The position numbers were made by a program, and so were the translations under genes. The notes under the pieces were generated by a model. That model made no database searches and was not told where the DNA came from. It saw only the letters and a program-made list of their open reading frames with translations. Positions 1-64,000 of a DNA stretch of 64,000 bases are shown piece after piece (position 1 is the stretch's first letter; each line of letters begins with the position of its first letter). This DNA is from Pyropia yezoensis (Eukaryota; Rhodophyta; Bangiophyceae; Bangiales; Bangiaceae): the NCBI GenBank assembly GCA_009829735.1, contig CM020618.1, positions 37,424,894-37,488,893 of the forward strand, read 5' to 3'.

Positions 1-735
1 CGGCCGTCGGCCGACACCAAGTGGCGGCTGCGGAACCTCAAGCCGTCGGAGCACTTGGCGTTTGGGGGGTGGCGCCGCGAGGCGGAGCGCAACCACTTGC
101 AGATTGTCGACTACTTTACCCAGTCGCTGTGTGACGGCGGCGCGGCGGGTGGTGGTGGTGGCGGTGGTGGCGCCGGCGTCGGTGCTGGAGGGGCGGCTGC
201 GATGGATGCGGACGGGACCGCTGCCGGCGGGCGCCCCGGCTCGACCGGCCCTGACGCGGTGGCGGGCGGCCTGCTCGGCCGCATCAACGAAGCGCGCAAG
301 CGCCGGTCGGCGGCGAGTGGTGGTGCCGGCGCCAATGGCGCGACGACGGCGATTGGGGTGGCCATGGCGGTGGCGCCCGAGTGGCGCGACCGCCTGGAAG
401 AGTCCAAGACGTCGACGCTACAGCTGGACGGCAGGGCCCCCTCGGACACTCCGGCCGCTGACGGCAAGGGCGGCGGCGCCGCCGGTGATGGTACTGACGG
501 TGGCGACGACAAGCCGACGCCTGGTGGCGGCGGCAAGGCCGACGCCCCCGCCGGCGACGCGGCGGGCAGCCCGGCGTCGGCGGGCCCCCTGTCTGGCGCG
601 GCAGCGGCATCCCCGCCGGGTGGCGGTACTGAGCCCCTCCTGTCGACACCGTCGCCGCTGCCGGGAGAGCCGGGCTGGGCGACGGGCGGCCGCCTCCGCA
701 TTCCCGACATCTTTGGCACTTCCACCCTGGCCTGA
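1..735 (+). CDS. C-terminal part of an unrecognised protein (5' truncated)
   Basis: The frame is open from the first base and ends at TGA 733-735; the start lies before the window. The first ~40 residues look like folded protein (a KWRLRNLKPSEHL stretch, then GGWRREAERNHLQIVDYFTQSL). The remaining ~200 are a low-complexity Gly/Ala/Pro tail with charged islands such as RLEESKTSTLQLDG. I do not recognise the family. No catalytic motif or membrane segment is visible. A disordered tail of this kind is common in the other proteins of this window. The coding call rests on the long open frame and the non-repetitive beginning; the function is unknown. Confidence 0.5.
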   Translation, partial: RPSADTKWRLRNLKPSEHLAFGGWRREAERNHLQIVDYFTQSLCDGGAAGGGGGGGGAGVGAGGAAAMDADGTAAGGRPGSTGPDAVAGGLLGRINEARKRRSAASGGAGANGATTAIGVAMAVAPEWRDRLEESKTSTLQLDGRAPSDTPAADGKGGGAAGDGTDGGDDKPTPGGGGKADAPAGDAAGSPASAGPLSGAAAASPPGGGTEPLLSTPSPLPGEPGWATGGRLRIPDIFGTSTLA

Positions 736-1452
736 GAGGGAGCGGGGGGGCGGGCCACTGGGGGGGAGGCGCGCCGCGTCGAACGCGGTGGCTGAAGAGA
801 GGGGAGGGTGGGCGGACGGTGTGTGCGTCTAGGTGATGCGCGGGGCCTCTCGCGGGCGGGGGCGTGGTGTGCTGGCCGGGTAGGGAACGGACCCCGTCGC
901 GCCCCCGTGGTTGTCTATCTATAGTCTGCTGTCGTCGTGCAGCAGGGGGTGGTGGGTGGGGGGGTGGGGGTGCTTTGAGGGCGGGGTTCAACCACGCGGG
1001 TGGCTCGTGCCCATCCCCCGCGCTTTTTCTTTTCTTCGTTTTGTGTGTGTATGTGTGTGCTTGCGTGTATGCGTGGCGGCCAGCCCCCTGGGGCCATGTG
1101 TTTTCAGAGCCCTAGGGTGTGCGCGGCCAGCAGAAAACGCGGGCCTGTCGTAGCCCAAGTGGGCCGCAGAGGGGTCGGGGGGGGCGACCAGCGGGACGCG
1201 CCTGTGCTGTTTGACGGGAAACGCGCTTGCCCGCCTGGTGCCTACCGATGGGTCCAACGGTCCAAACCTGCGGTGCCCCACTTGTGTTCCCACTGGTGCA
1301 GTGGCCACAGGTCAAACCCGCCGTCCCCCCCCCCGCGCGCGCCATGCACCAACTCGTGCAGTGTTCTCATCATGGGAAGCCAGCCTTGCTACTCCCACGC
1401 ATGTCTCGCCCACCGCGCCACCCACACCCCCCCCCCTGCTCTGTGGCCCCCT
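736..1452. other. Intergenic, convergent 3' ends
   Basis: About 0.7 kb between the stop of the first gene (+) and the stop of the reductase-like gene (-). It holds G-rich stretches and a GT-rich tract around 1038-1075. I see no gene, RNA or repeat that I can support. Confidence 0.5.
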
Positions 1453-2556
1453 CTACCAGTCAATCCGCCCCAGCTTCTTGCCCTCCTCCAAGAAGTCGGT
1501 ATGCATCGGCGTAGGGTCGGGGAAGCCCTTCTCCCTCGCCAGCATCGAGTACTTGTAAAAGTAACCATTGCGGAACTCAAACTCCTTGAGCGACGTTGGA
1601 AAGTCTTTGACCGTCAGCGCGTACTCCCGCTGGCGCTCCTCCAGCCGCGGCAGCATGCCGACGGTGAGGGTGAAGCGCACCATCGTGCCCAGCTCCGTGA
1701 CCATCGCGTCAACGTCCGTGGAGTAGCGGGAAGCCACTTCGCCCATCGATACGCCCCCATAAATGGCGCCCACCAGGTTGTACGCGCTGATCCAGATGAG
1801 CTTCTCCAGGGTGGACCGCTGAAAGTCCCGCTCGTGGAGGATGCGGCAAGACAGGTTGGCCTCGGCCAGCCGGCCTTGTAGGGCACCCGCCCACTTACCG
1901 TTGGCAGAGGTGAGGCCATCGGGGTGGGAGGCGGTGATGCCGTCAATGGGGGTCGCGCCCATCTTGGGCACCGCCAGGTACAGGTTGGCGCGGGTGTTCT
2001 CCACGAGCGAGTACTTGCGGAGGATGGGCTCGAGCATCCCGTTCTGGAGGAAGACCAGGTCGTCGCGGCGGCTTTCGGGGCAGGCCGCAATGATCGCCTC
2101 GAGGTCCTCGGCGCGGGTGCACACGTAGATGGGGCCGTCGCCCTCGGTGGGGATGGAGTCCCCGCGGCCAATGATGGTGTCACGGCCCTCCCCGTACTTG
2201 GCAAGGAGGTTGCCAATGCGGCCGTTGCCGATAATCGTGGAGGGCATGTCCTTGGTGGCAGGCGGCAGCTCGTTTTGGAGGTACTTGAAGTAGTCTTGCA
2301 CCGGCTTGGGGTCTGAGTTGACCTGCATCGTGGGGGGGGGGGCAGGGGGCGCCGAGCGCCTCCCGAGCCGGGCGGCTGGCGGGCTGGCCCGCAGGGGAGT
2401 GCCCGCCACAAAGGCAGAGGGGGCAACGGTGACAGAGGAGTGGCAGCGGGAGGTGCCGGCGGGTGCCGTCCCGGACACAAGGGGAGCCGCCGCAAAACCC
2501 ATGGCGGACCGGGCAGATCCCCTGGCCATGGCGGCGGGGGACCCAAGGGGCACCAT
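1453..2556 (-). CDS. Plastid-type ketopantoate reductase-like / NAD(P)-binding dehydrogenase
   Basis: 367 residues. The first ~75 are rich in Ala, Ser, Pro and Arg with almost no acidic residues, as in a plastid transit peptide. A Rossmann motif follows (STIIGNGRIGNLL, residues ~106-118), then a DLVFLQNGMLEP segment and a helical C-terminal half (EKLIWISAYNLVGAIYGG, then KEFEFRNGYFYKYS). This order resembles the 2-dehydropantoate 2-reductase superfamily and its algal/plant plastid relatives. The substrate cannot be read from sequence; pantothenate synthesis is only one possibility. I chose ATG 2556 because the leader begins there. An upstream in-frame extension to 2685 exists but looks non-coding. 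The frame is intact and intronless. It is divergent from the Tudor/zinc gene at 4568. Confidence 0.72.
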   Translation of the reverse strand: MVPLGSPAAMARGSARSAMGFAAAPLVSGTAPAGTSRCHSSVTVAPSAFVAGTPLRASPPAARLGRRSAPPAPPPTMQVNSDPKPVQDYFKYLQNELPPATKDMPSTIIGNGRIGNLLAKYGEGRDTIIGRGDSIPTEGDGPIYVCTRAEDLEAIIAACPESRRDDLVFLQNGMLEPILRKYSLVENTRANLYLAVPKMGATPIDGITASHPDGLTSANGKWAGALQGRLAEANLSCRILHERDFQRSTLEKLIWISAYNLVGAIYGGVSMGEVASRYSTDVDAMVTELGTMVRFTLTVGMLPRLEERQREYALTVKDFPTSLKEFEFRNGYFYKYSMLAREKGFPDPTPMHTDFLEEGKKLGRIDW

Positions 2557-4567
2557 GTGCAGTTTGCAATCCGGGAGATAAAGGGGCAAGGCTGGGTAGA
2601 GGCCGAGGATGCGACGTGGGTAAGACTGGTGGGCAGCAACGGGGTCGGTCCACCAGGGTGGAGGCGTCGAAAGCGACAGAGACAAATCGTGCGCGAGACC
2701 AAAGAGGTCGTGAGTTCCCGCTTGGAGCGGAGGCTGCTCTGCGCGCGTAGGCTCCGAAGCAATCTCGTGGGGTCTGTCAGATCAATTCCAGCATCACAAC
2801 GACGCTACAACTATGGACAGAAAAGCAAGTGTTCAAGGAGTATAATTCCGGATGATGTGGGGGTGACGAGTGCAGCCAATTGCAGCACTGGGTGGGGCTC
2901 GAAATATGTGCGCCTGTCATCGACGAAATTTTCTGCAGCTGAAAATTAGTCAAAGGATACAGTGACCATGAGTCGTTGCGAGCGCCACACAAGTGTAAGT
3001 CATCACGAGATACGTGGGGCAGGCTTGAAGACGGCCTGACCACCCTATTTTCTGCTCTCGCCGTCGCTTTCGTTGTGTTCGTGGCACCAGCAACGTCGGG
3101 TCTTGGATGGACGAAAAAGTGCATCACAGGGCCCCAGGTCACAGCGCCCGCCCCCACGCATTGGCTGAAGCGTGGGCGCTCGTCCCCCCTCTTGGCACCC
3201 GGTTGGGCCGTGTCCACCCAATGGGAGAGCGACCTTGCGAAAGGGCGTGGCGGAGAGTGGCGGCGGCGAACCCGAATTCCCTGTGGCGCCGCGAAGTCGC
3301 GTAAACGTTCTGCCGGAGCCCACGATGGTGGTGGGCGGGTGGGGTGGGACAAATATGAGATGTGGGGCTCCAGAGGCTGCTGATCGAGCCGCCGCAGGAG
3401 TCGCCCACCCCAGCCATACCCCCCCATCCCACCTCACCGAAGTGGAGCCCCCTTGCGTGACCGCGGACCAATGCCATTCCTTCATCGTCTGATGGTTTTG
3501 TTTTCGCTGTTGGGACCGAAAACCTCGCACCGCTCCTGCGTCTGCTCAGAGGCGACAAGGAGGGGGGATGGGCGCTGCCTCGCTGGCTGCGATGGGATGG
3601 CGGCCCCGAGGCACCGAGATGCGAACATGCGAATCCGCTCCCCCCCGCCGCTCCAGGTGCGCGCCCTGCCCAGTTCGCTGCAGGTCGGCGGCTGACGGTG
3701 GGGCGCACAAGCCCGGTCAGGCCGGAGGTGCCCAACGAGGCAACGCGCATGCGGTGGTGGTTGGGTGGGTGGGGAGAACACGACCAGCCAAGGAAACAAA
3801 AAAAAAGTGGAGAGAGAAAAATAGAAACGATGGACATCTCACGCACTGTCGGGCGCGGCCAAGCCCCCTCCCCCCTGTCTCAAGCCACCCTGCAGCTGCT
3901 TTGCTGGACGCGAGCCCCCGCAATCGGTCATTGTTTTGCGGCAGCACCCCCCAGCAGACGCAGGCGTTGGCCAGTCCCCGAATTGGCAGCCCCCGGCGTC
4001 ACCCCCCCCCCCCCACCCATCACCAGCGCTCGAGGCAGTCGCGCTCCCACTCACCCCCCCAGCCATCCCACCCAAGCGCCTGCACCGTGGCCTCTCGCCC
4101 CTCGTCGGCCGCAGCTCCCGCTCCGCCCCACGCGTGCCGTGTGCCGCATCCTCACCGCTAGTGCCCACCGCTTGTCCACGCGTGCGCCTCCGTGCCGTCG
4201 GTGTGCCTTGGCGTCGGCGTTGAGAGCGACGGCCGGCCGGTCGGGTGGGTCTGCCGCTGGCAGAAGCGGCCCCACGCGCCATAGCTCGGGCGTGACCGCT
4301 GTTCCCGCCTTTCCCCCTCTTCCCCTCTGGCCAGAGCGTGGACCGCTCACCTTCCCCACCGCCATTACCCCTCCTCTGCTGCTGCAGTCAATTTGTATCG
4401 TATCGCCGTTCTACCGTGACCTCCGCTCCCCTTCACGTCACTCCCTGTCCCCATTCTCCGCACGCGCCCTCCTCTCTACTCTCTTCCCCCACGACGCGCC
4501 CCGTCTCTCGCCGTACCACGCTTTCTTGTTTTGCCGCGCTCCGTGCGTTACCACTCGGCCGCCGTGG
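2557..4567. other. Intergenic, divergent promoter region
   Basis: 2 kb between the starts of two divergent genes. The part at 2770-2960 is lower in GC than its surroundings. From 3950 onward the + strand is C-rich and pyrimidine-rich, which could be the 5' leader of the downstream gene, whose frame is open back to 3698 without convincing protein. I see no separate gene. Confidence 0.45.
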
Positions 4568-7500
4568 ATGGAGGCGGGGGAGAGGTGCGCCCCAACGGCA
4601 CCCATGGCACCCCCTCCTGTCGGTGCTGCCGTCGGCGCTCTTGGGTCTGTCAGCGCTGGTGGTGGCGGTGGGGGAGGTGGAGTTGGTGGAGTTGGTGGCA
4701 GTGGTGGCGGTGGTGGCGGCAATGGCAGCTGCAGCGGCAGTGGGGAGGGTGGCCGCGGCGGCGCGGCGGCGCTCCGTCGCTCCTCCCGCACCCGCCGAGC
4801 GGCGCCCAGGGCCCCGTCGCCACCCATCCCCCCCCCCCGCGAGTCCGATGTGAGTGATGATGGCGGGTATGTTGGCGGTAGCGGTGGCGGTGGTGGCGAC
4901 GGCAGCGGCATTGGCGTGGCCTCCGCCGGCATGGTAGGTGGTCTGGCGTCTACTCCCCCCTCTCGGTTCGGCGGCGGTGGCTCATCGGCATCCCCGTCCC
5001 TGCGGTCCGCTCCGTCGCCGACGACACCCGGCGCGGGCGACGCTGGTGCCGACGGAGAGACCGAGGCAGACCTCTTTTTTCCACCCCCCTCCGCGCTGGG
5101 GGCGATGTACGACCCGGTGGCGTTTGGGATTGAGGAGCCTGCAGTGGGGGTGGAGGGGGAGGGGGGTGGCCTCGGGCTCCTCGACATGCCTAATGTGCTG
5201 TTCCACCCTGGCCCGGCCGACGCGGCCGCGGCGATAGGGGGCGCAGGGGGGGCTTCTCCTGGGGGGATGGGCGTCGATGGCGGGCCCGCCGGTGGCCGAC
5301 GGCCAGCAGTCGGGGCGGCGGCCGCGAGTGGCGGCGGGGCAGGGCGCGACCGCCACGACCGTGACCGGCGGCGCCATGGAGGGTCTGCTGCAGGTGCGGC
5401 GGCCGCGACGGGCGGCGCCCGACTCCCCGGTGCGGGTACCGCCAAACCGGTCACTGTCACAGGCGCCGGCGAAGGCGATGACCCAACCTCGCCCGCGACC
5501 CCCGCCGGCAAGTCGCGCCCCCGGGCGCGCCCCCGCGGCCGCGCGCGCCTGTCAGCTCTCCCCCCCGGCAGCCGCGCGTGCGGTGTGTGCGAAGAGCGCC
5601 ATGACGGCACGTATGGGAATGGGCGGTACTGCAGTTCGCGGTGCTCCAAGCGGGTTGGCGCCATCACGGCGTGGCAACGACGGCGGGACGCGGACCTTGC
5701 CGCCGCATCTGCATCGGGGGAGGGCGGAGGGACGGGGGGGGGGCGCAGCGGCGCAGGGGGTCCAGGGTCCAACCCGGGGCCTGACCGCAAGCGCGCGCGC
5801 GTGGGCGCCAAGGCCGCTTCGGCGTCGGCGCGGGGGGCCGGCGTGGCGCTGCCTGGGGGTGGGGGTTCCACCGCCGCCGGGGGAGGAATTGGAGGACAAT
5901 CTGGACCAGCGCCTGCTCCCACCGCCACTGCCGCCGCTCCTGCTACCACCGGACCGGTACGTGCGCCCCCAGCCGGAGGGAGTGGTGGTGTGGGCCCCCG
6001 GCTGCCGCCACCGCCGCCCCCGCCACCGCCGCCCCCGCCACCGCCACGGTCAGCAGTGGGGGCAGGAGGGACGCCTGTCCGTCGCGACACAGCTGCTGCT
6101 CGCGTTGCCGCCTCCCGTATATTGGCGGCAGGTGCAGGTGGCGGTGGGGCGGATGGCAAACGTGCGGGAGGGGGGCGAGCCCCGGCGGGTGGTCGGCTAC
6201 TGTCTGGTACGGGGGCACCGGGGGCGCCGGTGCCGCCACAACTGGCAACAGGGAGAGGGGTGGGAGGAGGGGCACGGGGTGGGGCCGGCGGTCGGCCAGG
6301 ACCTCCTGGATCGGCTGTTGGTGCTGGCAGTAACACTGGTAGCAGCGTTCGCGGTGGCAGTAGTGGCTGTGGCGTTGGCGGTGGTGGTGGCATTGGCGGT
6401 GGCGGTGGCGTTGGCGGTGGCGGTGGCGGAAGCAGCGGCGGTAGCGGTGGTGGTGGCGGCAGCGGTAGCGGTGGCGGTGGTAGTATAGTTGTTGGCCGTA
6501 CCGCAACCCCTCCTGCTGGCGCAATTTCCCGCGTTGGTGCAGCCGTCCTCAATGCTGCGGGTCTATCCAGTCCTGGCACTGGCGCTGGGGCGGCGGTAGA
6601 GATGGCACTCTCCCTTGGGGGACTCCCCCCCTCGGACCGTACCCTTGCCGGGGAGCGGTTGCAGCTGAGCGCCCGCCGCGGTGTCTGGCGCGATGCGGTC
6701 ATTGTTGACTATCTCCCGCCATCGCGCACCCACGTGGTGCGATACATGGACGATGGACGGCTGGGGAATGTGCGGCTGGACGCGCGGCGGTTCCGGTTTG
6801 TTTTTGACCCCGCGGGAGAAGGGCGCGCTGAGCGAGGCGAGGCGCCCGCAACGGTGGCTGCTGCAGTGGCAGCCGCGGCCACCGCGACGGCCGATCGAGG
6901 GCCTGCAGTCAGCGGCGCGTCGTCCCCTCTTTCTGACTCGACAATCGCTGGCGGAGGTGGAGGCCGTGGGGTTTCCGCTTCCACTGCCGGCGCTGCCGCC
7001 GTGGCTGCAGGGCCTAGAGCGGGTACTCCTCGCACGATCGGCAGCCGGCCTGCTTCCAGCCGCCCCGGAGCGTCTCCGGCGGGCGGCCGCCCAATTGGGC
7101 GGCCGACAGCGCCACCACGAGCACCGCCTGCCAGCGGTGGCGGTCGAGCTGGCGGTGCCGGCCGCTCTGCTGGTCGCACCACTCACCCTCCGCGTGGCTC
7201 TGGCGGACGAGTGCCCCCCATTCGGGGCGCTGCTGCCGGTCGCGTTGCTGCCGGTCGCCCCCCCTCCCCCGCGTTTCCCGTCAAGACCGAGGTGATGCCC
7301 GTTGGCGTCTTTGGCCCACGTCACGTGGACTCGGCGCTCCCGTTTGGCGCGCCCATGGGTATCAAGGGGGGCGCGATGCCGTTGTCATCGCCACCACACG
7401 GTTCCATTCCAGGGTCCCTGCCGGGGGACCCAATGGTTGGCGACGCCGCGTCGGTGGCTGCTGACGCAGCTGCCACGGCTGCCGCTGTGGACGCTTGCGG

Positions 7501-8158
7501 CGCTGTGCTTGGCGGACGCGGCGGCGGCTTTGTTGGCCGCGGTGGGAGCAGCGGCGGCCGTAGCCTGATGGGCGGGCGGCTGGGCGCGCCTAGTGCGTCC
7601 CCCCCCCCGCCAGGTGCCCGTCTGACGCGTTCCCCTTCTGGGGAGGAGATGGGCGCCTCGGAGCGCGAGATGCCGCCGCTGTTTTCCAATGGCACGCCAG
7701 GCGTGCCTGATCTGCCTCTGGGTGTCGGCGGCCTGTGTGACCAGGGGCCTTACAGCGTAGCAGGGCTCCTCAACGGGGTCGGGGTGGTTGGCGATGGCGT
7801 TGGTGTTGGCGTTGGCGGTCGCGGATCGGTCGGCTTGTCCGACGTGGAGATGGACGCGGTGTTCTCGGGTCGCATGGGTGGCGTCGTCGGTGGGGTGTCA
7901 ATGCCGCCGCCTTCGTCTGTGGGCGTCGGTGGGGTTGGCGCTGGCAGCTACACGGCCATCGGGGCTGGCCTGGGCGGGGACGCCACCGGCGTGCACGCTG
8001 CCATGGACGACGACCCCGGCGGTGGCACGTCCATCGAGTCGGATGCGGTAGGCTGCGCCGGCGAGGATGGCGGCCTGGGCGACGTGCCCGCCGACGTGCC
8101 TGACGTTACGCCGGTGGAGCGGGTGGTGCGGCTAGGCGACGGCTCGTTTGTGTATTGA
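4568..8158 (+). CDS. Large low-complexity protein with zinc knuckle and Tudor-like domain
   Basis: 1196 residues from ATG 4568. Most is Gly/Ala/Pro/Ser low complexity, with a polyproline run near residue 483 and Gly repeats near 620. Two ordered islands stand out. One is a Cys cluster at residues 338-359 (C-x2-C-x13-C-x3-C around ERHDGTYGNGRYCSSRC), the short zinc motif built on a YGSGRFCS-type core. The other is a Tudor/agenet-like stretch at ~694-746 (GERLQLSARRGVWRDAVI, then a VRYMDDG hairpin), a fold that often reads methylated histone tails. Nuclear chromatin or transcription work is therefore plausible but inferred. The start is uncertain because the frame is open to 3698; I prefer 4568, where the leader turns into MEAGERCAPTAPMAP. 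No introns were detected, although the low-complexity parts could hide them. Confidence 0.65.
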   Translation: MEAGERCAPTAPMAPPPVGAAVGALGSVSAGGGGGGGGVGGVGGSGGGGGGNGSCSGSGEGGRGGAAALRRSSRTRRAAPRAPSPPIPPPRESDVSDDGGYVGGSGGGGGDGSGIGVASAGMVGGLASTPPSRFGGGGSSASPSLRSAPSPTTPGAGDAGADGETEADLFFPPPSALGAMYDPVAFGIEEPAVGVEGEGGGLGLLDMPNVLFHPGPADAAAAIGGAGGASPGGMGVDGGPAGGRRPAVGAAAASGGGAGRDRHDRDRRRHGGSAAGAAAATGGARLPGAGTAKPVTVTGAGEGDDPTSPATPAGKSRPRARPRGRARLSALPPGSRACGVCEERHDGTYGNGRYCSSRCSKRVGAITAWQRRRDADLAAASASGEGGGTGGGRSGAGGPGSNPGPDRKRARVGAKAASASARGAGVALPGGGGSTAAGGGIGGQSGPAPAPTATAAAPATTGPVRAPPAGGSGGVGPRLPPPPPPPPPPPPPPRSAVGAGGTPVRRDTAAARVAASRILAAGAGGGGADGKRAGGGRAPAGGRLLSGTGAPGAPVPPQLATGRGVGGGARGGAGGRPGPPGSAVGAGSNTGSSVRGGSSGCGVGGGGGIGGGGGVGGGGGGSSGGSGGGGGSGSGGGGSIVVGRTATPPAGAISRVGAAVLNAAGLSSPGTGAGAAVEMALSLGGLPPSDRTLAGERLQLSARRGVWRDAVIVDYLPPSRTHVVRYMDDGRLGNVRLDARRFRFVFDPAGEGRAERGEAPATVAAAVAAAATATADRGPAVSGASSPLSDSTIAGGGGGRGVSASTAGAAAVAAGPRAGTPRTIGSRPASSRPGASPAGGRPIGRPTAPPRAPPASGGGRAGGAGRSAGRTTHPPRGSGGRVPPIRGAAAGRVAAGRPPSPAFPVKTEVMPVGVFGPRHVDSALPFGAPMGIKGGAMPLSSPPHGSIPGSLPGDPMVGDAASVAADAAATAAAVDACGAVLGGRGGGFVGRGGSSGGRSLMGGRLGAPSASPPPPGARLTRSPSGEEMGASEREMPPLFSNGTPGVPDLPLGVGGLCDQGPYSVAGLLNGVGVVGDGVGVGVGGRGSVGLSDVEMDAVFSGRMGGVVGGVSMPPPSSVGVGGVGAGSYTAIGAGLGGDATGVHAAMDDDPGGGTSIESDAVGCAGEDGGLGDVPADVPDVTPVERVVRLGDGSFVY

Positions 8159-9838
8159 AGATGGGGGAAGGGGGTGGTGGAGCGCCAACGGCGTGGAGCA
8201 GCCAAGGCTGGCAATGCGCTCTGCCCTAAGGGAGGGGGGGGGGTGCTTGTGCTACATGTGGTGCTCTGCCTATTCGTGTGTTTTGGTATATCTATGTATA
8301 TGTGGTGGTGCCGTTGTTTATTTTCTTTTTTCTCTGACCCTCTGCGACAGCGCATCCACGCCCGCCGCCACTCAGGCGGGTTCCACCCCCCCCTACCCCA
8401 TGGCGGCTGCGTGGGCCCACGCAGCCGTGGTGGGATCCCGCCACTGCGGGCGGGAAAACGGGGTGCAGACCACGATGACCCGCCCGGGACGTGCGCCCAT
8501 TCTTTCTGTAATGGAGACCCCGGCACGCCGCTCCCTCGAGCGGCTGCAGCCGGGGGGCGCTCGAGCGCGCTCTCGATCTCGATGTGGCCGCACCGCGGCG
8601 GCTGCTGCGCCGCCGCGCTGGCCGCCGCGTCTGCCCGGCCCCGCGGCTGGGTCGGTTGGCTGCGTGCCCGCCGCTGGCGCGTGGCGGTGCCTGCGGCGGC
8701 GGCAGCGGCGGCAGCGGCAGTGGCCGCCCGCTAGCCGGCGCACGCCGCCCCGCGCCGGCGGGGGGCGTCGCTTGTCGTCGCCCGTCGGGCGGCCCTGCGC
8801 AGTGGGTCTAAAACCGAGTACCTACATTTCCGTGCAAGACGGCCCTCAGGGGGTCGTGAGGGCCTGCTTACAGAAGCCGACCCTCCCACAGAGGCCGTAA
8901 AGGCCATCTTGCACGGAAATGTAGGTACTCGGTCTTAGACCCACTGCGCTGGTGCAGGTGCACCCCGGCCGCTCCCGCAGTCACACGGCTGTGGCGCCGC
9001 GGCGCTGGCTGCATGGCGTGGTGAGCCGAGGATCCTCGACCTACCTACCTGGAGGCGCCTCCCGCGCCCCACTTTCCCCCCGCTCCCCCCCCGGACCCCG
9101 CACGTCGCCGTGCGCGCCTCTCTTGCTGCGCCGCCCCCGCCGCTCTCCGCCGCGTGTGCCCCCTCCCCCTCCCTCCGCCCTCCCCGCTCTCCGCTCCTCC
9201 CCTTTCGTCGACGCGCGGTCCTGCCCCATCCATTCCCTCCCCTCTGCCCCGCTGGGAACCACCGTGCCCCTACGCCGCGCCGGCGGACCTACCAGTCCCC
9301 CCCTCCCCCCCCCCTCCGCGCGCCGCCGTCGCACACCCCACGAGGGCGCCCGCTGCCGCCGCCGCCGCCGCCGCCGCTGCCGCTGCCGCCCTCTGCTGCT
9401 GCCGTTGTCGTGCCGCCGCCCGCATCCCGCCCCGCACCGAGGCAGCCCTCATTTCCCCTGCCACTGGAGGGGGGGGACAAGTGCAGCTGCGCCATCCCGA
9501 CGCCACCTGTTGTACTCCTGGGGGGATGGGCGGCGGTGGGGCGGAGGAGGGTGGGAGGGGGTGGTGAGGCTGTCTCCCCGGTTCACGTTGACCTGTCTAT
9601 GGCGGCTGGTCTGTGCTGTGGCTGGGCGCGCCGTTCCGGTGGGGCGGGCGCTGGTTGTCCTTGCCGAGAGTGGGTACGGGTGATGGGGATGTAAGCCCCT
9701 ACTTGGTGGGTGGCGGCGATGGCGGTGGCGGACGGGCGGACCACTGTCCCCGCACCGTGGTGAAGCCGCTGTGTCTGTGGCGTAATGGCGGCGGAGGCGG
9801 TGGCGCAATGATGGCGGTGGCAGCTGCGGCCGGCGTGG
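8159..9838. other. Intergenic with hairpin and CCG repeats
   Basis: 1.7 kb with no gene that I can support. It contains the 8797-8949 inverted repeat, a (CCG)n tract at about 9352-9400, and alternating C-rich and G-rich stretches. Several frames stay open here only because stop codons are rare at this GC content. Confidence 0.45.
8797..8949 (-). repeat. Near-perfect inverted repeat / long RNA hairpin, miRNA-precursor-like
   Basis: Arms 8797-8844 and 8902-8949 match over 48 bp with only two differences, around a 57-base loop that is itself partly self-complementary. Both differences are A/C mismatches in a + strand transcript but G/U pairs in a - strand transcript, so the - strand RNA would be paired along the whole arm. 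I see no target-site duplication. It could be a small-RNA precursor or a small foldback element; the sequence alone does not decide. Confidence 0.7.
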
Positions 9839-10339
9839 TTGGCTGGTGCGGAGCGTCGGCTTACCCAGGAGAGGTCGGTCGGTTGTGCGCTGCGGGTGTT
9901 GATGGTCGTTGTGGTGGCCCTCCTGGTGGCTGGTGCTGGGCTGTCGGGGCTTACTCTGCGCGCCGCTGCGCCGCTTGTCCACCGGCGTGAGGGTTGGGAT
10001 TGTACAGCCCTGCCGCGGCGGCGGGTGGTGGCCCCCAGGGAGCCGTCGGCGGTCGCGCTGCTCCGATCGATGGAGATCGCGGCCGCATCGGCGGCCGGTG
10101 CTGGGCCGTCAAGGCGCCCTCTGGCGGAGTTCCCGGTGCATAGCCCCGTCAACGCGTGTCCGTCCCTAGCGGTGGGGCGCGGTACCCTGCCGGCCGTGTC
10201 GGCCGTGCTGCGCCGATCGATGGGGATGGGGGCCCCACCGGCGGCCCGTGCTGTGCCGTCGGGGCCCGCGTTACGCACCGCTGCAATGCTTGTCCGCCAG
10301 CGTGGAGGCTTTGGCGTTGCATCCCGGCCGGCGGCGTGA
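9839..10339 (+). CDS. Doubtful small protein with an N-terminal hydrophobic segment
   Basis: A 166-codon open frame with a hydrophobic stretch near its start (VLMVVVVALLVAGAGLSGL), which could be a signal anchor, then an Ala/Pro/Arg-rich part with no recognised domain. It overlaps diverged internal repeats, so part of its length may be an accident of GC content. I list it because the membrane-like start is better than in neighbouring chance frames. The first codon may not be ATG. Confidence 0.2.
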   Translation: MAGAERRLTQERSVGCALRVLMVVVVALLVAGAGLSGLTLRAAAPLVHRREGWDCTALPRRRVVAPREPSAVALLRSMEIAAASAAGAGPSRRPLAEFPVHSPVNACPSLAVGRGTLPAVSAVLRRSMGMGAPPAARAVPSGPALRTAAMLVRQRGGFGVASRPAA

Positions 10340-12540
10340 TGCGGCAGCCCCGGAGGTGTGTTTGACGGCGCGCCGCCCCGTTGAGATATGTGCGTGGCTG
10401 GCGACTGGGGGCGGTACCCTGTTTGCCGCCTCAGCGGTGCCGCGCGCCGATTGATGGGGTTGTGCCACGACGTCCGGCGGACGGCTGTGTGCATGGTCAC
10501 TGCCGGTGCTCGTTGGCGTCAGCGGCGTGCGATTTGTCAGCGGGGCTACCCATTGTGGCCGCCTGGCGGGTGGGCACACGTGGGCTGCTGGCGTGCCGAC
10601 TGCACGCGCAGTCTGGGGGGCGTTGACGGCCAGCGAACTAATAAGGTTGGCCACGCGGGGCCGAGCGGGTTCGCGTGCTGGAGGGGCGTCGCCGCGGGCA
10701 GCAGGCACGACGCGATGAATGTAGTCGCCGCCTTCGCTCGCCGGCAGCGACAGGCCGGACACGTTGTTTACTGTCGGTTGGGGTAGGGGCTTGAGTTCGG
10801 GTGCTTTTGGCTGGGGTGGCACTGTCGTGGGCGACGTCGGCGCTGGGTGCGCACCCCACCCATCCGGCGTGCTGCGCCAGGCGTTTCCCACGGCTGCGGC
10901 CGATGGAGTTGTCGACCCTCGGCGATAGCGCGGAGCGTGGATGCTCACGGGGGGGAGGCCTGGCCCATGTTGGCGGCACCTCCACGTCCTGGGGTCCCCG
11001 CGACGGGTGCGGGCGACGGGGCCGCTGCGGCTCCCGCCGCGGCTAGCACCAAGGATGGCCGGCTGGTCAGCATTGCTGTTACCCATCCTCTGCCACAAAG
11101 CGCGGCACGCCAGGGCACGCCAAGCTGCGAAGGAGGGCGAGGTGCAACCGCAAACGACCGTAGGGCTGTGGAGCTCCTAAGGATGACCGCCGGCCAGTGA
11201 GCGGAAAGCGAACGATATGCGAGTCGGGCGGAGTGTGCACTCCATAAAAAGAAAAGGACACAATGAGACCCAAGTACCCACAAACTCAACAGACTAAAAG
11301 GCACAAAAAAAACGCACAACATTGCAGCCCAGGCACTTCCATCCTTGCACTCGCAACGTTGCGTGGCCCCCCACCCGGGGTGCTCCACCCAGCCTAGAGC
11401 ACCATCGACGGATCTCCGGTCGAGGCTATGCCCCCCCGCGGCAGTCAGGCGCACGAGCTCAACGCGCAGCAGGTGTAGTGGCCGGTGCAAGCGGACGCGG
11501 CAAGGCGTTGGGCACGTGGCGGTGGATCAGAGGCAGCTACGGGGCGTACAGCCGACGAAAAGGCGCCAGCCGTGACCGGGTAAGGCCCGCCCCTCGGGCA
11601 CGCAATGACGGCAGTGCGGGGCTGCCGGGATCAGTGCGCAGACTGGCCGCCCAACATGCATCAATGCACTCCCACCCACGGCGCGGGGCGCAACCGGCCA
11701 CAGCCGCGCTCACCGGGCGCGCGTGGCCGCCGACGCTGGCAACAGGCTCATCGGGTGCGAGGGTCGGATGGCGGTCGAGCGGCGGCGCGGGGGCTTAAGT
11801 ATCGGCCGCAATCCACAGCAACCCTTTCACGGGTGGGCCTGGTGAGGCCCGCGACGGGCCACAAGGTGGAGGACAGGCATGACCAGAGGCGGTGCCGGGT
11901 GGCGGACGCCCCCATCGCGCGCCCTGCAGGTGCGCGGCCACGCTCCGGCATCAGGCCCCACCATGCGGGATGGTCCAGGCGCCGGGTGTGGAGGTGGTGA
12001 AGTTCGCGGCCCCGCCTGCGCGGTAGCCCGACCGCCAGACCACAAAAGCCCCATTATCCCCTTCCGCCAATGGCCACGCAGCCGACGGCCAAGCCCGCCC
12101 AGCACCCGCCTCAGCCGCGCCTACCGCCCGTTGCGCCCACACACGCCGCCGCCGCCGTCGTTGACCACCCGCCTGTGCAGCGACCGCACTACCCGCCATG
12201 CAGCCCACACCAGGGACTTGCGTTGTGGACCCGACGGCCGCTGCCGCGCAGCGTCGGCGACTACGCCTGAGGATTGGCGCTGCCACCAGCACCACCGCTC
12301 AATGAGCGAGGGACCCGGTCACCTTACAAAGTGGGGCAAGCAGCTACGCACGGGAACCACCGTTGGCGATACCCACAGACCACCAGGAATAAAGCAGATC
12401 TGCGCACTCCATCCGCAGCACGGACGTAGGCGCTCACAAAGCAGAAATCGCTCAGGAGCAAAGAGCCAACAGAGGACGGGACAGAAGAGTGCCGACACAA
12501 TTGCGAAGAACAATGGCATGGACCTCGTCCTATTGAAGCC
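10340..12540. other. Intergenic, gene-poor, with diverged repeats at its left end
   Basis: 2.2 kb downstream of the NLR-like gene's 3' end. The left part continues a set of imperfect repeats, recognisable by the phrase gatcgatgg followed by a ccggcggcc-type block (10066, 10215, and weakly near 10450). An A-rich stretch lies at 11235-11330. I see no gene. Confidence 0.4.
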
Positions 12541-15500
12541 CTACGCCCCTAAGCGTGCCATCCGAACCGTTCCGTCCCGGCAGCCAACAGCGACGCGGTC
12601 AGCATCGATCACGCAAAGCGAGGCAACACGAAGAGAGCACGCCACAGGACACGACCGCGGACCAGAGCTCAAGTCCACAAAAAAAACCGCTCCACTCCAG
12701 CAAATGGCAAACAGTCGCCCAGAGTGGTCGTCTACTACTTCAAACCGACAAGCAACACTCGGTAAATGGACAAGAGCAACAGCCTCAGGCGCATACGCAG
12801 GACCAGCGACAACATCCCAAACCCGCAGCGTCTTGTCGTACGACCCAGACACGACTCGCTGCACAGCCGCCCCGCCTCCATCCTCGCCACCATCCCCGAC
12901 CACGTCCACAACACAAACGCACGTCACCCAACCCTCGTGACCCTCGAGCACCCGCACGCACTCGCCGCTGTCCACATCCCACACCCGCAGCGTCTTGTCG
13001 TACGACCCAGACACGACTCGCTGCACAGCCGCCCCGCCTCCATCCCCGCCACCCCCGACCACGTCCACAACACACACGCACACCACCGAACGCTCGTGAC
13101 CCTCGAGCACCCGCACGCACTCGCCGCTGTCCACATCCCACACCCGCAGCATCTTGTCGTGCGACCCAGACACGACTCGCCGCACAGCCGCCCCGCCTCC
13201 ATGCCCGCCACCATCCCTGCCCACGTCCACAACACACACGCACCCCACCAAATCTTCGTGACCCTCGAGCACCCGCATGCACTCGCCGCTGTCCACATCC
13301 CACACCCGCAGCATCTTGTCGTGCGACCCAGACACGACTCGCCGCACAGCCGCCCCGCCTCCATGCCCGCCACCATCCCTGCCCACGTCCACAACACACA
13401 CGCACCCCACCAAATCTTCGTGACCCTCGAGCACCCGCACGCACTCGCCGCTGTCCACGTCCCACACCCGCAGCGTCTTGTCGCGGGACCCAGACACGAC
13501 TCGCTGCACAGCCATCCCTCCTACATGCCCGCCACCAACCCCACCCACGTCCACTACACACACGCACTTCACCAAATCTCCGTGACCCTCAAGCACCCGC
13601 ACACACTCGCTGCTGTCCATATCCCACACCCGCAGTGAACTGTCGTACGACCCAGACACGACTCGCTGCACAGCTGCTCCGCCTCCACCCCCGCCACCAC
13701 CCCCGCAACCATCGGTGCCCACGTCCAGGATACACAAGCACACCACGAGGTATTCGTGACCCGCACGCACCCACACGCACTCACCGCTGTCCACATCCCA
13801 CACCCGCAGCGTGCAGTCGTCGGATCCAGCCACAACTCGCTGCACAGCTGCCCCGCCTCCGTGCCCGCCACCATTCCCGACACTGTCCACGGCACACACA
13901 CACGTCACCCAACCCTCGTGACCCTCGAGCACCCGCACGCACTCGCCGCTGTCCACATCCCACACCCGCAGCGTCTTGTCGCCCGACCCAGACACGACTC
14001 GCTGCACAGCCACCCCGCCTCCGTGCCCGCCACCATTCCCGACACTGTCCACGGCACAAACGCACGTCACCCAACCCTCGTGACCCTCGAGCACCCGCAC
14101 GCACTCGCCGCTGTCCACATCCCACACCCGCAGCGTCTTGTCGTACGACCCAGACACGACTCGCTGCACAGCCGCCCCGCCTCCATCCTCGCCACCCCCG
14201 ACCACGTCCACAACACACACGCACGTCACCCAACCCTCGTGACCCTCGAGCACCCGCACGCACTCGCCGCTGTCCACATCCCACACCCGCAGCGTCTTGT
14301 CCCACGACCCAGACACGACTCGCCGCACAGCCGCCCCGCCTCCATCCTCGCCACCCCCGACCACGTCCACAACACACACGCACACCACCGAACGCTCGTG
14401 ACCCTCGAGCACCCGCACGCACTCGCCGCTGTCCACATCCCACACCCGCAGCATCTTGTCGTGCGACCCAGACACGACTCGCCGCACAGCCGCCCCGCCT
14501 CCATGCCCGCCACCATCCCTGCCCACGTCCACAACACACACGGACCCCACCAAATCTTCGTGACCCTCGAGCACCCGCATGCACTCGCCGCTGTCCACAT
14601 CCCACACCCGCAGCGTACAGTCGAAGGACCCTGACACCAGGAGAGTACGGCCGTCGGCGCTCTGCAGTTTGCAGCTGCATGTCACGCTGCTGCGATGACC
14701 AATTAGAAAGGCTAGTTCTTGTGGAAGAGGCAAAGGCTCAGGCCAAAGCAGTCGCAGCGTCATAGAGTCCTGGGAGGTGCGGGCAGCATCTACCAGCCGG
14801 CGCAAACGTGCGCGGGCAACTGTGGTATCAGGCGAGATCGACGGCAAACGCGCGGCGAGATCAAACGCTACCACCTGCGCAGGTGGATATCCCAAAGCGT
14901 CCGCCGCCGCCAGGGCCCCATCCACGACGGCAGCCACGCGCATCGCTAGCGGCATTCCAGACACCCGGCAGTCGGCCCGGTAGCCCACCGTCGCGTTGCC
15001 GTGGCGGACGACGCGCCAGGCAATCCAGTTCCATTCAAGCAGCAGGGACAAAAGCTCCTCCCGCAGGCGAGGGCCTCCTGCGTGAAGGTGGCGACAAAGT
15101 GCATGCTCCATGTAGCCGTCGCTGTTGGCGGGTAGATTCCACCACGGACGGCAACGGATGGCGTACCCCTCGCCGATGACGGGTTGCTGCTCAATCCCCA
15201 AGCGGGACCCGTAGTTGTTGACCAGCGCTGCATGGTGAATCTGCCTGTCCACAGTCTGCGGCACCAGCCTACCACGGACCCAGTCAACAATGAGGTCGTG
15301 CAGGCCGACCACTACGGTTCGAGCTTCTTCCCTCACCGTTGCCAGCGAGTGGCGAGCGATGATACGCAAGTGGCGCGCAGCGACTCCGACCTCCATCCCC
15401 CATAAAGCCGCCAGCGCGGGCAGAGGCAGCCACTCTTGTTTGTCGACAACACAGAGAGCCTTGTAGAGGCGCGCGTACAGGTCGTCCTCCGCACCATCGA

Positions 15501-17586
15501 CACACAACTGGCCGTAGCTGGCCATGAAGCAAGCCCAGAGAGAGCCCCCGGGGTGGAACTGCTCCAAGGATAGCGCCTCGTCTAGCTGATTCGCCGCGTT
15601 TGCCCACCCATCGGCACGCACCAACGAGCCCAGCACCGCCAAGGCCAGCGGCAGCCCTGCGGCAGCCTGGACAAGCTCGGCCAGCGCGTGCTTCTCGCTC
15701 TCATGGCTGGGCTTCTGCCGAGACCCGTAATGAAGTGCGTAAGCCAGCAGCATATCCGTCGCGCAATGCTGCTGCACCGTCCCGACGCTCACAATACAAC
15801 CAGGAGTGGAGTGACGGGCAATGAGATCCAAGCGAGTGGTGAAAATCAGGCAGCTGCGGCGACACCGGCCCACGGCGCTTACAAAGTGTCGCGCCAGCTC
15901 ATCATCCCAGCAGTCGTCCACGAAAAGAACGACGCTCTTGTCCGCCAAGGCGTCCCGCAGCCGGGCAGCAGCCGTGTCAATGGACGGCGCCAGGGTCACC
16001 TGCTGTTGCGTTAAGCAGGTAGCTACCGCTGCCATGTACTTGGTGGCCAGCTCACGGGTCGCTCCCTGCCCAAGGCTCACCCAGTACACGCCGTCAGGGT
16101 AGCGATCGCCCTCGGCGGCCACGCGCGCCGCCACGAGTTGTGCCACCGTTGTCTTGCCGACGCCCCCCATGCCGTACGTGCTGACAACACGCACACACGT
16201 CCCCGCAGCCGACGGCGCCGGATCACCCAGCACCACCTGCAAAAGCCGACACCATGGCCGGTCGGCATGGGCATCATCCCAATGGGCAACAACAGGTCCC
16301 GAAACGGGGGGAACAGCCAGCCACTCTTTCGCGTCGGTCAAAGCCCGCGATTGGTTGTCACGTTCCGCACCCTCCGCCTGTTCTTTGATTTCGGTGGTCA
16401 GTTTCATGTTTTCCATGGCCAGGTTCACATTGACGTTCAGCCGCAGCTCTGCAACCGCCGCCTTGCACGCCGTCATCTCCTTAACAAGCGCAAGCACCTC
16501 GTCCTTGCCCCGCACAGACGCCGCTTGCCGCAGGCGGGCGCCCCGCGACAGGGAGAGGCGAAACAGCTTCCCAGTGACGGCATCCAGAGTACCAGCCACC
16601 ACACCCACCTCAGCCAGAAGAGCCGCCGCGTTGGCCGACTCTACCTCTCGGAGCCTGGCGACAGCTGGAAACAGGTGGGAGCGCAACGTGTCCAGCAGAC
16701 ACCCACACTCGATCCGCAGGTCCTCGGCAATGCCCCCCATGGCTACCGCTTCGGTACAGACGCGCAAGGCCATCGACAGCGTCCCGACAATAAAAGCCAC
16801 ACAGGGTCCCGCCGACGAGACCGCATCAAAAGCGCCGCCACACAGGACGGCCGTGGTGATCCCAGCCACCGCCGCGGGGACGCCTGTAGCAAAGAAAACG
16901 TCAACCGCGTCAGCAAGCGCCCGCACACCCCCAACCCGTGGCCGCGCAGAAGGCCCCCCAACGCTGCCCTCCCCTTCTCCGCCTCCTACAAGCACCCGCT
17001 GCCATACCAATGACAGAGGTGCCGTGCGCAGCATGATCTGGCGCGACCACTCGTCCGCCACCGCCTGCGTCTCGGCTACAAAGTCAACACGGACACTGGA
17101 CGACCCCTTGTCCACAGACACCACGCTGATCACCCACTCCGCCTGCGCGTGGGTGCCCGGCAACCCGCTCCCACCGTGCTCCACCCGCACATCAAAGGAC
17201 CGCGTCCCATCGGGCTTGTCACGGGGTAGCGGGAAAAAGTGCCAGCCCCGCTGGGCGCCACCTTCCGTCGGCAGCGGGTGTCCCGGCAGCGGCTCCGAGT
17301 CGTCGTCGGCCGCCTCCCGATAGAAGAGCCCACAATGGAGCCACACGTCGACAGCTGCGTGCGGCTTCGCGCCATGGCGCAGCAACCGTTTGGCGCCGCT
17401 CAAGACCTTGGGCGCGCGGCTGGGGGTGGCGGCGAGCTGAAGGCGCCCCGCAAACGGCAGCAGCATCGCCCGCCACCCTTGCTTGTCACCGTCGTCTGGG
17501 AGGCCATAGACCCGCCGCCCCGCCGGGAGCGCACTCGGCTGTCCACCGACGGTGGCACGTGACCGAAAGGGGGAATGCCGGCGCAT
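12541..17586 (-). CDS. NLR-like STAND receptor: PH-like, helical/hydrophobic, NB-ARC, WD40 repeats
   Basis: 1681 residues, one uninterrupted exon. Residues ~35-190 resemble a PH domain, ending in an AVADEWSRQI helix. Residues ~220-275 are hydrophobic and Gly/Ala-rich; ~275-400 are helical, similar in pattern to MLKL/HeLo/RPW8-type bundles (my comparison, not proven). The NB-ARC core has the P-loop GMGGVGKTT (472-480), Walker B VVLFVDDCW (552-560), FTTR (582-585), GLPLAL (644-649) and LHDLIVDW (762-769) in the MHD position. From ~960 to ~1590 there are at least 12 WD40 blades of ~53 residues, nearly identical to each other, then a degenerate closing part. Known STAND proteins of this plan use the repeats as sensor, the NTPase as switch and the N-terminus as effector. 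A receptor for non-self or damage is inferred. ATG 17586 is the first Met of the frame. Confidence 0.85.
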   Translation of the reverse strand: MRRHSPFRSRATVGGQPSALPAGRRVYGLPDDGDKQGWRAMLLPFAGRLQLAATPSRAPKVLSGAKRLLRHGAKPHAAVDVWLHCGLFYREAADDDSEPLPGHPLPTEGGAQRGWHFFPLPRDKPDGTRSFDVRVEHGGSGLPGTHAQAEWVISVVSVDKGSSSVRVDFVAETQAVADEWSRQIMLRTAPLSLVWQRVLVGGGEGEGSVGGPSARPRVGGVRALADAVDVFFATGVPAAVAGITTAVLCGGAFDAVSSAGPCVAFIVGTLSMALRVCTEAVAMGGIAEDLRIECGCLLDTLRSHLFPAVARLREVESANAAALLAEVGVVAGTLDAVTGKLFRLSLSRGARLRQAASVRGKDEVLALVKEMTACKAAVAELRLNVNVNLAMENMKLTTEIKEQAEGAERDNQSRALTDAKEWLAVPPVSGPVVAHWDDAHADRPWCRLLQVVLGDPAPSAAGTCVRVVSTYGMGGVGKTTVAQLVAARVAAEGDRYPDGVYWVSLGQGATRELATKYMAAVATCLTQQQVTLAPSIDTAAARLRDALADKSVVLFVDDCWDDELARHFVSAVGRCRRSCLIFTTRLDLIARHSTPGCIVSVGTVQQHCATDMLLAYALHYGSRQKPSHESEKHALAELVQAAAGLPLALAVLGSLVRADGWANAANQLDEALSLEQFHPGGSLWACFMASYGQLCVDGAEDDLYARLYKALCVVDKQEWLPLPALAALWGMEVGVAARHLRIIARHSLATVREEARTVVVGLHDLIVDWVRGRLVPQTVDRQIHHAALVNNYGSRLGIEQQPVIGEGYAIRCRPWWNLPANSDGYMEHALCRHLHAGGPRLREELLSLLLEWNWIAWRVVRHGNATVGYRADCRVSGMPLAMRVAAVVDGALAAADALGYPPAQVVAFDLAARLPSISPDTTVARARLRRLVDAARTSQDSMTLRLLWPEPLPLPQELAFLIGHRSSVTCSCKLQSADGRTLLVSGSFDCTLRVWDVDSGECMRVLEGHEDLVGSVCVVDVGRDGGGHGGGAAVRRVVSGSHDKMLRVWDVDSGECVRVLEGHERSVVCVCVVDVVGGGEDGGGAAVRRVVSGSWDKTLRVWDVDSGECVRVLEGHEGWVTCVCVVDVVGGGEDGGGAAVQRVVSGSYDKTLRVWDVDSGECVRVLEGHEGWVTCVCAVDSVGNGGGHGGGVAVQRVVSGSGDKTLRVWDVDSGECVRVLEGHEGWVTCVCAVDSVGNGGGHGGGAAVQRVVAGSDDCTLRVWDVDSGECVWVRAGHEYLVVCLCILDVGTDGCGGGGGGGGGAAVQRVVSGSYDSSLRVWDMDSSECVRVLEGHGDLVKCVCVVDVGGVGGGHVGGMAVQRVVSGSRDKTLRVWDVDSGECVRVLEGHEDLVGCVCVVDVGRDGGGHGGGAAVRRVVSGSHDKMLRVWDVDSGECMRVLEGHEDLVGCVCVVDVGRDGGGHGGGAAVRRVVSGSHDKMLRVWDVDSGECVRVLEGHERSVVCVCVVDVVGGGGDGGGAAVQRVVSGSYDKTLRVWDVDSGECVRVLEGHEGWVTCVCVVDVVGDGGEDGGGAAVQRVVSGSYDKTLRVWDVVAGPAYAPEAVALVHLPSVACRFEVVDDHSGRLFAICWSGAVFFVDLSSGPRSCPVACSLRVASLCVIDADRVAVGCRDGTVRMARLGA
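12816..14640 (-). repeat. Array of ~12 near-identical WD40-coding units
   Basis: Tandem units of about 156-170 bp, each coding a blade of the form VVSGSxDxxLRVWDVDSGEC, then RVLEGHExxVxCVCVVD and a Gly-rich linker. Neighbouring units, for example those at 13140-13290 and 13290-13450, are almost identical in DNA. Differences cluster at the residue before D in SGSxD, the next two after D, and the two or three after GHE. One unit (about 13620-13800) is more divergent and longer. The order DL/G, RS/V, GW/T occurs in two places, suggesting duplication of a multi-blade block. Confidence 0.9.
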
Positions 17587-18889
17587 CCTGACAAAGGCAG
17601 CTGGTTGCTACCACCTCGCGCAAGGGCGCTGCACGCCCACGTTCCGCTGAGTCGCGTCTGCTGATCCCGTCCCGAGGTTATTCGGATCCAGGTGTCCCCC
17701 GCTCCCCGCCGGCAGCACTACGTCCGGCGCAGACGGCGACCAGAAAGCGGAAGGCCGCACCGCACGCGCACCGAGCTACCAGCGACCGACGCGCCAACAA
17801 CCGCGAGCGCCGCGGTCGCGCTGGTTGCGCTGCGTCCGCGACGGTGCTGCCACTAGCCCAGCATCGTCGTGCAACACGAGCGCCTCAAACATCGCCGTGG
17901 CCAGTCTCCCCACAGAGGGATATACCACATCCCCCGAGATACCGGCCATGGCCCGGCCGGCGCATGGCCACCCGCCAACCACTTGACTTGGTTCGTCAAA
18001 GGGCGGGGGGCTGCCAACCAGAGTGGTCCCTCGCGCGGTCACCAAGAGACGCTGGCAACAATGAACGCCCCCATCGTACATACGTGTACCCGGACGGACA
18101 GCACACACAGGGGACTGGCACAAACTCTTGTTTCGTTGATATTTCAGAGAAGATGTTCTGGGGCTGCTCATTCGCCGTTCATGACCGGCCACATACGGCA
18201 TCGTTTCACTGGGGGACTACTTTATGAAGTTGTTGCACAAGCAGAGAAGCATTAAATACGCCTTCGCACCTCCTTTTTGCAACTCTGCGTTTCGCCCTGC
18301 CCACCCACGGCGCGTCAGCATTCCCTCCCTCCCTTCCCCACTTCCCGCGTGCTCCCGTCACCGCCCACTCCACCTCCGCCCACCTCACCTCACCCTGGCC
18401 GGCGTCGTGCCGACGGCCTCCCCCCACCTCTCCTCCTTCCCGCCGTCGACCCGCGTGGCGTGGCGGGCCCTTGTGCGGCGACAGCCGCCGTCGCGACAGC
18501 GGGCGACCCCGCGACAGCGGCTGCGGGCGGGCAGCGGCTGCGGCTGCGGCGACGGCGGCAGCGGCGACGACCCGACAACGGCGGTGGTGGTGGCGGTGGC
18601 GGTTGGCCGTCTGCGGTGGTGGTGGGCCGGTGGGGAACGTGGACAGCGGTGGGCGGTGCGGGTAAGGGCGTTGAGGGCGGGAGCGGGGGGGTGGGTCAGG
18701 GGTGGCGGTTGGGCGGCGCGGCGGGGAGGGGGAGCGGGGGGCCCCGCGGCTGCCACGCCCCCTCCTTTCCCCTCCCCTCTTTCGTTGTTCCCTGGAACGG
18801 ACGGTGGCGGCGGCGGCGGCGGTGGCGGCGGCAGCGGCGGCGTCGGCGGCAGCCGCAGCGGGTGGCAGCCGCCGCCGCGTCGGCGGGGG
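17587..18889. other. Intergenic, divergent promoter region
   Basis: 1.3 kb between the NLR-like start (-) and the RING gene (+). The part at 18060-18300 is lower in GC; the rest is rich in CGG/CCG triplets. It may contain the 5' leader or further upstream coding sequence of the RING gene. No separate gene is supported. Confidence 0.45.
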
Positions 18890-18943
18890 ATGGCGCTCCC
18901 GCCCGGTGGGGTGGCATGGCCGCCTCCCCCCTTTCCCGTCGAC

Positions 18944-18991
<48 letters not shown>

Positions 18992-20783
18992 GGCGGTGGC
19001 GGCGGGAGCAGGGAGGCGGCCGCGGCGGCGGGCCCGCCGCGGCGGCGGCCGCCCGTCGCGGCGCTGTCGGCCGCGTCGGCGGCGCAGATCCAGACCATCC
19101 GCGAGCTGTGGCTGCTGCGGGAGCAGGTGCGTGTGGGGGGAGGAAAGGGGGGGGGGGGGGTGCCGCCGGGGGGCGCGTCGGCAGAGGAGGGGTGGCGGCT
19201 GTGGCGGGGGGGTGGGGGTGGCCGCGCGGAGGACGGGTGGGGCCGGTGGGGTGACGAGATGCGCAGGAGGGGGGGGGGGGGGGGCACGTGTTTTTTGGAA
19301 GGGGGAGGGGGGGGGCGGGAGGGGCACCCGCCGCATCGCACCGCCGCGCAGTTGGGCGGTGTCTTTTCGCCAGCCCCCGGGCGGCACACTGACGGCCCCG
19401 CCGCGCACGGCCCCGCCCCCCCCCTTCCGCTGCTTGACCGCCCCGCCCGCCCCCCTCTGTCATGGCCGCGCCGGTGCGCCGTCCCCTGCCACCCCTGCTT
19501 TGCCCTCCTTCCGCCCCCCCCCCCCCCCCACCCACCCCGGCGCTTCTCCCTCCTCCCCCCCCTACGCGGCGTCGCGCGCCCTAGGCACGCCTGCAAGTCG
19601 CCGAGCGCCGCTTTGTCAATGACCTCCACCGCGTGCTGGACCGCGGGGCGGGCCCGCCCGGCTCACGCCGCGGGTGGGGCATCCCGCCCCCCCCGCCGCC
19701 CCTGCCGCCAACCGCCGCCGCCGCCGCCGCTGCCGCTGCCGCTGCCGCGGGCGGGGGCGGGGGTGGGGGTGGTGGGGGCGTGGGGGCGCTGCCCCCCGGG
19801 GGGGTGCCCCCGCCGACGCCCCCGCCGCCGCCGCCACCCCACCGGGGGGGGCCCGTCCGGGAGCGGTGGACCGCCAACGCCGAGTCGGTCGCGTCGCTCG
19901 CCCGGCGGGGGTTTGTGACCAACCTGTCCCCGGCGTTCCGGGCCATGCTCGAGGGCGCCCCCGCCGCCGACAGCGAGCGGGGCGGTGCCAGCCGGTCTGC
20001 CGGGCCCGGGGGGGGTGGTGGCAGGGGGGACGGCGGAAGCCCGCGCCGCCGGGGTGGGGGGAGGGGGACTGGAGAGGAGGGCGACGCCGCTGAGGACGAC
20101 GACGGTGTCGGCGACGATGGCGCGGCTGGGACGGGCGACGCTGCGTCAGACGCGGACGCGGAGGAGAGCGGGGTGGAGCTGGATGGCCGCCGCGACAGCG
20201 ACGGGGGGGACTCGCTGTCGGATGAGGGCACCACCGCGATGGGCGTCGGTGGCGGCGGCGGCGGCGGCGGCGGCGGTGGCAGTGGCAGCGGCAGTGGCAG
20301 CGTCTCTGGCGGCGGTGCGGGGGGCGGGGCGGACGCCGCCGCCGCCGGCCGGCCGTCGCGGCCGCCGACCAGCCACTCGTTGGTCGCCGCGGCGGTGGCG
20401 GCGCTGACGGCGGCGCCCTCCCCCGCCGACGATGCCGACGCAGCCACCGACGCGGCGGGGCTGGTGCGGACGTCGTCGTGGCACGCGCGGCTGGCGTCGC
20501 AGCGGGCGGTGACGTCGGCGCTGGCGTCCGAGTTCCGCCACCACCTCGAGGGCCTCCTCGTCCGCCGCCCCGACGATGTGGGCCGCGACGGCGGGGACGG
20601 CGTAGGGGGGGGGGGGGGGGGGGGCGGAGGGCGTCGCGGCCGCCGTCGCCGCCGCGGCGGCGGTGGCGGTGGCGGCATGGACGCGCCGTCTGGGGACCCC
20701 CCCGACGAGGATGCCGACGGGGACGTGCGGATGGCGGGGGCTTGGGGGGGGGACGGCGACGGCGGGGGTGGCGGCGACGTTGG

Positions 20784-20814
<31 letters not shown>

Positions 20815-21393
20815 CGGGCGGTGGAGCTGGAGCGGGCGGTCCGGTCGCTGCGGGCCGAGGTGGGGGTGCTGCGGAACGTGATGAGCGCGAGCTTTGACCT
20901 GCAGATGGACATCCAGCGGGCCATCCGCCAGGAAGTGGCCGCCGCCCTCACCGTCGCGGCCACCGCGCAGGTGAGGGGGGGGGGGCGCGCAGCGGCGGCC
21001 ACCCCGGGCGTGCCGCCGCCACTGGCCGGCGTCGACGCCGCCAGTGGTGCCGGCAGCGACGGCAGCCGCGGCAGCAGCGGCGGCGGCGGCGACGACGGCG
21101 ACGGCGGGGGCGGTGGCGGCGGTGGCGGGGATGGCCCCCCCCCCCCCCCCCCCCCCGGTCCTCCCCCCCCCCCCCGCCCCCCCGCCGGGCACCTTGGCGG
21201 GCGCCCCCGGCTGGTTGGCGCCGGCGAGTGCACCGTCTGCCTGTGCGCCCCCGCCGACAGCCTCCTCTACGCGTGTGGCCACCTGTGCGTGTGCGCGGGG
21301 TGCGGGCGGGCGCTGCTCGCGGCGGGCGCCGCCTGCCCGCTGTGCCGCGCGCCCATCCGGGATGTGGTCCGCGCGTACGTGGTCGTCCCGTGA
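18890..21393 (+). CDS. RING-type E3 ubiquitin ligase, two exons
   Basis: Exon 1 runs 18890-19126 and ends ..IRELWLLREQ; intron 19127-19584 (GTGCGT...CTAG); exon 2 runs 19585-21393 and begins ARLQVAERRFVNDLHRVL, phase 0. Splicing joins two halves of a helix. Exon 2 has a helical stretch (VRSLRAEVGVLRNVM, then DLQMDIQRAIRQEVAAAL) and a C-terminal RING (CTVCLCAPADSLLYACGHLC, then CGRALL and CPLCRAPI, 21229-21360). Helix plus RING matches a plant/algal family of RING proteins with a conserved MQxxLQRSIRQEVAAAL helix. It should recruit an E2 enzyme; the substrate is unknown. Long Gly/Ala/Pro stretches separate the ordered parts. The start at 18890 is a guess, since the frame is open back to 18224 in GC-rich sequence. 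Confidence 0.72.
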
Positions 21394-22022
21394 GCGGGTG
21401 GGGGCGGGGGGGGGGTGGTGGGGTGGGGTGGGGGGGTGGTTTGGGGGGACGGGGGGGGGGGGGCGGGGGGGGGGGGGAAGGAGGAAGGGCGGGCGGCCCC
21501 CACCCTGCGGGGGGGGGGGGTTGGGGAGTGGAGGGGGGGAGTGGGGGGCGCGGCGGCCCGCTCTCTCTTCTCGCCCTGGTGGGTGCCTCGTGCTCTGGGA
21601 GTGGGGCTCCGTCGCCGCCGCCTCTGCGGACTGTTTTTTTTTTCTGGTGGGGTAGTGGAGGGGGGGGGTGGGGGGGGAAGGGGTCCAGTAGTTTTGGGCG
21701 GCGGCCACGGGGGGCGGGCGGGGGGTCGGATGGCAGACGGCACGAGGGCGTGGAGGGGGGGGACGACCCGACCGCCCGCGCACCCACGTATTGTATGTAT
21801 GAACCAAGGAGCCGCGGCACCGCCGCGGGGCTGGGTGCAGGCAGCGCCCTCCCTCCCCCCCCCCGCACCTAGTCTGGCCGCCCCGTCCCCACCTAGGGGT
21901 CACCCCCCCCCCCCCCCCCCCCCCCCCCGCCGCCGCCGCCACGCGGCCGCCGCGGGCCTCCCCCCCCCGCCGCCACCGCACGTGCCGCGCGTCGGTGCCG
22001 CGGCGCCGCCACGGGGAGTGGT

Positions 22023-22056
<34 letters not shown>

Positions 22057-22511
22057 GGGGGGGGGGGGGGCACCCGCCGCGGCCGCGTCGTCGTTGGCCG
22101 ACCCGCGGGCGGCCGTCCCCCCCCCCCCACCCCCGTCCCTCCCTCCCTCTCCCCGGCAGGGGGGGGTGGGAAGCGGGATGATTGATGGGGGGGTGACGCG
22201 GGGGGGGGGGGGGGGGGTGTGCCACGCTCCCCGCCCCCCAACCCCGGTGCGGCGGCCTACCGCGTCTGCCGCCGCCGCCGCCTCGCCGACGGCCATGCGC
22301 GGCGCGTGGGGCACACCGACGGGTCGGCGGCGGGGGGGGGCTCTGCTCCTGCTCTTTTTTTTTTCTCCGCCCCCATCCCGCCGCGCGTCCAACCCCGCGG
22401 ACCGCCGCGCCCAGGCCCGTGGCCTGGCCCCCCACGACGGCGGCACCCGCCCCGTCCCGCCGCGCCGGCCGGTACGCCGGCGCGGGGGGGGAGGTGCCGC
22501 GGCACCCCCAC

Positions 22512-22559
22512 CGCCCGCCCGCCCGCCCGCCCGCCCGCCCGCCCGCCCGCCCGCCCGCC
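22512..22559. repeat. (CCCG)n tetranucleotide repeat, ~12 copies
   Basis: A nearly pure run of cccg units lying in the gene-free homopolymer region. It is probably length-polymorphic. Confidence 0.9.
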
Positions 22560-23122
22560 GCTGCCCCCCCCCCCGGTGGGGTCCGCCGTCGGCCCGTGGC
22601 GCCCCCCCCCCCCCCAGAGCTCCCCAAACCCCTGCCTCCCCCCCCACTCGGGCGACCGCCCCGCCCTCCCCCCCACCCGCCGCCGCACCGCCGCACCACC
22701 GCACCCGCGCACCTCCGCACCACCGACCACCGCCGCTGTCGCCTGCGGCCGGCCACCCCCCGCGCCACGCCGGCGGCGGCACAAGCACCCCCCGCGCTGG
22801 GATGGGGAGAGGGGTGTGGCGGGCGGCAGCACCGCAGCGGGGGGTCCCCGTTCCCCGCTATGGACAGGGGGGGGGGGGGCGCGCGGGGGGGGTGCCCCCC
22901 CCCGGGCTGGGCGGCCGTCGCCGGCCAGCCAGTGCCGCCGCCGTGCCGCCCGCGGCACGCGCAGGGGCGGGAAGGCGAGCGGGTGTGGGCGGGGCGGCGG
23001 CGGCATGACCGCAGGGGGGGTTGGGGGACGCAAGGGGGGCGGGGGGGGGGGGGGGGGGAAGGGCGCCCCCCCCCGCGCCCCCCCCCCCCCCCCCCACCCC
23101 CGCCCGCCGGGGTCCCGGCCGC

Positions 23123-23125
<3 letters not shown>

Positions 23126-23172
<47 letters not shown>
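23126..23172. repeat. 47-base poly(C) tract
   Basis: An uninterrupted run of C on the + strand, the longest homopolymer in the window. It could form an i-motif or G-quadruplex, and its assembled length is unreliable. Confidence 0.85.
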
Positions 23173-23173
<1 letters not shown>

Positions 23174-23245
23174 CCGGCACTGCCGCGGTGACCGCCGCCA
23201 CCACCGCCACCGCCGCGGCCGACGGCCAGGCGGGCGGGGGGCGTC

Positions 23246-23316
23246 TCAGCCGCCCTTCCCAGCGGCAATGGTGCCCGCGGCGGGGGGCCACGTGCCCCCC
23301 GCGCCGCCGCCGCTGC

Positions 23317-23364
<48 letters not shown>

Positions 23365-26300
23365 ACCCACGCGGGCCGCCGCTGACGCTGGCGGCGGGGG
23401 GAGACGGCGGCGGGGACCGCGGCGGCGGCGGCCGCGTCGCCGACGGGGACGGCCCGGCCGCCGACGCGGCCGCGTCGGCGGCGGCCGCCAGCCGGCCGCC
23501 CCCCCCCTGCGGCGGCGGCCCGGCAGCGGCGGCGCCGTTGCCCCCCCCGCGCCCGGCTGGCCACGCGTCGTCGGTGCCCCCCGTGACGGCGCGCCGCGCC
23601 GCCCTCTCCGCTGCCTCGCCGCCGTCCGCCGGCTGCCCCGCCGCCCCGCCCCCCCGCCGCAGGGGATGGCCCCCATCCTCCGTCGGCGGCGGCTGGCCCC
23701 CGCCCCCGCCAGCCGCGCCACGGGCCTCCCCGCCCTGCGCCGCGCCGGCCGCCCCGTCTTGCGCTGCTGCGCCCGCCAGCACCAGCGGCGGCGGGGCGTC
23801 GTCGTCGACCATGGGGGCTGCCCCCGTCGCCGCCGCCGCCGCCGCAGACGGTGGCGGCGGCGGCGGCGGCGGCGGCGTGGCCGACGCGGGCGCCCGCGGC
23901 GACGGCACGGCCGACGGGGGCGGCATGGGCGACGGCACCGCACCCCACTCCCCCGCCGCGTCGGAGCCGTCCCCGACACACCCGTCCACGCTGCCGTCGG
24001 CCTCCCGCGGCGCGCCGCCGACGCCGCCGCCGCCGCGCAGCGGCGGCAGCGGCGGCGGCGGCGGCAGCCGGTCGCCGCCCCCCCGCTCTCGCTCCCAGCT
24101 CCGGTCCTCCCCCAGACCGTGGCCGTCGTGGGGGGTGGCGGGGGGGTGGTAGTGGCGGCGGCGGCGGGCCGCCCCCCCCTCCCCCTCCCCCTCCCCTCGC
24201 CCTTCCTCCTCCCCCTCTCCCTCCCCCCCCCACTCCCCCGCCCCCTCCCCCGCCCCCTCCCCCTCCCCGCCGCCGCCGCCCACCTCCCGCCGCATCGCCA
24301 GGAGCGCCGCGTTGGCCGGCGCCACCGCCAGCCCCGCGGCGGCGGCGGCGGCCGCGTCGGCCCGCCGGCCCGCCGCGATGAGCGCCGCGACGCGCCGCAC
24401 GTGCGCGCGGGGCCAGGCGCCGTCGAGCCGCAGCGCCGCGTCCGCGTCGGCGAGCGCCGCGTCGGCGTTGCCGTCGTGCAGGTGGGCGAGCGAGCGGTTG
24501 CCGTACAGCGCCACCCGCAGGCGCAGGTGGGGCGGCGGCAGCGGCGGGGTGGCCGTGGGAGCGGCGGGGGGGGGGGGGTGGTGGCCGACGAGAAGGGATG
24601 GGGCGGCGGCGGGGGGGGGGGGACGCGGGGGGGGGGAGGGGGGGACGGGCGACCGCGGAGACGGGAGCGGCGACGGCGGCAGCGCGGCAATGGCGGCGGG
24701 GAGGGCGCCCGCCGCGAGCGGCAGCGACGACACCCGCCGCGGCCGCGCGCCCGGCCGGCCCGACGCGGGGGGGGGGCCGCCTCCGCCCGGCCACATGGAG
24801 GGGGTGCGCCGCGGCAGCCGCCGCCGCCGGATGGGCGGCGGGGGGGACCGGGGGGGCGCCCGCAGGCACCCGCCGCCGTCCCGGCTGCCGCTCCCGCGGG
24901 CGGGCCGGTCGCCGCTGCCGCCCCTGCCGCCGCCGCCGCCGCCGCCGCTGCCGCCACCGCCGCCGCCATTGGCAGTGGCGTCCCCGCCGCCGCCGTCGGC
25001 TCCCGGCGCGTGGTGCAGCAGCCGGGACACGCGGCCGGCGAGGGAGCGGAAGCCCGCCTTGGCGGCTGTGGGGGTGGTGGGGGTCCCGCCCTTGCCCCCC
25101 CCCCCCTCTGCTGCCGGCGCGGCACGCCCCCCCCCCCCGGGGGGGCCCCCGTCGCCGCCCCCAGTGGCGACGCCACCGGCGACGCCGCCGCCGGCGGCAG
25201 CAGCACCGCCGCGGCGGTCGCGGCGGCCACGTCCTCGGCCGACGGGCGGCGGAAGCGGCGGCCGCCACCGTCGTGGCGGCTCCGGTCGGCGCTGCTGCCG
25301 CTGTCGCGGCCGCCGCCGCCGCCGCCGCCGCGGTCGCCGCGGTCGCCCCGGTTGCCGCCGCTCCCCCGCCGGCTGGGGATGCACGCGCTCCACAGGCCGC
25401 TGGCGTGGTGCCGCCGCCCGGCGGGCGCCGCCGCCGCCGCCGACGGCGTCAGCGTCAGCGGCAGCGGCGACGGCGACGGCGTGCCGGCAACGGCGGGGGG
25501 GGGGGACGGCCCGCCGTGGATGGCCACCGTCGACGTTGTTGCCGTGGACGGGGGGGCCTCGGGGGGGAGCGGGGGGGGAGTGTGCAGGCCCAGCCGATGA
25601 AACACGGACCGCCCGCGCGGAGCGGCGGCCGCCACGGGCGGGGTGGCCAACGCCGCGGCGGCAGTGGCGGTGGCGGTGGCGGTATAGGGGGGGGGGGCAC
25701 TCTGGGGAAGTGCGCCTCCGCCCACGTCCCCGCCGACGGCCCCCGGCAGCGGCAGCTCCAGCGGCGGCGGTCGAGGCGGTGGCGACAACGACCGGTCGGC
25801 CGCCGCCGCTGTGGCCGCCAGCGGCGGCACGGTCACCATGTCGCCGCCATTGGCAAAGGCCGCAGGGGGAAGCCCCCCCCCCCCCCCCGCCACAACACCG
25901 GGGGCGGCGGCGGCGGCCGCCGCCGCCGCCGCCGCCGCGGTGGCGGCGGCGCCCGCGGCGGCGCGCTGCCGCTGCCGCTCCACCCGCGCGGCGCTGACGT
26001 CGAGCGCCCCCAGGGCGACGGTGTAGAGCATCTCCGCGTCGGCCCAGCGGTGGTCGGCGACCGCCGCGTTCCCCCGCGCCTTGCACAGGGCGGCGAGGAG
26101 CGGGGGCGCCCCCCCCCTGAGGGCCCGCTGCACAAACACAAACACCCGCTCCACCGCCGCCGCCGGGCGGGGGGCGTCGTGGCTCAGCCCCCGCAGGAGG
26201 AGGAGCTCCTTGTCCCCCCCCGCGTAGGCGGCGTGCAGGCGCACCGAGTGGGAGGGCGGCACCACCACGTCCCGCTTGCCGTGGAGGAAGAGGGCGGGCA

Positions 26301-26666
26301 GGCGGGCGACGGCGGGCGACGCGGCGGCCGCGGCGGGGACCAGGTCCGCCACGTCCCACCCCGCCCGGGACCGCACCGCCCGCCGCACGGCGCGGGTGCC
26401 CACAGACGTGACCAGCCGGCGGGGCACCCCGGCGGGCAGCGGCATGGCCGCCACCAGGTGGGCCGCGAGCGCCCCAAACGAGTGGAACGCCGAGTCCGCC
26501 ACCACCCCCGCCACCCCCGACCGCGCCGAGCGGCCGGCGTAGAGGAGGGCGGTGGCGGCGCCCATGCTGTGCCCGTAGAGCACAATCGCCGACGCCTTGG
26601 CGCCGGGGGGGGGGGGCTGCCCCGCGGCGGGCGGCACCCAGCCCCCGCCGCCGCCGCTGCCGCCGC

Positions 26667-26697
<31 letters not shown>

Positions 26698-27375
26698 GCC
26701 GCCACCCCCGCCGCCGCCGTCGTCGCCATCATCCACCGTGGCGCCCGTCCACAGGTACCGCACCGCGGCCGCCACGTCCTCCTGCTCCAGCACCCCTAGC
26801 GAGATGTACTCGCCGTCCGAGCGGCCAGAGCCCGAAAAGTCGAGCGCAAACAGGGACACCCCATAGGGGAGGAGGACCGGCGCCAGCGCCCGCGCCTCCA
26901 CCCGACACGAGCTGTTGCCGTGGCAGTAGATGACGGCGGGGAGGAGCTCTGCCGACGACGGGTGGGCAGACGCGCCCGCCGGCGGGGGCGCCCGCAGGGA
27001 CGGGGTGGCGGGGGGCCCCCCGCCCCCCGCAGCGGCGCCGTCGGCGGCCGCCGCCGCCCCCGCCGCCGGTGCCGCCCCCACCGCCGCCGCCGCCGCCGCC
27101 GCGGACGCCGCGTCATCGGCGGCAGCGTCGGCGGTGGCGGCGGCCCACGGGGAGGACCGCCCCCCCCCCCGGGGCACATAGTGCGAGGCGGCCAGCCGGA
27201 GCCCCCGCCGGTTGACCAGCGCCACGTCCAGCCGGTCCACCCGCGCGCCGGCGGTGACAAAGGTGGGCGGCCCGAGCTCGGCGGTCGTGTAGGACGCCCG
27301 CGGCGGCCGGATGACCGCCGCGGCAAGAGCCGCGATGCCGTCGGAGGAGAGGGCGTCGGCGGCGTCGAGGCCCAT
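23246..27375 (-). CDS. Alpha/beta-hydrolase fused to TPR repeats (frame change inside)
   Basis: ATG 27375 opens an alpha/beta-hydrolase: a VIYCHGNSS oxyanion strand, nucleophile elbow YGHSMGA (S270), acid in HGKRDVVVPP (D369) and His in GLSHDAP (H399). The lid region carries a poly-Gly insert. Residues ~432-462 form the first TPR (KARGNAAVADHRWADAEMLYTVAL). The matching second and third TPRs (ALYGNRSLAHLHDGNADAALADADAAL, then AHVRRVAALIAAGRRADA) appear near 24290-24535 in a different - strand frame that ends at 23246. An intron or a homopolymer indel must lie in the ~1.4 kb low-complexity stretch between. The hydrolase resembles the BAAT/ABHD17-like serine hydrolases; TPRs of this kind bind chaperone tails. 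A co-chaperone-linked hydrolase is inferred. The 3' limit is uncertain. Confidence 0.65.
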
Positions 27376-29265
27376 GGTTGGGGGGGGGGGGGGGGGGCGG
27401 GGGGGGGGGGGGTTGGGGCCGCCGGAGGGGGGGTGGGGGAAATGCGAGGCGGCGCGCAGCGCACGTCTGCCCCTGCGGTTGGGGCAATGGACACGCACAC
27501 ACCCCCCCCCGCGCGCCCACCGACGCCCACACCCCACCCCCGCCGGGCGCTCCCCACCCCCCTCCCCCCCTGGAGCACACCTGCCTCTCCTATCGACGCG
27601 GCGCTCGGAGGGGCGTCGCCTCGGGAGGGGAGGCGGCAACGAGGGTGGCCCAGTGGGGAGGGGGGGGGGGGGGAACAGGTGAGGAGAGCAGGGCCCTGGG
27701 GGGGCGGGGCGGGGGGGGGGGGGGGGGGGGGTGGTGGTGGTGGTGGTGGTATTTCGCAGGCGCGGGCGCGGGTGCCGGTCCGAGAAGTGAGGAGGGCGGG
27801 TGCGAGGGGATGGGGGGTGCGGGCGCGGCACCGCTGCGGTGCGTACGAGACCACCACCGGCAATGCGGGAGAGGGGGCGGGCGCCCCGCGGTAGGAGGGG
27901 GGGGGGGGTAGGAGGGTGCGGGGAACGCGAGACGGAAAAAAACGGCGATGACAAGAGCGAGAATGGGGGGGGCAGCGACGGCCGCGGTGACGGGGGTGGG
28001 GGGGAGGGCGGCCGGACGATAGCTGGCGGCTCCCCGCCGTACGGGGCGCACGCACACGCCACCGCACACACCCGGCGCGCACCGTCACGGTGGCACACAG
28101 GCACCGTCACGAGTGGCGGGCGTCGCCTTGGCGGCGCGCGAGAGTTGGGGGGGGGGGGGGGGGGGGGAGACGACGACCCCCCCAGGTGGTGTGACGCGCG
28201 CGCGCCGACACCGCGCCACGAACGGCGCAGGCGTCGGCCGGTGGCAGCCGCAGCACACGCCCACCCACCCACACACGCGACACCGTCAATGGGGGGGAGG
28301 GAGGGGTGGCAGCAGCCGGCGGCTCGTGAAAGAACCGCTCGGTAGAGGGGCGCGCCAGCGGCACCCGCGTGGGCGGGGGGGCGTCGTAGTCGTCAGGACT
28401 TTTCGCCCACACCCTTCCCAAGCCTCCCGATTGAGGGAGGGGGTGGTCGTCTGTAGGGGTATGGAAAGGCCGATAGCTAACGAATGTGGGTGCGCACCGA
28501 ATCGGAGTATGTACTGTACAGTAGGTACTGGGGGGGGGCCCACCGGTGGGGGGGGATGGGAAACGGACAGGAACGAGACGACAGGGGGAGCAAGAGACAG
28601 AGAGGGGCGAGAGCGCGAAACGGCACAGACCACACGACGACAGAGCTGCAGCCAGCTGGCGGGGCCCCCGCACCGACGGGGCCACCGCTCCGGCTGTGAG
28701 GGGGGGGGCGCTGCCAGCGGGCCCGGCGCACCGTGTGACCCCGGTCCCTGCAACGTGCACGCACCGCGAGGCCGGCAAGATTTTGGGCGCCCGCCGTCGG
28801 CCGCCGTCGGCGGCAGCGCACGCTTGCTGCCGCCGCCGGTGCACGGCTGGTCGGCCAATCGGGCCCCGCCGCCCGACGGTCCCGCTCGTTTTGGGATTGG
28901 CGGCGGAGCACGACTGAAAGTGTACAGGCCTGGCACACAGGTATCGTGGTCACTTTCCGTTTGTGGGTGGAGGAGTTCGTCCCAGTGGGAGGCGATCTCC
29001 CGCCGAATGGCCTGAGCGTTTGCGGTACTTGGAAGGTCACTGCGTTCCACCACCTGATGCGCCGCGCGCATTCCACGTGTGCCTCTTTCCCGGTGGCGTC
29101 CGCCGACCTGTGTATGTATCAAGGCCCGACAGACCGGCCTGCGGGGGACGCTGCAGCGGCCGCCGTACCAGACCGTCTTGCCCCTCCCTTCCCTTTCAGC
29201 GGGTGCGTACTGTCATCTCCACCGAGGACTGTGGTACTCCTCGCCGGCGTCCCCGTCACGCCGTC
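27376..29265. other. Intergenic, divergent promoter region
   Basis: 1.9 kb between the hydrolase-TPR start (-) and the aldo/keto reductase start (+). G-runs lie at 27379-27412 and 27700-27731. A perfect 12-bp palindrome, TACTGTACAGTA, is at 28512-28523. No gene is supported on either strand. Confidence 0.5.
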
Positions 29266-30569
29266 ATGGCGGCTTTTGCGGCGCCGCTGCCGCCGCCCCC
29301 CTGCCGTGGTGGGGCGCGCGGCGCCGGCGGGCGGCGCCGGTTCCTCGGCCGCCCCCCCGCCCGCGGGGTGCCCCCCCCGTCGAGCCGCCGGCGGGTGACC
29401 CCCGCGGTGGGCCACCCCCCCACGGTGGGCCCCCAGCGGCCGTGCGCCTCTTCCACCCCCCCCCCCCCCCCCCGGCGTCCCCCTCGTCCCCCCCTCCCGC
29501 ACCGGTGCGGCCCTTGACGGTGCGGACGCTGGGCACGTCGGGGCTGGTCGTCTCGGCGCGGGGCGCTGGGACCATTGGGTGGGGTGACCCCCGCCGCGGC
29601 TACGGCACCCGCACGACCCGCCGGGACCTGGCGGCGGCGTACGAGGTGCTGCTGGCGGGGGGCGTCTCCTTCCTCGACACTGCCGAGGTGTATGGCTACC
29701 AGTCCATCCCCGAAGGCGCGTCGGCCGAGTGCCTCCTTGGGGGGATGGCCCTCCCCGCGGCGGCGCCCTCCTCCCCCGTCATTGGCACCAAATTTTTTCC
29801 CGTCCCGTGGACGGCCGCGCTGGTGGGGGGGGGCGTCCGTGCCGGCCGCGGGGCGGTCGTCGACGCCCTCCGCGCGTCGCTGGCGCGGCTGGACATGCCG
29901 GCGGTGGACCTCTACTCCATCCACTTTCCCCTTCCGTACTGGGGTGGCGAGGCCGCGTTGGTGGACGGCCTCGCCGCCGCGCGTGATGAGGGCCTCCTCC
30001 GCGCGGTGGGGGTGTGCAACTACGACGCGCCGGCGGTGGGCCGCATTGCGTCGCGGCTGCGCTCTGTGGGCCTGACGCCGACGACCAACCAGGTGGCCTA
30101 CTCCCTCCTCGACCGCCGTGCCGAGACGTCTGGCACGGTCGAGGCGTGTGGGGAGGCGGGCGTGACAGTTGTGGCGCACACGCCCCTGGCGCGGGGGGTG
30201 CTCACCGGCCGCTCCCCCGACGCGCTCGAGGGGGCGGCCGCGGAAGAGGCGGCGTTTTGGCGCCCGCTGACGCAGCTGATGAAGCTGGTGGGCGCCTTTG
30301 AGGGGGGGGGGCGCGTCGATGTGACCGCCGCCCAGGTCGCCCTGAACTACCTTGTCGCAAAGGGCGCCCTCCCCATCGCGGGGGTGATGAACGAGGGCCA
30401 CGCCCGGGACGTGGTGGCGGCGGGGAACTGGGCGCTGGATGATAACAGTGTGGCCGTACTGGAGGAGAAGGCTCTCTACCTGCAGGCCACCAAGACGAAG
30501 CGATGGTGGGGTTGGGGAGGAGGGGGGGGCGGGGGCGGCACCCAAGGGGGTGGGGGAGGACGGTCGTAG
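29266..30569 (+). CDS. Aldo/keto reductase, probably plastid-targeted
   Basis: The catalytic tetrad of the AKR family is complete: Asp and Tyr in SFLDTAEVYG, Lys in VIGTKFFP, His in LYSIHFP. Later signatures also fit (GVCNYDAPAV; TTNQVAYSLLDR; VVAHTPLARGVLTG; AQVALNYLVAKGALPIAG). It should reduce aldehydes or ketones with NADPH; the substrate is unknown. The domain frame has no ATG before its middle. ATG 29266, in a good context, opens a different frame coding MAAFAAPLPPPP and an Arg/Ala/Pro-rich leader typical of a transit peptide. The two frames meet at an 18-C run (29456-29473), so a length error or slippage there is the simplest explanation. The protein ends in a Gly-rich tail, stop 30567-30569. 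It is related to plant plastid pyridoxal-reductase-like AKRs, but that is only a family guess. Confidence 0.8.
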
Positions 30570-31013
30570 GGCGAGACGCGGCAATCTCCCCCCCCATCTC
30601 CCCAGCGTCCGTCGGGGCCGCCAGGGTGCCCACCACCGGGGCCACCCCCCACGCCCAAGTGCTGCCTAAAACGGCCGCCATGCCGGCCGGCACGAGTAGC
30701 TACAGTACTGTATACCGCAGTGGTACCGGCGTGAGAACGGAGGAGAGGGAGGGGGGGGTGCAAGAAGCGAACCTTGCAGTGCCTGCGCTGCTGGTTCGTC
30801 GTTTCACCGTGCTCTGGGTCCGCTCCATGCGAGCCGCCTGTCCCGGCGACTTTTGGAAAGCACACATTTCAAAGCCTGCAACATACATATCTCGGCTCGA
30901 GCGTTCCCACAAAGATGATGACTCTCAAATCAGCCGCCTCATTTCGTTAAACAGTACAGAACAGCGGGGGGGGACAGAAGTATTCGATCACCGAGTGTCT
31001 ATTCTACTGACCC

Positions 31014-31051
31014 CCTCATTTCAGGCGATTCGCCTCATTTCAGGCGATTTT
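31014..31051. repeat. 19-bp tandem duplication
   Basis: cctcatttcaggcgattcg is followed directly by cctcatttcaggcgatttt. It lies just inside the left end of the inverted-repeat-bounded segment. Confidence 0.8.
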
Positions 31052-31268
31052 TGGGCGCCTTTTGTCGAGGTCTTCCGCTCGTCGGAGAAGAATTCTGACG
31101 CCAGAAATGGACACAGCGCAGTCTGTTTGCCCTGGGGGGAAACTGCGGAACCCCAAAGACGACAAAACGTCCTCGGTCGGCGACTTTTTTTGCGCCGCAG
31201 ACGCGCGCTCTGGCGTGGCAACAACCGCCCAAATCGCTGTAGAGACCATCCAGCAGGCAGGGTTGTTA

Positions 31269-31595
31269 GGGCATACCCACCCACGTGGACTAACGGGGAG
31301 ACTAAAACGAGGCGATATATTGGTTTTCGGTATTCAAGTCCTACTAACCTTTCGTCGCAGCTTGAAAATCACTTTAGCCAATCAGACGCGCGTATCCCCA
31401 CGCGCCCTATAGTCTGTTGACTATCGGTGTGACTAAAACTCGCTGCTTTGGTCACTCCGATAGTCCACGGACCAACGGGAGTCACCCTGGGCTTCATCTG
31501 ATTGGCTGTCGCTTCGTTACAAGAACATGCGATTTCGCTATATGTAACGTTACATTATAGTCCATTGTCGGATAGTCACGTTGGTGGGTACGCCC
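31269..31595. mobile_element. Tourist-like MITE (PIF/Harbinger type)
   Basis: A 327-bp element with terminal inverted repeats of about 23 bp that begin GGGCATACCCACCCACG on the left and GGGCGTACCCACCAACG on the reverse of the right end. It is flanked on both sides by TTA (31266-31268 and 31596-31598). A 3-bp TWA target duplication and TIRs starting GGG are hallmarks of PIF/Harbinger elements. It has no coding capacity. An internal 15-bp-arm hairpin lies at 31419-31433 and 31451-31465. Its base composition is lower in GC than the surroundings. Confidence 0.75.
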
Positions 31596-31657
31596 TTATA
31601 TTTCAAGAAACCATCGATCGTTAGTAAAGTTAGGCGATAATAATTAAAAGTATCAAA

Positions 31658-31713
31658 CGATAACTATCGCCACGTCTTCTGACAACCGATAACTATCGCC
31701 ACGTCTTCTGACA
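31658..31713. repeat. Two tandem copies of a 27-bp unit
   Basis: cgataactatcgccacgtct-type units at 31658-31684 and 31687-31713, period 29 bp, in the low-GC segment just outside the MITE. Confidence 0.85.
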
Positions 31714-33397
31714 CGTGCTTCAAATTGAAGCACAGGCCGACTGGAGATGGCTGACCTTGGCCGTGTGACGAGGATGAGCCGCCTGATGGTGACTGCGACC
31801 GCCCTCCCGACATTCACACCAACGTACCGCTCTTCTTCCCAGCCGATGACGGGCGCATCGCCTTCAGGGAGGTTGCCACGCGCACGGCGTCGGGCCTCGC
31901 CGCCCTCGCGCGGAGTGCAGCCTGTTCGCCGATGTGGCCGTCGATGCGCGGGACAACGTCGGCGGTGGAAAGGACGCCAACATCGGTGGCGACCTTATAG
32001 CTGAGAGGCACCTCTTCGCCTTCGCTGCGAAGTGCCTTAAGAGTGGGGGACAGGATGCCTGTCACAGGTGACTGTCGCCGCCACGGTGGTCCCGTTCATG
32101 GCTATCGCGTCTTTCCCGCACGATGGCTTAACGGAGGGCTCACACGGATCCAGGGACACGTAGTCGACCGTTTGATAATTATGAATACGCAGCCTCGTGA
32201 TCGTATCTTTACGCGATAATTTACTCAATAATTTTGACATGATAATTATGACCTCTCAACCCTGCCAGCAGGCCATCCACAAGGGCAGTTTCTACCTCCT
32301 TTTGCCCGTCTCTGCAGTCTTCCCCACCCGCCGCGCGTGAACCCTTTCCCAGTGCCTCAGTTTGCATCATTTTTCCTTTTTGGCGAAGCCAACCTCCCCC
32401 GATACTCCCTCTTGTTTCCTGTCCTACACCGCAAGGAGAGGCGCGACCGTCGGCTACGTCTGCCACGGTCGCCACCCTTGTGTGCTAATCCATGCTTGCA
32501 CCGCCTATTTCTCTCTCCCCGCCCGCTCGCCTGCGCGGCGCAAGCACACAATTGCCCCTCCCCCCCGCCTCCCCCGCTCCAGCTGTTGCACCCCCCCGCC
32601 ACCCAGCTGTCTAGGCTTCGTGCAGACCCAACACGCTCGCGCAGACGCGGTGACACGTCACGCCCACGCCCACCTCCAGGGACGGCCCCACCCCCACGCT
32701 GACGACATTCAGACGAGCGCCGACGCCGCTCCTGCTGCCGACCCGTCGCAGCAGCCGCCACTGCCGCGGCCGTAGGCACTCTTGGCAGGCGCCCCACAGA
32801 GGGGAACGGCGACAACGGCGCTTCTCCACCGCTGGAGGGGAAGGGGAGAGGTTGGAGGCGTCCTCACTGTGGTTTGGGACGGGGGCGGCCGCGAACCGCG
32901 GCATCTGCGTCGCGCATGAGCGGGTCCAGTCTTCCACGCGCCGCCCTGGCCACAGACCCACCCCACCCCTCCTTTTCCTGCTTCTCCCCCCCCCCCCCTC
33001 CGTCTCTACTCGTGTACCCCCGCCCCTCCTCCCCGCCCCCCCCAAACCCCTCTAACGCGGCCTGCCTGCCGGCGGTCTCCCAGCAGCCGCGTTAGGGACA
33101 ATCCCCGCCCTTATGCGACCCTGTAACCTTTCACGCCGCCCCACAAGGCCTGTTGTTGCCCATTGGCCTGGCCAACCGGCTCAGCCGGGTCGCATTTTCC
33201 CGTACGCGGTCGACGGGTGGTATGCTGGATCCGTCGTTCCCACGGCCGCCGCTGCCGCCCCCGCCCCCGCCGCCCCCGCCACAGCCAGTCCCCGCCGAAC
33301 AAAGGGAAGGCGAGGGGGTGAGGAGTGTCCCTAGCGAGAGAGAAGCGGGGGGAGGTGGCCAGGGGGGGCTGCAGGCGGAGCGGAAGCTGCCTGGGAG

Positions 33398-33631
33398 GGT
33401 ACTGTACCGACAGCCTCTTCTTTGTCAGACGTGTCAAAATCGGGTGATCCGGGGGGAGCGTCATTTGAGGCTCGAGGCCGCCTCATTTGAGGCGAATGTG
33501 CAGTAGAATAGTCACTATGTAGGATCCCGGCTGCGGCCGAGCGTGTGGGACGTGTTCATTTGTAGAGGATGTGGGTAAATCTGCCTCTGGATCCCAGGCT
33601 GGTATCTATGTACATACTGTACATGTACAGT
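33398..33631. promoter_or_regulatory. GTAC-core palindromes upstream of the ABHD13-like gene
   Basis: Two perfect palindromes: GGTACTGTACC at 33398-33408 (odd centre) and ACTGTACATGTACAGT at 33616-33631. The second lies 305 bp before the ATG. Similar sites occur in other intergenic regions (28512, 30701, 56746, 56764), so a dimeric DNA-binding site is possible. Confidence 0.35.
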
Positions 33632-33935
33632 CTGTGTACAGTAGCTATCTGTCCTGAAAAGGAGCCCAAGATTTCATCCTATTTGTCATGAGTGCACAAT
33701 TATTCCTGTCCTGAAATGTTAGTGATGTTCACGATCTGCCTTGATCCGACCCAATCGTGTGGTGTGATGTTGGCTTGGCCACAGAGATAGGCCACCAGGT
33801 TCCCACGTCGAGCATCCATTGGGATCGTTGGCTGGAGTGCTTCGCTGCGCCCGGCACTCCTCCGGACCCGCCCCCTCCCCTGGCGCCCCCCCTGAGGTAC
33901 CCTCTTTCTTGGGTCCCCACCGCGCTGCACAACTC

Positions 33936-35444
33936 ATGGCCATGGCGTTCGTTTCCCCCGCGGTCCTGTTGTCGTCTCGGCCGCGGCACCTGGGCGACCT
34001 ATCGCCGGCGCGCCGCGGCGGCGCTCCCCGCCACCTGCCTGTGCCTGGGCAATGGGGCCTGCCGGCGGCGACTGTTGCTGCCCGTGGTCGTGGCGCTGCC
34101 CGCAGCTTCCCGACCGCTGCCACCTTCCCCAACCCCTGCCCCCCCTCCTCCCATGTAGATGTGTCCTGCGAGGCGGGGAACCCCCGTAGCACCCCTCCTG
34201 TCCCCGCCCCGCTGTTGGTGCCACCGCTCTTCCCCGTCGCGGCCGCTCGACCGGCAGCGTCGGCATTCATGCGTGGGACGACGGTGCCGTGGCGCCGCCG
34301 GCTGGGCGCCGTTGCTTCTGCTTTGCTGCTGCTTGGAATGGGGCCATCCCGCCGGGCGGTGGCTGCCTCGGCCCCGGTCGCCATGGCGTCGCCGGCTGCG
34401 GTGAGCGTGACAGTGGAGGCCCCTGCTGCCACGCGGCTGACGGTCAAAGATGGTCGGCTGGCGCCGCTACGCGCCAGCCTGCGCCGCGTTATGCCAGCCG
34501 ACGGGGACAAGCCGTTGGTGCTGGCGGGCAAGGTGGCGACGCTCGCCGTAGCGCTCTTTTCGGTTGCCTTTGCCGCTATGATTGCTGTCTTTTACGGCAT
34601 CCAGGACCGGCTCGTGTACAAGCCTTCGCGTGTGTCGCGTGGCACTCCGGACGATTTTGATATGCCAGACTTTGACGACGTATCGTTTTGCACCATGGAC
34701 GGCGTGGAGATCAACGGCTGGTTCATCCGGCGGCCCGGCCAGGAGTACCGCACTGCCCGCACGCTGGTGTACTTCCACGGGACGGACAAGAACGCGAGCT
34801 TCCGGCTGAAGAAGGCGGCTGGCTTTTTCGAGAAGTGCAACTGTAACGTACTTCTGACCTCCTACCGTGGATACGGGAGCTCGGGGGGGTCTCCCAACGA
34901 GAAGGGTATGTGCCGGGATGCGGACGGGGCATTTGAGTACTTGCGCGCGCGGACGGACATTGACGGCGGGCGGGTGTGGGTGTTTGGAGAGAGCCTCGGC
35001 GGCGCGGTCTCCCTCCACTTTGTCAAGCGGTACGAGCAGTTTGTCAACGCGCTGGTGCTGGAAAACACCTTTACAAGTCTGCTCGACATGATCAATCGCG
35101 AATTTCCGTTCCTGGGCGTCTTCCGCTACCTCTCCCGCAACCAATGGCGGAGCACGTCGCGCATCCGCAGCCTCACGCTACCCATGCTCTTCCTCAGCGG
35201 CCAACGTGACGCCTACATCCCGCCCGACATGATGAAGCGGCTGCACACGCTGGCCGAGGCTTCTTCGTCCTACACTGAGTTCGTGCCTATCAGCGACGGC
35301 ACCCACAGCCGGACGTGGACGAACAAGAACTACTTCACGTCGGTGTCTGCCTTCATGAACAAGGTGGAGCACGAGGGGCTGTCGCGCGCCGAGCCTTTGC
35401 CACGGGATACGCTGAAGGACAGTGGGGACGTCCAATTTGCATAG
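33936..35444 (+). CDS. ABHD13/BEM46-like alpha/beta-hydrolase with N-terminal targeting region
   Basis: 502 residues in one exon. The hydrolase domain (residues ~225-480) has LVYFHGTDKNASF, SYRGYGSSGGSP, nucleophile elbow FGESLGGAV (S353), acid D425 in SGQRDAYIPP and H457 in DGTHSRTW, the complete triad of the ABHD13/BEM46/WAV2 group, usually membrane-anchored serine hydrolases. A membrane segment (~190-215, VATLAVALFSVAFAAMIAVF) precedes it. The N-terminus resembles a plastid transit peptide. At ~112-143 a WRRRLGAVASALLLLG stretch ending AVAASA looks like a lumenal or Tat-type second signal. Plastid membrane location is therefore possible but inferred. ATG 33936 begins MAMAFVSPAV. The substrate is unknown; lipids or acyl-proteins are typical for the family. 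Confidence 0.85.
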   Translation: MAMAFVSPAVLLSSRPRHLGDLSPARRGGAPRHLPVPGQWGLPAATVAARGRGAARSFPTAATFPNPCPPSSHVDVSCEAGNPRSTPPVPAPLLVPPLFPVAAARPAASAFMRGTTVPWRRRLGAVASALLLLGMGPSRRAVAASAPVAMASPAAVSVTVEAPAATRLTVKDGRLAPLRASLRRVMPADGDKPLVLAGKVATLAVALFSVAFAAMIAVFYGIQDRLVYKPSRVSRGTPDDFDMPDFDDVSFCTMDGVEINGWFIRRPGQEYRTARTLVYFHGTDKNASFRLKKAAGFFEKCNCNVLLTSYRGYGSSGGSPNEKGMCRDADGAFEYLRARTDIDGGRVWVFGESLGGAVSLHFVKRYEQFVNALVLENTFTSLLDMINREFPFLGVFRYLSRNQWRSTSRIRSLTLPMLFLSGQRDAYIPPDMMKRLHTLAEASSSYTEFVPISDGTHSRTWTNKNYFTSVSAFMNKVEHEGLSRAEPLPRDTLKDSGDVQFA

Positions 35445-35912
35445 GGGGCTTCCTTGCCTGGCGCGTGCTGGACGTCTATTCTGTTATCTTGGAAGATATG
35501 GCCTGCTGTCTCTGAGAGCGTTCCTCTTAACGATTCATTTGCTTCTCAAGTGGCCGTGTGCTCGTTACTGTCTTCCCTGACCTCGCCCGGTGTCTCTTCT
35601 TGTTCCTCTGGTCCAGGCGGTTGTCTGCTTGATCCCTGACGTACTTGACGAGATTGGCATTCCTGCGGAGAGAACGCCGATTGGTTAGTAAATACGTCTC
35701 TTCGTACGTGTCCTTACATGGAGGCGCAGTTGGGCAACAACGGTCTGTGCATCCCGCGCGGGCGATGCTCTCGCGTGGCGTCGCTTCGGTTAAGCCTTCT
35801 CCGCGGCAGGTGCTGCACGGCTGGGTGCCCGTTCGCAACCCACAGATCCGCCTCGCGCTTCCTGCGCACGCGGTAGGCACACCTTCCTGTGCTGCTCCCT
35901 CAAACGTTTACC
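35445..35912. other. Intergenic / possible 5' exon of the ankyrin gene
   Basis: 0.47 kb between two + strand genes. A possible intron runs from a GTAGGC donor at about 35873 to a pyrimidine-rich acceptor ending CACGCAG at 35946. If it is used, the ankyrin protein would start in an upstream exon within this stretch. Otherwise I see no feature. Confidence 0.4.
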
Positions 35913-38018
35913 ATGATGCCTTTCTCGTTGCTGTCTTCCACGCAGGTCGCCTCCGAGTTTTACCGAGCGTGCCGCACGGCCGACACCGCCCGGGTGGTGG
36001 ACCTGCTTAAGATGACCGCTACCAACTTGCGGACGGCGCCCTTGGGCGTCAACGGGGACACTGCTCTTCATGTGGCGGTGGACCACAACCGGGTATCCAT
36101 CACCAAAGTCCTTCTCGAAGCCGGTGCGGCGGTAGACACTCCTCGCCCAGACGGATTTACGCCGCTGTGCGTAGCGGTGTCGGGTGGCCACGTCAGTGCC
36201 GCTCGGCTGTTGGTCCAGTTTAAGGCCAATGTCAACGCAGAGACGAGATGCGGTGAAACACCACTACGGTTAGCTGCGGCGGCTGGTGACGAGCGGTCGG
36301 TGGGACTACTCCTTGAAGGCGGTGCGGAGATTGAAGCGGCGGACCCGCAAGGGTACACTGCATTGCTGATCGCGGCCATCAAGGAGAACCGCCGAGTCGA
36401 AGAGCTCCTGGTCACCCGTCTCGCAAACGTCAATGCTGTCCGTTGTGATGGTTGGACGGCGCTTCACCTAGAGGCGTACGCAGGGCATTTGACCATGTGC
36501 CGGTCTTTACTTCGTGCCGGTGCGACCGTTGATGCTTGCGCCGATGGTGGGTGGACGCCCCTTATTATTGCCGCTTCCGAGGGACATGTTGCAGTTGTGT
36601 GGGACCTCATCCAGCACCACGCGAACGTCAATGCTATGCGACATGGGGGTTTCACCAGCCTATATATGGCTGCGGAAGTGGGTGCGAAAGACGTGGTCGA
36701 TGCGCTGCTGGCATCTGACGCGGCTGTTGATGGTGCTATCGATGATGGTTCGACGCCGCTCTCCATTGCAGCCCACAATGGCCACGTCGATATCGTCCGG
36801 GCGCTCCTCGACGCGGGTGCTGCGCCGGGGAGGTGCCGGCGCGACGGGTGGACGCCGCTGATGCTAGCGGCGCTCCTCGACCACGGCCCCGCCGCCAAGG
36901 CTCTTGTGGACTCTGGCAAGGCGGCTCTGTGCCAGCGGCTACCGCTCACTGGCTCCCGTCACTCTGTTCACACGGCCCTGCATGTGGCAGCCGAACACAA
37001 CTCTGATGCCGTGCTGCGGGTATTGCTAGATGCGAAAATGCCTGCCGACGGAGGTGTCGACGACGTCCGCGATGGTAAGACTCCGCTCATGCTTTCTGCC
37101 GCTGAGGGCAACACTGCCGCCGTAAAGTGGCTGCTCGAAGCCGGCGCGAACGTGCACGCATCGGCGGATGGCATCGACGGCAGTGTGGCGCGGGTCACGG
37201 CGCTGAGCGAGGCGGCCGCTGAGGGCCACGAACTCACGGTTTCCGTGCTGTTGCAAGCGGCAGGCGGTGCGTCGGTGCCTCTTTCGATGTTACGTGACGC
37301 TCATCGTGCCGCTCGCGCGAAAGGGCACATCGAGTTGGCGGGGCAGCTGCAAAGTGGGTCGCTATTGTTGCCGCTCAAGGACAACCTATACCTCAGGCGT
37401 GAGGTGCGCGGCGGGGAGGGTGGACGGCGCGGGGAGTCCTCGCTGCCCGCGCCTAAACGCCGGCGGTCTGAGGGTGCGCTCTTTGTCGCGAGGAGGGGAG
37501 GTCTGGCGCCGGCGAGCAGGCGTCCACTGGGAAACCCTGTACCTCTGGAGGCGGCTGTGATGGCTGCGAGGACGGCGGCTGTGACGACTGCGGCATCGGC
37601 GGGCATGCGCGGGTCAGGGTCGTCAGCCCGGGCGGCGGCCCGGGCATCGCCGAGAGCGTCGCGTCCGCCTTCTCTTGTTCCTGTCGAGGTCAAGCCGTTT
37701 GTGGAGCCCCTTGCGTTGCCGCCCGTCTCCCCCGCTGCTGTAGTCCCAATCGTATCCCCCACGGCGACTGCTGCTCAAGTCGCCGCCGCGTTTGTAGCAT
37801 ATGTGGGGACTGGCTTCACTGCCGGGCAGGCAGCGGACCTTGCCGCCGCCGTCATTCCCGTCGCAGTAGCCCAGGACTTGACTGGGGCGGTCGCAACCCA
37901 GGAGGACCCAGCCGAGATGGTGACATTGCTACTCGCCAATTATAAGGAAGGGACTATGCCCTGGGGGGCTGTCCGCCGGGGGCGCCGATTTTTCGCGGCT
38001 CTGCAAGAGCAGACGTAG
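35913..38018 (+). CDS. Ankyrin-repeat protein
   Basis: 701 residues from ATG 35913. Residues ~45-480 form about 12 ankyrin repeats with the usual core (GDTALHVAVDHNRVSITKVLLEAG; DGWTPLMLAALLDHGPAAKALVD; DGKTPLMLSAAEGNTAAVKWLLEAG). Ankyrin repeats bind partner proteins, and no enzymatic domain follows. The C-terminal ~200 residues are Ala/Pro/Arg-rich, with a basic patch PAPKRRRSEG that could be a nuclear signal and a final helical part. The start is uncertain: an upstream donor and a good acceptor flank this ATG, so the real N-terminus may come from an earlier exon joined at VASEFYRACR. The partner and pathway are unknown. Confidence 0.85.
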   Translation: MMPFSLLSSTQVASEFYRACRTADTARVVDLLKMTATNLRTAPLGVNGDTALHVAVDHNRVSITKVLLEAGAAVDTPRPDGFTPLCVAVSGGHVSAARLLVQFKANVNAETRCGETPLRLAAAAGDERSVGLLLEGGAEIEAADPQGYTALLIAAIKENRRVEELLVTRLANVNAVRCDGWTALHLEAYAGHLTMCRSLLRAGATVDACADGGWTPLIIAASEGHVAVVWDLIQHHANVNAMRHGGFTSLYMAAEVGAKDVVDALLASDAAVDGAIDDGSTPLSIAAHNGHVDIVRALLDAGAAPGRCRRDGWTPLMLAALLDHGPAAKALVDSGKAALCQRLPLTGSRHSVHTALHVAAEHNSDAVLRVLLDAKMPADGGVDDVRDGKTPLMLSAAEGNTAAVKWLLEAGANVHASADGIDGSVARVTALSEAAAEGHELTVSVLLQAAGGASVPLSMLRDAHRAARAKGHIELAGQLQSGSLLLPLKDNLYLRREVRGGEGGRRGESSLPAPKRRRSEGALFVARRGGLAPASRRPLGNPVPLEAAVMAARTAAVTTAASAGMRGSGSSARAAARASPRASRPPSLVPVEVKPFVEPLALPPVSPAAVVPIVSPTATAAQVAAAFVAYVGTGFTAGQAADLAAAVIPVAVAQDLTGAVATQEDPAEMVTLLLANYKEGTMPWGAVRRGRRFFAALQEQT

Positions 38019-38249
38019 AAGCCATACATTGCGGTGGTGCGGTGTGCGTGTTGGCTGCGTCTTTAGTCTGACGTAAATGCTCAGTGGTGGCAAGTCGTGC
38101 TGCCCTTCTTTTCCACATCACCCCCTTGGTCTTCCCCACCTCGCACTCTGCCCCTACCCTCCGTGCCATCCGCGCGGCAGCCCAGCTCCTCGCAAGCAGA
38201 AGAGTCACTCGGACACCACCATGTCTTCACCACCCGCGCCCTTCCCTCA

Positions 38250-39104
38250 TCACTCTTCATCCTCCTCCCCCCAGTCGTCTTCAGTAGAAGGCACAGTGTC
38301 ATCCTCCTCCTCTATGACAGTAACCGTCGTCGACCCAATTTCCTCTTCGGAACCTGGCACCTTCGCCTTCTCGGGCGTGAGCAACCGGGAACCCGTCCCC
38401 GCCTTCCGCTCCACCAGCTCTTTGATCGCCGCCTCCACAGCTTCCTCGCCCTCCGTCAGCCCAAAGCGCGCCACGCACATCCCCTCCCGGTTGAACAGGA
38501 AGCTGCCGTGGAAGTTCCACACCACCTCGGGTGGTACAGGAAAGGCGTCCAGCCCCATCCCAAACAGCGGATTCTCCTCAATATCCCCCTTGGACATCAT
38601 GTGGAAGCGGACCCCATACTTCTCCTTGACGTGTGCCGCGATATCTTCATTGTCGCCTGGCTCCTTTTGCCCATACCAGTTGCAGGGAAAGGCCAGGATT
38701 TCCAGGCCAGCGGGATGGTAGGTGTCGTGCATTCGCACCATGTGCGCGTACTTGGCGTCAGACTCATCGTCCTCTGACGCCACGTTGATCACCCACAGGA
38801 CCTTGCCTTGCAGGGTACTGATGTCAAGAAGTCCCCAATGGATGTTCCGCAGGGGGGGCACTTCCCATGCCGTCGGGTACAGCTCGGGGGAGGGAGGAAG
38901 GCCCCGCCGGAACCGTGCTGTCGGAGCAGTCCGATACGGCAGGGCGGGAACAGGGGAAGTGCCGCCGTGAGGGAGGGGTGAGGATGGCACAACCATTAAA
39001 CGACGGCCGATAAAGGAAGATGCATTAGGGGCATTACGGCCACAAAGCGGAGCGAGGGGCACCCGCCTTGTCGGCAGCGCGGCTGCTGGTACAAAGGCCG
39101 CCAT
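38250..39104 (-). CDS. Glutathione-peroxidase-like protein lacking the peroxidatic residue
   Basis: 284 residues, one exon. A Ser/Ala/Arg/Pro-rich leader (~1-70) suggests plastid import. The fold signatures of GPx are present: GKVLWVINVAS (100-110), LEILAFPCNWYGQKEPG (134-150) and VVWNFHGSFLFNREGMCVARF (194-214). The residue that should be Cys or Sec after NVASx is Asp (NVASEDD, 107-113), and the catalytic Gln of the usual FPCNQFG is Trp143. The Trp and Asn of the tetrad (W196, N197) and C141 remain. Peroxidase chemistry by the normal route is therefore unlikely; a redox sensor, scaffold or different chemistry is inferred. The C-terminus is a strongly acidic tail (EEEDDTVPSTEDDWGEEDEE). ATG 39104 is clear. 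It is convergent with the ankyrin gene. Confidence 0.85.
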   Translation of the reverse strand: MAAFVPAAALPTRRVPLAPLCGRNAPNASSFIGRRLMVVPSSPLPHGGTSPVPALPYRTAPTARFRRGLPPSPELYPTAWEVPPLRNIHWGLLDISTLQGKVLWVINVASEDDESDAKYAHMVRMHDTYHPAGLEILAFPCNWYGQKEPGDNEDIAAHVKEKYGVRFHMMSKGDIEENPLFGMGLDAFPVPPEVVWNFHGSFLFNREGMCVARFGLTEGEEAVEAAIKELVERKAGTGSRLLTPEKAKVPGSEEEIGSTTVTVIEEEDDTVPSTEDDWGEEDEE

Positions 39105-40954
39105 GGCTGGCGCGCCGACGCAATGTGACGGCTCTGTAAGGCAAACACAACCGCAGAAGGCTTGACGACAGCGCCCGCAGAGGTGAAAACAGAGTCACCA
39201 GAAGAGATAAGGTTCGGCGATGAGGCAAGGCACTGGCAGCGGCGAGACAAGAGAGCGTGAACGAAGACGGTGGCCTAGCCGAGTGACGCTCAACCTCGAG
39301 CTGAGGAGTTCAAGCCAAGGCGACGGTGAGCATTGAACGGAAAATCCTTGCGACGGCAACCTCTGACCTCGATCTCGAATAGTAATTTTTACGATTACAC
39401 AATTGTTCTCAGCGGGTGACACCCCGTCCCCGGCGGGACTCCCCGCCCATCCCGAGGATCACGAAGACGAGGCAGCGGCCACGTGGCCGACGGTCGGACG
39501 ATGGCGTCACTCGAACGCCGCACAAGCGCTGCAGATGGCTCGACGCCCCACAAGGCGTGGGCGTGGGCCACGCCATCTTGAACAGGTGCCTAGCTACGTG
39601 CCGGCAAGCCGGACTCTGCCGACGCTTTGGCGTTGGCCAACGCCATGATGGCGTTGATTCGTTCGTGCGCAACGCCCCAGTGTCGTTCTTGACATTTAGC
39701 CAGAGGCCCTCTCGCGCGGGTCACATACGTCTCGCGTGAGTGCGTCGACTGCCCCAAGGAGGCGCCACTGGTCGCCCGCCAAAATCTCGGCGGTCTGACA
39801 CACTCTGTTGCAAGGGAGTTTGTCTGAGTTGGTCAACGGGGCGCGGCGCGGCGGCACGACGCGACCGCGCTGTCAAACAGGTCCCCACACGGTTTAATGC
39901 TCGCACTTCAACACCCGGCGCGGTACACTGTAGCTTTCCCGTTCTTGGAGGGGTCTCCACCGCCCACCCCGAGCACCGTAAACAGTGTCACGGCCGGTGC
40001 GCCCCCCACGTGTGACTCACCGACGCGCGCGTCTTTCCAGTGGCTGTCGAGTAGCGCCGTCTTTTGCGATGCGCTCCGCGACTTCTGTATCACAATTGGA
40101 TGGTGGAGCGAGGCTACCTCGGCGGCGTGGCAGTTTTTCTCCACTGGGCGCCGACACAACTTCTGCTCCTGGCTGTGTCTTCACGGGCGGCTCAGCGCTT
40201 GCTCGCCGGCTGTCTTCACCAGCCGTGGAGAGACCAATCCGCCTCCACACGGTCAACTGGTCAACCCTGGCTCGTCTGTGTGCAGTCAGACGAGTCAAAG
40301 GAGCCTGCACAGAGCTGGGGACATTAGACAGCAACTGAGAGGTGCTGCCTGTGGGGATCATGCCCCGCTTCTTTTGAGCTTCTCAGCAAACCGCCGGCAG
40401 CGTAATATTTCGGTACTGTCCAGAAGTGAGCGATAGACTGTTGCAGGGCTTTGATTGGCCTACTCAGTGCCGGGTAGAACGGCAGAGACAGAAGACACCC
40501 GTGGCTCCCATTAGGACAGGCATCAGAGTAGCTTGCTGTTCAGGCATGAGAGGTGGGGGGCACGACTTTCTTCCCTAGCGCTGTGCCAATCCATGCTCCA
40601 TCAGGGATACCCGCTTCAGGGTAGGATCGTAGATGGGTGCCGAGCGAAGAGACTGTATTTGTTGGCTGGTTTGGCGGCGCTGGTCGGTCACGCATCCACG
40701 GGGCCGACGGGTTGGCCAGTGGCACAGGCGCGCTCGAGGACGAGGGGGAAGGGGCTTGTCCGGTGTGACTGGCTCGCTTAGTGAACGTTGAGTCGTATCA
40801 CGACGCTAGCAAGTTGAGTGTGCCATTGTGGCGTCCGTAACTCACTGTCAGTGTCTGGAGGAGGGGTGGCAACTTGCACCGCGAGTGAGAGCGGGTTGGT
40901 GTGAAGAGTGGCAGTGTTGTGATCGGTCACTGCTTCTTTCTGCTGTCCCCCATC
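39105..40954. other. Intergenic, divergent promoter region
   Basis: 1.85 kb between the GPx-like start (-) and the zinc-finger gene (+), of moderate GC. Apart from the paired palindromes at 39560-39644 I see no structured feature, and open frames here are short with no domain. Confidence 0.5.
39560..39644. repeat. Two related palindromes
   Basis: GGCGTGGGCCACGCC at 39560-39574 (odd centre) and GGCGTTGGCCAACGCC at 39629-39644 (perfect), both followed by CAT- or AT-starting sequence, about 70 bp apart. They could be a pair of binding sites; no factor is known. Confidence 0.4.
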
Positions 40955-43675
40955 ATGGCGTTGCCTGGCTTTGGCGATAAGTGGAGCCCGCCTCTTCCTC
41001 TAGATCCGCCTGGTACGCCAGCGACCCTTCGGGCGCAGTCCCACCTGCTTGCCGCGCGAGCGCGAGCGGATGGTTCCATTGTGGCGGGCCTCTCCGACGT
41101 CTACGTGGCGGACTGCCCCGAGGTAGGGGCTTGGCTCTTCGGCGGTGCCTCCGACCGCCCTCCCGTTGGGAAGCTCACAGATATTGGCCTCGTCTACCGC
41201 GCTGACTTTGATGGCCAGCCCGCGTCGGCATTGGCTCTACATGGAGAGTGCCTGCTGTCCCAGGTCACGATTGGTCCCTACGTAATGGGGACTGTGTTGG
41301 ACGCGCACGAGGGCCACCCGTTTATTCCGCTGGGGGCTGCCGTTTGCGGCATCCCTTTCGAAGATGTTTGTCATCGGCGACGTTTTGCTGTGGACTTGTC
41401 GGCGGCGTGCCTCGACTACGTGGAGGCCGCGCTCATGGTGGACGGGCGGGTGCTTGTGCATGAGCGCCGAGTCGTGCTGACGGAGGCGAGCCAGTTCTTC
41501 CACGAGGCCATCAGATGGTACAACTCTACGGGCCCCATTGCCGAGGTACCTCCGAGGTCTGCCTGCCTGGCACAGCTATTGATGCGATGCTGGGAGCGCA
41601 GCGAGGTGTGCCTCGACTGCGATCCTACTGGAGGGGTGGTGCGGCAGCCGTGTCGGCACAAAGTGGCGACCGTCCGTGGCCTGCCGATGCTCACGTTTGA
41701 TCAGTGGTGCGGGTCGGCAGGGGCTTTGGCGCTGGCGGGTACTTCATCATTTGAGCTCCAGCAGTTCGCCGCAGCCATTCTGGCGGTGTCGCCAGCGGAC
41801 CCGGCGAGCGGCGACATTGCAACGTCCGAGACGGGGGTCGTAGCCGCCCTTCCTCCCGTCGGCTACCGGTATAGTTTCCATAGGTCAGAAGATGCCCTGT
41901 CCTTCTTCTCAGAGTCAATGCGCCGATCTATCCTTGGCGGTGGGGACCAGCCGACTGCGGACTCGCTGCGGTTGGGTACGCCGTTCTACCAGGCGACCGT
42001 GGCTGTGGCAAGCGAGGCGGCTGCTTTAGCGGCTGGATCCGGAGAGGAGGAGGTCGAGGCCCACCGGCGGACCCGGGCGCACAGGCTGATATCTGAGCTG
42101 AGCAATGCTTTGGGGCAGTTGCCGCCTGGCGTCTGCGCTCCCGGTCCGCCACATGATGAGTCGGCACTGCTGGACTTGGTACCCACAGAAGTGGATCTTC
42201 GGGAAGGTGGCAGCGGAGATGTCGCACCAAGCGGGGCGTCGGCCACCTCGGGGGCTTCGACCGACAAGACCCCCGCTGGCACTATTCACGATTTCAACAG
42301 CAGTGGGTTAAGCAGCGACTTGCTCACCACTGCTATGGCGGCGGCGGTAGCGGGTCGGACAGCCAGCCAACCTTGGTGCACTGCGGCAGCCATTCCGCAG
42401 GAACTGCTCATTGGCGCGACAAGCCTCGACAGCCCCACCATTGGTGCCCTTCTTGATAGCCGGGAACTGAAAGGACCCATCACCGCGCCAGGTGCTGAAC
42501 TGGGAGACGCCCTGGTCCTACCTCTTCCACTGCTGCCGTTGAGCTCAACGGGACCGGATGGTGGGGCCGTAGCGATTACACCTTCGAACTCGACAGAGAT
42601 GGTTGAACATGTCTCTGCCCGGCGCACTCATCGCGAAGGCTCAGCAGTGAAGGAATTGGATGCCTTTGCACGACGGACCGGACCGCTAACTGGCCGAGTC
42701 ATTCGCGTTCATGGCAGCCGACCGCTCGACCGGGGCAAGGACGCCAAGATTGTTTCGAGGATGACTCTGAGGCCCAAGGGGGAGGTGGGCCCATCGTCTT
42801 CTGCGGTGGGGTTCTATGCAGGAAGCTCACCCAACGCGGGAAGCTCCTCCTCTCTTGAGCCGTCGGGAAATGTCGAGGGGTCGACCAAGGTGCACGCAGT
42901 GCCGCCGGTCGGCAATCCGAGCATGCTGCCGCCAACTCTATCTACCAGCGAACTCACCATGAGTCTAAGAGTGGAACCTCTCCCTACTTCCGTAGCTCTG
43001 CCGTCCACCCTTTCCGTGGCTACTACGCCACTCGCGTTTGCGGCAGAGAACACGGCCACCTCTCAAGCTGTCTGCGAGCGTCCGGCCGACGCACCTCTGC
43101 GTCGCGCAAAGGTGCATCCCTGTCCACTGTGCAACGCGGCGTTTGCTTCACGCAGTGACGCAACACGTCACGTCACCACCGTGCACGAGCGCCGCCGCCA
43201 GTGGCCGTGCGAGTACCCCGGCTGCCAGTTCACGGGCCTTCAAAAGGGGCACTTAACCACACATGTGGCTGCTGTCCACCACGCTGAACGCCCCTACGTA
43301 TGCTCCGAGTGCAACACGACCGGGCGGGCCCCTTTTCGGTCAATATCTCGGTCTGCAGTGGAACGGCACGTTCGGCGTGTGCACCGTGGCATCCGCCCTT
43401 ACGGATGCCCGTCCTGTCGCCAGGCTTTTGCGTCCAGGTCTGACCTCCGACGCCACTGCCAGCGACAGCATGGAGCCACAATTCTTGACTCTGGTGCAGG
43501 CGGGTCAGGGAGCCATGCAGGGCAGCTGAGGATGGCGGTGAGCATTGAAGGAGCGCACGCGGCGAGCGAAGGGGCGGCAACTCCTCCAAGCACGTTAGCA
43601 CCAGTGCCAGGAAGCGGGACCACGACGGCGGACCTCGACATCTCGCAACCCGGTGGAGCCGAGGCGGAAGAGTAG
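40955..43675 (+). CDS. C2H2 zinc-finger protein with long N-terminal domain
   Basis: 906 residues in one exon. Four C2H2 fingers lie at the C-terminus (residues ~723-840): CPLCNAAFASRSDATRHVTTVH, then CEYPGCQF..HLTTHVAAVH, CSECNTTGRAPFRS..AVERHVRRVH and CPSCRQAFASRSDLRRHCQRQH. The third finger is longer than usual between its Cys and His pairs. Finger-to-finger linkers and spacing suggest sequence-specific DNA binding, probably as a transcription factor. The N-terminal ~260 residues look folded (WLFGGASDRPPVGKL, YVMGTVLDAHEGHPFIP, and a Cys-rich CLDCDPTGGVVRQPCRHK) but match no family I know. The middle is Ser/Pro/Thr-rich. I chose ATG 40955 because the open frame before it begins without ATG. 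The target is unknown. Confidence 0.8.
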   Translation: MALPGFGDKWSPPLPLDPPGTPATLRAQSHLLAARARADGSIVAGLSDVYVADCPEVGAWLFGGASDRPPVGKLTDIGLVYRADFDGQPASALALHGECLLSQVTIGPYVMGTVLDAHEGHPFIPLGAAVCGIPFEDVCHRRRFAVDLSAACLDYVEAALMVDGRVLVHERRVVLTEASQFFHEAIRWYNSTGPIAEVPPRSACLAQLLMRCWERSEVCLDCDPTGGVVRQPCRHKVATVRGLPMLTFDQWCGSAGALALAGTSSFELQQFAAAILAVSPADPASGDIATSETGVVAALPPVGYRYSFHRSEDALSFFSESMRRSILGGGDQPTADSLRLGTPFYQATVAVASEAAALAAGSGEEEVEAHRRTRAHRLISELSNALGQLPPGVCAPGPPHDESALLDLVPTEVDLREGGSGDVAPSGASATSGASTDKTPAGTIHDFNSSGLSSDLLTTAMAAAVAGRTASQPWCTAAAIPQELLIGATSLDSPTIGALLDSRELKGPITAPGAELGDALVLPLPLLPLSSTGPDGGAVAITPSNSTEMVEHVSARRTHREGSAVKELDAFARRTGPLTGRVIRVHGSRPLDRGKDAKIVSRMTLRPKGEVGPSSSAVGFYAGSSPNAGSSSSLEPSGNVEGSTKVHAVPPVGNPSMLPPTLSTSELTMSLRVEPLPTSVALPSTLSVATTPLAFAAENTATSQAVCERPADAPLRRAKVHPCPLCNAAFASRSDATRHVTTVHERRRQWPCEYPGCQFTGLQKGHLTTHVAAVHHAERPYVCSECNTTGRAPFRSISRSAVERHVRRVHRGIRPYGCPSCRQAFASRSDLRRHCQRQHGATILDSGAGGSGSHAGQLRMAVSIEGAHAASEGAATPPSTLAPVPGSGTTTADLDISQPGGAEAEE

Positions 43676-44117
43676 GCAGGACGGACTGGCAGCGAACGCG
43701 AGACACTGGAGCAAAGAGGACGAGCTCGAGGGATGCCTGATCTGATCAAAGACTGAGATATGATGCATCTCCTTCGACAGCTCCCCTTCATGAAGCACGT
43801 GTGCGCTGCTCAACCCGTCGAGGTGAAGCTTCTTTTGAGCTACTATTTGGCTATCAAGTCTTGGGTCGTACCGCCATGTTGGACTGAAGAGTAGTACCCA
43901 TCGAACGCACCACAGAAGATACAGAAAAAGAAAACGAGAGCGTTCACGCTCTACAAGGCAGTGAAACGTAGCCAACAGTGGTCGGTGCGGGTATGTACAG
44001 ATCCTCCCACACGTCACCAAGCAGTAGCGCACAGAAACAAGACATAAGAGAAAAACACGCGCGGACGGAAAGCAACCGCGGCTCGATCGCGAGCTCGGCA
44101 GCGGCAGCGCACACTCC
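43676..44117. other. Intergenic, convergent 3' ends
   Basis: 0.44 kb between the zinc-finger gene (+) and the NADPH oxidase (-), comprising their 3' regions. It is A-richer on the + strand around 43915-44060. No further feature seen. Confidence 0.5.
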
Positions 44118-46958
44118 CTACAAGAAGTTCTCCTCGCGATACGCGAATCTTACGTTGCTGCCGTAGGAGTCGGTGTAGCGGGTCTTGCCACTGCGCTGGT
44201 AGGCGTTACGTGCCAGCTTCCATGACTTGCCTCGCCCCGACTCTAGGTCCGCATCTCCCTCCCCCGATCCGTCGAGACCAATCGCGCCTCGCCGATAGCC
44301 GCGCGCCAGGCTCAACGCCGTCGCCCGAGCAATACCGTCTTGGATGCTCTTGGACATTGGGTGTGGGCCACAAAAGAATACACCAACCACAGACCCAGAC
44401 CGGGAGCGCTCGGTGATGCCCGCAAAGATAGCCGCCCAGTCAGGGCGCTTGTAGGTAGTCTTGAGGGGCACCTCGTCGTAGTCAAGCATCCACGGCTCCA
44501 CCTCCGCGGCTGACCGGGTAATGTGGCGGTGCAGCCGGACGGTGCCCGACCGAGAGATGGGCAGCAGCTCCTCAACCAACCAAGCGTCGTGCTCTGGTGA
44601 CGGGGACGTCCACACGAAGTCGAGACTCCGGAGGCTGTGAGAGGACTGCAAATTCTGCGCTAGCACCAGGCGAGAGCCCACTACCCGGGTGAGCCGGAAG
44701 AGCAACGCGAACAGAAGTAGTGGCCACAGCACCAGCAGGTTGACACTCGCAAACCACGCCGCGCTACGGCCGTGACCGGCCAGCGCGAGGGCGTCCGTAA
44801 TCACGCCCGCCAGCAGCAACGGCAGCAAGAAGAGGGTGTCGACAAGGGAGCCCCGTTGGCGAAAGTAGACGGACACCCCCAAGATGGATGCTTCACAGCC
44901 GAGGGACACCGCCAGCGGTACTGCGCAGGCGCTGGCGAGTACCAGGTCCGCCACGACGAGTCCACGGGTGTTGAACATAGCAAGCCCCGCCGTGGACGGG
45001 GAAAAGCCACGCATGATGGACGCCAGGGCGACAATCGCAAAGCGCGCCACCATAGCCCACAACAGAGCCAGGCTCACCGACACTGAGTGCAAGATTTGCA
45101 GCACAGCCACCCGCTTTGTCCGAGCGCGCACAACCTCAGAGGGAAGCGTGCCGCGGCGGTCGTCGCCGCCCTTGAGGCCGCCGAAGAAAGCGCCCAGCAC
45201 CGACGTGCGGCGGTTGGCGCCTTCTTTAGCCGCCGCACGCTGCTTGACGACATCTGCATCGGCATCAAGGGCGAGTCCAATCAGCTGCTGCCCAGCTGTC
45301 GAGTTGATGAAGGCCGAGTGGCGCAGCACGCGGCCAATGGACTGTTGGCTCTGCAATTGGTCCTCCTCCTCCTCGTCCAGTCGGCTGCTGTCATCGTCAT
45401 CAGACAACGCGCCGTCCTCGCCGTCCATGTCCACGGCGTGCCCGGTCATGTCTTGCTCCACCACACTTTGCACGCTCGATGGCGGGGGGAAAACGCGGTC
45501 GTTGTCCTCCTTGTCTGCGATGGAGTAAAGACGGTCCAGCTCGGCAACGCGGCGCTCGAGAACATCACTGGTGAAGCTCGAGGGCGCCTGCGGCGGCCTC
45601 AGAGCCGCATCGTCCGACAACCTCGCAGCGGGGATACGTGACCCGTTTGACGAGAGATCCTCGTCCATGTCAGCAAGCGAGTCGACGGTGGGCATGCGCG
45701 CCTGCGCCGTGACCGTCGCCGCCGACGTGCTGTGCTGCATAGTGAGGCGGGCAGACAATGATGCCGACGCCGGTACAGTCGTTGCGTCCCGTGCCGTCGC
45801 CGCCGGCACTGATACCTGCCCCGCGGCGGCATTGAACGACGACGACGGGGACATTTCCGGCCCGCGCGTTGACGAGGCCGCCATCCAGTTGTGGGCCGAC
45901 TTAACCACCGACGCGAAGGGTGTTGAGCCGACGCCGCCCCCAATGAGCACCACGTTTTCAAACTGCCCGACGTGTTGCGCAGGGCTGCCATACGGGCCTC
46001 GCACCTTGATTTCCACCTGCGTAGGGTCAGTGGAGGCGAACATGGCATGAAGATTGGTTGTCCAGTCGCCACTCTTCTTGATGTAGAACACCAGCTCCGG
46101 CTCGTGCGGCGCGGACGCAATGGTAAACGGGTGCCATTGAACAGAGGAGATGGCCGGCACTTTGACCTCCGCGTACTGCCCGGGTTCATAGGTGAAGGAG
46201 CGAGGAAGCCGGAGGCAGAGCATAGAGTTGCCCTTGATGGCACCCACGTCACGGGACACCTCCATCCGCACCTCTTTCTGCTCCACCCGACGCATGAGTC
46301 GGTCAATGATGTAGACCGCCATAGGCCCTGCCGCCCATCGATAGGTCCAGTACACCCCATAATGTAGCCCGTGGATCATCAGCAAGACAAAGCCGAGGCT
46401 CGCACAGATGGCGTGCGAATACCAGAACAGCTCGTAGCGCTTCGAGCGGTTGACCCGCACGGAAGTGACAAAGAGGATGGCGAAGAGAGCCACCAGCATG
46501 CTGCCCGTGATGAAGAGCTGGGTAAACCCATTGTAGCCCGGGCCCCACGGCTTTGACACCACGTACACGGGAAGGTGGAAGCCGACATGGACGACCGACG
46601 CGGCGAGGAAGACACGGCCTACCAGCATATGAAAGGCCGGCATCGCCTTGTCAAACGGCACGACCATATTCAGAGGGGTGTTGCGGAGCCAAGACATGAA
46701 CTTGCGGGCCGACACAAGCAAAATGACCGCACTGTTGAAGTTGATCAGGTTGCCAGCACCCCGCGCGACGGGGGTCAGGTTGCGGCGGTAGTGGCCGACC
46801 GGCCATAGCCGCCGCTCAGGCGTCGCTGCGAAGAAGAAGAGGATGACATTCGCGAGAATGTACAGGCCAAGAAAGGTGAGCACAAAGCCGTTGGTGGAGA
46901 GGTAGCTCTCTACCCGCGACACCCGGCTCTTGGGCGGCGGCGGCTTATCGTCTCCCAT
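44118..46958 (-). CDS. NADPH oxidase / respiratory burst oxidase (NOX/RBOH), red-algal architecture
   Basis: 946 residues, one exon. An N-terminal ferric-reductase membrane domain has the two haem His pairs with NOX spacing: H110 and H124, H182 and H195. The FAD motif HPFTIASAP is at 276-284; NAD(P) loop IGGGVGSTPFAS is near 339-350. The C-terminal part has FFCGPHPMSKS and ends VRFAYREENFL, close to the conserved Phe end of NOX. It should move electrons from cytosolic NADPH across a membrane to O2, giving superoxide. Between the two NAD(P) lobes is an insert of ~400 residues: an acidic, Ser-rich part (DMDEDLSS, EEEEDQLQSQQ) and several hydrophobic segments that add about four or more membrane helices. 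No EF-hands are visible, so Ca2+ control as in plants is not supported. ATG 46958 starts MGDDKPPPP; the open extension to 47228 looks non-coding. Confidence 0.93.
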   Translation of the reverse strand: MGDDKPPPPKSRVSRVESYLSTNGFVLTFLGLYILANVILFFFAATPERRLWPVGHYRRNLTPVARGAGNLINFNSAVILLVSARKFMSWLRNTPLNMVVPFDKAMPAFHMLVGRVFLAASVVHVGFHLPVYVVSKPWGPGYNGFTQLFITGSMLVALFAILFVTSVRVNRSKRYELFWYSHAICASLGFVLLMIHGLHYGVYWTYRWAAGPMAVYIIDRLMRRVEQKEVRMEVSRDVGAIKGNSMLCLRLPRSFTYEPGQYAEVKVPAISSVQWHPFTIASAPHEPELVFYIKKSGDWTTNLHAMFASTDPTQVEIKVRGPYGSPAQHVGQFENVVLIGGGVGSTPFASVVKSAHNWMAASSTRGPEMSPSSSFNAAAGQVSVPAATARDATTVPASASLSARLTMQHSTSAATVTAQARMPTVDSLADMDEDLSSNGSRIPAARLSDDAALRPPQAPSSFTSDVLERRVAELDRLYSIADKEDNDRVFPPPSSVQSVVEQDMTGHAVDMDGEDGALSDDDDSSRLDEEEEDQLQSQQSIGRVLRHSAFINSTAGQQLIGLALDADADVVKQRAAAKEGANRRTSVLGAFFGGLKGGDDRRGTLPSEVVRARTKRVAVLQILHSVSVSLALLWAMVARFAIVALASIMRGFSPSTAGLAMFNTRGLVVADLVLASACAVPLAVSLGCEASILGVSVYFRQRGSLVDTLFLLPLLLAGVITDALALAGHGRSAAWFASVNLLVLWPLLLFALLFRLTRVVGSRLVLAQNLQSSHSLRSLDFVWTSPSPEHDAWLVEELLPISRSGTVRLHRHITRSAAEVEPWMLDYDEVPLKTTYKRPDWAAIFAGITERSRSGSVVGVFFCGPHPMSKSIQDGIARATALSLARGYRRGAIGLDGSGEGDADLESGRGKSWKLARNAYQRSGKTRYTDSYGSNVRFAYREENFL

Positions 46959-49281
46959 GGTCGCGACGGCCGCCAACGTGGATACAACGCACACACCAGG
47001 GGGTGACACCCGGGGACGTCGGGGAGCGCCTGACAACCACGGGTGCCACCTCTCGGCACGGTCCCAGGCTGCACACAAGGCGACAGCAGCCGCACACCGC
47101 TCTTCCAAAGGCGAGGGAGGGTAGCGAGGGTAGTAGGGAGTGGTTTTGGGAGCCGACGACGGCAATGCCTGGTCTAGAAGTGAGGACCAGACGGCTACTG
47201 CGAAACAGCGCTCCCACACCCGAGGCATCGGTCTTCAACTCCCCCGTCCCCCCACTGCTGGGACGAGCCCCCGCCCTCGCCAGCAGCCCCCCAACGCAAT
47301 CACCCCGGGCAGTAGGGGAGCCGCACCCGCCGCGCACGACCCTCCCCACCAGTGAGAATCCTGCCCGCAACCCCGGCCGCCGGTACCACCGCGGGCCAGC
47401 GTCAAATGAGGGGGGTCCCGCCCGAGCTGACGCGTCGCCCCACCCCCGCTGGGTGGCGGCCGACGCGCTGGGCACGGCACGGCACGGCACGGCACGGCAT
47501 CCCGCCGGCGCCCCACCACGACAACACCCAAAGCGAATGCGCCGCCATCCCCCTCGCCTCACAAAAAAGGGTGGCAGGGGTGGTCGCAACGGCAGAGCCA
47601 TCATCGCCTCCCCTCAACTCTCTCACAAGCTGTCCAGTAGGTCCCGTGAGCAGCACTCCCTCCCTCCCCCCCATCCCCAGCCCCACGCGCCTCGTCGGCC
47701 GCCACGACCCAGGCTGCAGAGTGGACGCCGCCGTCGCCGCGGCCGCCCCAACCGCCGCTGCTACTGCCGCCACTGCCTCCCTCCCTGCCAAGAAGGCGGG
47801 TCGTGGCGGCCAGCCGCCACGGCGGTCTGCCACGAGCCGCTTCCCATGCGCCCCCCCCAGTGGGGCGCATGCAGCATACATGACTGGCCAAACGAGACGG
47901 CAAGCCCCCCATCGTTCCCCATCTCCCCCCCCCGCCCCGCGTTCGGGACGCCACCATTCTGGCTACACTGAACAGGTTTCGCCCTACCGCGTGGAGGGGG
48001 TCAGCTCACGGTGGTCAAGATCAGGGCCAGGCGGGGAAAGCGCCCAAGGGAACACACCGAAACATGGCTAAGACAGGCGCGAAGGAGAAAAAAGGGGCAG
48101 GAGGGGGAGAACGGAGCAGGTGGGAGGAAGGAGGGGCGGAGGGGTGTTCTCGGCGATGATCAGATGGATGGGAAATGGCGGCAGTTGTCCGCTCCCGGTC
48201 CGGCTGTGGCCGCCTTCACGCTAGGCCACGTACAGCGCAGCCGCATCAGCGCTGCGGCCACGTGCCACGATCCGACAATCACGACACTGGCGGTGAGCGG
48301 GAGCCATCTCCACTGTAAAGTATACAGGTGAACCTGGCAAGGAGGCGCCACACAGTGGGGGCACAGAACGCACCAAAATCTACCTCGTGCTGTGTCGTGG
48401 CCGTCTTTAAAGCGATCAGAGTCAAAGATTTCACGTTTGACACGATTCGCCCTCGAGGGCTCTGGAGCGGGGAGCTCCCCGCTCCGCCTGCTGGGTCGTG
48501 GCCGCCGCTCCCAGCCGCGCGGGCAGCTGTCGCCCCACGGTAGTCGTTCTTTTGTAGCCACTGCGTGCGCGGAGTACCTCATGCCACGACCACCATGCCG
48601 GCCGATGGAGGGTGGTCCGAGAGGGGACGCGCCGCTTGTGGGCAGCGAGGGGCCCAGGGGTGACGGCGCCCGCCGCCAGTGTCCACCAGCCTCAGCCGGC
48701 GTGGCTGGCCGGCAACCACCTCACTCGCCTGCGCGCCCGGGAGCGACTAGGCCAACGCGCGGCGCCCCTGAAGGTGAGAACGAGCGGGGCGACCGTTGGG
48801 AGAGAAAATACAAAACAACAGAAAAAAAGAGGGAGGCCGCCCCACGCGCGGCGGCAGGCGCCACGGTGGAACCGCCCCCGCGGACCACCCGCGCGGACCA
48901 CCCGCGCGGCTGTGACGTCCCGCCACCCGTTCCGCCACAACCCTTTCCTCCCACGTTGACGCAGGGAGCCGCGACCGCAGCCACCCCGGCAAGACCAGCA
49001 TCTCCAGGCACCCCCCCCCTCCCCTAGGGCCCTACACGGCGGGCGCCCCCTCAGCCCCCCGCCGCACCGCGCTGCGGGTCGAGGCTGCCCTCCCCGCGCG
49101 CTGGCCGCGGCGGTCTCCGCCACCCACACGGCAGCGCAGCGCAGGCGGGACGGTCGCGGCGACAGCGGCCACCAGCAGAGGGCTGGCGACAGGGGGCCGC
49201 GCCCACGACGACCGACCGCCACGAATGCCCCTCCCCCCTCTCACGCGTACCCCACTCACGCCCCCAAGGGGACGAGGCGTC
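46959..49281. other. Intergenic upstream of the NADPH oxidase
   Basis: 2.3 kb. It contains a (GGCAC)n microsatellite at 47471-47499, C-rich stretches and a lower-GC part around 48280-48450. Open frames on both strands are Pro/Arg/Ala-rich with no domain, so I call no gene. Confidence 0.45.
47471..47499. repeat. (GGCAC)n microsatellite, 6 copies
   Basis: Five perfect ggcac units followed by ggcat, in the region upstream of the NADPH oxidase. Confidence 0.9.
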
Positions 49282-49351
49282 TCATTTGCGGAAGCGGCGC
49301 TTGAAGCGGGCGGCGACAAGCATGTCGGTTGCCCGCCCCCCCCCGCCGCCG

Positions 49352-49385
<34 letters not shown>

Positions 49386-50527
49386 CCGCCGCCACGCCCG
49401 CCCCCCCGGGCGCGCAACGCGGCGACGGCTGCCACCGTCGCGGCGGCGACGCGGCCGTCCCCTGCTCCCGCGTCCACCTCCTCCACCCCCCCCGCCGGCA
49501 GGGCGGCGTCTGGGTCGTAGGGCACCCGCGACGCGCGGGCGGCGCGCACCTCCGGGGGCAGCTCGTACAGCGCCGCCTCTTCTGCCGCCGCCGCTGCCCG
49601 CGCGGCGCGGGCAGCAGCCACTGCCGGGGACTCTGTGTCCGCCGCCAGCTCCGCGGGCATGTGGCTCGCAATGTACGACTCGAGCGCCGCGGACGTGACG
49701 TCCCCCGCAGCCTCGGCCGCAAAGGAGCGGGAGAGGCCGCCGGCCACACGAGTGGCCAGGCCGCCGCTGGCGCCGCTGCCGGCGCCGCCACCGCCACTCG
49801 CGGCGCCGGCAACGGGGGCGGCGACGCCTCCAAAAGGGGGAGGGGGCGCGCCAGATGAGGTGCCTGTCGCAGTCGAGGGGGGGAGGGCGTTGACGCCGGC
49901 GGCGGCCGTCGTCGCAGCGCCGCCGCCCACCAACGACCCGCCGGGGGCAACAGCCACACCCCGCGCGGGTGCCAGCCGCCGCATCGATTGGGCGGTCCGT
50001 AGCAAAGCCAGGCGGTCGCGCAGAACAGTGGTGCCGCTGACGGGGGCGGAAACCACTGCAGCAGGTGGGGGGGGAAGGGGGGAGGGGAGCGAAGAGGGCT
50101 CCATGCCATCGATACCCAAGGGGAGATGGAGCGCCACACCGTCTTCGGTGGCCAGCGGGGTAGCCTGCGCACCGTTGGTGGCCGGGGGGGCAGCAGTCGC
50201 GCCATCGGTGACGGATGAGGCCGCCGCCACACCGTCGATGGCCAAAAAGGCGGTCACCGCACCGTCGGCAACCGGTGGGGCGACCGTCGCCGCAAGCGGT
50301 GCCGCACCAGAAACAGCAGCGGCGGTGGGAGAGTTAAAAGTGGGAGATGCTGGTTGCGGAGCATGAGAAGACGAGGGGGTTTCCCCGCTGGCCACGGGGG
50401 CCACGGCGGGGGACGCAGACGGAGACGCCTCCTCTTCCGATAATGGCCGTCGCGCTCGCCGTCGACGGGGCGGGCGCCGGGCGATAATGGGCACGGGTGG
50501 CAGGTCCTTGGGGGATGCCGGGGCCAT
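49282..50527 (-). CDS. TLS1/C9orf78 (HCA59)-like spliceosome-associated protein
   Basis: About 415 residues. Blocks in the order of human C9orf78/TLS1: an Arg-rich, acidic N-terminus (RRPPRRRRARRPLSEEE), VLRDRLALLRTAQSMRRLAPARGVAV, ALESYIASHMP, ALYELPPEVRAAR, then a GGVEEVDAG..ATVAAVAAL block. After a poly-Gly run coded by 33 C (+ strand, 49352-49384) the frame must change to read ATDMLVAARFKRRFRK and stop at 49282; in the original frame the protein would run on to 49256 without conservation. A homopolymer length error is likely. Family members bind the core spliceosome helicase BRR2 and affect splice choice (established for animal and yeast forms). The middle carries Ala/Pro/Gly expansions. 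ATG 50527 gives MAPASPKDLPPVPII. Upstream Met codons exist (50608). Confidence 0.62.
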
Positions 50528-51866
50528 AATGGTAGCAGAAGACAGCAGGGGGGAAAGAGCGTGGTAGACAGACAGCGGGGGCTCGGTCGATGACGGTGTA
50601 GAAGACATGTAGGCAGACGTGGTTGGCGAGGCCCTCACACGGATGTGATACACTACCCTGGGAAGGGGGGGGGATGGTACTGGGTGCAGCCTACAGGTAG
50701 TGGGAATTTAAGAGCATGGAGCACTTTTCGGAAAACACAGAAATTGTATGTAAGATGTTTCTAGTTCGACCAGAAGTCACATCGCGAAGAGACGATTTAT
50801 ATATCAAGTCCTCACATGATTGTCCGAAGCCAGCCGACCCGAAGCTGGTCGCGGCGATCGCGGTGACGCTGCAGGTGGGGACTACTGAGGTGAGCCCGTT
50901 TGATGTCCCGAAGCGACTGTCTCTGCAGATGACGACGCCGCTGCCGGTGCGCCCAGCGCGCTGCGATGGTGGCGGCTGACAATATCGTGCCAGTAGCGTG
51001 TCTTCCATCCCCGCGTACACACTTAGCATAGGCCCTTTATTTTGGTGGCGGAGGGCATCCTGGCCCCGCTGCCACGCGCATTCGCTCCTCCACACCCCTT
51101 CCTTTGCTCCATCGCTGCGGCGGTAGCCATGGGCCCGTGTCCTCCAGCGACGGTAGCTGTCAGGGTTGCCTGGCGACTCTATGCCTGGAGTGGTCAAGCG
51201 AGGGGCTGCGTCTGCCTAACGACGAGCGCTGTGCAGCTGCTATGGCGTGTGCCTGGCGGCTCGCTGCGGCTGCGGAGAAGGTTGGCCGCAGGTTGGGGTG
51301 CTCACGCGGGAGGGCGTGCTTGGGCTTCGGTCTGGAGCGCCGCCGTTGCAGCGCATACCGGCGCTTCGTAGCCATCTCCTAGCCTATCCTTCGTTTGAGG
51401 CCGGCTTGGCTCTGGCGACCGGGCGAGTGGGGCTCTCCGCTCTGAGGGGGACTCTGCTTGCCGCCGTTGCGGGTTGAGGGCGGTGTGGTGACCGCCTTGC
51501 GTTGTGGGACAGCACCAGGTTGACGGCGAGGGGGGTGCACTTGCGGCCGGGCTGTACCACCCATGTGGTACGCTCGAAGCGCCTGACCCTGCGTGTCGTT
51601 GTTGGCTCGGTCGACGGGGGCGGTTGGCGACAGCGGGGCGGCGGGGCAGCGCGGCAAGCCACCGCGACCGCCGTGGGTGGGCGGCCGCAGCCGTGCTATG
51701 CGGAGAACCGGTACGGGCGGTGCCTGACGACGGCCACCGCGCCGCGCCCACCAGCGGGGGACGCCCGACGTCACGCCAGGCGGCGAGTGCGGTCAGCACC
51801 GTGGTGGATTCTAGGCAGTGCGGGGGGTGGCTCGTGGTGTCCGGTCCCGTCCGTATCGGAGGCAGG
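50528..51866. other. Intergenic, divergent promoter region
   Basis: 1.3 kb between the TLS1-like gene (-) and the beta-propeller gene (+). The part at 50710-50830 is low in GC. An 87-codon frame at 50716-50979 (+), starting MEHFSENTEIVCKMF, is too short and lacks any domain, so I do not call it. Confidence 0.4.
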
Positions 51867-53972
51867 ATGCGTCGCCGACGATGGCCCGGGCGGGGCTGTC
51901 GGCTGGCCATCCAGTGGCGGCTGGTGCCGCTGTTGGTGCTGGCGTGGGCTCTCGCTGCCACACCCTTGCACCCGCCGCGGCGTTGGCGTCCGCGGCCGGG
52001 AGGCGCGGTCTGTCGCCTTTCCCCGGTCGGGAGGGTGGACCCTGGAGCGGGCCCACGCCCTGTGGGAGGCGGCCTCGGTCGTGGTGGTGACAAGGAGGCG
52101 GCACGTGTGCCTGTTTCAGGCGGGCACCCGTCGGCAGGCTGCCGGGATCCTCAGCCACACTGGGAGCGCTGGCGGTGGAGGCCGCTGCTCGGGACTGCGG
52201 AAGCGCAGGCCCTGACCCCTTCCGCGGAGGACACGTTCAAGGAAGTCGACCTGTTCCGCGCTCCGTCTAACGACGAGGCGACTGGGATAGCTATTGACGG
52301 AGCCGGGGACTACTACGTGGCGGGCAAGTCCAAACCGCAGACGGGCACTGTCGGTGGGGGTATTGCGCAGGCATTCAGCTCTGGTGTGGTCGTCGGCTCT
52401 CGTATCAATGCGGGCAAGAATGACGTGTGGGTGGCAAAGATCTCTGCTGCCGGGGATGTGGTATGGCTCCGCTCCTATGGCACGTCGGCGGACGACATCC
52501 CTAGGGGCATTGCCGTTGACGGTGCCGGCTCGGTGTACGTGGGCGGCCACACGCGCGGCGACCTGTCGACAACGGGGGGGCGGAACAAAGGGCAATTGGA
52601 CTACTTTCTGTCCCGCCTGTCTACACAGACGGGAGCTCTGGTGTGGACGGTGCAGAACGGAACTATTGGCCGTGACGCTCTGACGGGGCTGGCGTCGGCT
52701 AACGGGGCCATCTACGCCACAGGCCAAGTGGGCGCCAAGTTCATCACGACGCCATCGGACGGCAGCGACGTGGTTGTCGTCTCGTACTCCTCCACTGGTG
52801 CGCTCAATTGGGCAGTGCAAAGGGGTGTCGCCAAGTATTCGATTGGCTCCTCCATTGCCGTATCCCCGGCAGACGGTTCGCTCTACGTGGGCATCACCGC
52901 TTATCGTGCGGTGCCGGGTGACCAAGAAACCAGCGACTTTGCGGTCATGCGGGTGGCAGGCGCTTCGGGTGAGGTGCTGTGGACAACCCAGACTACCTCC
53001 TTCTCCCAAGTGTTTGTACAGTCGATAGTGGTGGACTCGGTTGGGTCAGCGTACGTTGCAGCAGCAGATTGGAAGCACGTCTACCAGAACTTCAACTTCT
53101 TCCTGCGCAAGTACTCGGCCACGGGAGACGAGCTGTGGCTGCGAGACATTACCACGGAGGGGTCCCATGCCGACTATCCGACTGTGGTGCTCTTATCCGA
53201 GAATGAGAAGGAGGTCTATGTGACAGGCTACACGTCGGGCACCCTGAAGGGCTCTGTGAGCAACGGCGGGGTTGTCAGTACCGGGCAGGAGGAGCCGCTG
53301 GGCCAGTTCACATCTGTGCTCATTCGCTGCTCGGCTGCGAATGGTGTCCCCAATGTACTGTTTCAAACTCTTGCCACGAGCAGCGACGAGTGGATTCAGA
53401 TCCGTGCCGCCGTGGCCGACGGAGAAGACAATATTGTTGCGGCCGGGTACCGTACAGTCGAGGGGTCAACCGTGAACGCGATGCTGGGGACGTTCAAGTT
53501 TCGTCCTTCAGATGCGGTGGTGGGTGGCGAAGGTGTTGGCAATAGTGGTACCGGCAACGGCGGTGGTGGATCCTCTCCAGAAGGCGGCAGCGGCGAAGGT
53601 GGAGGTGCTGAAGGCGGCGGTACGAGTGAGGAGGGCGGGGGCCTTCCCATTAGCATCGTGGCAGGTGCCGCGGGCGGCGGCCTTGCGCTGGTTGTTGTCG
53701 TCCTCGTGGGTGTGGCCTACACGCTGCGCACCCAGTCGCGCAAGCGGTTGGCAAGGCGAGAATCGTTTGCTGCTGCTGCGTCGGAGAGGTTGTACGGGCT
53801 GTCTGTACCAGCGGGCTCGCGGGCTCCTGGCGCGCCGCCATCTTCACGGCCCCCTCTGGGGGGGGGGGCTCTGTCGGCCGCCCGGCTGCCGCCTAACCGG
53901 CCGGCGTCGCCGCCTGTTGCGGTGGGGACGTTGCCACGTAACCCTTTTGCGGGTCAAGGAGGGCCGGCTTGA
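51867..53972 (+). CDS. Type I membrane protein with SBBP-type beta-propeller ectodomain
   Basis: 701 residues from ATG 51867. A signal peptide follows a basic start (MRRRRW, then LVPLLVLAWALA). The extracellular part (~120-555) is a run of propeller blades of the SBBP type, each with a GIAIDGAGDYYVAG, GIAVDGAGSVYVGG or SIVVDSVGSAYVAA strand pair and a DxWVAKISAAGDVVW-type strand. About seven units can be counted. A Gly/Ser-rich stalk (~550-590) leads to one membrane segment at ~594-618 (IVAGAAGGGLALVVVVLVGVAY), a basic stop-transfer (RKRLARR) and a Pro-rich tail. Such propellers often bind ligands or other surface proteins; a receptor or adhesion role is inferred. The frame is open to 51504, but the signal peptide supports ATG 51867. 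Confidence 0.75.
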   Translation: MRRRRWPGRGCRLAIQWRLVPLLVLAWALAATPLHPPRRWRPRPGGAVCRLSPVGRVDPGAGPRPVGGGLGRGGDKEAARVPVSGGHPSAGCRDPQPHWERWRWRPLLGTAEAQALTPSAEDTFKEVDLFRAPSNDEATGIAIDGAGDYYVAGKSKPQTGTVGGGIAQAFSSGVVVGSRINAGKNDVWVAKISAAGDVVWLRSYGTSADDIPRGIAVDGAGSVYVGGHTRGDLSTTGGRNKGQLDYFLSRLSTQTGALVWTVQNGTIGRDALTGLASANGAIYATGQVGAKFITTPSDGSDVVVVSYSSTGALNWAVQRGVAKYSIGSSIAVSPADGSLYVGITAYRAVPGDQETSDFAVMRVAGASGEVLWTTQTTSFSQVFVQSIVVDSVGSAYVAAADWKHVYQNFNFFLRKYSATGDELWLRDITTEGSHADYPTVVLLSENEKEVYVTGYTSGTLKGSVSNGGVVSTGQEEPLGQFTSVLIRCSAANGVPNVLFQTLATSSDEWIQIRAAVADGEDNIVAAGYRTVEGSTVNAMLGTFKFRPSDAVVGGEGVGNSGTGNGGGGSSPEGGSGEGGGAEGGGTSEEGGGLPISIVAGAAGGGLALVVVVLVGVAYTLRTQSRKRLARRESFAAAASERLYGLSVPAGSRAPGAPPSSRPPLGGGALSAARLPPNRPASPPVAVGTLPRNPFAGQGGPA

Positions 53973-54491
53973 GTGGGGGTCACTCACCGCCCATGGTGAT
54001 TGTCCTGAATGCCGTGTTCAACGACGCTCCACTCCTGGCCCATCCCTGCTCTGCGTGTCGTCGGTTTATGACACGAAAGCTGGCTGTCGGAGCTGCGCAT
54101 ATGGGAGACGTCAGCCGATTGTCGTCGCTAGGTGGATGCCGGCATTCCGTTTCAGATCTTTGGCAGACGCCCCCCTGGCGATCTCCCACTGCCTTATTAC
54201 GCAAAACAACCGGCCCCTCTCGAGCACCTCACCGAGCATGCACTAAACAGGACGGGTTATCAGTTTCTCCTGTGTGCACAACGGGAGCGCGCGTATGTAT
54301 TCACGCTGGTGCAATGGCTCGCACGATACGAGCAAAGTAAGGCGTAACCAAACGGGAACCGTATCCTGCCGCGCACACAGCAGAGCACGCGAGACGAACG
54401 TCACAAAAGGAACCGCGGGCAAGCCTCAACAGCGAGCTTGGCCGACAGCGAGCAGAACTGCGCCGACATGGCTCGCATCAAACACGGGCCC
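53973..54491. other. Intergenic, convergent 3' ends
   Basis: 0.5 kb between the beta-propeller gene (+) and the C2-domain gene (-). I see only 3'-flank-like sequence of moderate GC. Confidence 0.5.
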
Positions 54492-56390
54492 TTATATGAT
54501 ACCGAAGTCCTTGATCTCCTGCTTGGCGGTGGTCACTTGGGGTCCTTGAAAGTCTACAGCTTCGACGTCCATGTCCGGGAAGTTGCGTGCGAACACCTGC
54601 CGCAATAGAGGAAGGTGCTCCTTCTTGGGCGCATACGTACCGCTGCCATTGTCCAGCACCAACGTCGGAGACCGCGGCGGCGGGCCAGCAATCCCCGTCA
54701 CCACAGCCCGCGCCGGAGCCTCCTGCGCCTCCCGCACGTGAGTGCGAATGTGGAACTCGCCTGAGTAGACCACCTCTTCTGCAGCATTGCTGTGTACAGC
54801 GTGCTTGCTCCGAGCATCGTCAAAGAAGCTGGCGCCCGTCTCGGAAAAGCGCAACCGTGCGCTCCCTGCTCGGTCACCTGCCAGGAGCACGTAGGTGAAG
54901 AAGCGGCTCTTCCCGCCACGGACGCCATTGTGAACGAGCGCGAAGAACTCCGCCGCCGTCGCAATCGCGCCAGTCAGACCTGCCAGGGCCCGCCGCACGG
55001 TGGACACCACTCCGTCGTCAAGCGCGAGGCCGCCGCCACAAAGCCGTGCATGTTGTGCCTTGATCAGCCCTCGGGCTACAAACGCCTGCGGGCCGGAAGA
55101 AAAAATCTGCTGTGCGGCCGGGTAAGACCGGTTCCACGGGCTGCGGATGGTTCCAAAAACTGACCGCACAGAGTGCAATTGAAGAGTGTAGGTGGGGAAG
55201 CTGGAAGCCGCCTTGGTCAGCAGCGACGCATGGTAGATCTGGAAAGGGATGTTGATAGGCAGGCTTGGAATATCCCTATGGGGGCCGCCGCGGCGGCGGG
55301 CGAGGCGTTCATCAGGTACCACCGCAATGGCAATCTCTCCGCACCGCTCAGGGGCGAGAGAGTACCATTCCGCCGTGTATCCAGCCGAAATGAGCTGAGC
55401 ACTCAGCAGTGGGGTGTCGGCGTGGTGAACAGATGGCGTCTCGGCAAACAGATGCGTCTCGTATCGATTCACGCCATCGGTGTGTTGCGAGGAGCGGGAG
55501 GGCACGCCAAGCACCCGGACATCTGACACCACGGAGCGGGACGTCGAGGCGGCTGCGGCATCGCCCACCTGGTTGGCGGCCAGCGCGAGCAGCGAGTCTC
55601 GCATTTTGCCCAGGCCCATCCCCGACAGCGACGATGACAGCGCCCTCCGTGACGATTTCCTTGGTGACAGCCCGCCAGGGGGCGACTGGTTCGATGCCGA
55701 CCGACGAGGGGTAGACGAAGGGGCCAGCACTTGACCAGGTGCCGATGGCGCCGGAGGGTAGGAGTAGCCAGACTGCAAGGTAGGACCAGCGGGAGCCCAT
55801 CCCGGAGCGTTCGGTGGCGGCGGAATGTGCGGCGGAGGCAAGGGCCGCCCGTATCCGTCCACTTCAAGTGACACAGGAGGAGGCGGGTACAAATTCGCAC
55901 CGTGGTGTGCTGGACCAGCCATCGGATGCCCATGACCGACTGCCGAGACCCCAGGCGGGGGGGCCGGGTACCCTCCCCAGGAAGGGTTCCCATGCCCCCC
56001 CACCCCCACCCCCCCTGATAGACCGTAGCCCGCCCAGCCGGCGCTCCCGCCCTCCGCCACCGCTTGCGGTGGCTCATGCGCCAGGTGCATGAGCTTGGAA
56101 ACCGGAATTGCCACTTCTCCCAGCAGCTCGTCCCGCTTGCCAATGTCCTCGTCGTAGACTTGCACATGCAGGGTATCGACATCCCCGCTGGTCAAAGTGA
56201 AGCTGAAGTCATGGTTCCACAGCGGACATCGAGTGTTGGAGGCCACGCGAGTGCGTTGCTTCTGACCGCCTTCGGCAAGCCACACCTCTGCGTATGGGTC
56301 CGCCTCGCCGGTGGTCCAGTCAGAACGACGAAGGTGGCGGGCACGGAGCAGGCGGATGCGCAACGGATATTGCACCGGCTGCGCAGCCAT
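54492..56390 (-). CDS. C2-domain protein with unknown C-terminal domain
   Basis: 632 residues, one exon. Residues ~7-110 form one C2 domain (LRIRLLRARHLRRSDWTTGEADPYAEVWL, TRVASNTRCPLWNHDFSFTL, LHVQVYDEDIGKRDELLGEVAIPV), with Asp residues placed as in Ca2+-binding C2 domains, so Ca2+-dependent binding to membrane lipid is likely. A Pro/Gly/Tyr-rich middle (~115-260) follows. The C-terminal half (~290-632) looks folded (INIPFQIYHASLLTKAASSFPTYTLQLHSV; FFALVHNGVRGGKSRFFTYVLLAGDRAG; EEVVYSGEFHIRTHVR) but has no vWA metal site and no domain that I recognise. A copine is therefore not supported. ATG 56390 starts MAAQPVQYPLRIRLL at the C2 strand; the upstream open part (56504) looks non-coding. Confidence 0.75.
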   Translation of the reverse strand: MAAQPVQYPLRIRLLRARHLRRSDWTTGEADPYAEVWLAEGGQKQRTRVASNTRCPLWNHDFSFTLTSGDVDTLHVQVYDEDIGKRDELLGEVAIPVSKLMHLAHEPPQAVAEGGSAGWAGYGLSGGVGVGGHGNPSWGGYPAPPPGVSAVGHGHPMAGPAHHGANLYPPPPVSLEVDGYGRPLPPPHIPPPPNAPGWAPAGPTLQSGYSYPPAPSAPGQVLAPSSTPRRSASNQSPPGGLSPRKSSRRALSSSLSGMGLGKMRDSLLALAANQVGDAAAASTSRSVVSDVRVLGVPSRSSQHTDGVNRYETHLFAETPSVHHADTPLLSAQLISAGYTAEWYSLAPERCGEIAIAVVPDERLARRRGGPHRDIPSLPINIPFQIYHASLLTKAASSFPTYTLQLHSVRSVFGTIRSPWNRSYPAAQQIFSSGPQAFVARGLIKAQHARLCGGGLALDDGVVSTVRRALAGLTGAIATAAEFFALVHNGVRGGKSRFFTYVLLAGDRAGSARLRFSETGASFFDDARSKHAVHSNAAEEVVYSGEFHIRTHVREAQEAPARAVVTGIAGPPPRSPTLVLDNGSGTYAPKKEHLPLLRQVFARNFPDMDVEAVDFQGPQVTTAKQEIKDFGII

Positions 56391-56745
56391 GCCGCAGGGG
56401 ATTACAGGTTTGCAACAGCAGTTAAAGACAGCTCGGAGTCGAGGGGCAGGGCGAGAGCTCGGCCCACGCAGGGCCGTCACAGACCAAGGGCAAACAGCTT
56501 GCACAGATAGAGCTAGTTCGGTGGACCGTCAAAGGGGCGACAAACGCCGGGAGACTCTGCTCTCTTGTGCCCCACGACGGCGCTCGAGGTAAGACGTGAC
56601 GGGGCGAGCTTTGAGCGCAGGCCCACGGTCAAAGGTCGCTTCCTGCTTAGTCGACCGAGAACATATGTATCCAGAATATCCTACACTTGAGGTTCAGGCG
56701 AGGGCCGCAGCCGCGCCAGCCAGTGACGACGACGAAGACAGGTGC

Positions 56746-56776
56746 ACTGTACAGTACATTGGTGTGTACTGTACAC
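56746..56776. promoter_or_regulatory. Pair of GTAC palindromes
   Basis: ACTGTACAGT (56746-56755) and GTGTACTGTACAC (56764-56776) together form an inverted repeat (TGTACAGTACA and TGTACTGTACA). They lie about 0.36 kb upstream of the C2 gene start. They match the sites near 28512, 30701, 33398 and 33616. Confidence 0.35.
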
Positions 56777-57162
56777 CGATGTATGAAACCTCATGTCGGG
56801 CAATTGAATTATGCGTGGTTTCAGCTCAACTTACAGTACGCGGACAGTGGCGTCATCACCTCAGTCTAAAGCTTTAGGGCGCCGTCTGGAAGACTCTACC
56901 TCGTCACCTCGGCGGTTCTGGCATTCACCCATTCTTTCTGCCATTGATTGCGCGCCCAGCCGTGGCGACTCCACAGGCGCACACGCGTCAGGGAGATGGG
57001 TGAGGAGGGCTTGCGCCTGAGGCGTCGGCAGTCAGCCCCTTCGACTGCCCCAGATGCCGTTGCAATACATGAATCATGCCACCGCGCGTGTTTACAATCC
57101 CTACACCGGGGCTGCTGCTGCTTGCCGCAGCAGTACGACTATTTCTTTTCGCCTCAACATCC

Positions 57163-57708
57163 TTAGAAAGAGCTGGTCGCGGCGGCTGCGCACCGCACCG
57201 CGACCAGTCTGGCAGATTGCGCCAGAGCAGTCCATATCGCGGGTAGGCCAGCCAACGTGTACGGACAGAGCAGTCCCGTCCTGGTGCTGACGTATGAACC
57301 GCGCGGGCACTTTCGAGCAAGCACCATCAGCCAGTTATGTGACCGCCTGGCTTGTCGAACACCCACCCATTCGCCCAGATTCGCATCTTCGGGGGGGCGA
57401 GTGGCCAGAGTAGCGGTCTCCCAGTGGCAGTTAACCTCCAATTCCCTGGAAGCAGCAGGTGATGCAGCCCGTGATAGTCGCGCCGATGCACCCGCCAACG
57501 CACATGTCCGCAGCGTCGTAAGTGGCCTGGTCTTGGAGCATCGGGTCGCGTGTAAACCCGCCGCCTCCACTGGAGTCAGACCGTGAAAACGTGGACTGTA
57601 GAGTGGGAGTACCCGGGCAGGCATCAAGCAGACAGCGGAGGGAAGGGTGGGTGAGGAGATGAGTATGGGGGCACATAACAACCACCAGGTGAGGTTTCGC
57701 AGGCGCAT
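57163..57708 (-). CDS. Doubtful secreted protein
   Basis: A 181-codon frame from ATG 57708 with a good signal-peptide pattern (MRLRNLTWWLLCAPILISS, then PSAVCL). The rest has no domain that I recognise. In the next - strand frame, the same DNA codes a short Cys-rich end, ADMCVGGCIGATITGCITCCF, stopping at 57431, so a spliced product joining the signal peptide to the Cys-rich tail is possible. Both readings are weak. Confidence 0.25.
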   Translation of the reverse strand: MRLRNLTWWLLCAPILISSPTLPSAVCLMPARVLPLYSPRFHGLTPVEAAGLHATRCSKTRPLTTLRTCALAGASARLSRAASPAASRELEVNCHWETATLATRPPEDANLGEWVGVRQARRSHNWLMVLARKCPRGSYVSTRTGLLCPYTLAGLPAIWTALAQSARLVAVRCAAAATSSF

Positions 57709-57821
57709 GTCGCGGGTTTACAACAGGAGCGGACACAAATGACAGATGGGGGTGGCCAAGGCAGAGACATGGACGAAAACGTCAATGTCAGCCGCGGTTC
57801 GCAATCGAAAGCCGCCTACAT

Positions 57822-58265
57822 TCACGCTCGCGCATCAGTCATAACGCTCTCGGCCAGAGGCCAGCGCTCGGGGGGAAACAGCGCGCAACAAAGGCCAACA
57901 ATAGCGTGACAGGTACAGGAGGGGTCAATGCGGAGGAGACAGCCGCACGTACCCCCATGTGGTAGTCCAGTCAAAACGCACGGGCGCGCGCCAACGACTT
58001 CCTTGACGCCACAGCAAACAGAGTGAGTGGATGATGGGTAGGAAACCAAACGGAGGCGAAGAGGGCAGCGGCCACTGTCTAGAATGACAGCTCCGGCAAC
58101 GGCGCCACCAGTCGAAGCGCACGGTCGCACAGTTAACGGCTCGCTGACGCCACAGCAAACAGGCTGAGTGGTTGGTAGGTAGGAACCCAAACGAAGGCGA
58201 AAAGGGGAGCGGCCGCCGTTATGAGAGGCCGTCCCAGCAACGCTGCCACCTCCATCCACACACAA
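57822..58265 (-). CDS. Doubtful 147-residue protein with in-frame 47-residue repeats
   Basis: An open frame built on a 141-bp tandem duplication, exactly 47 codons, so the repeat stays in frame: SPFRLRLGSYLPTTQPVCCGV and CPLRLRLVSYPSSTHSVCCGV in the two copies, each followed by a VRPC or ARPC motif. Conserved CCGV and RPC and the lack of frameshifts hint at coding. No signal peptide and no known domain are seen. It may be a fragment of a larger gene or chance. Confidence 0.3.
   Translation of the reverse strand: MCVDGGGSVAGTASHNGGRSPFRLRLGSYLPTTQPVCCGVSEPLTVRPCASTGGAVAGAVILDSGRCPLRLRLVSYPSSTHSVCCGVKEVVGARPCVLTGLPHGGTCGCLLRIDPSCTCHAIVGLCCALFPPERWPLAESVMTDARA
57968..58249. repeat. 141-bp tandem duplication, two diverged copies
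   Basis: Copy 1 at 57968-58108 and copy 2 at 58109-58249, recognisable by gacgccacagcaaacag at 58005 and 58146. The copies differ at many positions but the period is preserved, and weak similarity extends beyond copy 2. Confidence 0.8.
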
Positions 58266-58737
58266 GGAGTGCCCACAGAGGCTGGCTTACGCGGTTCACC
58301 CCTGCTTTTAGACTAGCTTGATAGACGACAACGACAGCCTTTCCCGCCAGCGATGCAACGCCGGCTGACAAGCTGTGGCCATGGCAAGGCACATATCTCG
58401 TCAGCCAGACAGAGTTATGCATTTACTTTAATTTGCGAAATCCCGTGTCAATGAGGTGTCGATACGTCGAAGAGTGGCGAGACAGCCCGGCAGCAGCAAC
58501 AGCAGGAGCCTGCCCCTCCGTGATGCAGAGCTAAGTGGGTACGTACGCATCCTCCCGCAGACGTCCACCTCCCCGCAGACGTCCACCCCCCCGCTTGAAC
58601 TTAATCTCATGCAGACTACCGCGTGCTGAAAAGAACCAAGCACGGCTTCAGGTCGCGCAGACAACTGTACAGAGCGATTAAAACATGGGTCATACTACAC
58701 GGCCACACCGAAGCTACGCCAAACAAGGCATCTGCGG

Positions 58738-60437
58738 TCACGCCTCCGAAGGCATATTCACGTCCACGCTGACGTACGGGAAAAACTCCTTGTCCGACAT
58801 GATACCCGGCACCATGACGCCATCGTCGCCGCCCCCCCCACCACGGCCCCCCGCAAGATGCGCATACATCTCACCCAGTTGCTTCCTCACCCGAGAGACG
58901 CCCTTGGAGCCCGCGGGAAACACCGCCGTGACGTCAAAGTCAACCGGCAGTCCGTACCGCAGCACGCTCTCAACGTACACCCGCAGCGCCTTGAGGTGCA
59001 CAGCTACCATGAAGCTCTCAGCGTACGCCGTAGAGGTCCACGCCCCAAACGCTGCCGCTGACGAGGACGCCTCAGCAGCCACCCGGTTAGCCTCCTCCTC
59101 CGCGTCACCCGCAGCGGACTCGGTGAACTCATACTCCCGCACGGTATACCGCCGGTCACGGCAGCCCATCTTGAACGCCTCCACACCGGCACGAAAGAGG
59201 GTGACCGCGTACAGCGCGTGGTCCCCGTCTGTGATCACCGACACGGCCGACCGGGGGACAACGCCCATAAACTTGGACATGTCCGCGGCGGGAGCGTCAG
59301 CCGACGCTGGTGGCGGGATACAGAGGTTCTCGTACTCGCCGAGAAACTCTTCTGTGGAAAAGCGCGGCACGACCACAAAGACAGTCGTTAAGTGCTCTGA
59401 GGACGGGGCCATAACGTGCTCGCGCTTGACAATGCCAGCCAGGGAACGGGAAAGCAGGTTGCCGCCGGTGCGACGAGCAATGGCCGTTACTGCTTGCTTC
59501 GCCGCCGTGTAATCGGCCAGCCGCACCTTCAGCCCCGCTTCCAAGCGGGAAGCTGACTCGAGCAACGCGGCGCGTACCGCATCCAGTGTGTCCGAGGAAG
59601 TGAACTTTGCCTCGTCCCAGCGGAACGACCGCACGTAAGAAGCGGCCGTGACGCCCTCAATGAGCGGCGTGTAGGACTGCACCCATCGGTTCAATCCGAC
59701 CCACGACAACCAACGACCACAATGGCAGCAAGGACACACAGAGCCAGGAGGTGCCATGCGAGGAGCGAGACATGCGTCAGTGTGGCCGCCTCGGGCTGCA
59801 CCGAAAGGTATCGCGCAACAAACGCGGTCGCACACAAACGATAGCACCACGCGAGATGACGACGCGCAGCCCGGCGCCACCAGGTCGCCATCCCAGCGTT
59901 ACACCTGTCACCTCCCTGAACTGACGGCCAGCCGTGCCACACCACGGCTCGGCACACAACCTACGAGTACCACACAACCCCCCCCCGCAGTGAACACGCT
60001 ACCGTCCTCAAGCCGGCACCCTACCCGAGGCAGCACCATCCCCCCCCCCACCACCCCTCACCGCCCCTCCATACCGCCCCCCCACCGCCACCTGAAAACG
60101 AGCCCCTCTCCTGCCCTCCACCCATCCAGGCCACTTTCACTGCCCCACGTACCTCATCCTCTTGCAGCTCCCGAGCCTGCCGCAACAGCCGGTCCACCAC
60201 GCTGTCCACGGTCTTCTCGTCACGGGCGAGCGCGTCCGACGCGGCGATGAGGCTGTCGAGCGTGCCGACCCGCAGCGTCGGCAGGTGCACGCGGTGGACA
60301 GACGCCCACACCCCACCACCCGATGCGAGCGACTCTTTCAGCACCTCGTACGAGGAGGTGGCGGTGGCGCCCGTGGAGAGGGCGGGCGGCGGCCGCCGGT
60401 TGGGCGCCGCCACGAGCCAAACAACCGCCGGTGCCAT
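58738..60437 (-). CDS. V-type H+-ATPase subunit C (two exons)
   Basis: Exon 1 is 60437-60153 (95 codons, MAPAVVWLVAAPNRR to ELQEDE). The donor is GTACGT and the acceptor a CAG before SYTPLIEGVTAASYVRSF; intron 60152-59677, phase 0. Exon 2 is 59676-58738. The product is 407 residues, close to the usual ~380-390. Family landmarks: WLVAAPN near the start; SYVRSFRWDEAKF; LLSRSLAGIVKREHVM; SEHLTTVFVVVPRFSTEEFLGEYENL; DGDHALYAVTLFRAGVEAFKMGCRDRRYTVREYEF; KALRVYVESVLRYGLPVDF. Subunit C joins the V1 motor to the stator stalks and leaves when the pump is switched off by disassembly. It should act at vacuole, Golgi or endosome membranes. A Gly-rich insert (~375-380) is the only oddity. Codons and phase leave little doubt about the splice sites. 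Confidence 0.93.
59677..60152 (-). other. Intron of the V-ATPase subunit C gene
   Basis: 476 bp, GTACGT donor and TGCAG acceptor on the - strand, phase 0. No internal feature was seen apart from C-rich stretches. Confidence 0.88.
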
Positions 60438-61042
60438 TGGGCCCGCTGGTGTGGCGCCCCCGTCCGCGGCGGCAGTGGTAAAAAGAAAGACGACGGGGGG
60501 AGGGGCAGGGGCAAACGCGACGCAGAGGACCCGGCGCAGCGGGGGGGATGGCGGGGGGTGCCCTTGACCAGCCGCCGACAGCCGCGTCGGTGCCGATCGG
60601 TTGTGCGAGGGAAGGAGTGCCGCCCGCCCACCCGTCAGACCTCTGGACGTACATAGGTGCAAGGGAGGGGGGGGGCTTGGTTGGCCTCGCCTTTGGGGGG
60701 GGGGGGGGGGTTGGGAGCGGCAGGCCGCCTGGTGACAGCCGAGGAAGTGGAATTAGTAGTCCTACTTAAGACGCCTCACGGGACAAGTGCATGTGGGACT
60801 CGCGCCAGTCGAGGACACGTGTAAAGCTCCTCTGCCGGTGCAGTGATGAGTCTGTAGAGAGTTTTGGAGTCTGAATAATCTCAAGTGTTTTTGTGGGTTT
60901 TGGGGCAACGTGGCGCCACACGTACTGTAGGCCACGTAGTGCCAAGTGGCGTCAAGTCCTTTTGGGGACGGAAGAGCTGGACCGGTTGTACCAGGCATCC
61001 GACCACGCGGCGCCAAAAAACACGACAAGGTCGGCCGGCACC
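60438..61042. other. Intergenic, divergent promoter region
   Basis: 0.6 kb between V-ATPase C (-) and the ESCO-like gene (+). The part at 60840-60960 is lower in GC, and short repeats of the gtggcg/cacgta type occur at 60900-60950. No gene. Confidence 0.45.
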
Positions 61043-61466
61043 ATGATGGACCGGTCCCCCCCGCGCGCGTGGCGCGGGCCGACGGGCCGACGACGGTCTC
61101 TGCCACCCGCCCCCCCGCCCCGCTGCCGGCCGCCAGCCGGCCACCCCGCTGCGGCAGCGCCGTTGCCGCCGCCACGCTGCCGCGCGTCGCCGCCGCGGGC
61201 GCGTCCCGTGGGGGGGGGTGGACGCCCCCAACGCCCGCCGGCCGGGCGGGTCCCCGCATCCCCGTCGGCGGCCCGGCAGACCCGCCCCCCCTGCCCCCTC
61301 CCCTTCCCTGTCTGCCCCAGCCGCCGCCCCCGCTGGCGGTCCCTCGCCAACCCGCGGGGGTCATGGACGGTGGTGCCCCCCCCCCCCCCGCCCCCCGACG
61401 CTGCTGACCTACGGCCGACGGCGCCGCCGGCCGCCCCCCCCCCCGGCGGCGCCCGCACCGGCCGCC

Positions 61467-61497
<31 letters not shown>

Positions 61498-62342
61498 TGC
61501 CGGCCGCCGCCCCCCTGGTCGCCCACGCGCACGGCGGCGCTGCCGGTGCACCGCCGGGCGGGCCGGCCGCCGCCCCCCCCTCCCCCCCCCCCCGGCGGGG
61601 CTGCCGGCGGCGGCGGCCGTCGGTGGCCTCCCCATCCCCCCCCCCCCGCGGCGGCGGCGGCGGCGGCGCCCGCCGGCCGCCGCCCCCGCCGGCCGCCCCC
61701 CCCCCCCCGCCCGCCGCCGGCGCTGCCGCCGCCGCGGCGGCGGCGGCCCCCCCCCCCCGCCGCCGCCGAGCAGCTGCGGCTGGACGTTGGGCAGGCGGGC
61801 CTCGCGCCCGCCCCGTGCCGGGGGTGTGGCATGGTCTACACCCCCGCCCTCCCCGGGGACGCCGCCGCGCACGCGGCGTACCATGGGCCCCGGGGGGGCG
61901 CCCCGGGGGGGGGGAGGGGGAGGGGGGGCGCCCCGCCACCGGGGGGGGGGGGTGGGGGGGGGGGGATCGCAGCCGCAGCAGCAGCAGCCCCGTCACTGGC
62001 GCCGTGCACGGCGGCGGGGCGGGGGGGGGGGGGGGAGACGGCGTACCGGCGGCGGCGCCCCTGCTGCGCTTGTCCCCAACGGGCGTCACCCGCCTGGCCG
62101 CCGCCGCGTCGGTGGTGGTGCCGTCGACGACGGGGACGGCGGCAGCGTCGTCGGCGGCGGCGACGGCGACGGCGGCGGCGGCGGCGGGTGCGGCGGCGGC
62201 GGCGACGGCGGCTGGCGGGGAGGGGGGGGGCGGGTGTTTGTGCTCCGCGGGGGGCGCCTCCCCCGGGGGGTGCCACCGGTAGCCGCCGCCGTCGCCGCCG
62301 CGCGGGCGGCCGTTGGCGACGACCCGTGGGGGGGGGGGCGGC

Positions 62343-62375
<33 letters not shown>

Positions 62376-63374
62376 GGCCTCCGCGTGGCCACCCCCGGCG
62401 GCGGCGCCCGCCGCCGGCCGGCGGGCCACCGCGGCGGTGGCCACGACGGCGGCGACGCCGCCGCCGCCGTCGGCGCCGACGGCGGCCGCGGCGGCCGCAG
62501 CGGCGGCCGCCTACCTCTGCCCGCCGGCCGTGCTGCTCCTGTACGTGACGGGGGAGCCGCCCCGGCGGGCGGGCGCCGCCGCCGCCGCCGCCGCCGCGGC
62601 TGCGTGCCGCCGCATTGACGGGGTGGCGGTGGTGGAGCGGCTGCGGCGGGCAGACGTGACGCACGGTCTGCTGCCACCTGGGGGGGGGCGGGGGGGGGGG
62701 GCGTGGGGGGGGGGAGTGGGGCGGGCGGTGCCGCCGCCGCTGACGCCGCCGCTGCTGACGCCGCCGACGCGGCTCCCCCCAGCGGGGATGAGGGTGGGGG
62801 GATGACGGCGGTGGGGGGGGGGGGACGGCTGTACACCGCTGCTGGGGAGGGCGTCCGCAGCGGTGCTGCCGACGCAGGCCGCAACGACAGCGACAGTGGC
62901 GGCAGCGGGTGCGGCGGCAGCCACAGCGCCACCGACGACGACAACGACGACGATGTCGACGACGACGACGACGGCGACGGCGGCAGCGGCGGTAGGCGCG
63001 GCGGCAGCACCGCCGGCCGCCCCCTCCCCTGGCTGGGCGTCCGCCTCGTGTGGACGCACCCCCGCGCGCGGCGGCGCGGGGTGGCGGCGGCGCTCCTCGC
63101 CGCGGCCCGCGGGTGGGGGGTGCTGGGCGCCACCGTCCCGGCGCGGCGGGTGGCCTACACGTCGCCGACCGCGGCGGGGGCGGCGCTGGCCGCGGCGGTG
63201 GCGGGGCGGGAGGGGCAGGGGCTGTGGGTGTACGCGCCCAGAGGGGGTGGAGCGAGGGCGGGTGGAGCAAGGGCGGGTGGCGCGCGTGCGGGTGGAGCGA
63301 GTGCGGGTGGGGCGGGAGCGGGAGGCGGGCTGTCATCCTTGCCAATCCCTCCTCCCAGCACGGACGAGCTGTGA
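61043..63374 (+). CDS. Eco1/CTF7/ESCO cohesin acetyltransferase (frame-broken)
   Basis: Two ESCO signatures lie in order on the + strand. The zinc finger at about 61771-61890 reads EQLRLDVGQAGLAPAPCRGCGMVYTP, then HAAYH, matching the family pattern QLxLDVGQ..C..CGMxYT..H...H. The acetyltransferase core at about 63030-63240 reads LGVRLVWTHPRARRRGVAAALLAAARG, then VAYTSPTAAGAALAAAVAG and GLWVYAP, which fits the acetyl-CoA loop and the DPTPDGxxFA block of ESCO; the stop is at 63372. A YLCPPAVLLLYV strand near 62510 fits the region between. Finger and core lie in different frames, so an intron or homopolymer indel lies between. The enzyme acetylates SMC3 to lock sister-chromatid cohesion in S phase (established). 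The start at 61043 is a guess, and long Ala/Gly expansions fill the gaps. Confidence 0.68.
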
Positions 63375-63550
63375 AGGTGGGAGCCGTACCTAGTGGTGGT
63401 CACGGATGCCCATGACATGCGTCCCGGTGATCACTTCTGCCAAGTCTGCGCCCCCTCCCGCCTCTGCCCCCCCCCCGCCAGCCTCCTCCCCCGCCTCAAC
63501 AACAAAAATCCGCGGCGCCGCCCCCCCCCCCCCCCCGCCGTCCCCAGCCA

Positions 63551-63732
63551 TCAAATGTACTCGGCGTGGAGGACGCGCCCGACGGGTACGCCGGCGCCGA
63601 CGAGCGCGTCCCGGACGGGGGCGGCAAAGCCGACGGGCGCGGACGCGACCCAGTAGTCGGCACCCGCCAGGGCGGGGGGCCCCACCACCGCGGCGGGCAG
63701 GGCCGCCACGGCCGCCACGGCCATGACCGTCA

Positions 63733-63768
<36 letters not shown>

Positions 63769-64000
63769 AGCCGCTGCCGCCGCCGTCGTCGTCGCCGCCG
63801 CCACAGCCGCCACCGCCGGTGGAGGCGGCGGCGGTGGCGGCGGCGGCGGCGGCGGCAAGGTCCGTCTCAAAGAGCGCTGGGCGCGGCGCCGCCCCCCCCC
63901 CCCCAACGCGCACCCACACCACCCGCCGGCCGGCGGCGGCGGCGGCGAGCGCCAGCGCCACCACCTCCACCCCCCCTTCCTCTGACGCGATAAACACCGC
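63551..64000 (-). CDS. C-terminal end of FNR-like oxidoreductase (5' truncated by the window)
   Basis: An open - strand frame entering from the right edge and ending at 63551-63553. It reads VFIASEEGGVEVVALALAAAAAGRRVVWVRVGG, then a Gly-rich insert, then YWVASAPVGFAAPVRDALVGAGVPVGRVLHAEYI. The pattern of first strand and helix, then a GFAAPVRDALVGAGVPxxRV helix and a final EYI, resembles the NAD(P) lobe of ferredoxin-reductase-like flavoenzymes (compare C-termini of the form ..VVDALLAAGVPxERIHTExF). The classic Gly-rich nucleotide loop is not clear, so the family call is tentative. Confidence 0.4.

Follow-up and report, generated by a model that had tools for sequence, protein, structure and literature searches.

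Organization of the Putative Receptor Gene

The window, i.e., the whole analysed stretch of 64,000 nucleotides from Pyropia yezoensis (assembly GCA_009829735.1, contig CM020618.1, positions 37,424,894 to 37,488,893), carries a whole gene for a putative NB-ARC and WD40 receptor on its minus strand at positions 12541-17586. The gene was delimited with the use of the open reading frame list, the translation and Pfam. It consists of one open frame of 1681 aa, and the predicted gene model, built from this frame alone, requires no intron. The N-terminal part contains conserved region 1 (aa 24-200; 16987-17517), which was aligned across 10 family members, and conserved region 2 (aa 214-404; 16375-16947), which in the alignment is helical with a hydrophobic stretch. 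The NB-ARC NTPase domain (aa 466-671; 15574-16191) was recognized by Pfam with an E value of 1.7e-22 and includes the P-loop GMGGVGKTT at aa 472. The segment after the P-loop matched NB-ARC at E 2.7e-23 and NACHT at 0.016, which is under the cut-off of the latter. A winged-helix-like region (aa 706-769; 15280-15471) lies before the WD40 repeats; its match to APAF-1-like_WHD is sub-threshold (E 0.0042, 17.7 bits against a curated cut-off of 27). The WD40 array of 12 blades (aa 963-1592; 12811-14700) was defined by TRF, blade delimitation and Pfam, where WD40 was matched in 11 stretches. The order of an NB-ARC domain with a P-loop, followed by repeats, places the protein among the NLR/STAND proteins. 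No LRR was found among the 25 listed of the 32 matched Pfam families; the C-terminal repeats of the window protein are WD40, instead of the LRR found at the C-terminus of plant NB-LRR proteins.

The C-terminal 89 aa (12544-12810), viewed by eye, may hold some two cryptic blades, with which a second propeller of seven blades would be complete. Together with the 12 matched blades they would give 14 blades, which would correspond to two seven-bladed propellers. In the published model of HET-E of Podospora anserina there are likewise two propellers of seven blades each, and three blades at the C-terminus are cryptic (PMC12222747).

Elsewhere in the window, a ferric reductase/FAD-binding/NAD-binding protein, NADPH oxidase-like by its domain order, is coded at 44121-47228 (minus strand). 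An ankyrin-repeat protein of 709 aa lies at 35889-38015 (plus strand), and an SBBP beta-propeller repeat protein, with a C-terminal membrane span seen by eye, at 51504-53969 (plus strand).

Structure of the WD40 Array

TRF reported the array at 12812-14637 with a period of 162, 11.3 copies, 87% matches and a score of 2560. The earlier note had counted about 12 blades at 12816-14640, and twelve were indeed delimited within the single minus-strand open frame. Blades 1-4 are located at 14566-14700, 14404-14565, 14245-14403 and 14086-14244, blades 5-8 at 13924-14085, 13762-13923, 13588-13761 and 13426-13587, and blades 9-12 at 13264-13425, 13102-13263, 12943-13101 and 12811-12942. Their length is 45-58 aa, including a Gly-rich loop. 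The mean pairwise DNA identity is 85% across the 12 blades and 88% across blades 2-11. Blades 2, 9 and 10 are 99% identical among themselves, so the description of the blades in the earlier note as almost identical in DNA suits some pairs; it is loose for blade 1, which is just 62-72% like the others, and for blades 6, 7 and 8, with identities to the others of mostly 76-90%. At the protein level, the mean identity is 0.74 for the 12 blades, and the other homogenised NB-ARC arrays reach 0.82-0.91.

The array also contains a block duplication. Blades 2-4 (14086-14565) and their copy, blades 10-12 (12811-13263), both on the minus strand, align over 450 bases with 98.2% identity, a sign of the repeat shuffling suggested in the earlier note.

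NB-ARC Gene Family in the Genome

The genome scan covered 107,475,971 bases in 11 contigs; another 524 contigs of the published assembly, 5.5 Mb in total, lie outside the scan (PMC7423979). NB-ARC was found by Pfam at 32 places, the window gene included. Besides the window gene, 16 places were read at 9.9 kb each and the remaining 15 in part, and the places were sorted by eye, with a Pfam domain check of the class assignment for L032, L033, L035, L036 and L037. Near-identical WD40 arrays follow NB-ARC in eight genes (the window gene, L009, L010, L012, L013, L014, L021, L022) and diverged WD40-type arrays in nine (L011, L015, L016, L017, L018, L019, L020, L023, L035). TPR arrays follow it in ten (L026, L027, L030, L032, L033, L034, L036, L037, L038, L041), and five showed no repeat within the stretch read (L024, L031, L039, L040, L042). 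The observation is therefore wider than the window gene, as it concerns a property of a gene family.

In the cluster of L009, L010 and L013, the NB-ARC DNA is 91-95% alike and the numbers of matched blades are 13, 13 and 4, respectively, i.e., blade number differs among recent paralogues. The dN/dS values in this cluster were 0.47-0.58 for the N-terminus. The stretch from NB-ARC to the array had 0.45-0.65 and the C-terminal cap had 0.57-0.91, which means that the NB-ARC and the cap are also fast-evolving. The best pairs of blades from distant paralogues (pairs above 60 bits) are 72-89% alike, some over just 52-90 bases; thus, recent exchange of blades was not seen except among close relatives.

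All ten NB-ARC+TPR genes have repetitive arrays, with a mean repeat identity of 0.70-0.92 in repeats of 42-aa and 46-aa types. Columns of the 42-aa type with pN above pS include 6, 9, 13, 16, 20, 36 and 38, and the spacing of columns 6, 9, 13, 16 and 20 is like that of one helix face. The six most variable TPR columns, picked after the fact, gave pN/pS of 1.94 (42-aa type) and 1.60 (46-aa type).

Five ordinary WD40 proteins (L043-L047, 0.6-1.5 kb each) served as controls, and their blades are clearly diverged, with a mean identity of 0.44-0.50 in 12-residue core segments (measured in four of the five). Of the arrays read, the repetitive ones belonged to NB-ARC genes and, in a single case, to an ankyrin protein. 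The genome WD40 scan scored 150 of 574 candidates and some long WD40 frames stayed unread, so further repetitive arrays may exist outside the NB-ARC family. Among plasmids, 111 records matched the WD40 region, and none of them reached 60% identity; the eight of the 111 that were listed had 26.6-30.3%, and the best of these eight was an NB-ARC protein of Acaryochloris.

Several loci deserve a separate remark. L025:1-2889 (C1:36370000-36375500) codes for eight similar WD40 blades between ankyrin repeats, and NB-ARC is absent in the stretch read. L017:5444-6532 and L018:3510-7715, on two chromosomes, share six blades, of which almost all have the same protein sequence; L017 holds 500 N, and the likeness reflects either a recent segmental duplication or an assembly duplicate. 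L022 consists of two parts (1-2850 and 3321-6566) with 16 and 5 matched blades, a frame break between them and an odd N-terminal frame, and it is possibly a pseudogene or an assembly error. The two WD40 genes at C2:2956288-2957004 and C2:2962934-2963650 have opposite orientations and the same blade scores, and they probably arose by a recent inverted duplication.

The N-Terminal Region

The family has an N-terminus of its own, about 460 aa long, which according to the alignments is conserved among the members. In the window protein, no Pfam family exceeded its cut-off over this part, and the HET domain was not found there. The same analysis of the N-termini of 11 members gave nothing over cut-off and no family that matched more than 2 of the 11 (best E 0.015). 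Region 1 is possibly PH-like, as its PDB profile match was the PH domain of PLEKHB1, at a non-significant E of 0.61. A comparison by hhalign of this region with three PH domains from the same genome was not significant either (probability 1%); three of four PH loci were used, and L050 was omitted as its translated stretch is unlike a PH domain. For region 2, the best PDB match was a designed helical bundle, with E 0.0022 for the whole sequence but 1.8 and 1.9 when the two matching stretches are taken singly. The comparison of the window-family N-terminus with the N-termini of two TPR-type relatives was not significant, and none of 15 pattern matches in viral contigs was related to it. The N-terminus may be read by eye as a PH domain plus a HeLo-like or four-helix domain, which we regard as a lead; since the PH-like and helical-bundle matches are weak and unconvincing, membrane targeting and pore formation are guesses.

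Variable Positions of the Blades

The variable residues pointed out in the earlier note were correctly described, as the blade alignment confirmed. The residue x of SGSxD is F, H, W, Y, G, D, Y, R, H, H, Y and Y across the 12 blades, and the pairs following the D are CT, KM, KT and SS. After GH and E, G or R, the blades have SS/T, DL/G, RS/V, GW/T, YL/V and DL/K.

In the fungal HNWD genes, four strongly selected codons (7, 9, 25 and 27), which flank conserved codons 8 and 26, were mapped to the top surface of the modelled propeller (Paoletti 2007, PMC1805685). A later numbering gives the HNWD variable positions as 10, 11, 12, 14, 30, 32 and 39 (PMC12222747). We renumbered the four codons of Paoletti by the conserved V and D that they flank, and they correspond to positions 12, 14, 30 and 32. 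Wu 2012 defined hotspots of the top face (R1-2, R1 and D-1) from sequence (PMC3419727), and the V-R1-R2-V rule of that work puts them at positions 12, 14 and 30 of the window blades. The expectation of the earlier note that the variable sites lie on one face thus agrees both with the sequence rule of Wu 2012 and with the propeller model of Paoletti 2007, from which the top face may be predicted as their location. The combinations of residues at positions 11, 12, 14, 30 and 32 were diverse, with 86 distinct ones among 111 blades; among the repeated combinations, one was common to L009 and L013 and one to both parts of L022.

Probable Selection at the Contact Codons

The selection analysis was performed by a counting method on fixed ungapped blade columns, with the four sites (12, 14, 30 and 32) set beforehand from the literature. 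An exact p was obtained as the rank of the nonsynonymous differences at these sites among all choices of 4 from 29 columns. Ten arrays with 111 blades were counted, i.e., nine arrays in eight NB-ARC genes (two of them in L022) and the array of L025. Blades that do not fit the pattern, e.g., degenerate end blades, were left out, as were L015, L017, L024 and L035. As blades are related by duplication, the counts are not independent in any of the ratios given below.

In the window array, the four fungal sites ranked at the top for nonsynonymous differences (exact p 0.00004). The ratio of pN at these sites to pS of the array was 2.43, and 0.38 for the remaining codons; it was 3.30 for blades 2-11 and 2.23-2.92 when one blade at a time was left out. 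Measured at the same four codons, pN/pS was 3.01. These signs of diversifying selection at the codons that are selected in fungal HNWD genes support the HNWD-type selection postulated in the earlier note. In all ten homogenised WD40 arrays read, the ratio of pN at the four sites to array pS was 1.70-6.90 (other codons 0.13-0.83), with exact p of 0.00004-0.0043. Six diverged arrays gave 0.81-1.46 at pS of 0.44-0.63, a low ratio of the kind that saturation would give. With the first anchoring of the blades, nine arrays pooled gave 3.6 (range 2.9-4.7) against 0.46 for other codons; two L012 blades were dropped there, some L025 and probably diverged-array blades were misplaced, and the fixed columns led to the same conclusions.

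The codon-level comparison across repeat units, proposed in the earlier note as a check, had a favourable outcome against array pS in ten of ten arrays. The excess is weaker when it is measured against the pS of the same hot codons: pooled pN/pS within them was 1.5 (pN 0.414, pS 0.275), and the values per array were 0.47-9.25, above 1 in seven of the ten and below 1 in L013, L022 and L022b. Codon bias in the GC-rich genome may depress pS.

Comparison with Known Systems

The window gene resembles HET-D, HET-E and HET-R, the HNWD/NWD genes of Podospora anserina, in having a C-terminal array of about a dozen similar WD40 blades. The fungal and the algal family also share the change at codons flanking the conserved V and D, the similarity of repeats within a gene and the presence of several gene members. 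Cryptic C-terminal blades are modelled in HNWD proteins and have their counterpart in the window gene only by our reading of its C-terminus. The differences are as follows: the window gene belongs to a red alga, it has NB-ARC and not NACHT, a HET domain was not found in it, its N-terminus is the family-specific one, and its blades are longer than the 42-43 aa of HNWD blades. HNWD proteins also recognize alleles of HET-C, a glycolipid transfer protein, and vary in repeat number between isolates; in the alga, differences in blade number were seen among recent paralogues of one genome. The high internal conservation of WD40 repeats that characterizes HNWD proteins is present in the window array, which as a whole falls below the 85% amino acid cut-off of Dyrka 2014. 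The HET/HNWD-like label of the earlier note therefore holds for the pattern at the same codons and fails for membership, given the NB-ARC match (2.7e-23 against 0.016 for NACHT) and the HET search. Judged by sequence, the window protein probably works like an HNWD receptor and is not a member of that group.

According to Dyrka 2014, high internal conservation occurs in 16% of fungal NLR repeats and 21.6% of WD repeats, while the share is just 0.4-1.2% for green plants, metazoa and the Dikarya as a whole (PMC4986451). The same source describes selection on the concave face in fungal NLRs with repetitive TPRs (PMC4986451). The NB-ARC+TPR genes of the alga are likewise repetitive with change at few codons, as in the fungal NLRs with conserved TPR/ANK repeats; unlike these, they come from another group of organisms, and their hot columns were chosen post hoc.

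The domain pair itself has been published in red algae. Tang 2019 presented NB-ARC+WD40 genes of Pyropia yezoensis as candidate resistance genes, of which three were up more than 1.5-fold on Pythium infection, and suggested that the simple structure of the proteins might limit their function (PMC6928737). In Chondrus crispus, where such genes have likewise been published as resistance candidates, 58 of 61 NB genes carry WD40 (Andolfo 2019, PMC7145615). The published red algal genes very likely include the window family. The accessible parts of both papers contain no description of near-identical or hypervariable repeats, which are present in the window family, and no report of such repeats in red algal NB-ARC proteins was found in the titles and abstract openings of the openly licensed literature. 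Consequently, the novelty that the earlier note attributed to the system would apply to the repeat hypervariability and not to the presence of NB-ARC+WD40 genes in Pyropia yezoensis and Chondrus.

According to Hu 2017, highly repetitive WD40 proteins are recorded in bacteria and fungi, with none in animals or plants, and Protista are mentioned (PMC5587647). The window array shares with them an internal identity of at least 0.7 (mean 0.74 by our own procedure) and variable hotspots. It differs in that arrays of its type are tied to an NB-ARC family; the Protista of that survey might include red algae. Brown algal ROCO candidate receptors (PMC11378527) are another case of algal receptors built from repeats whose contact residues are under diversifying selection, but theirs are LRR motifs on shuffled separate exons with a ROCO GTPase core, whereas in Pyropia yezoensis WD40 or TPR repeats lie in open frames.

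Discussion

The window gene probably codes for an intracellular non-self receptor of the NLR (STAND) type that has been diversified by repeat duplication together with selection. In such a receptor, NB-ARC would be the nucleotide switch, the WD40 array the sensor and the N-terminus the signalling or effector part. Unequal exchange or conversion would homogenise the repeat DNA and duplicate, delete and reorder the blades, and selection for new binding surfaces would keep altering the contact residues. By analogy to STAND receptors, a ligand, which may come from a pathogen or else be a guarded protein of the host, would bind the top face of the propeller, upon which NB-ARC may be released and the protein may oligomerise, bringing the N-termini together. 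The assembled N-termini could then launch a death or defence response.

An ordinary, young and highly repetitive WD40 protein with recently amplified blades and loops free of constraint would look similar without any selection for recognition. Proteins of this kind are known to vary at hotspots (Hu 2017, PMC5587647), contact loops are variable in any WD40 protein, and both the block duplication in the window array and the three of ten arrays below 1 against same-codon pS would fit it. Relaxed constraint, however, predicts pN equal to pS, and pN was 1.7-6.9 times array pS in ten of ten arrays. Moreover, 1677 of the 1744 differing codon pairs at hot sites change the residue, and the five ordinary WD40 controls were not repetitive; with 150 of the 574 candidates of the genome scan scored, we consider this explanation unlikely. 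The same codon pairs bear on the idea that mutation at the contact codons is targeted or uneven and takes the place of selection. Change is strictly focused on about five codons, pS is 0.275 at the four hot codons and 0.112 outside, and codons 9, 15 and 29 had a raised pS of 0.25-0.32 (first blade anchoring), all of which such mutation would produce. Path averaging over codon pairs with more than one differing base accounts for part of the hot-codon pS, and only 67 of the 1744 differing pairs are purely synonymous. Codons 13 and 31, which are constant and have hot codons on either side, show little change (pS 0.067, pN 0.020), which speaks against plain local hypermutation and leaves a mutational origin very improbable.

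We give just as little credence to an array that arose by mis-assembly of similar repeats. Near-identical repeats are hard to assemble and short reads fail on them (PMC12222747), but the published Pyropia yezoensis assembly was built from PacBio long reads (PMC7423979), no stop interrupts the frame, and blade types specific to a gene are found at many loci. The exact blade number of the window array could nevertheless be wrong. Strict allorecognition of the HNWD type, i.e., the detection of conspecific non-self tissue, for instance on spore or thallus fusion, would agree with the similar anatomy and with the use of the same codons as in HET-D and HET-E. It is opposed by the induction of members of this gene type by Pythium infection (Tang 2019, PMC6928737), a result that applies to the gene type. 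Such a strict role seems rather improbable to us, and we judge a role of the non-self receptor in pathogen defence to be likelier than allorecognition. In a broader and more tentative reading, which may be true though we would not favour it, red algae have an independently evolved NB-ARC diversification of their own with recombining WD40 and TPR sensors and arrays in other scaffolds, giving strain-specific recognition sets for immunity or allorecognition in nori.

Plants use mainly LRR sensors. Rapid diversification of NLRs by repeats has been described in fungi (PMC12222747, PMC4986451, PMC1805685). If the same design with the same codons operates in a red alga, it would be of convergent origin or very old. 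The diversity of the arrays questions the suggestion of Tang 2019 that structure limits the function of these proteins (PMC6928737). The Pyropia crop suffers from the oomycete Pythium (PMC6928737), and differences in the arrays among isolates could be related to their resistance. For specific recognition in a red seaweed, the window family offers a concrete candidate that can be tested.
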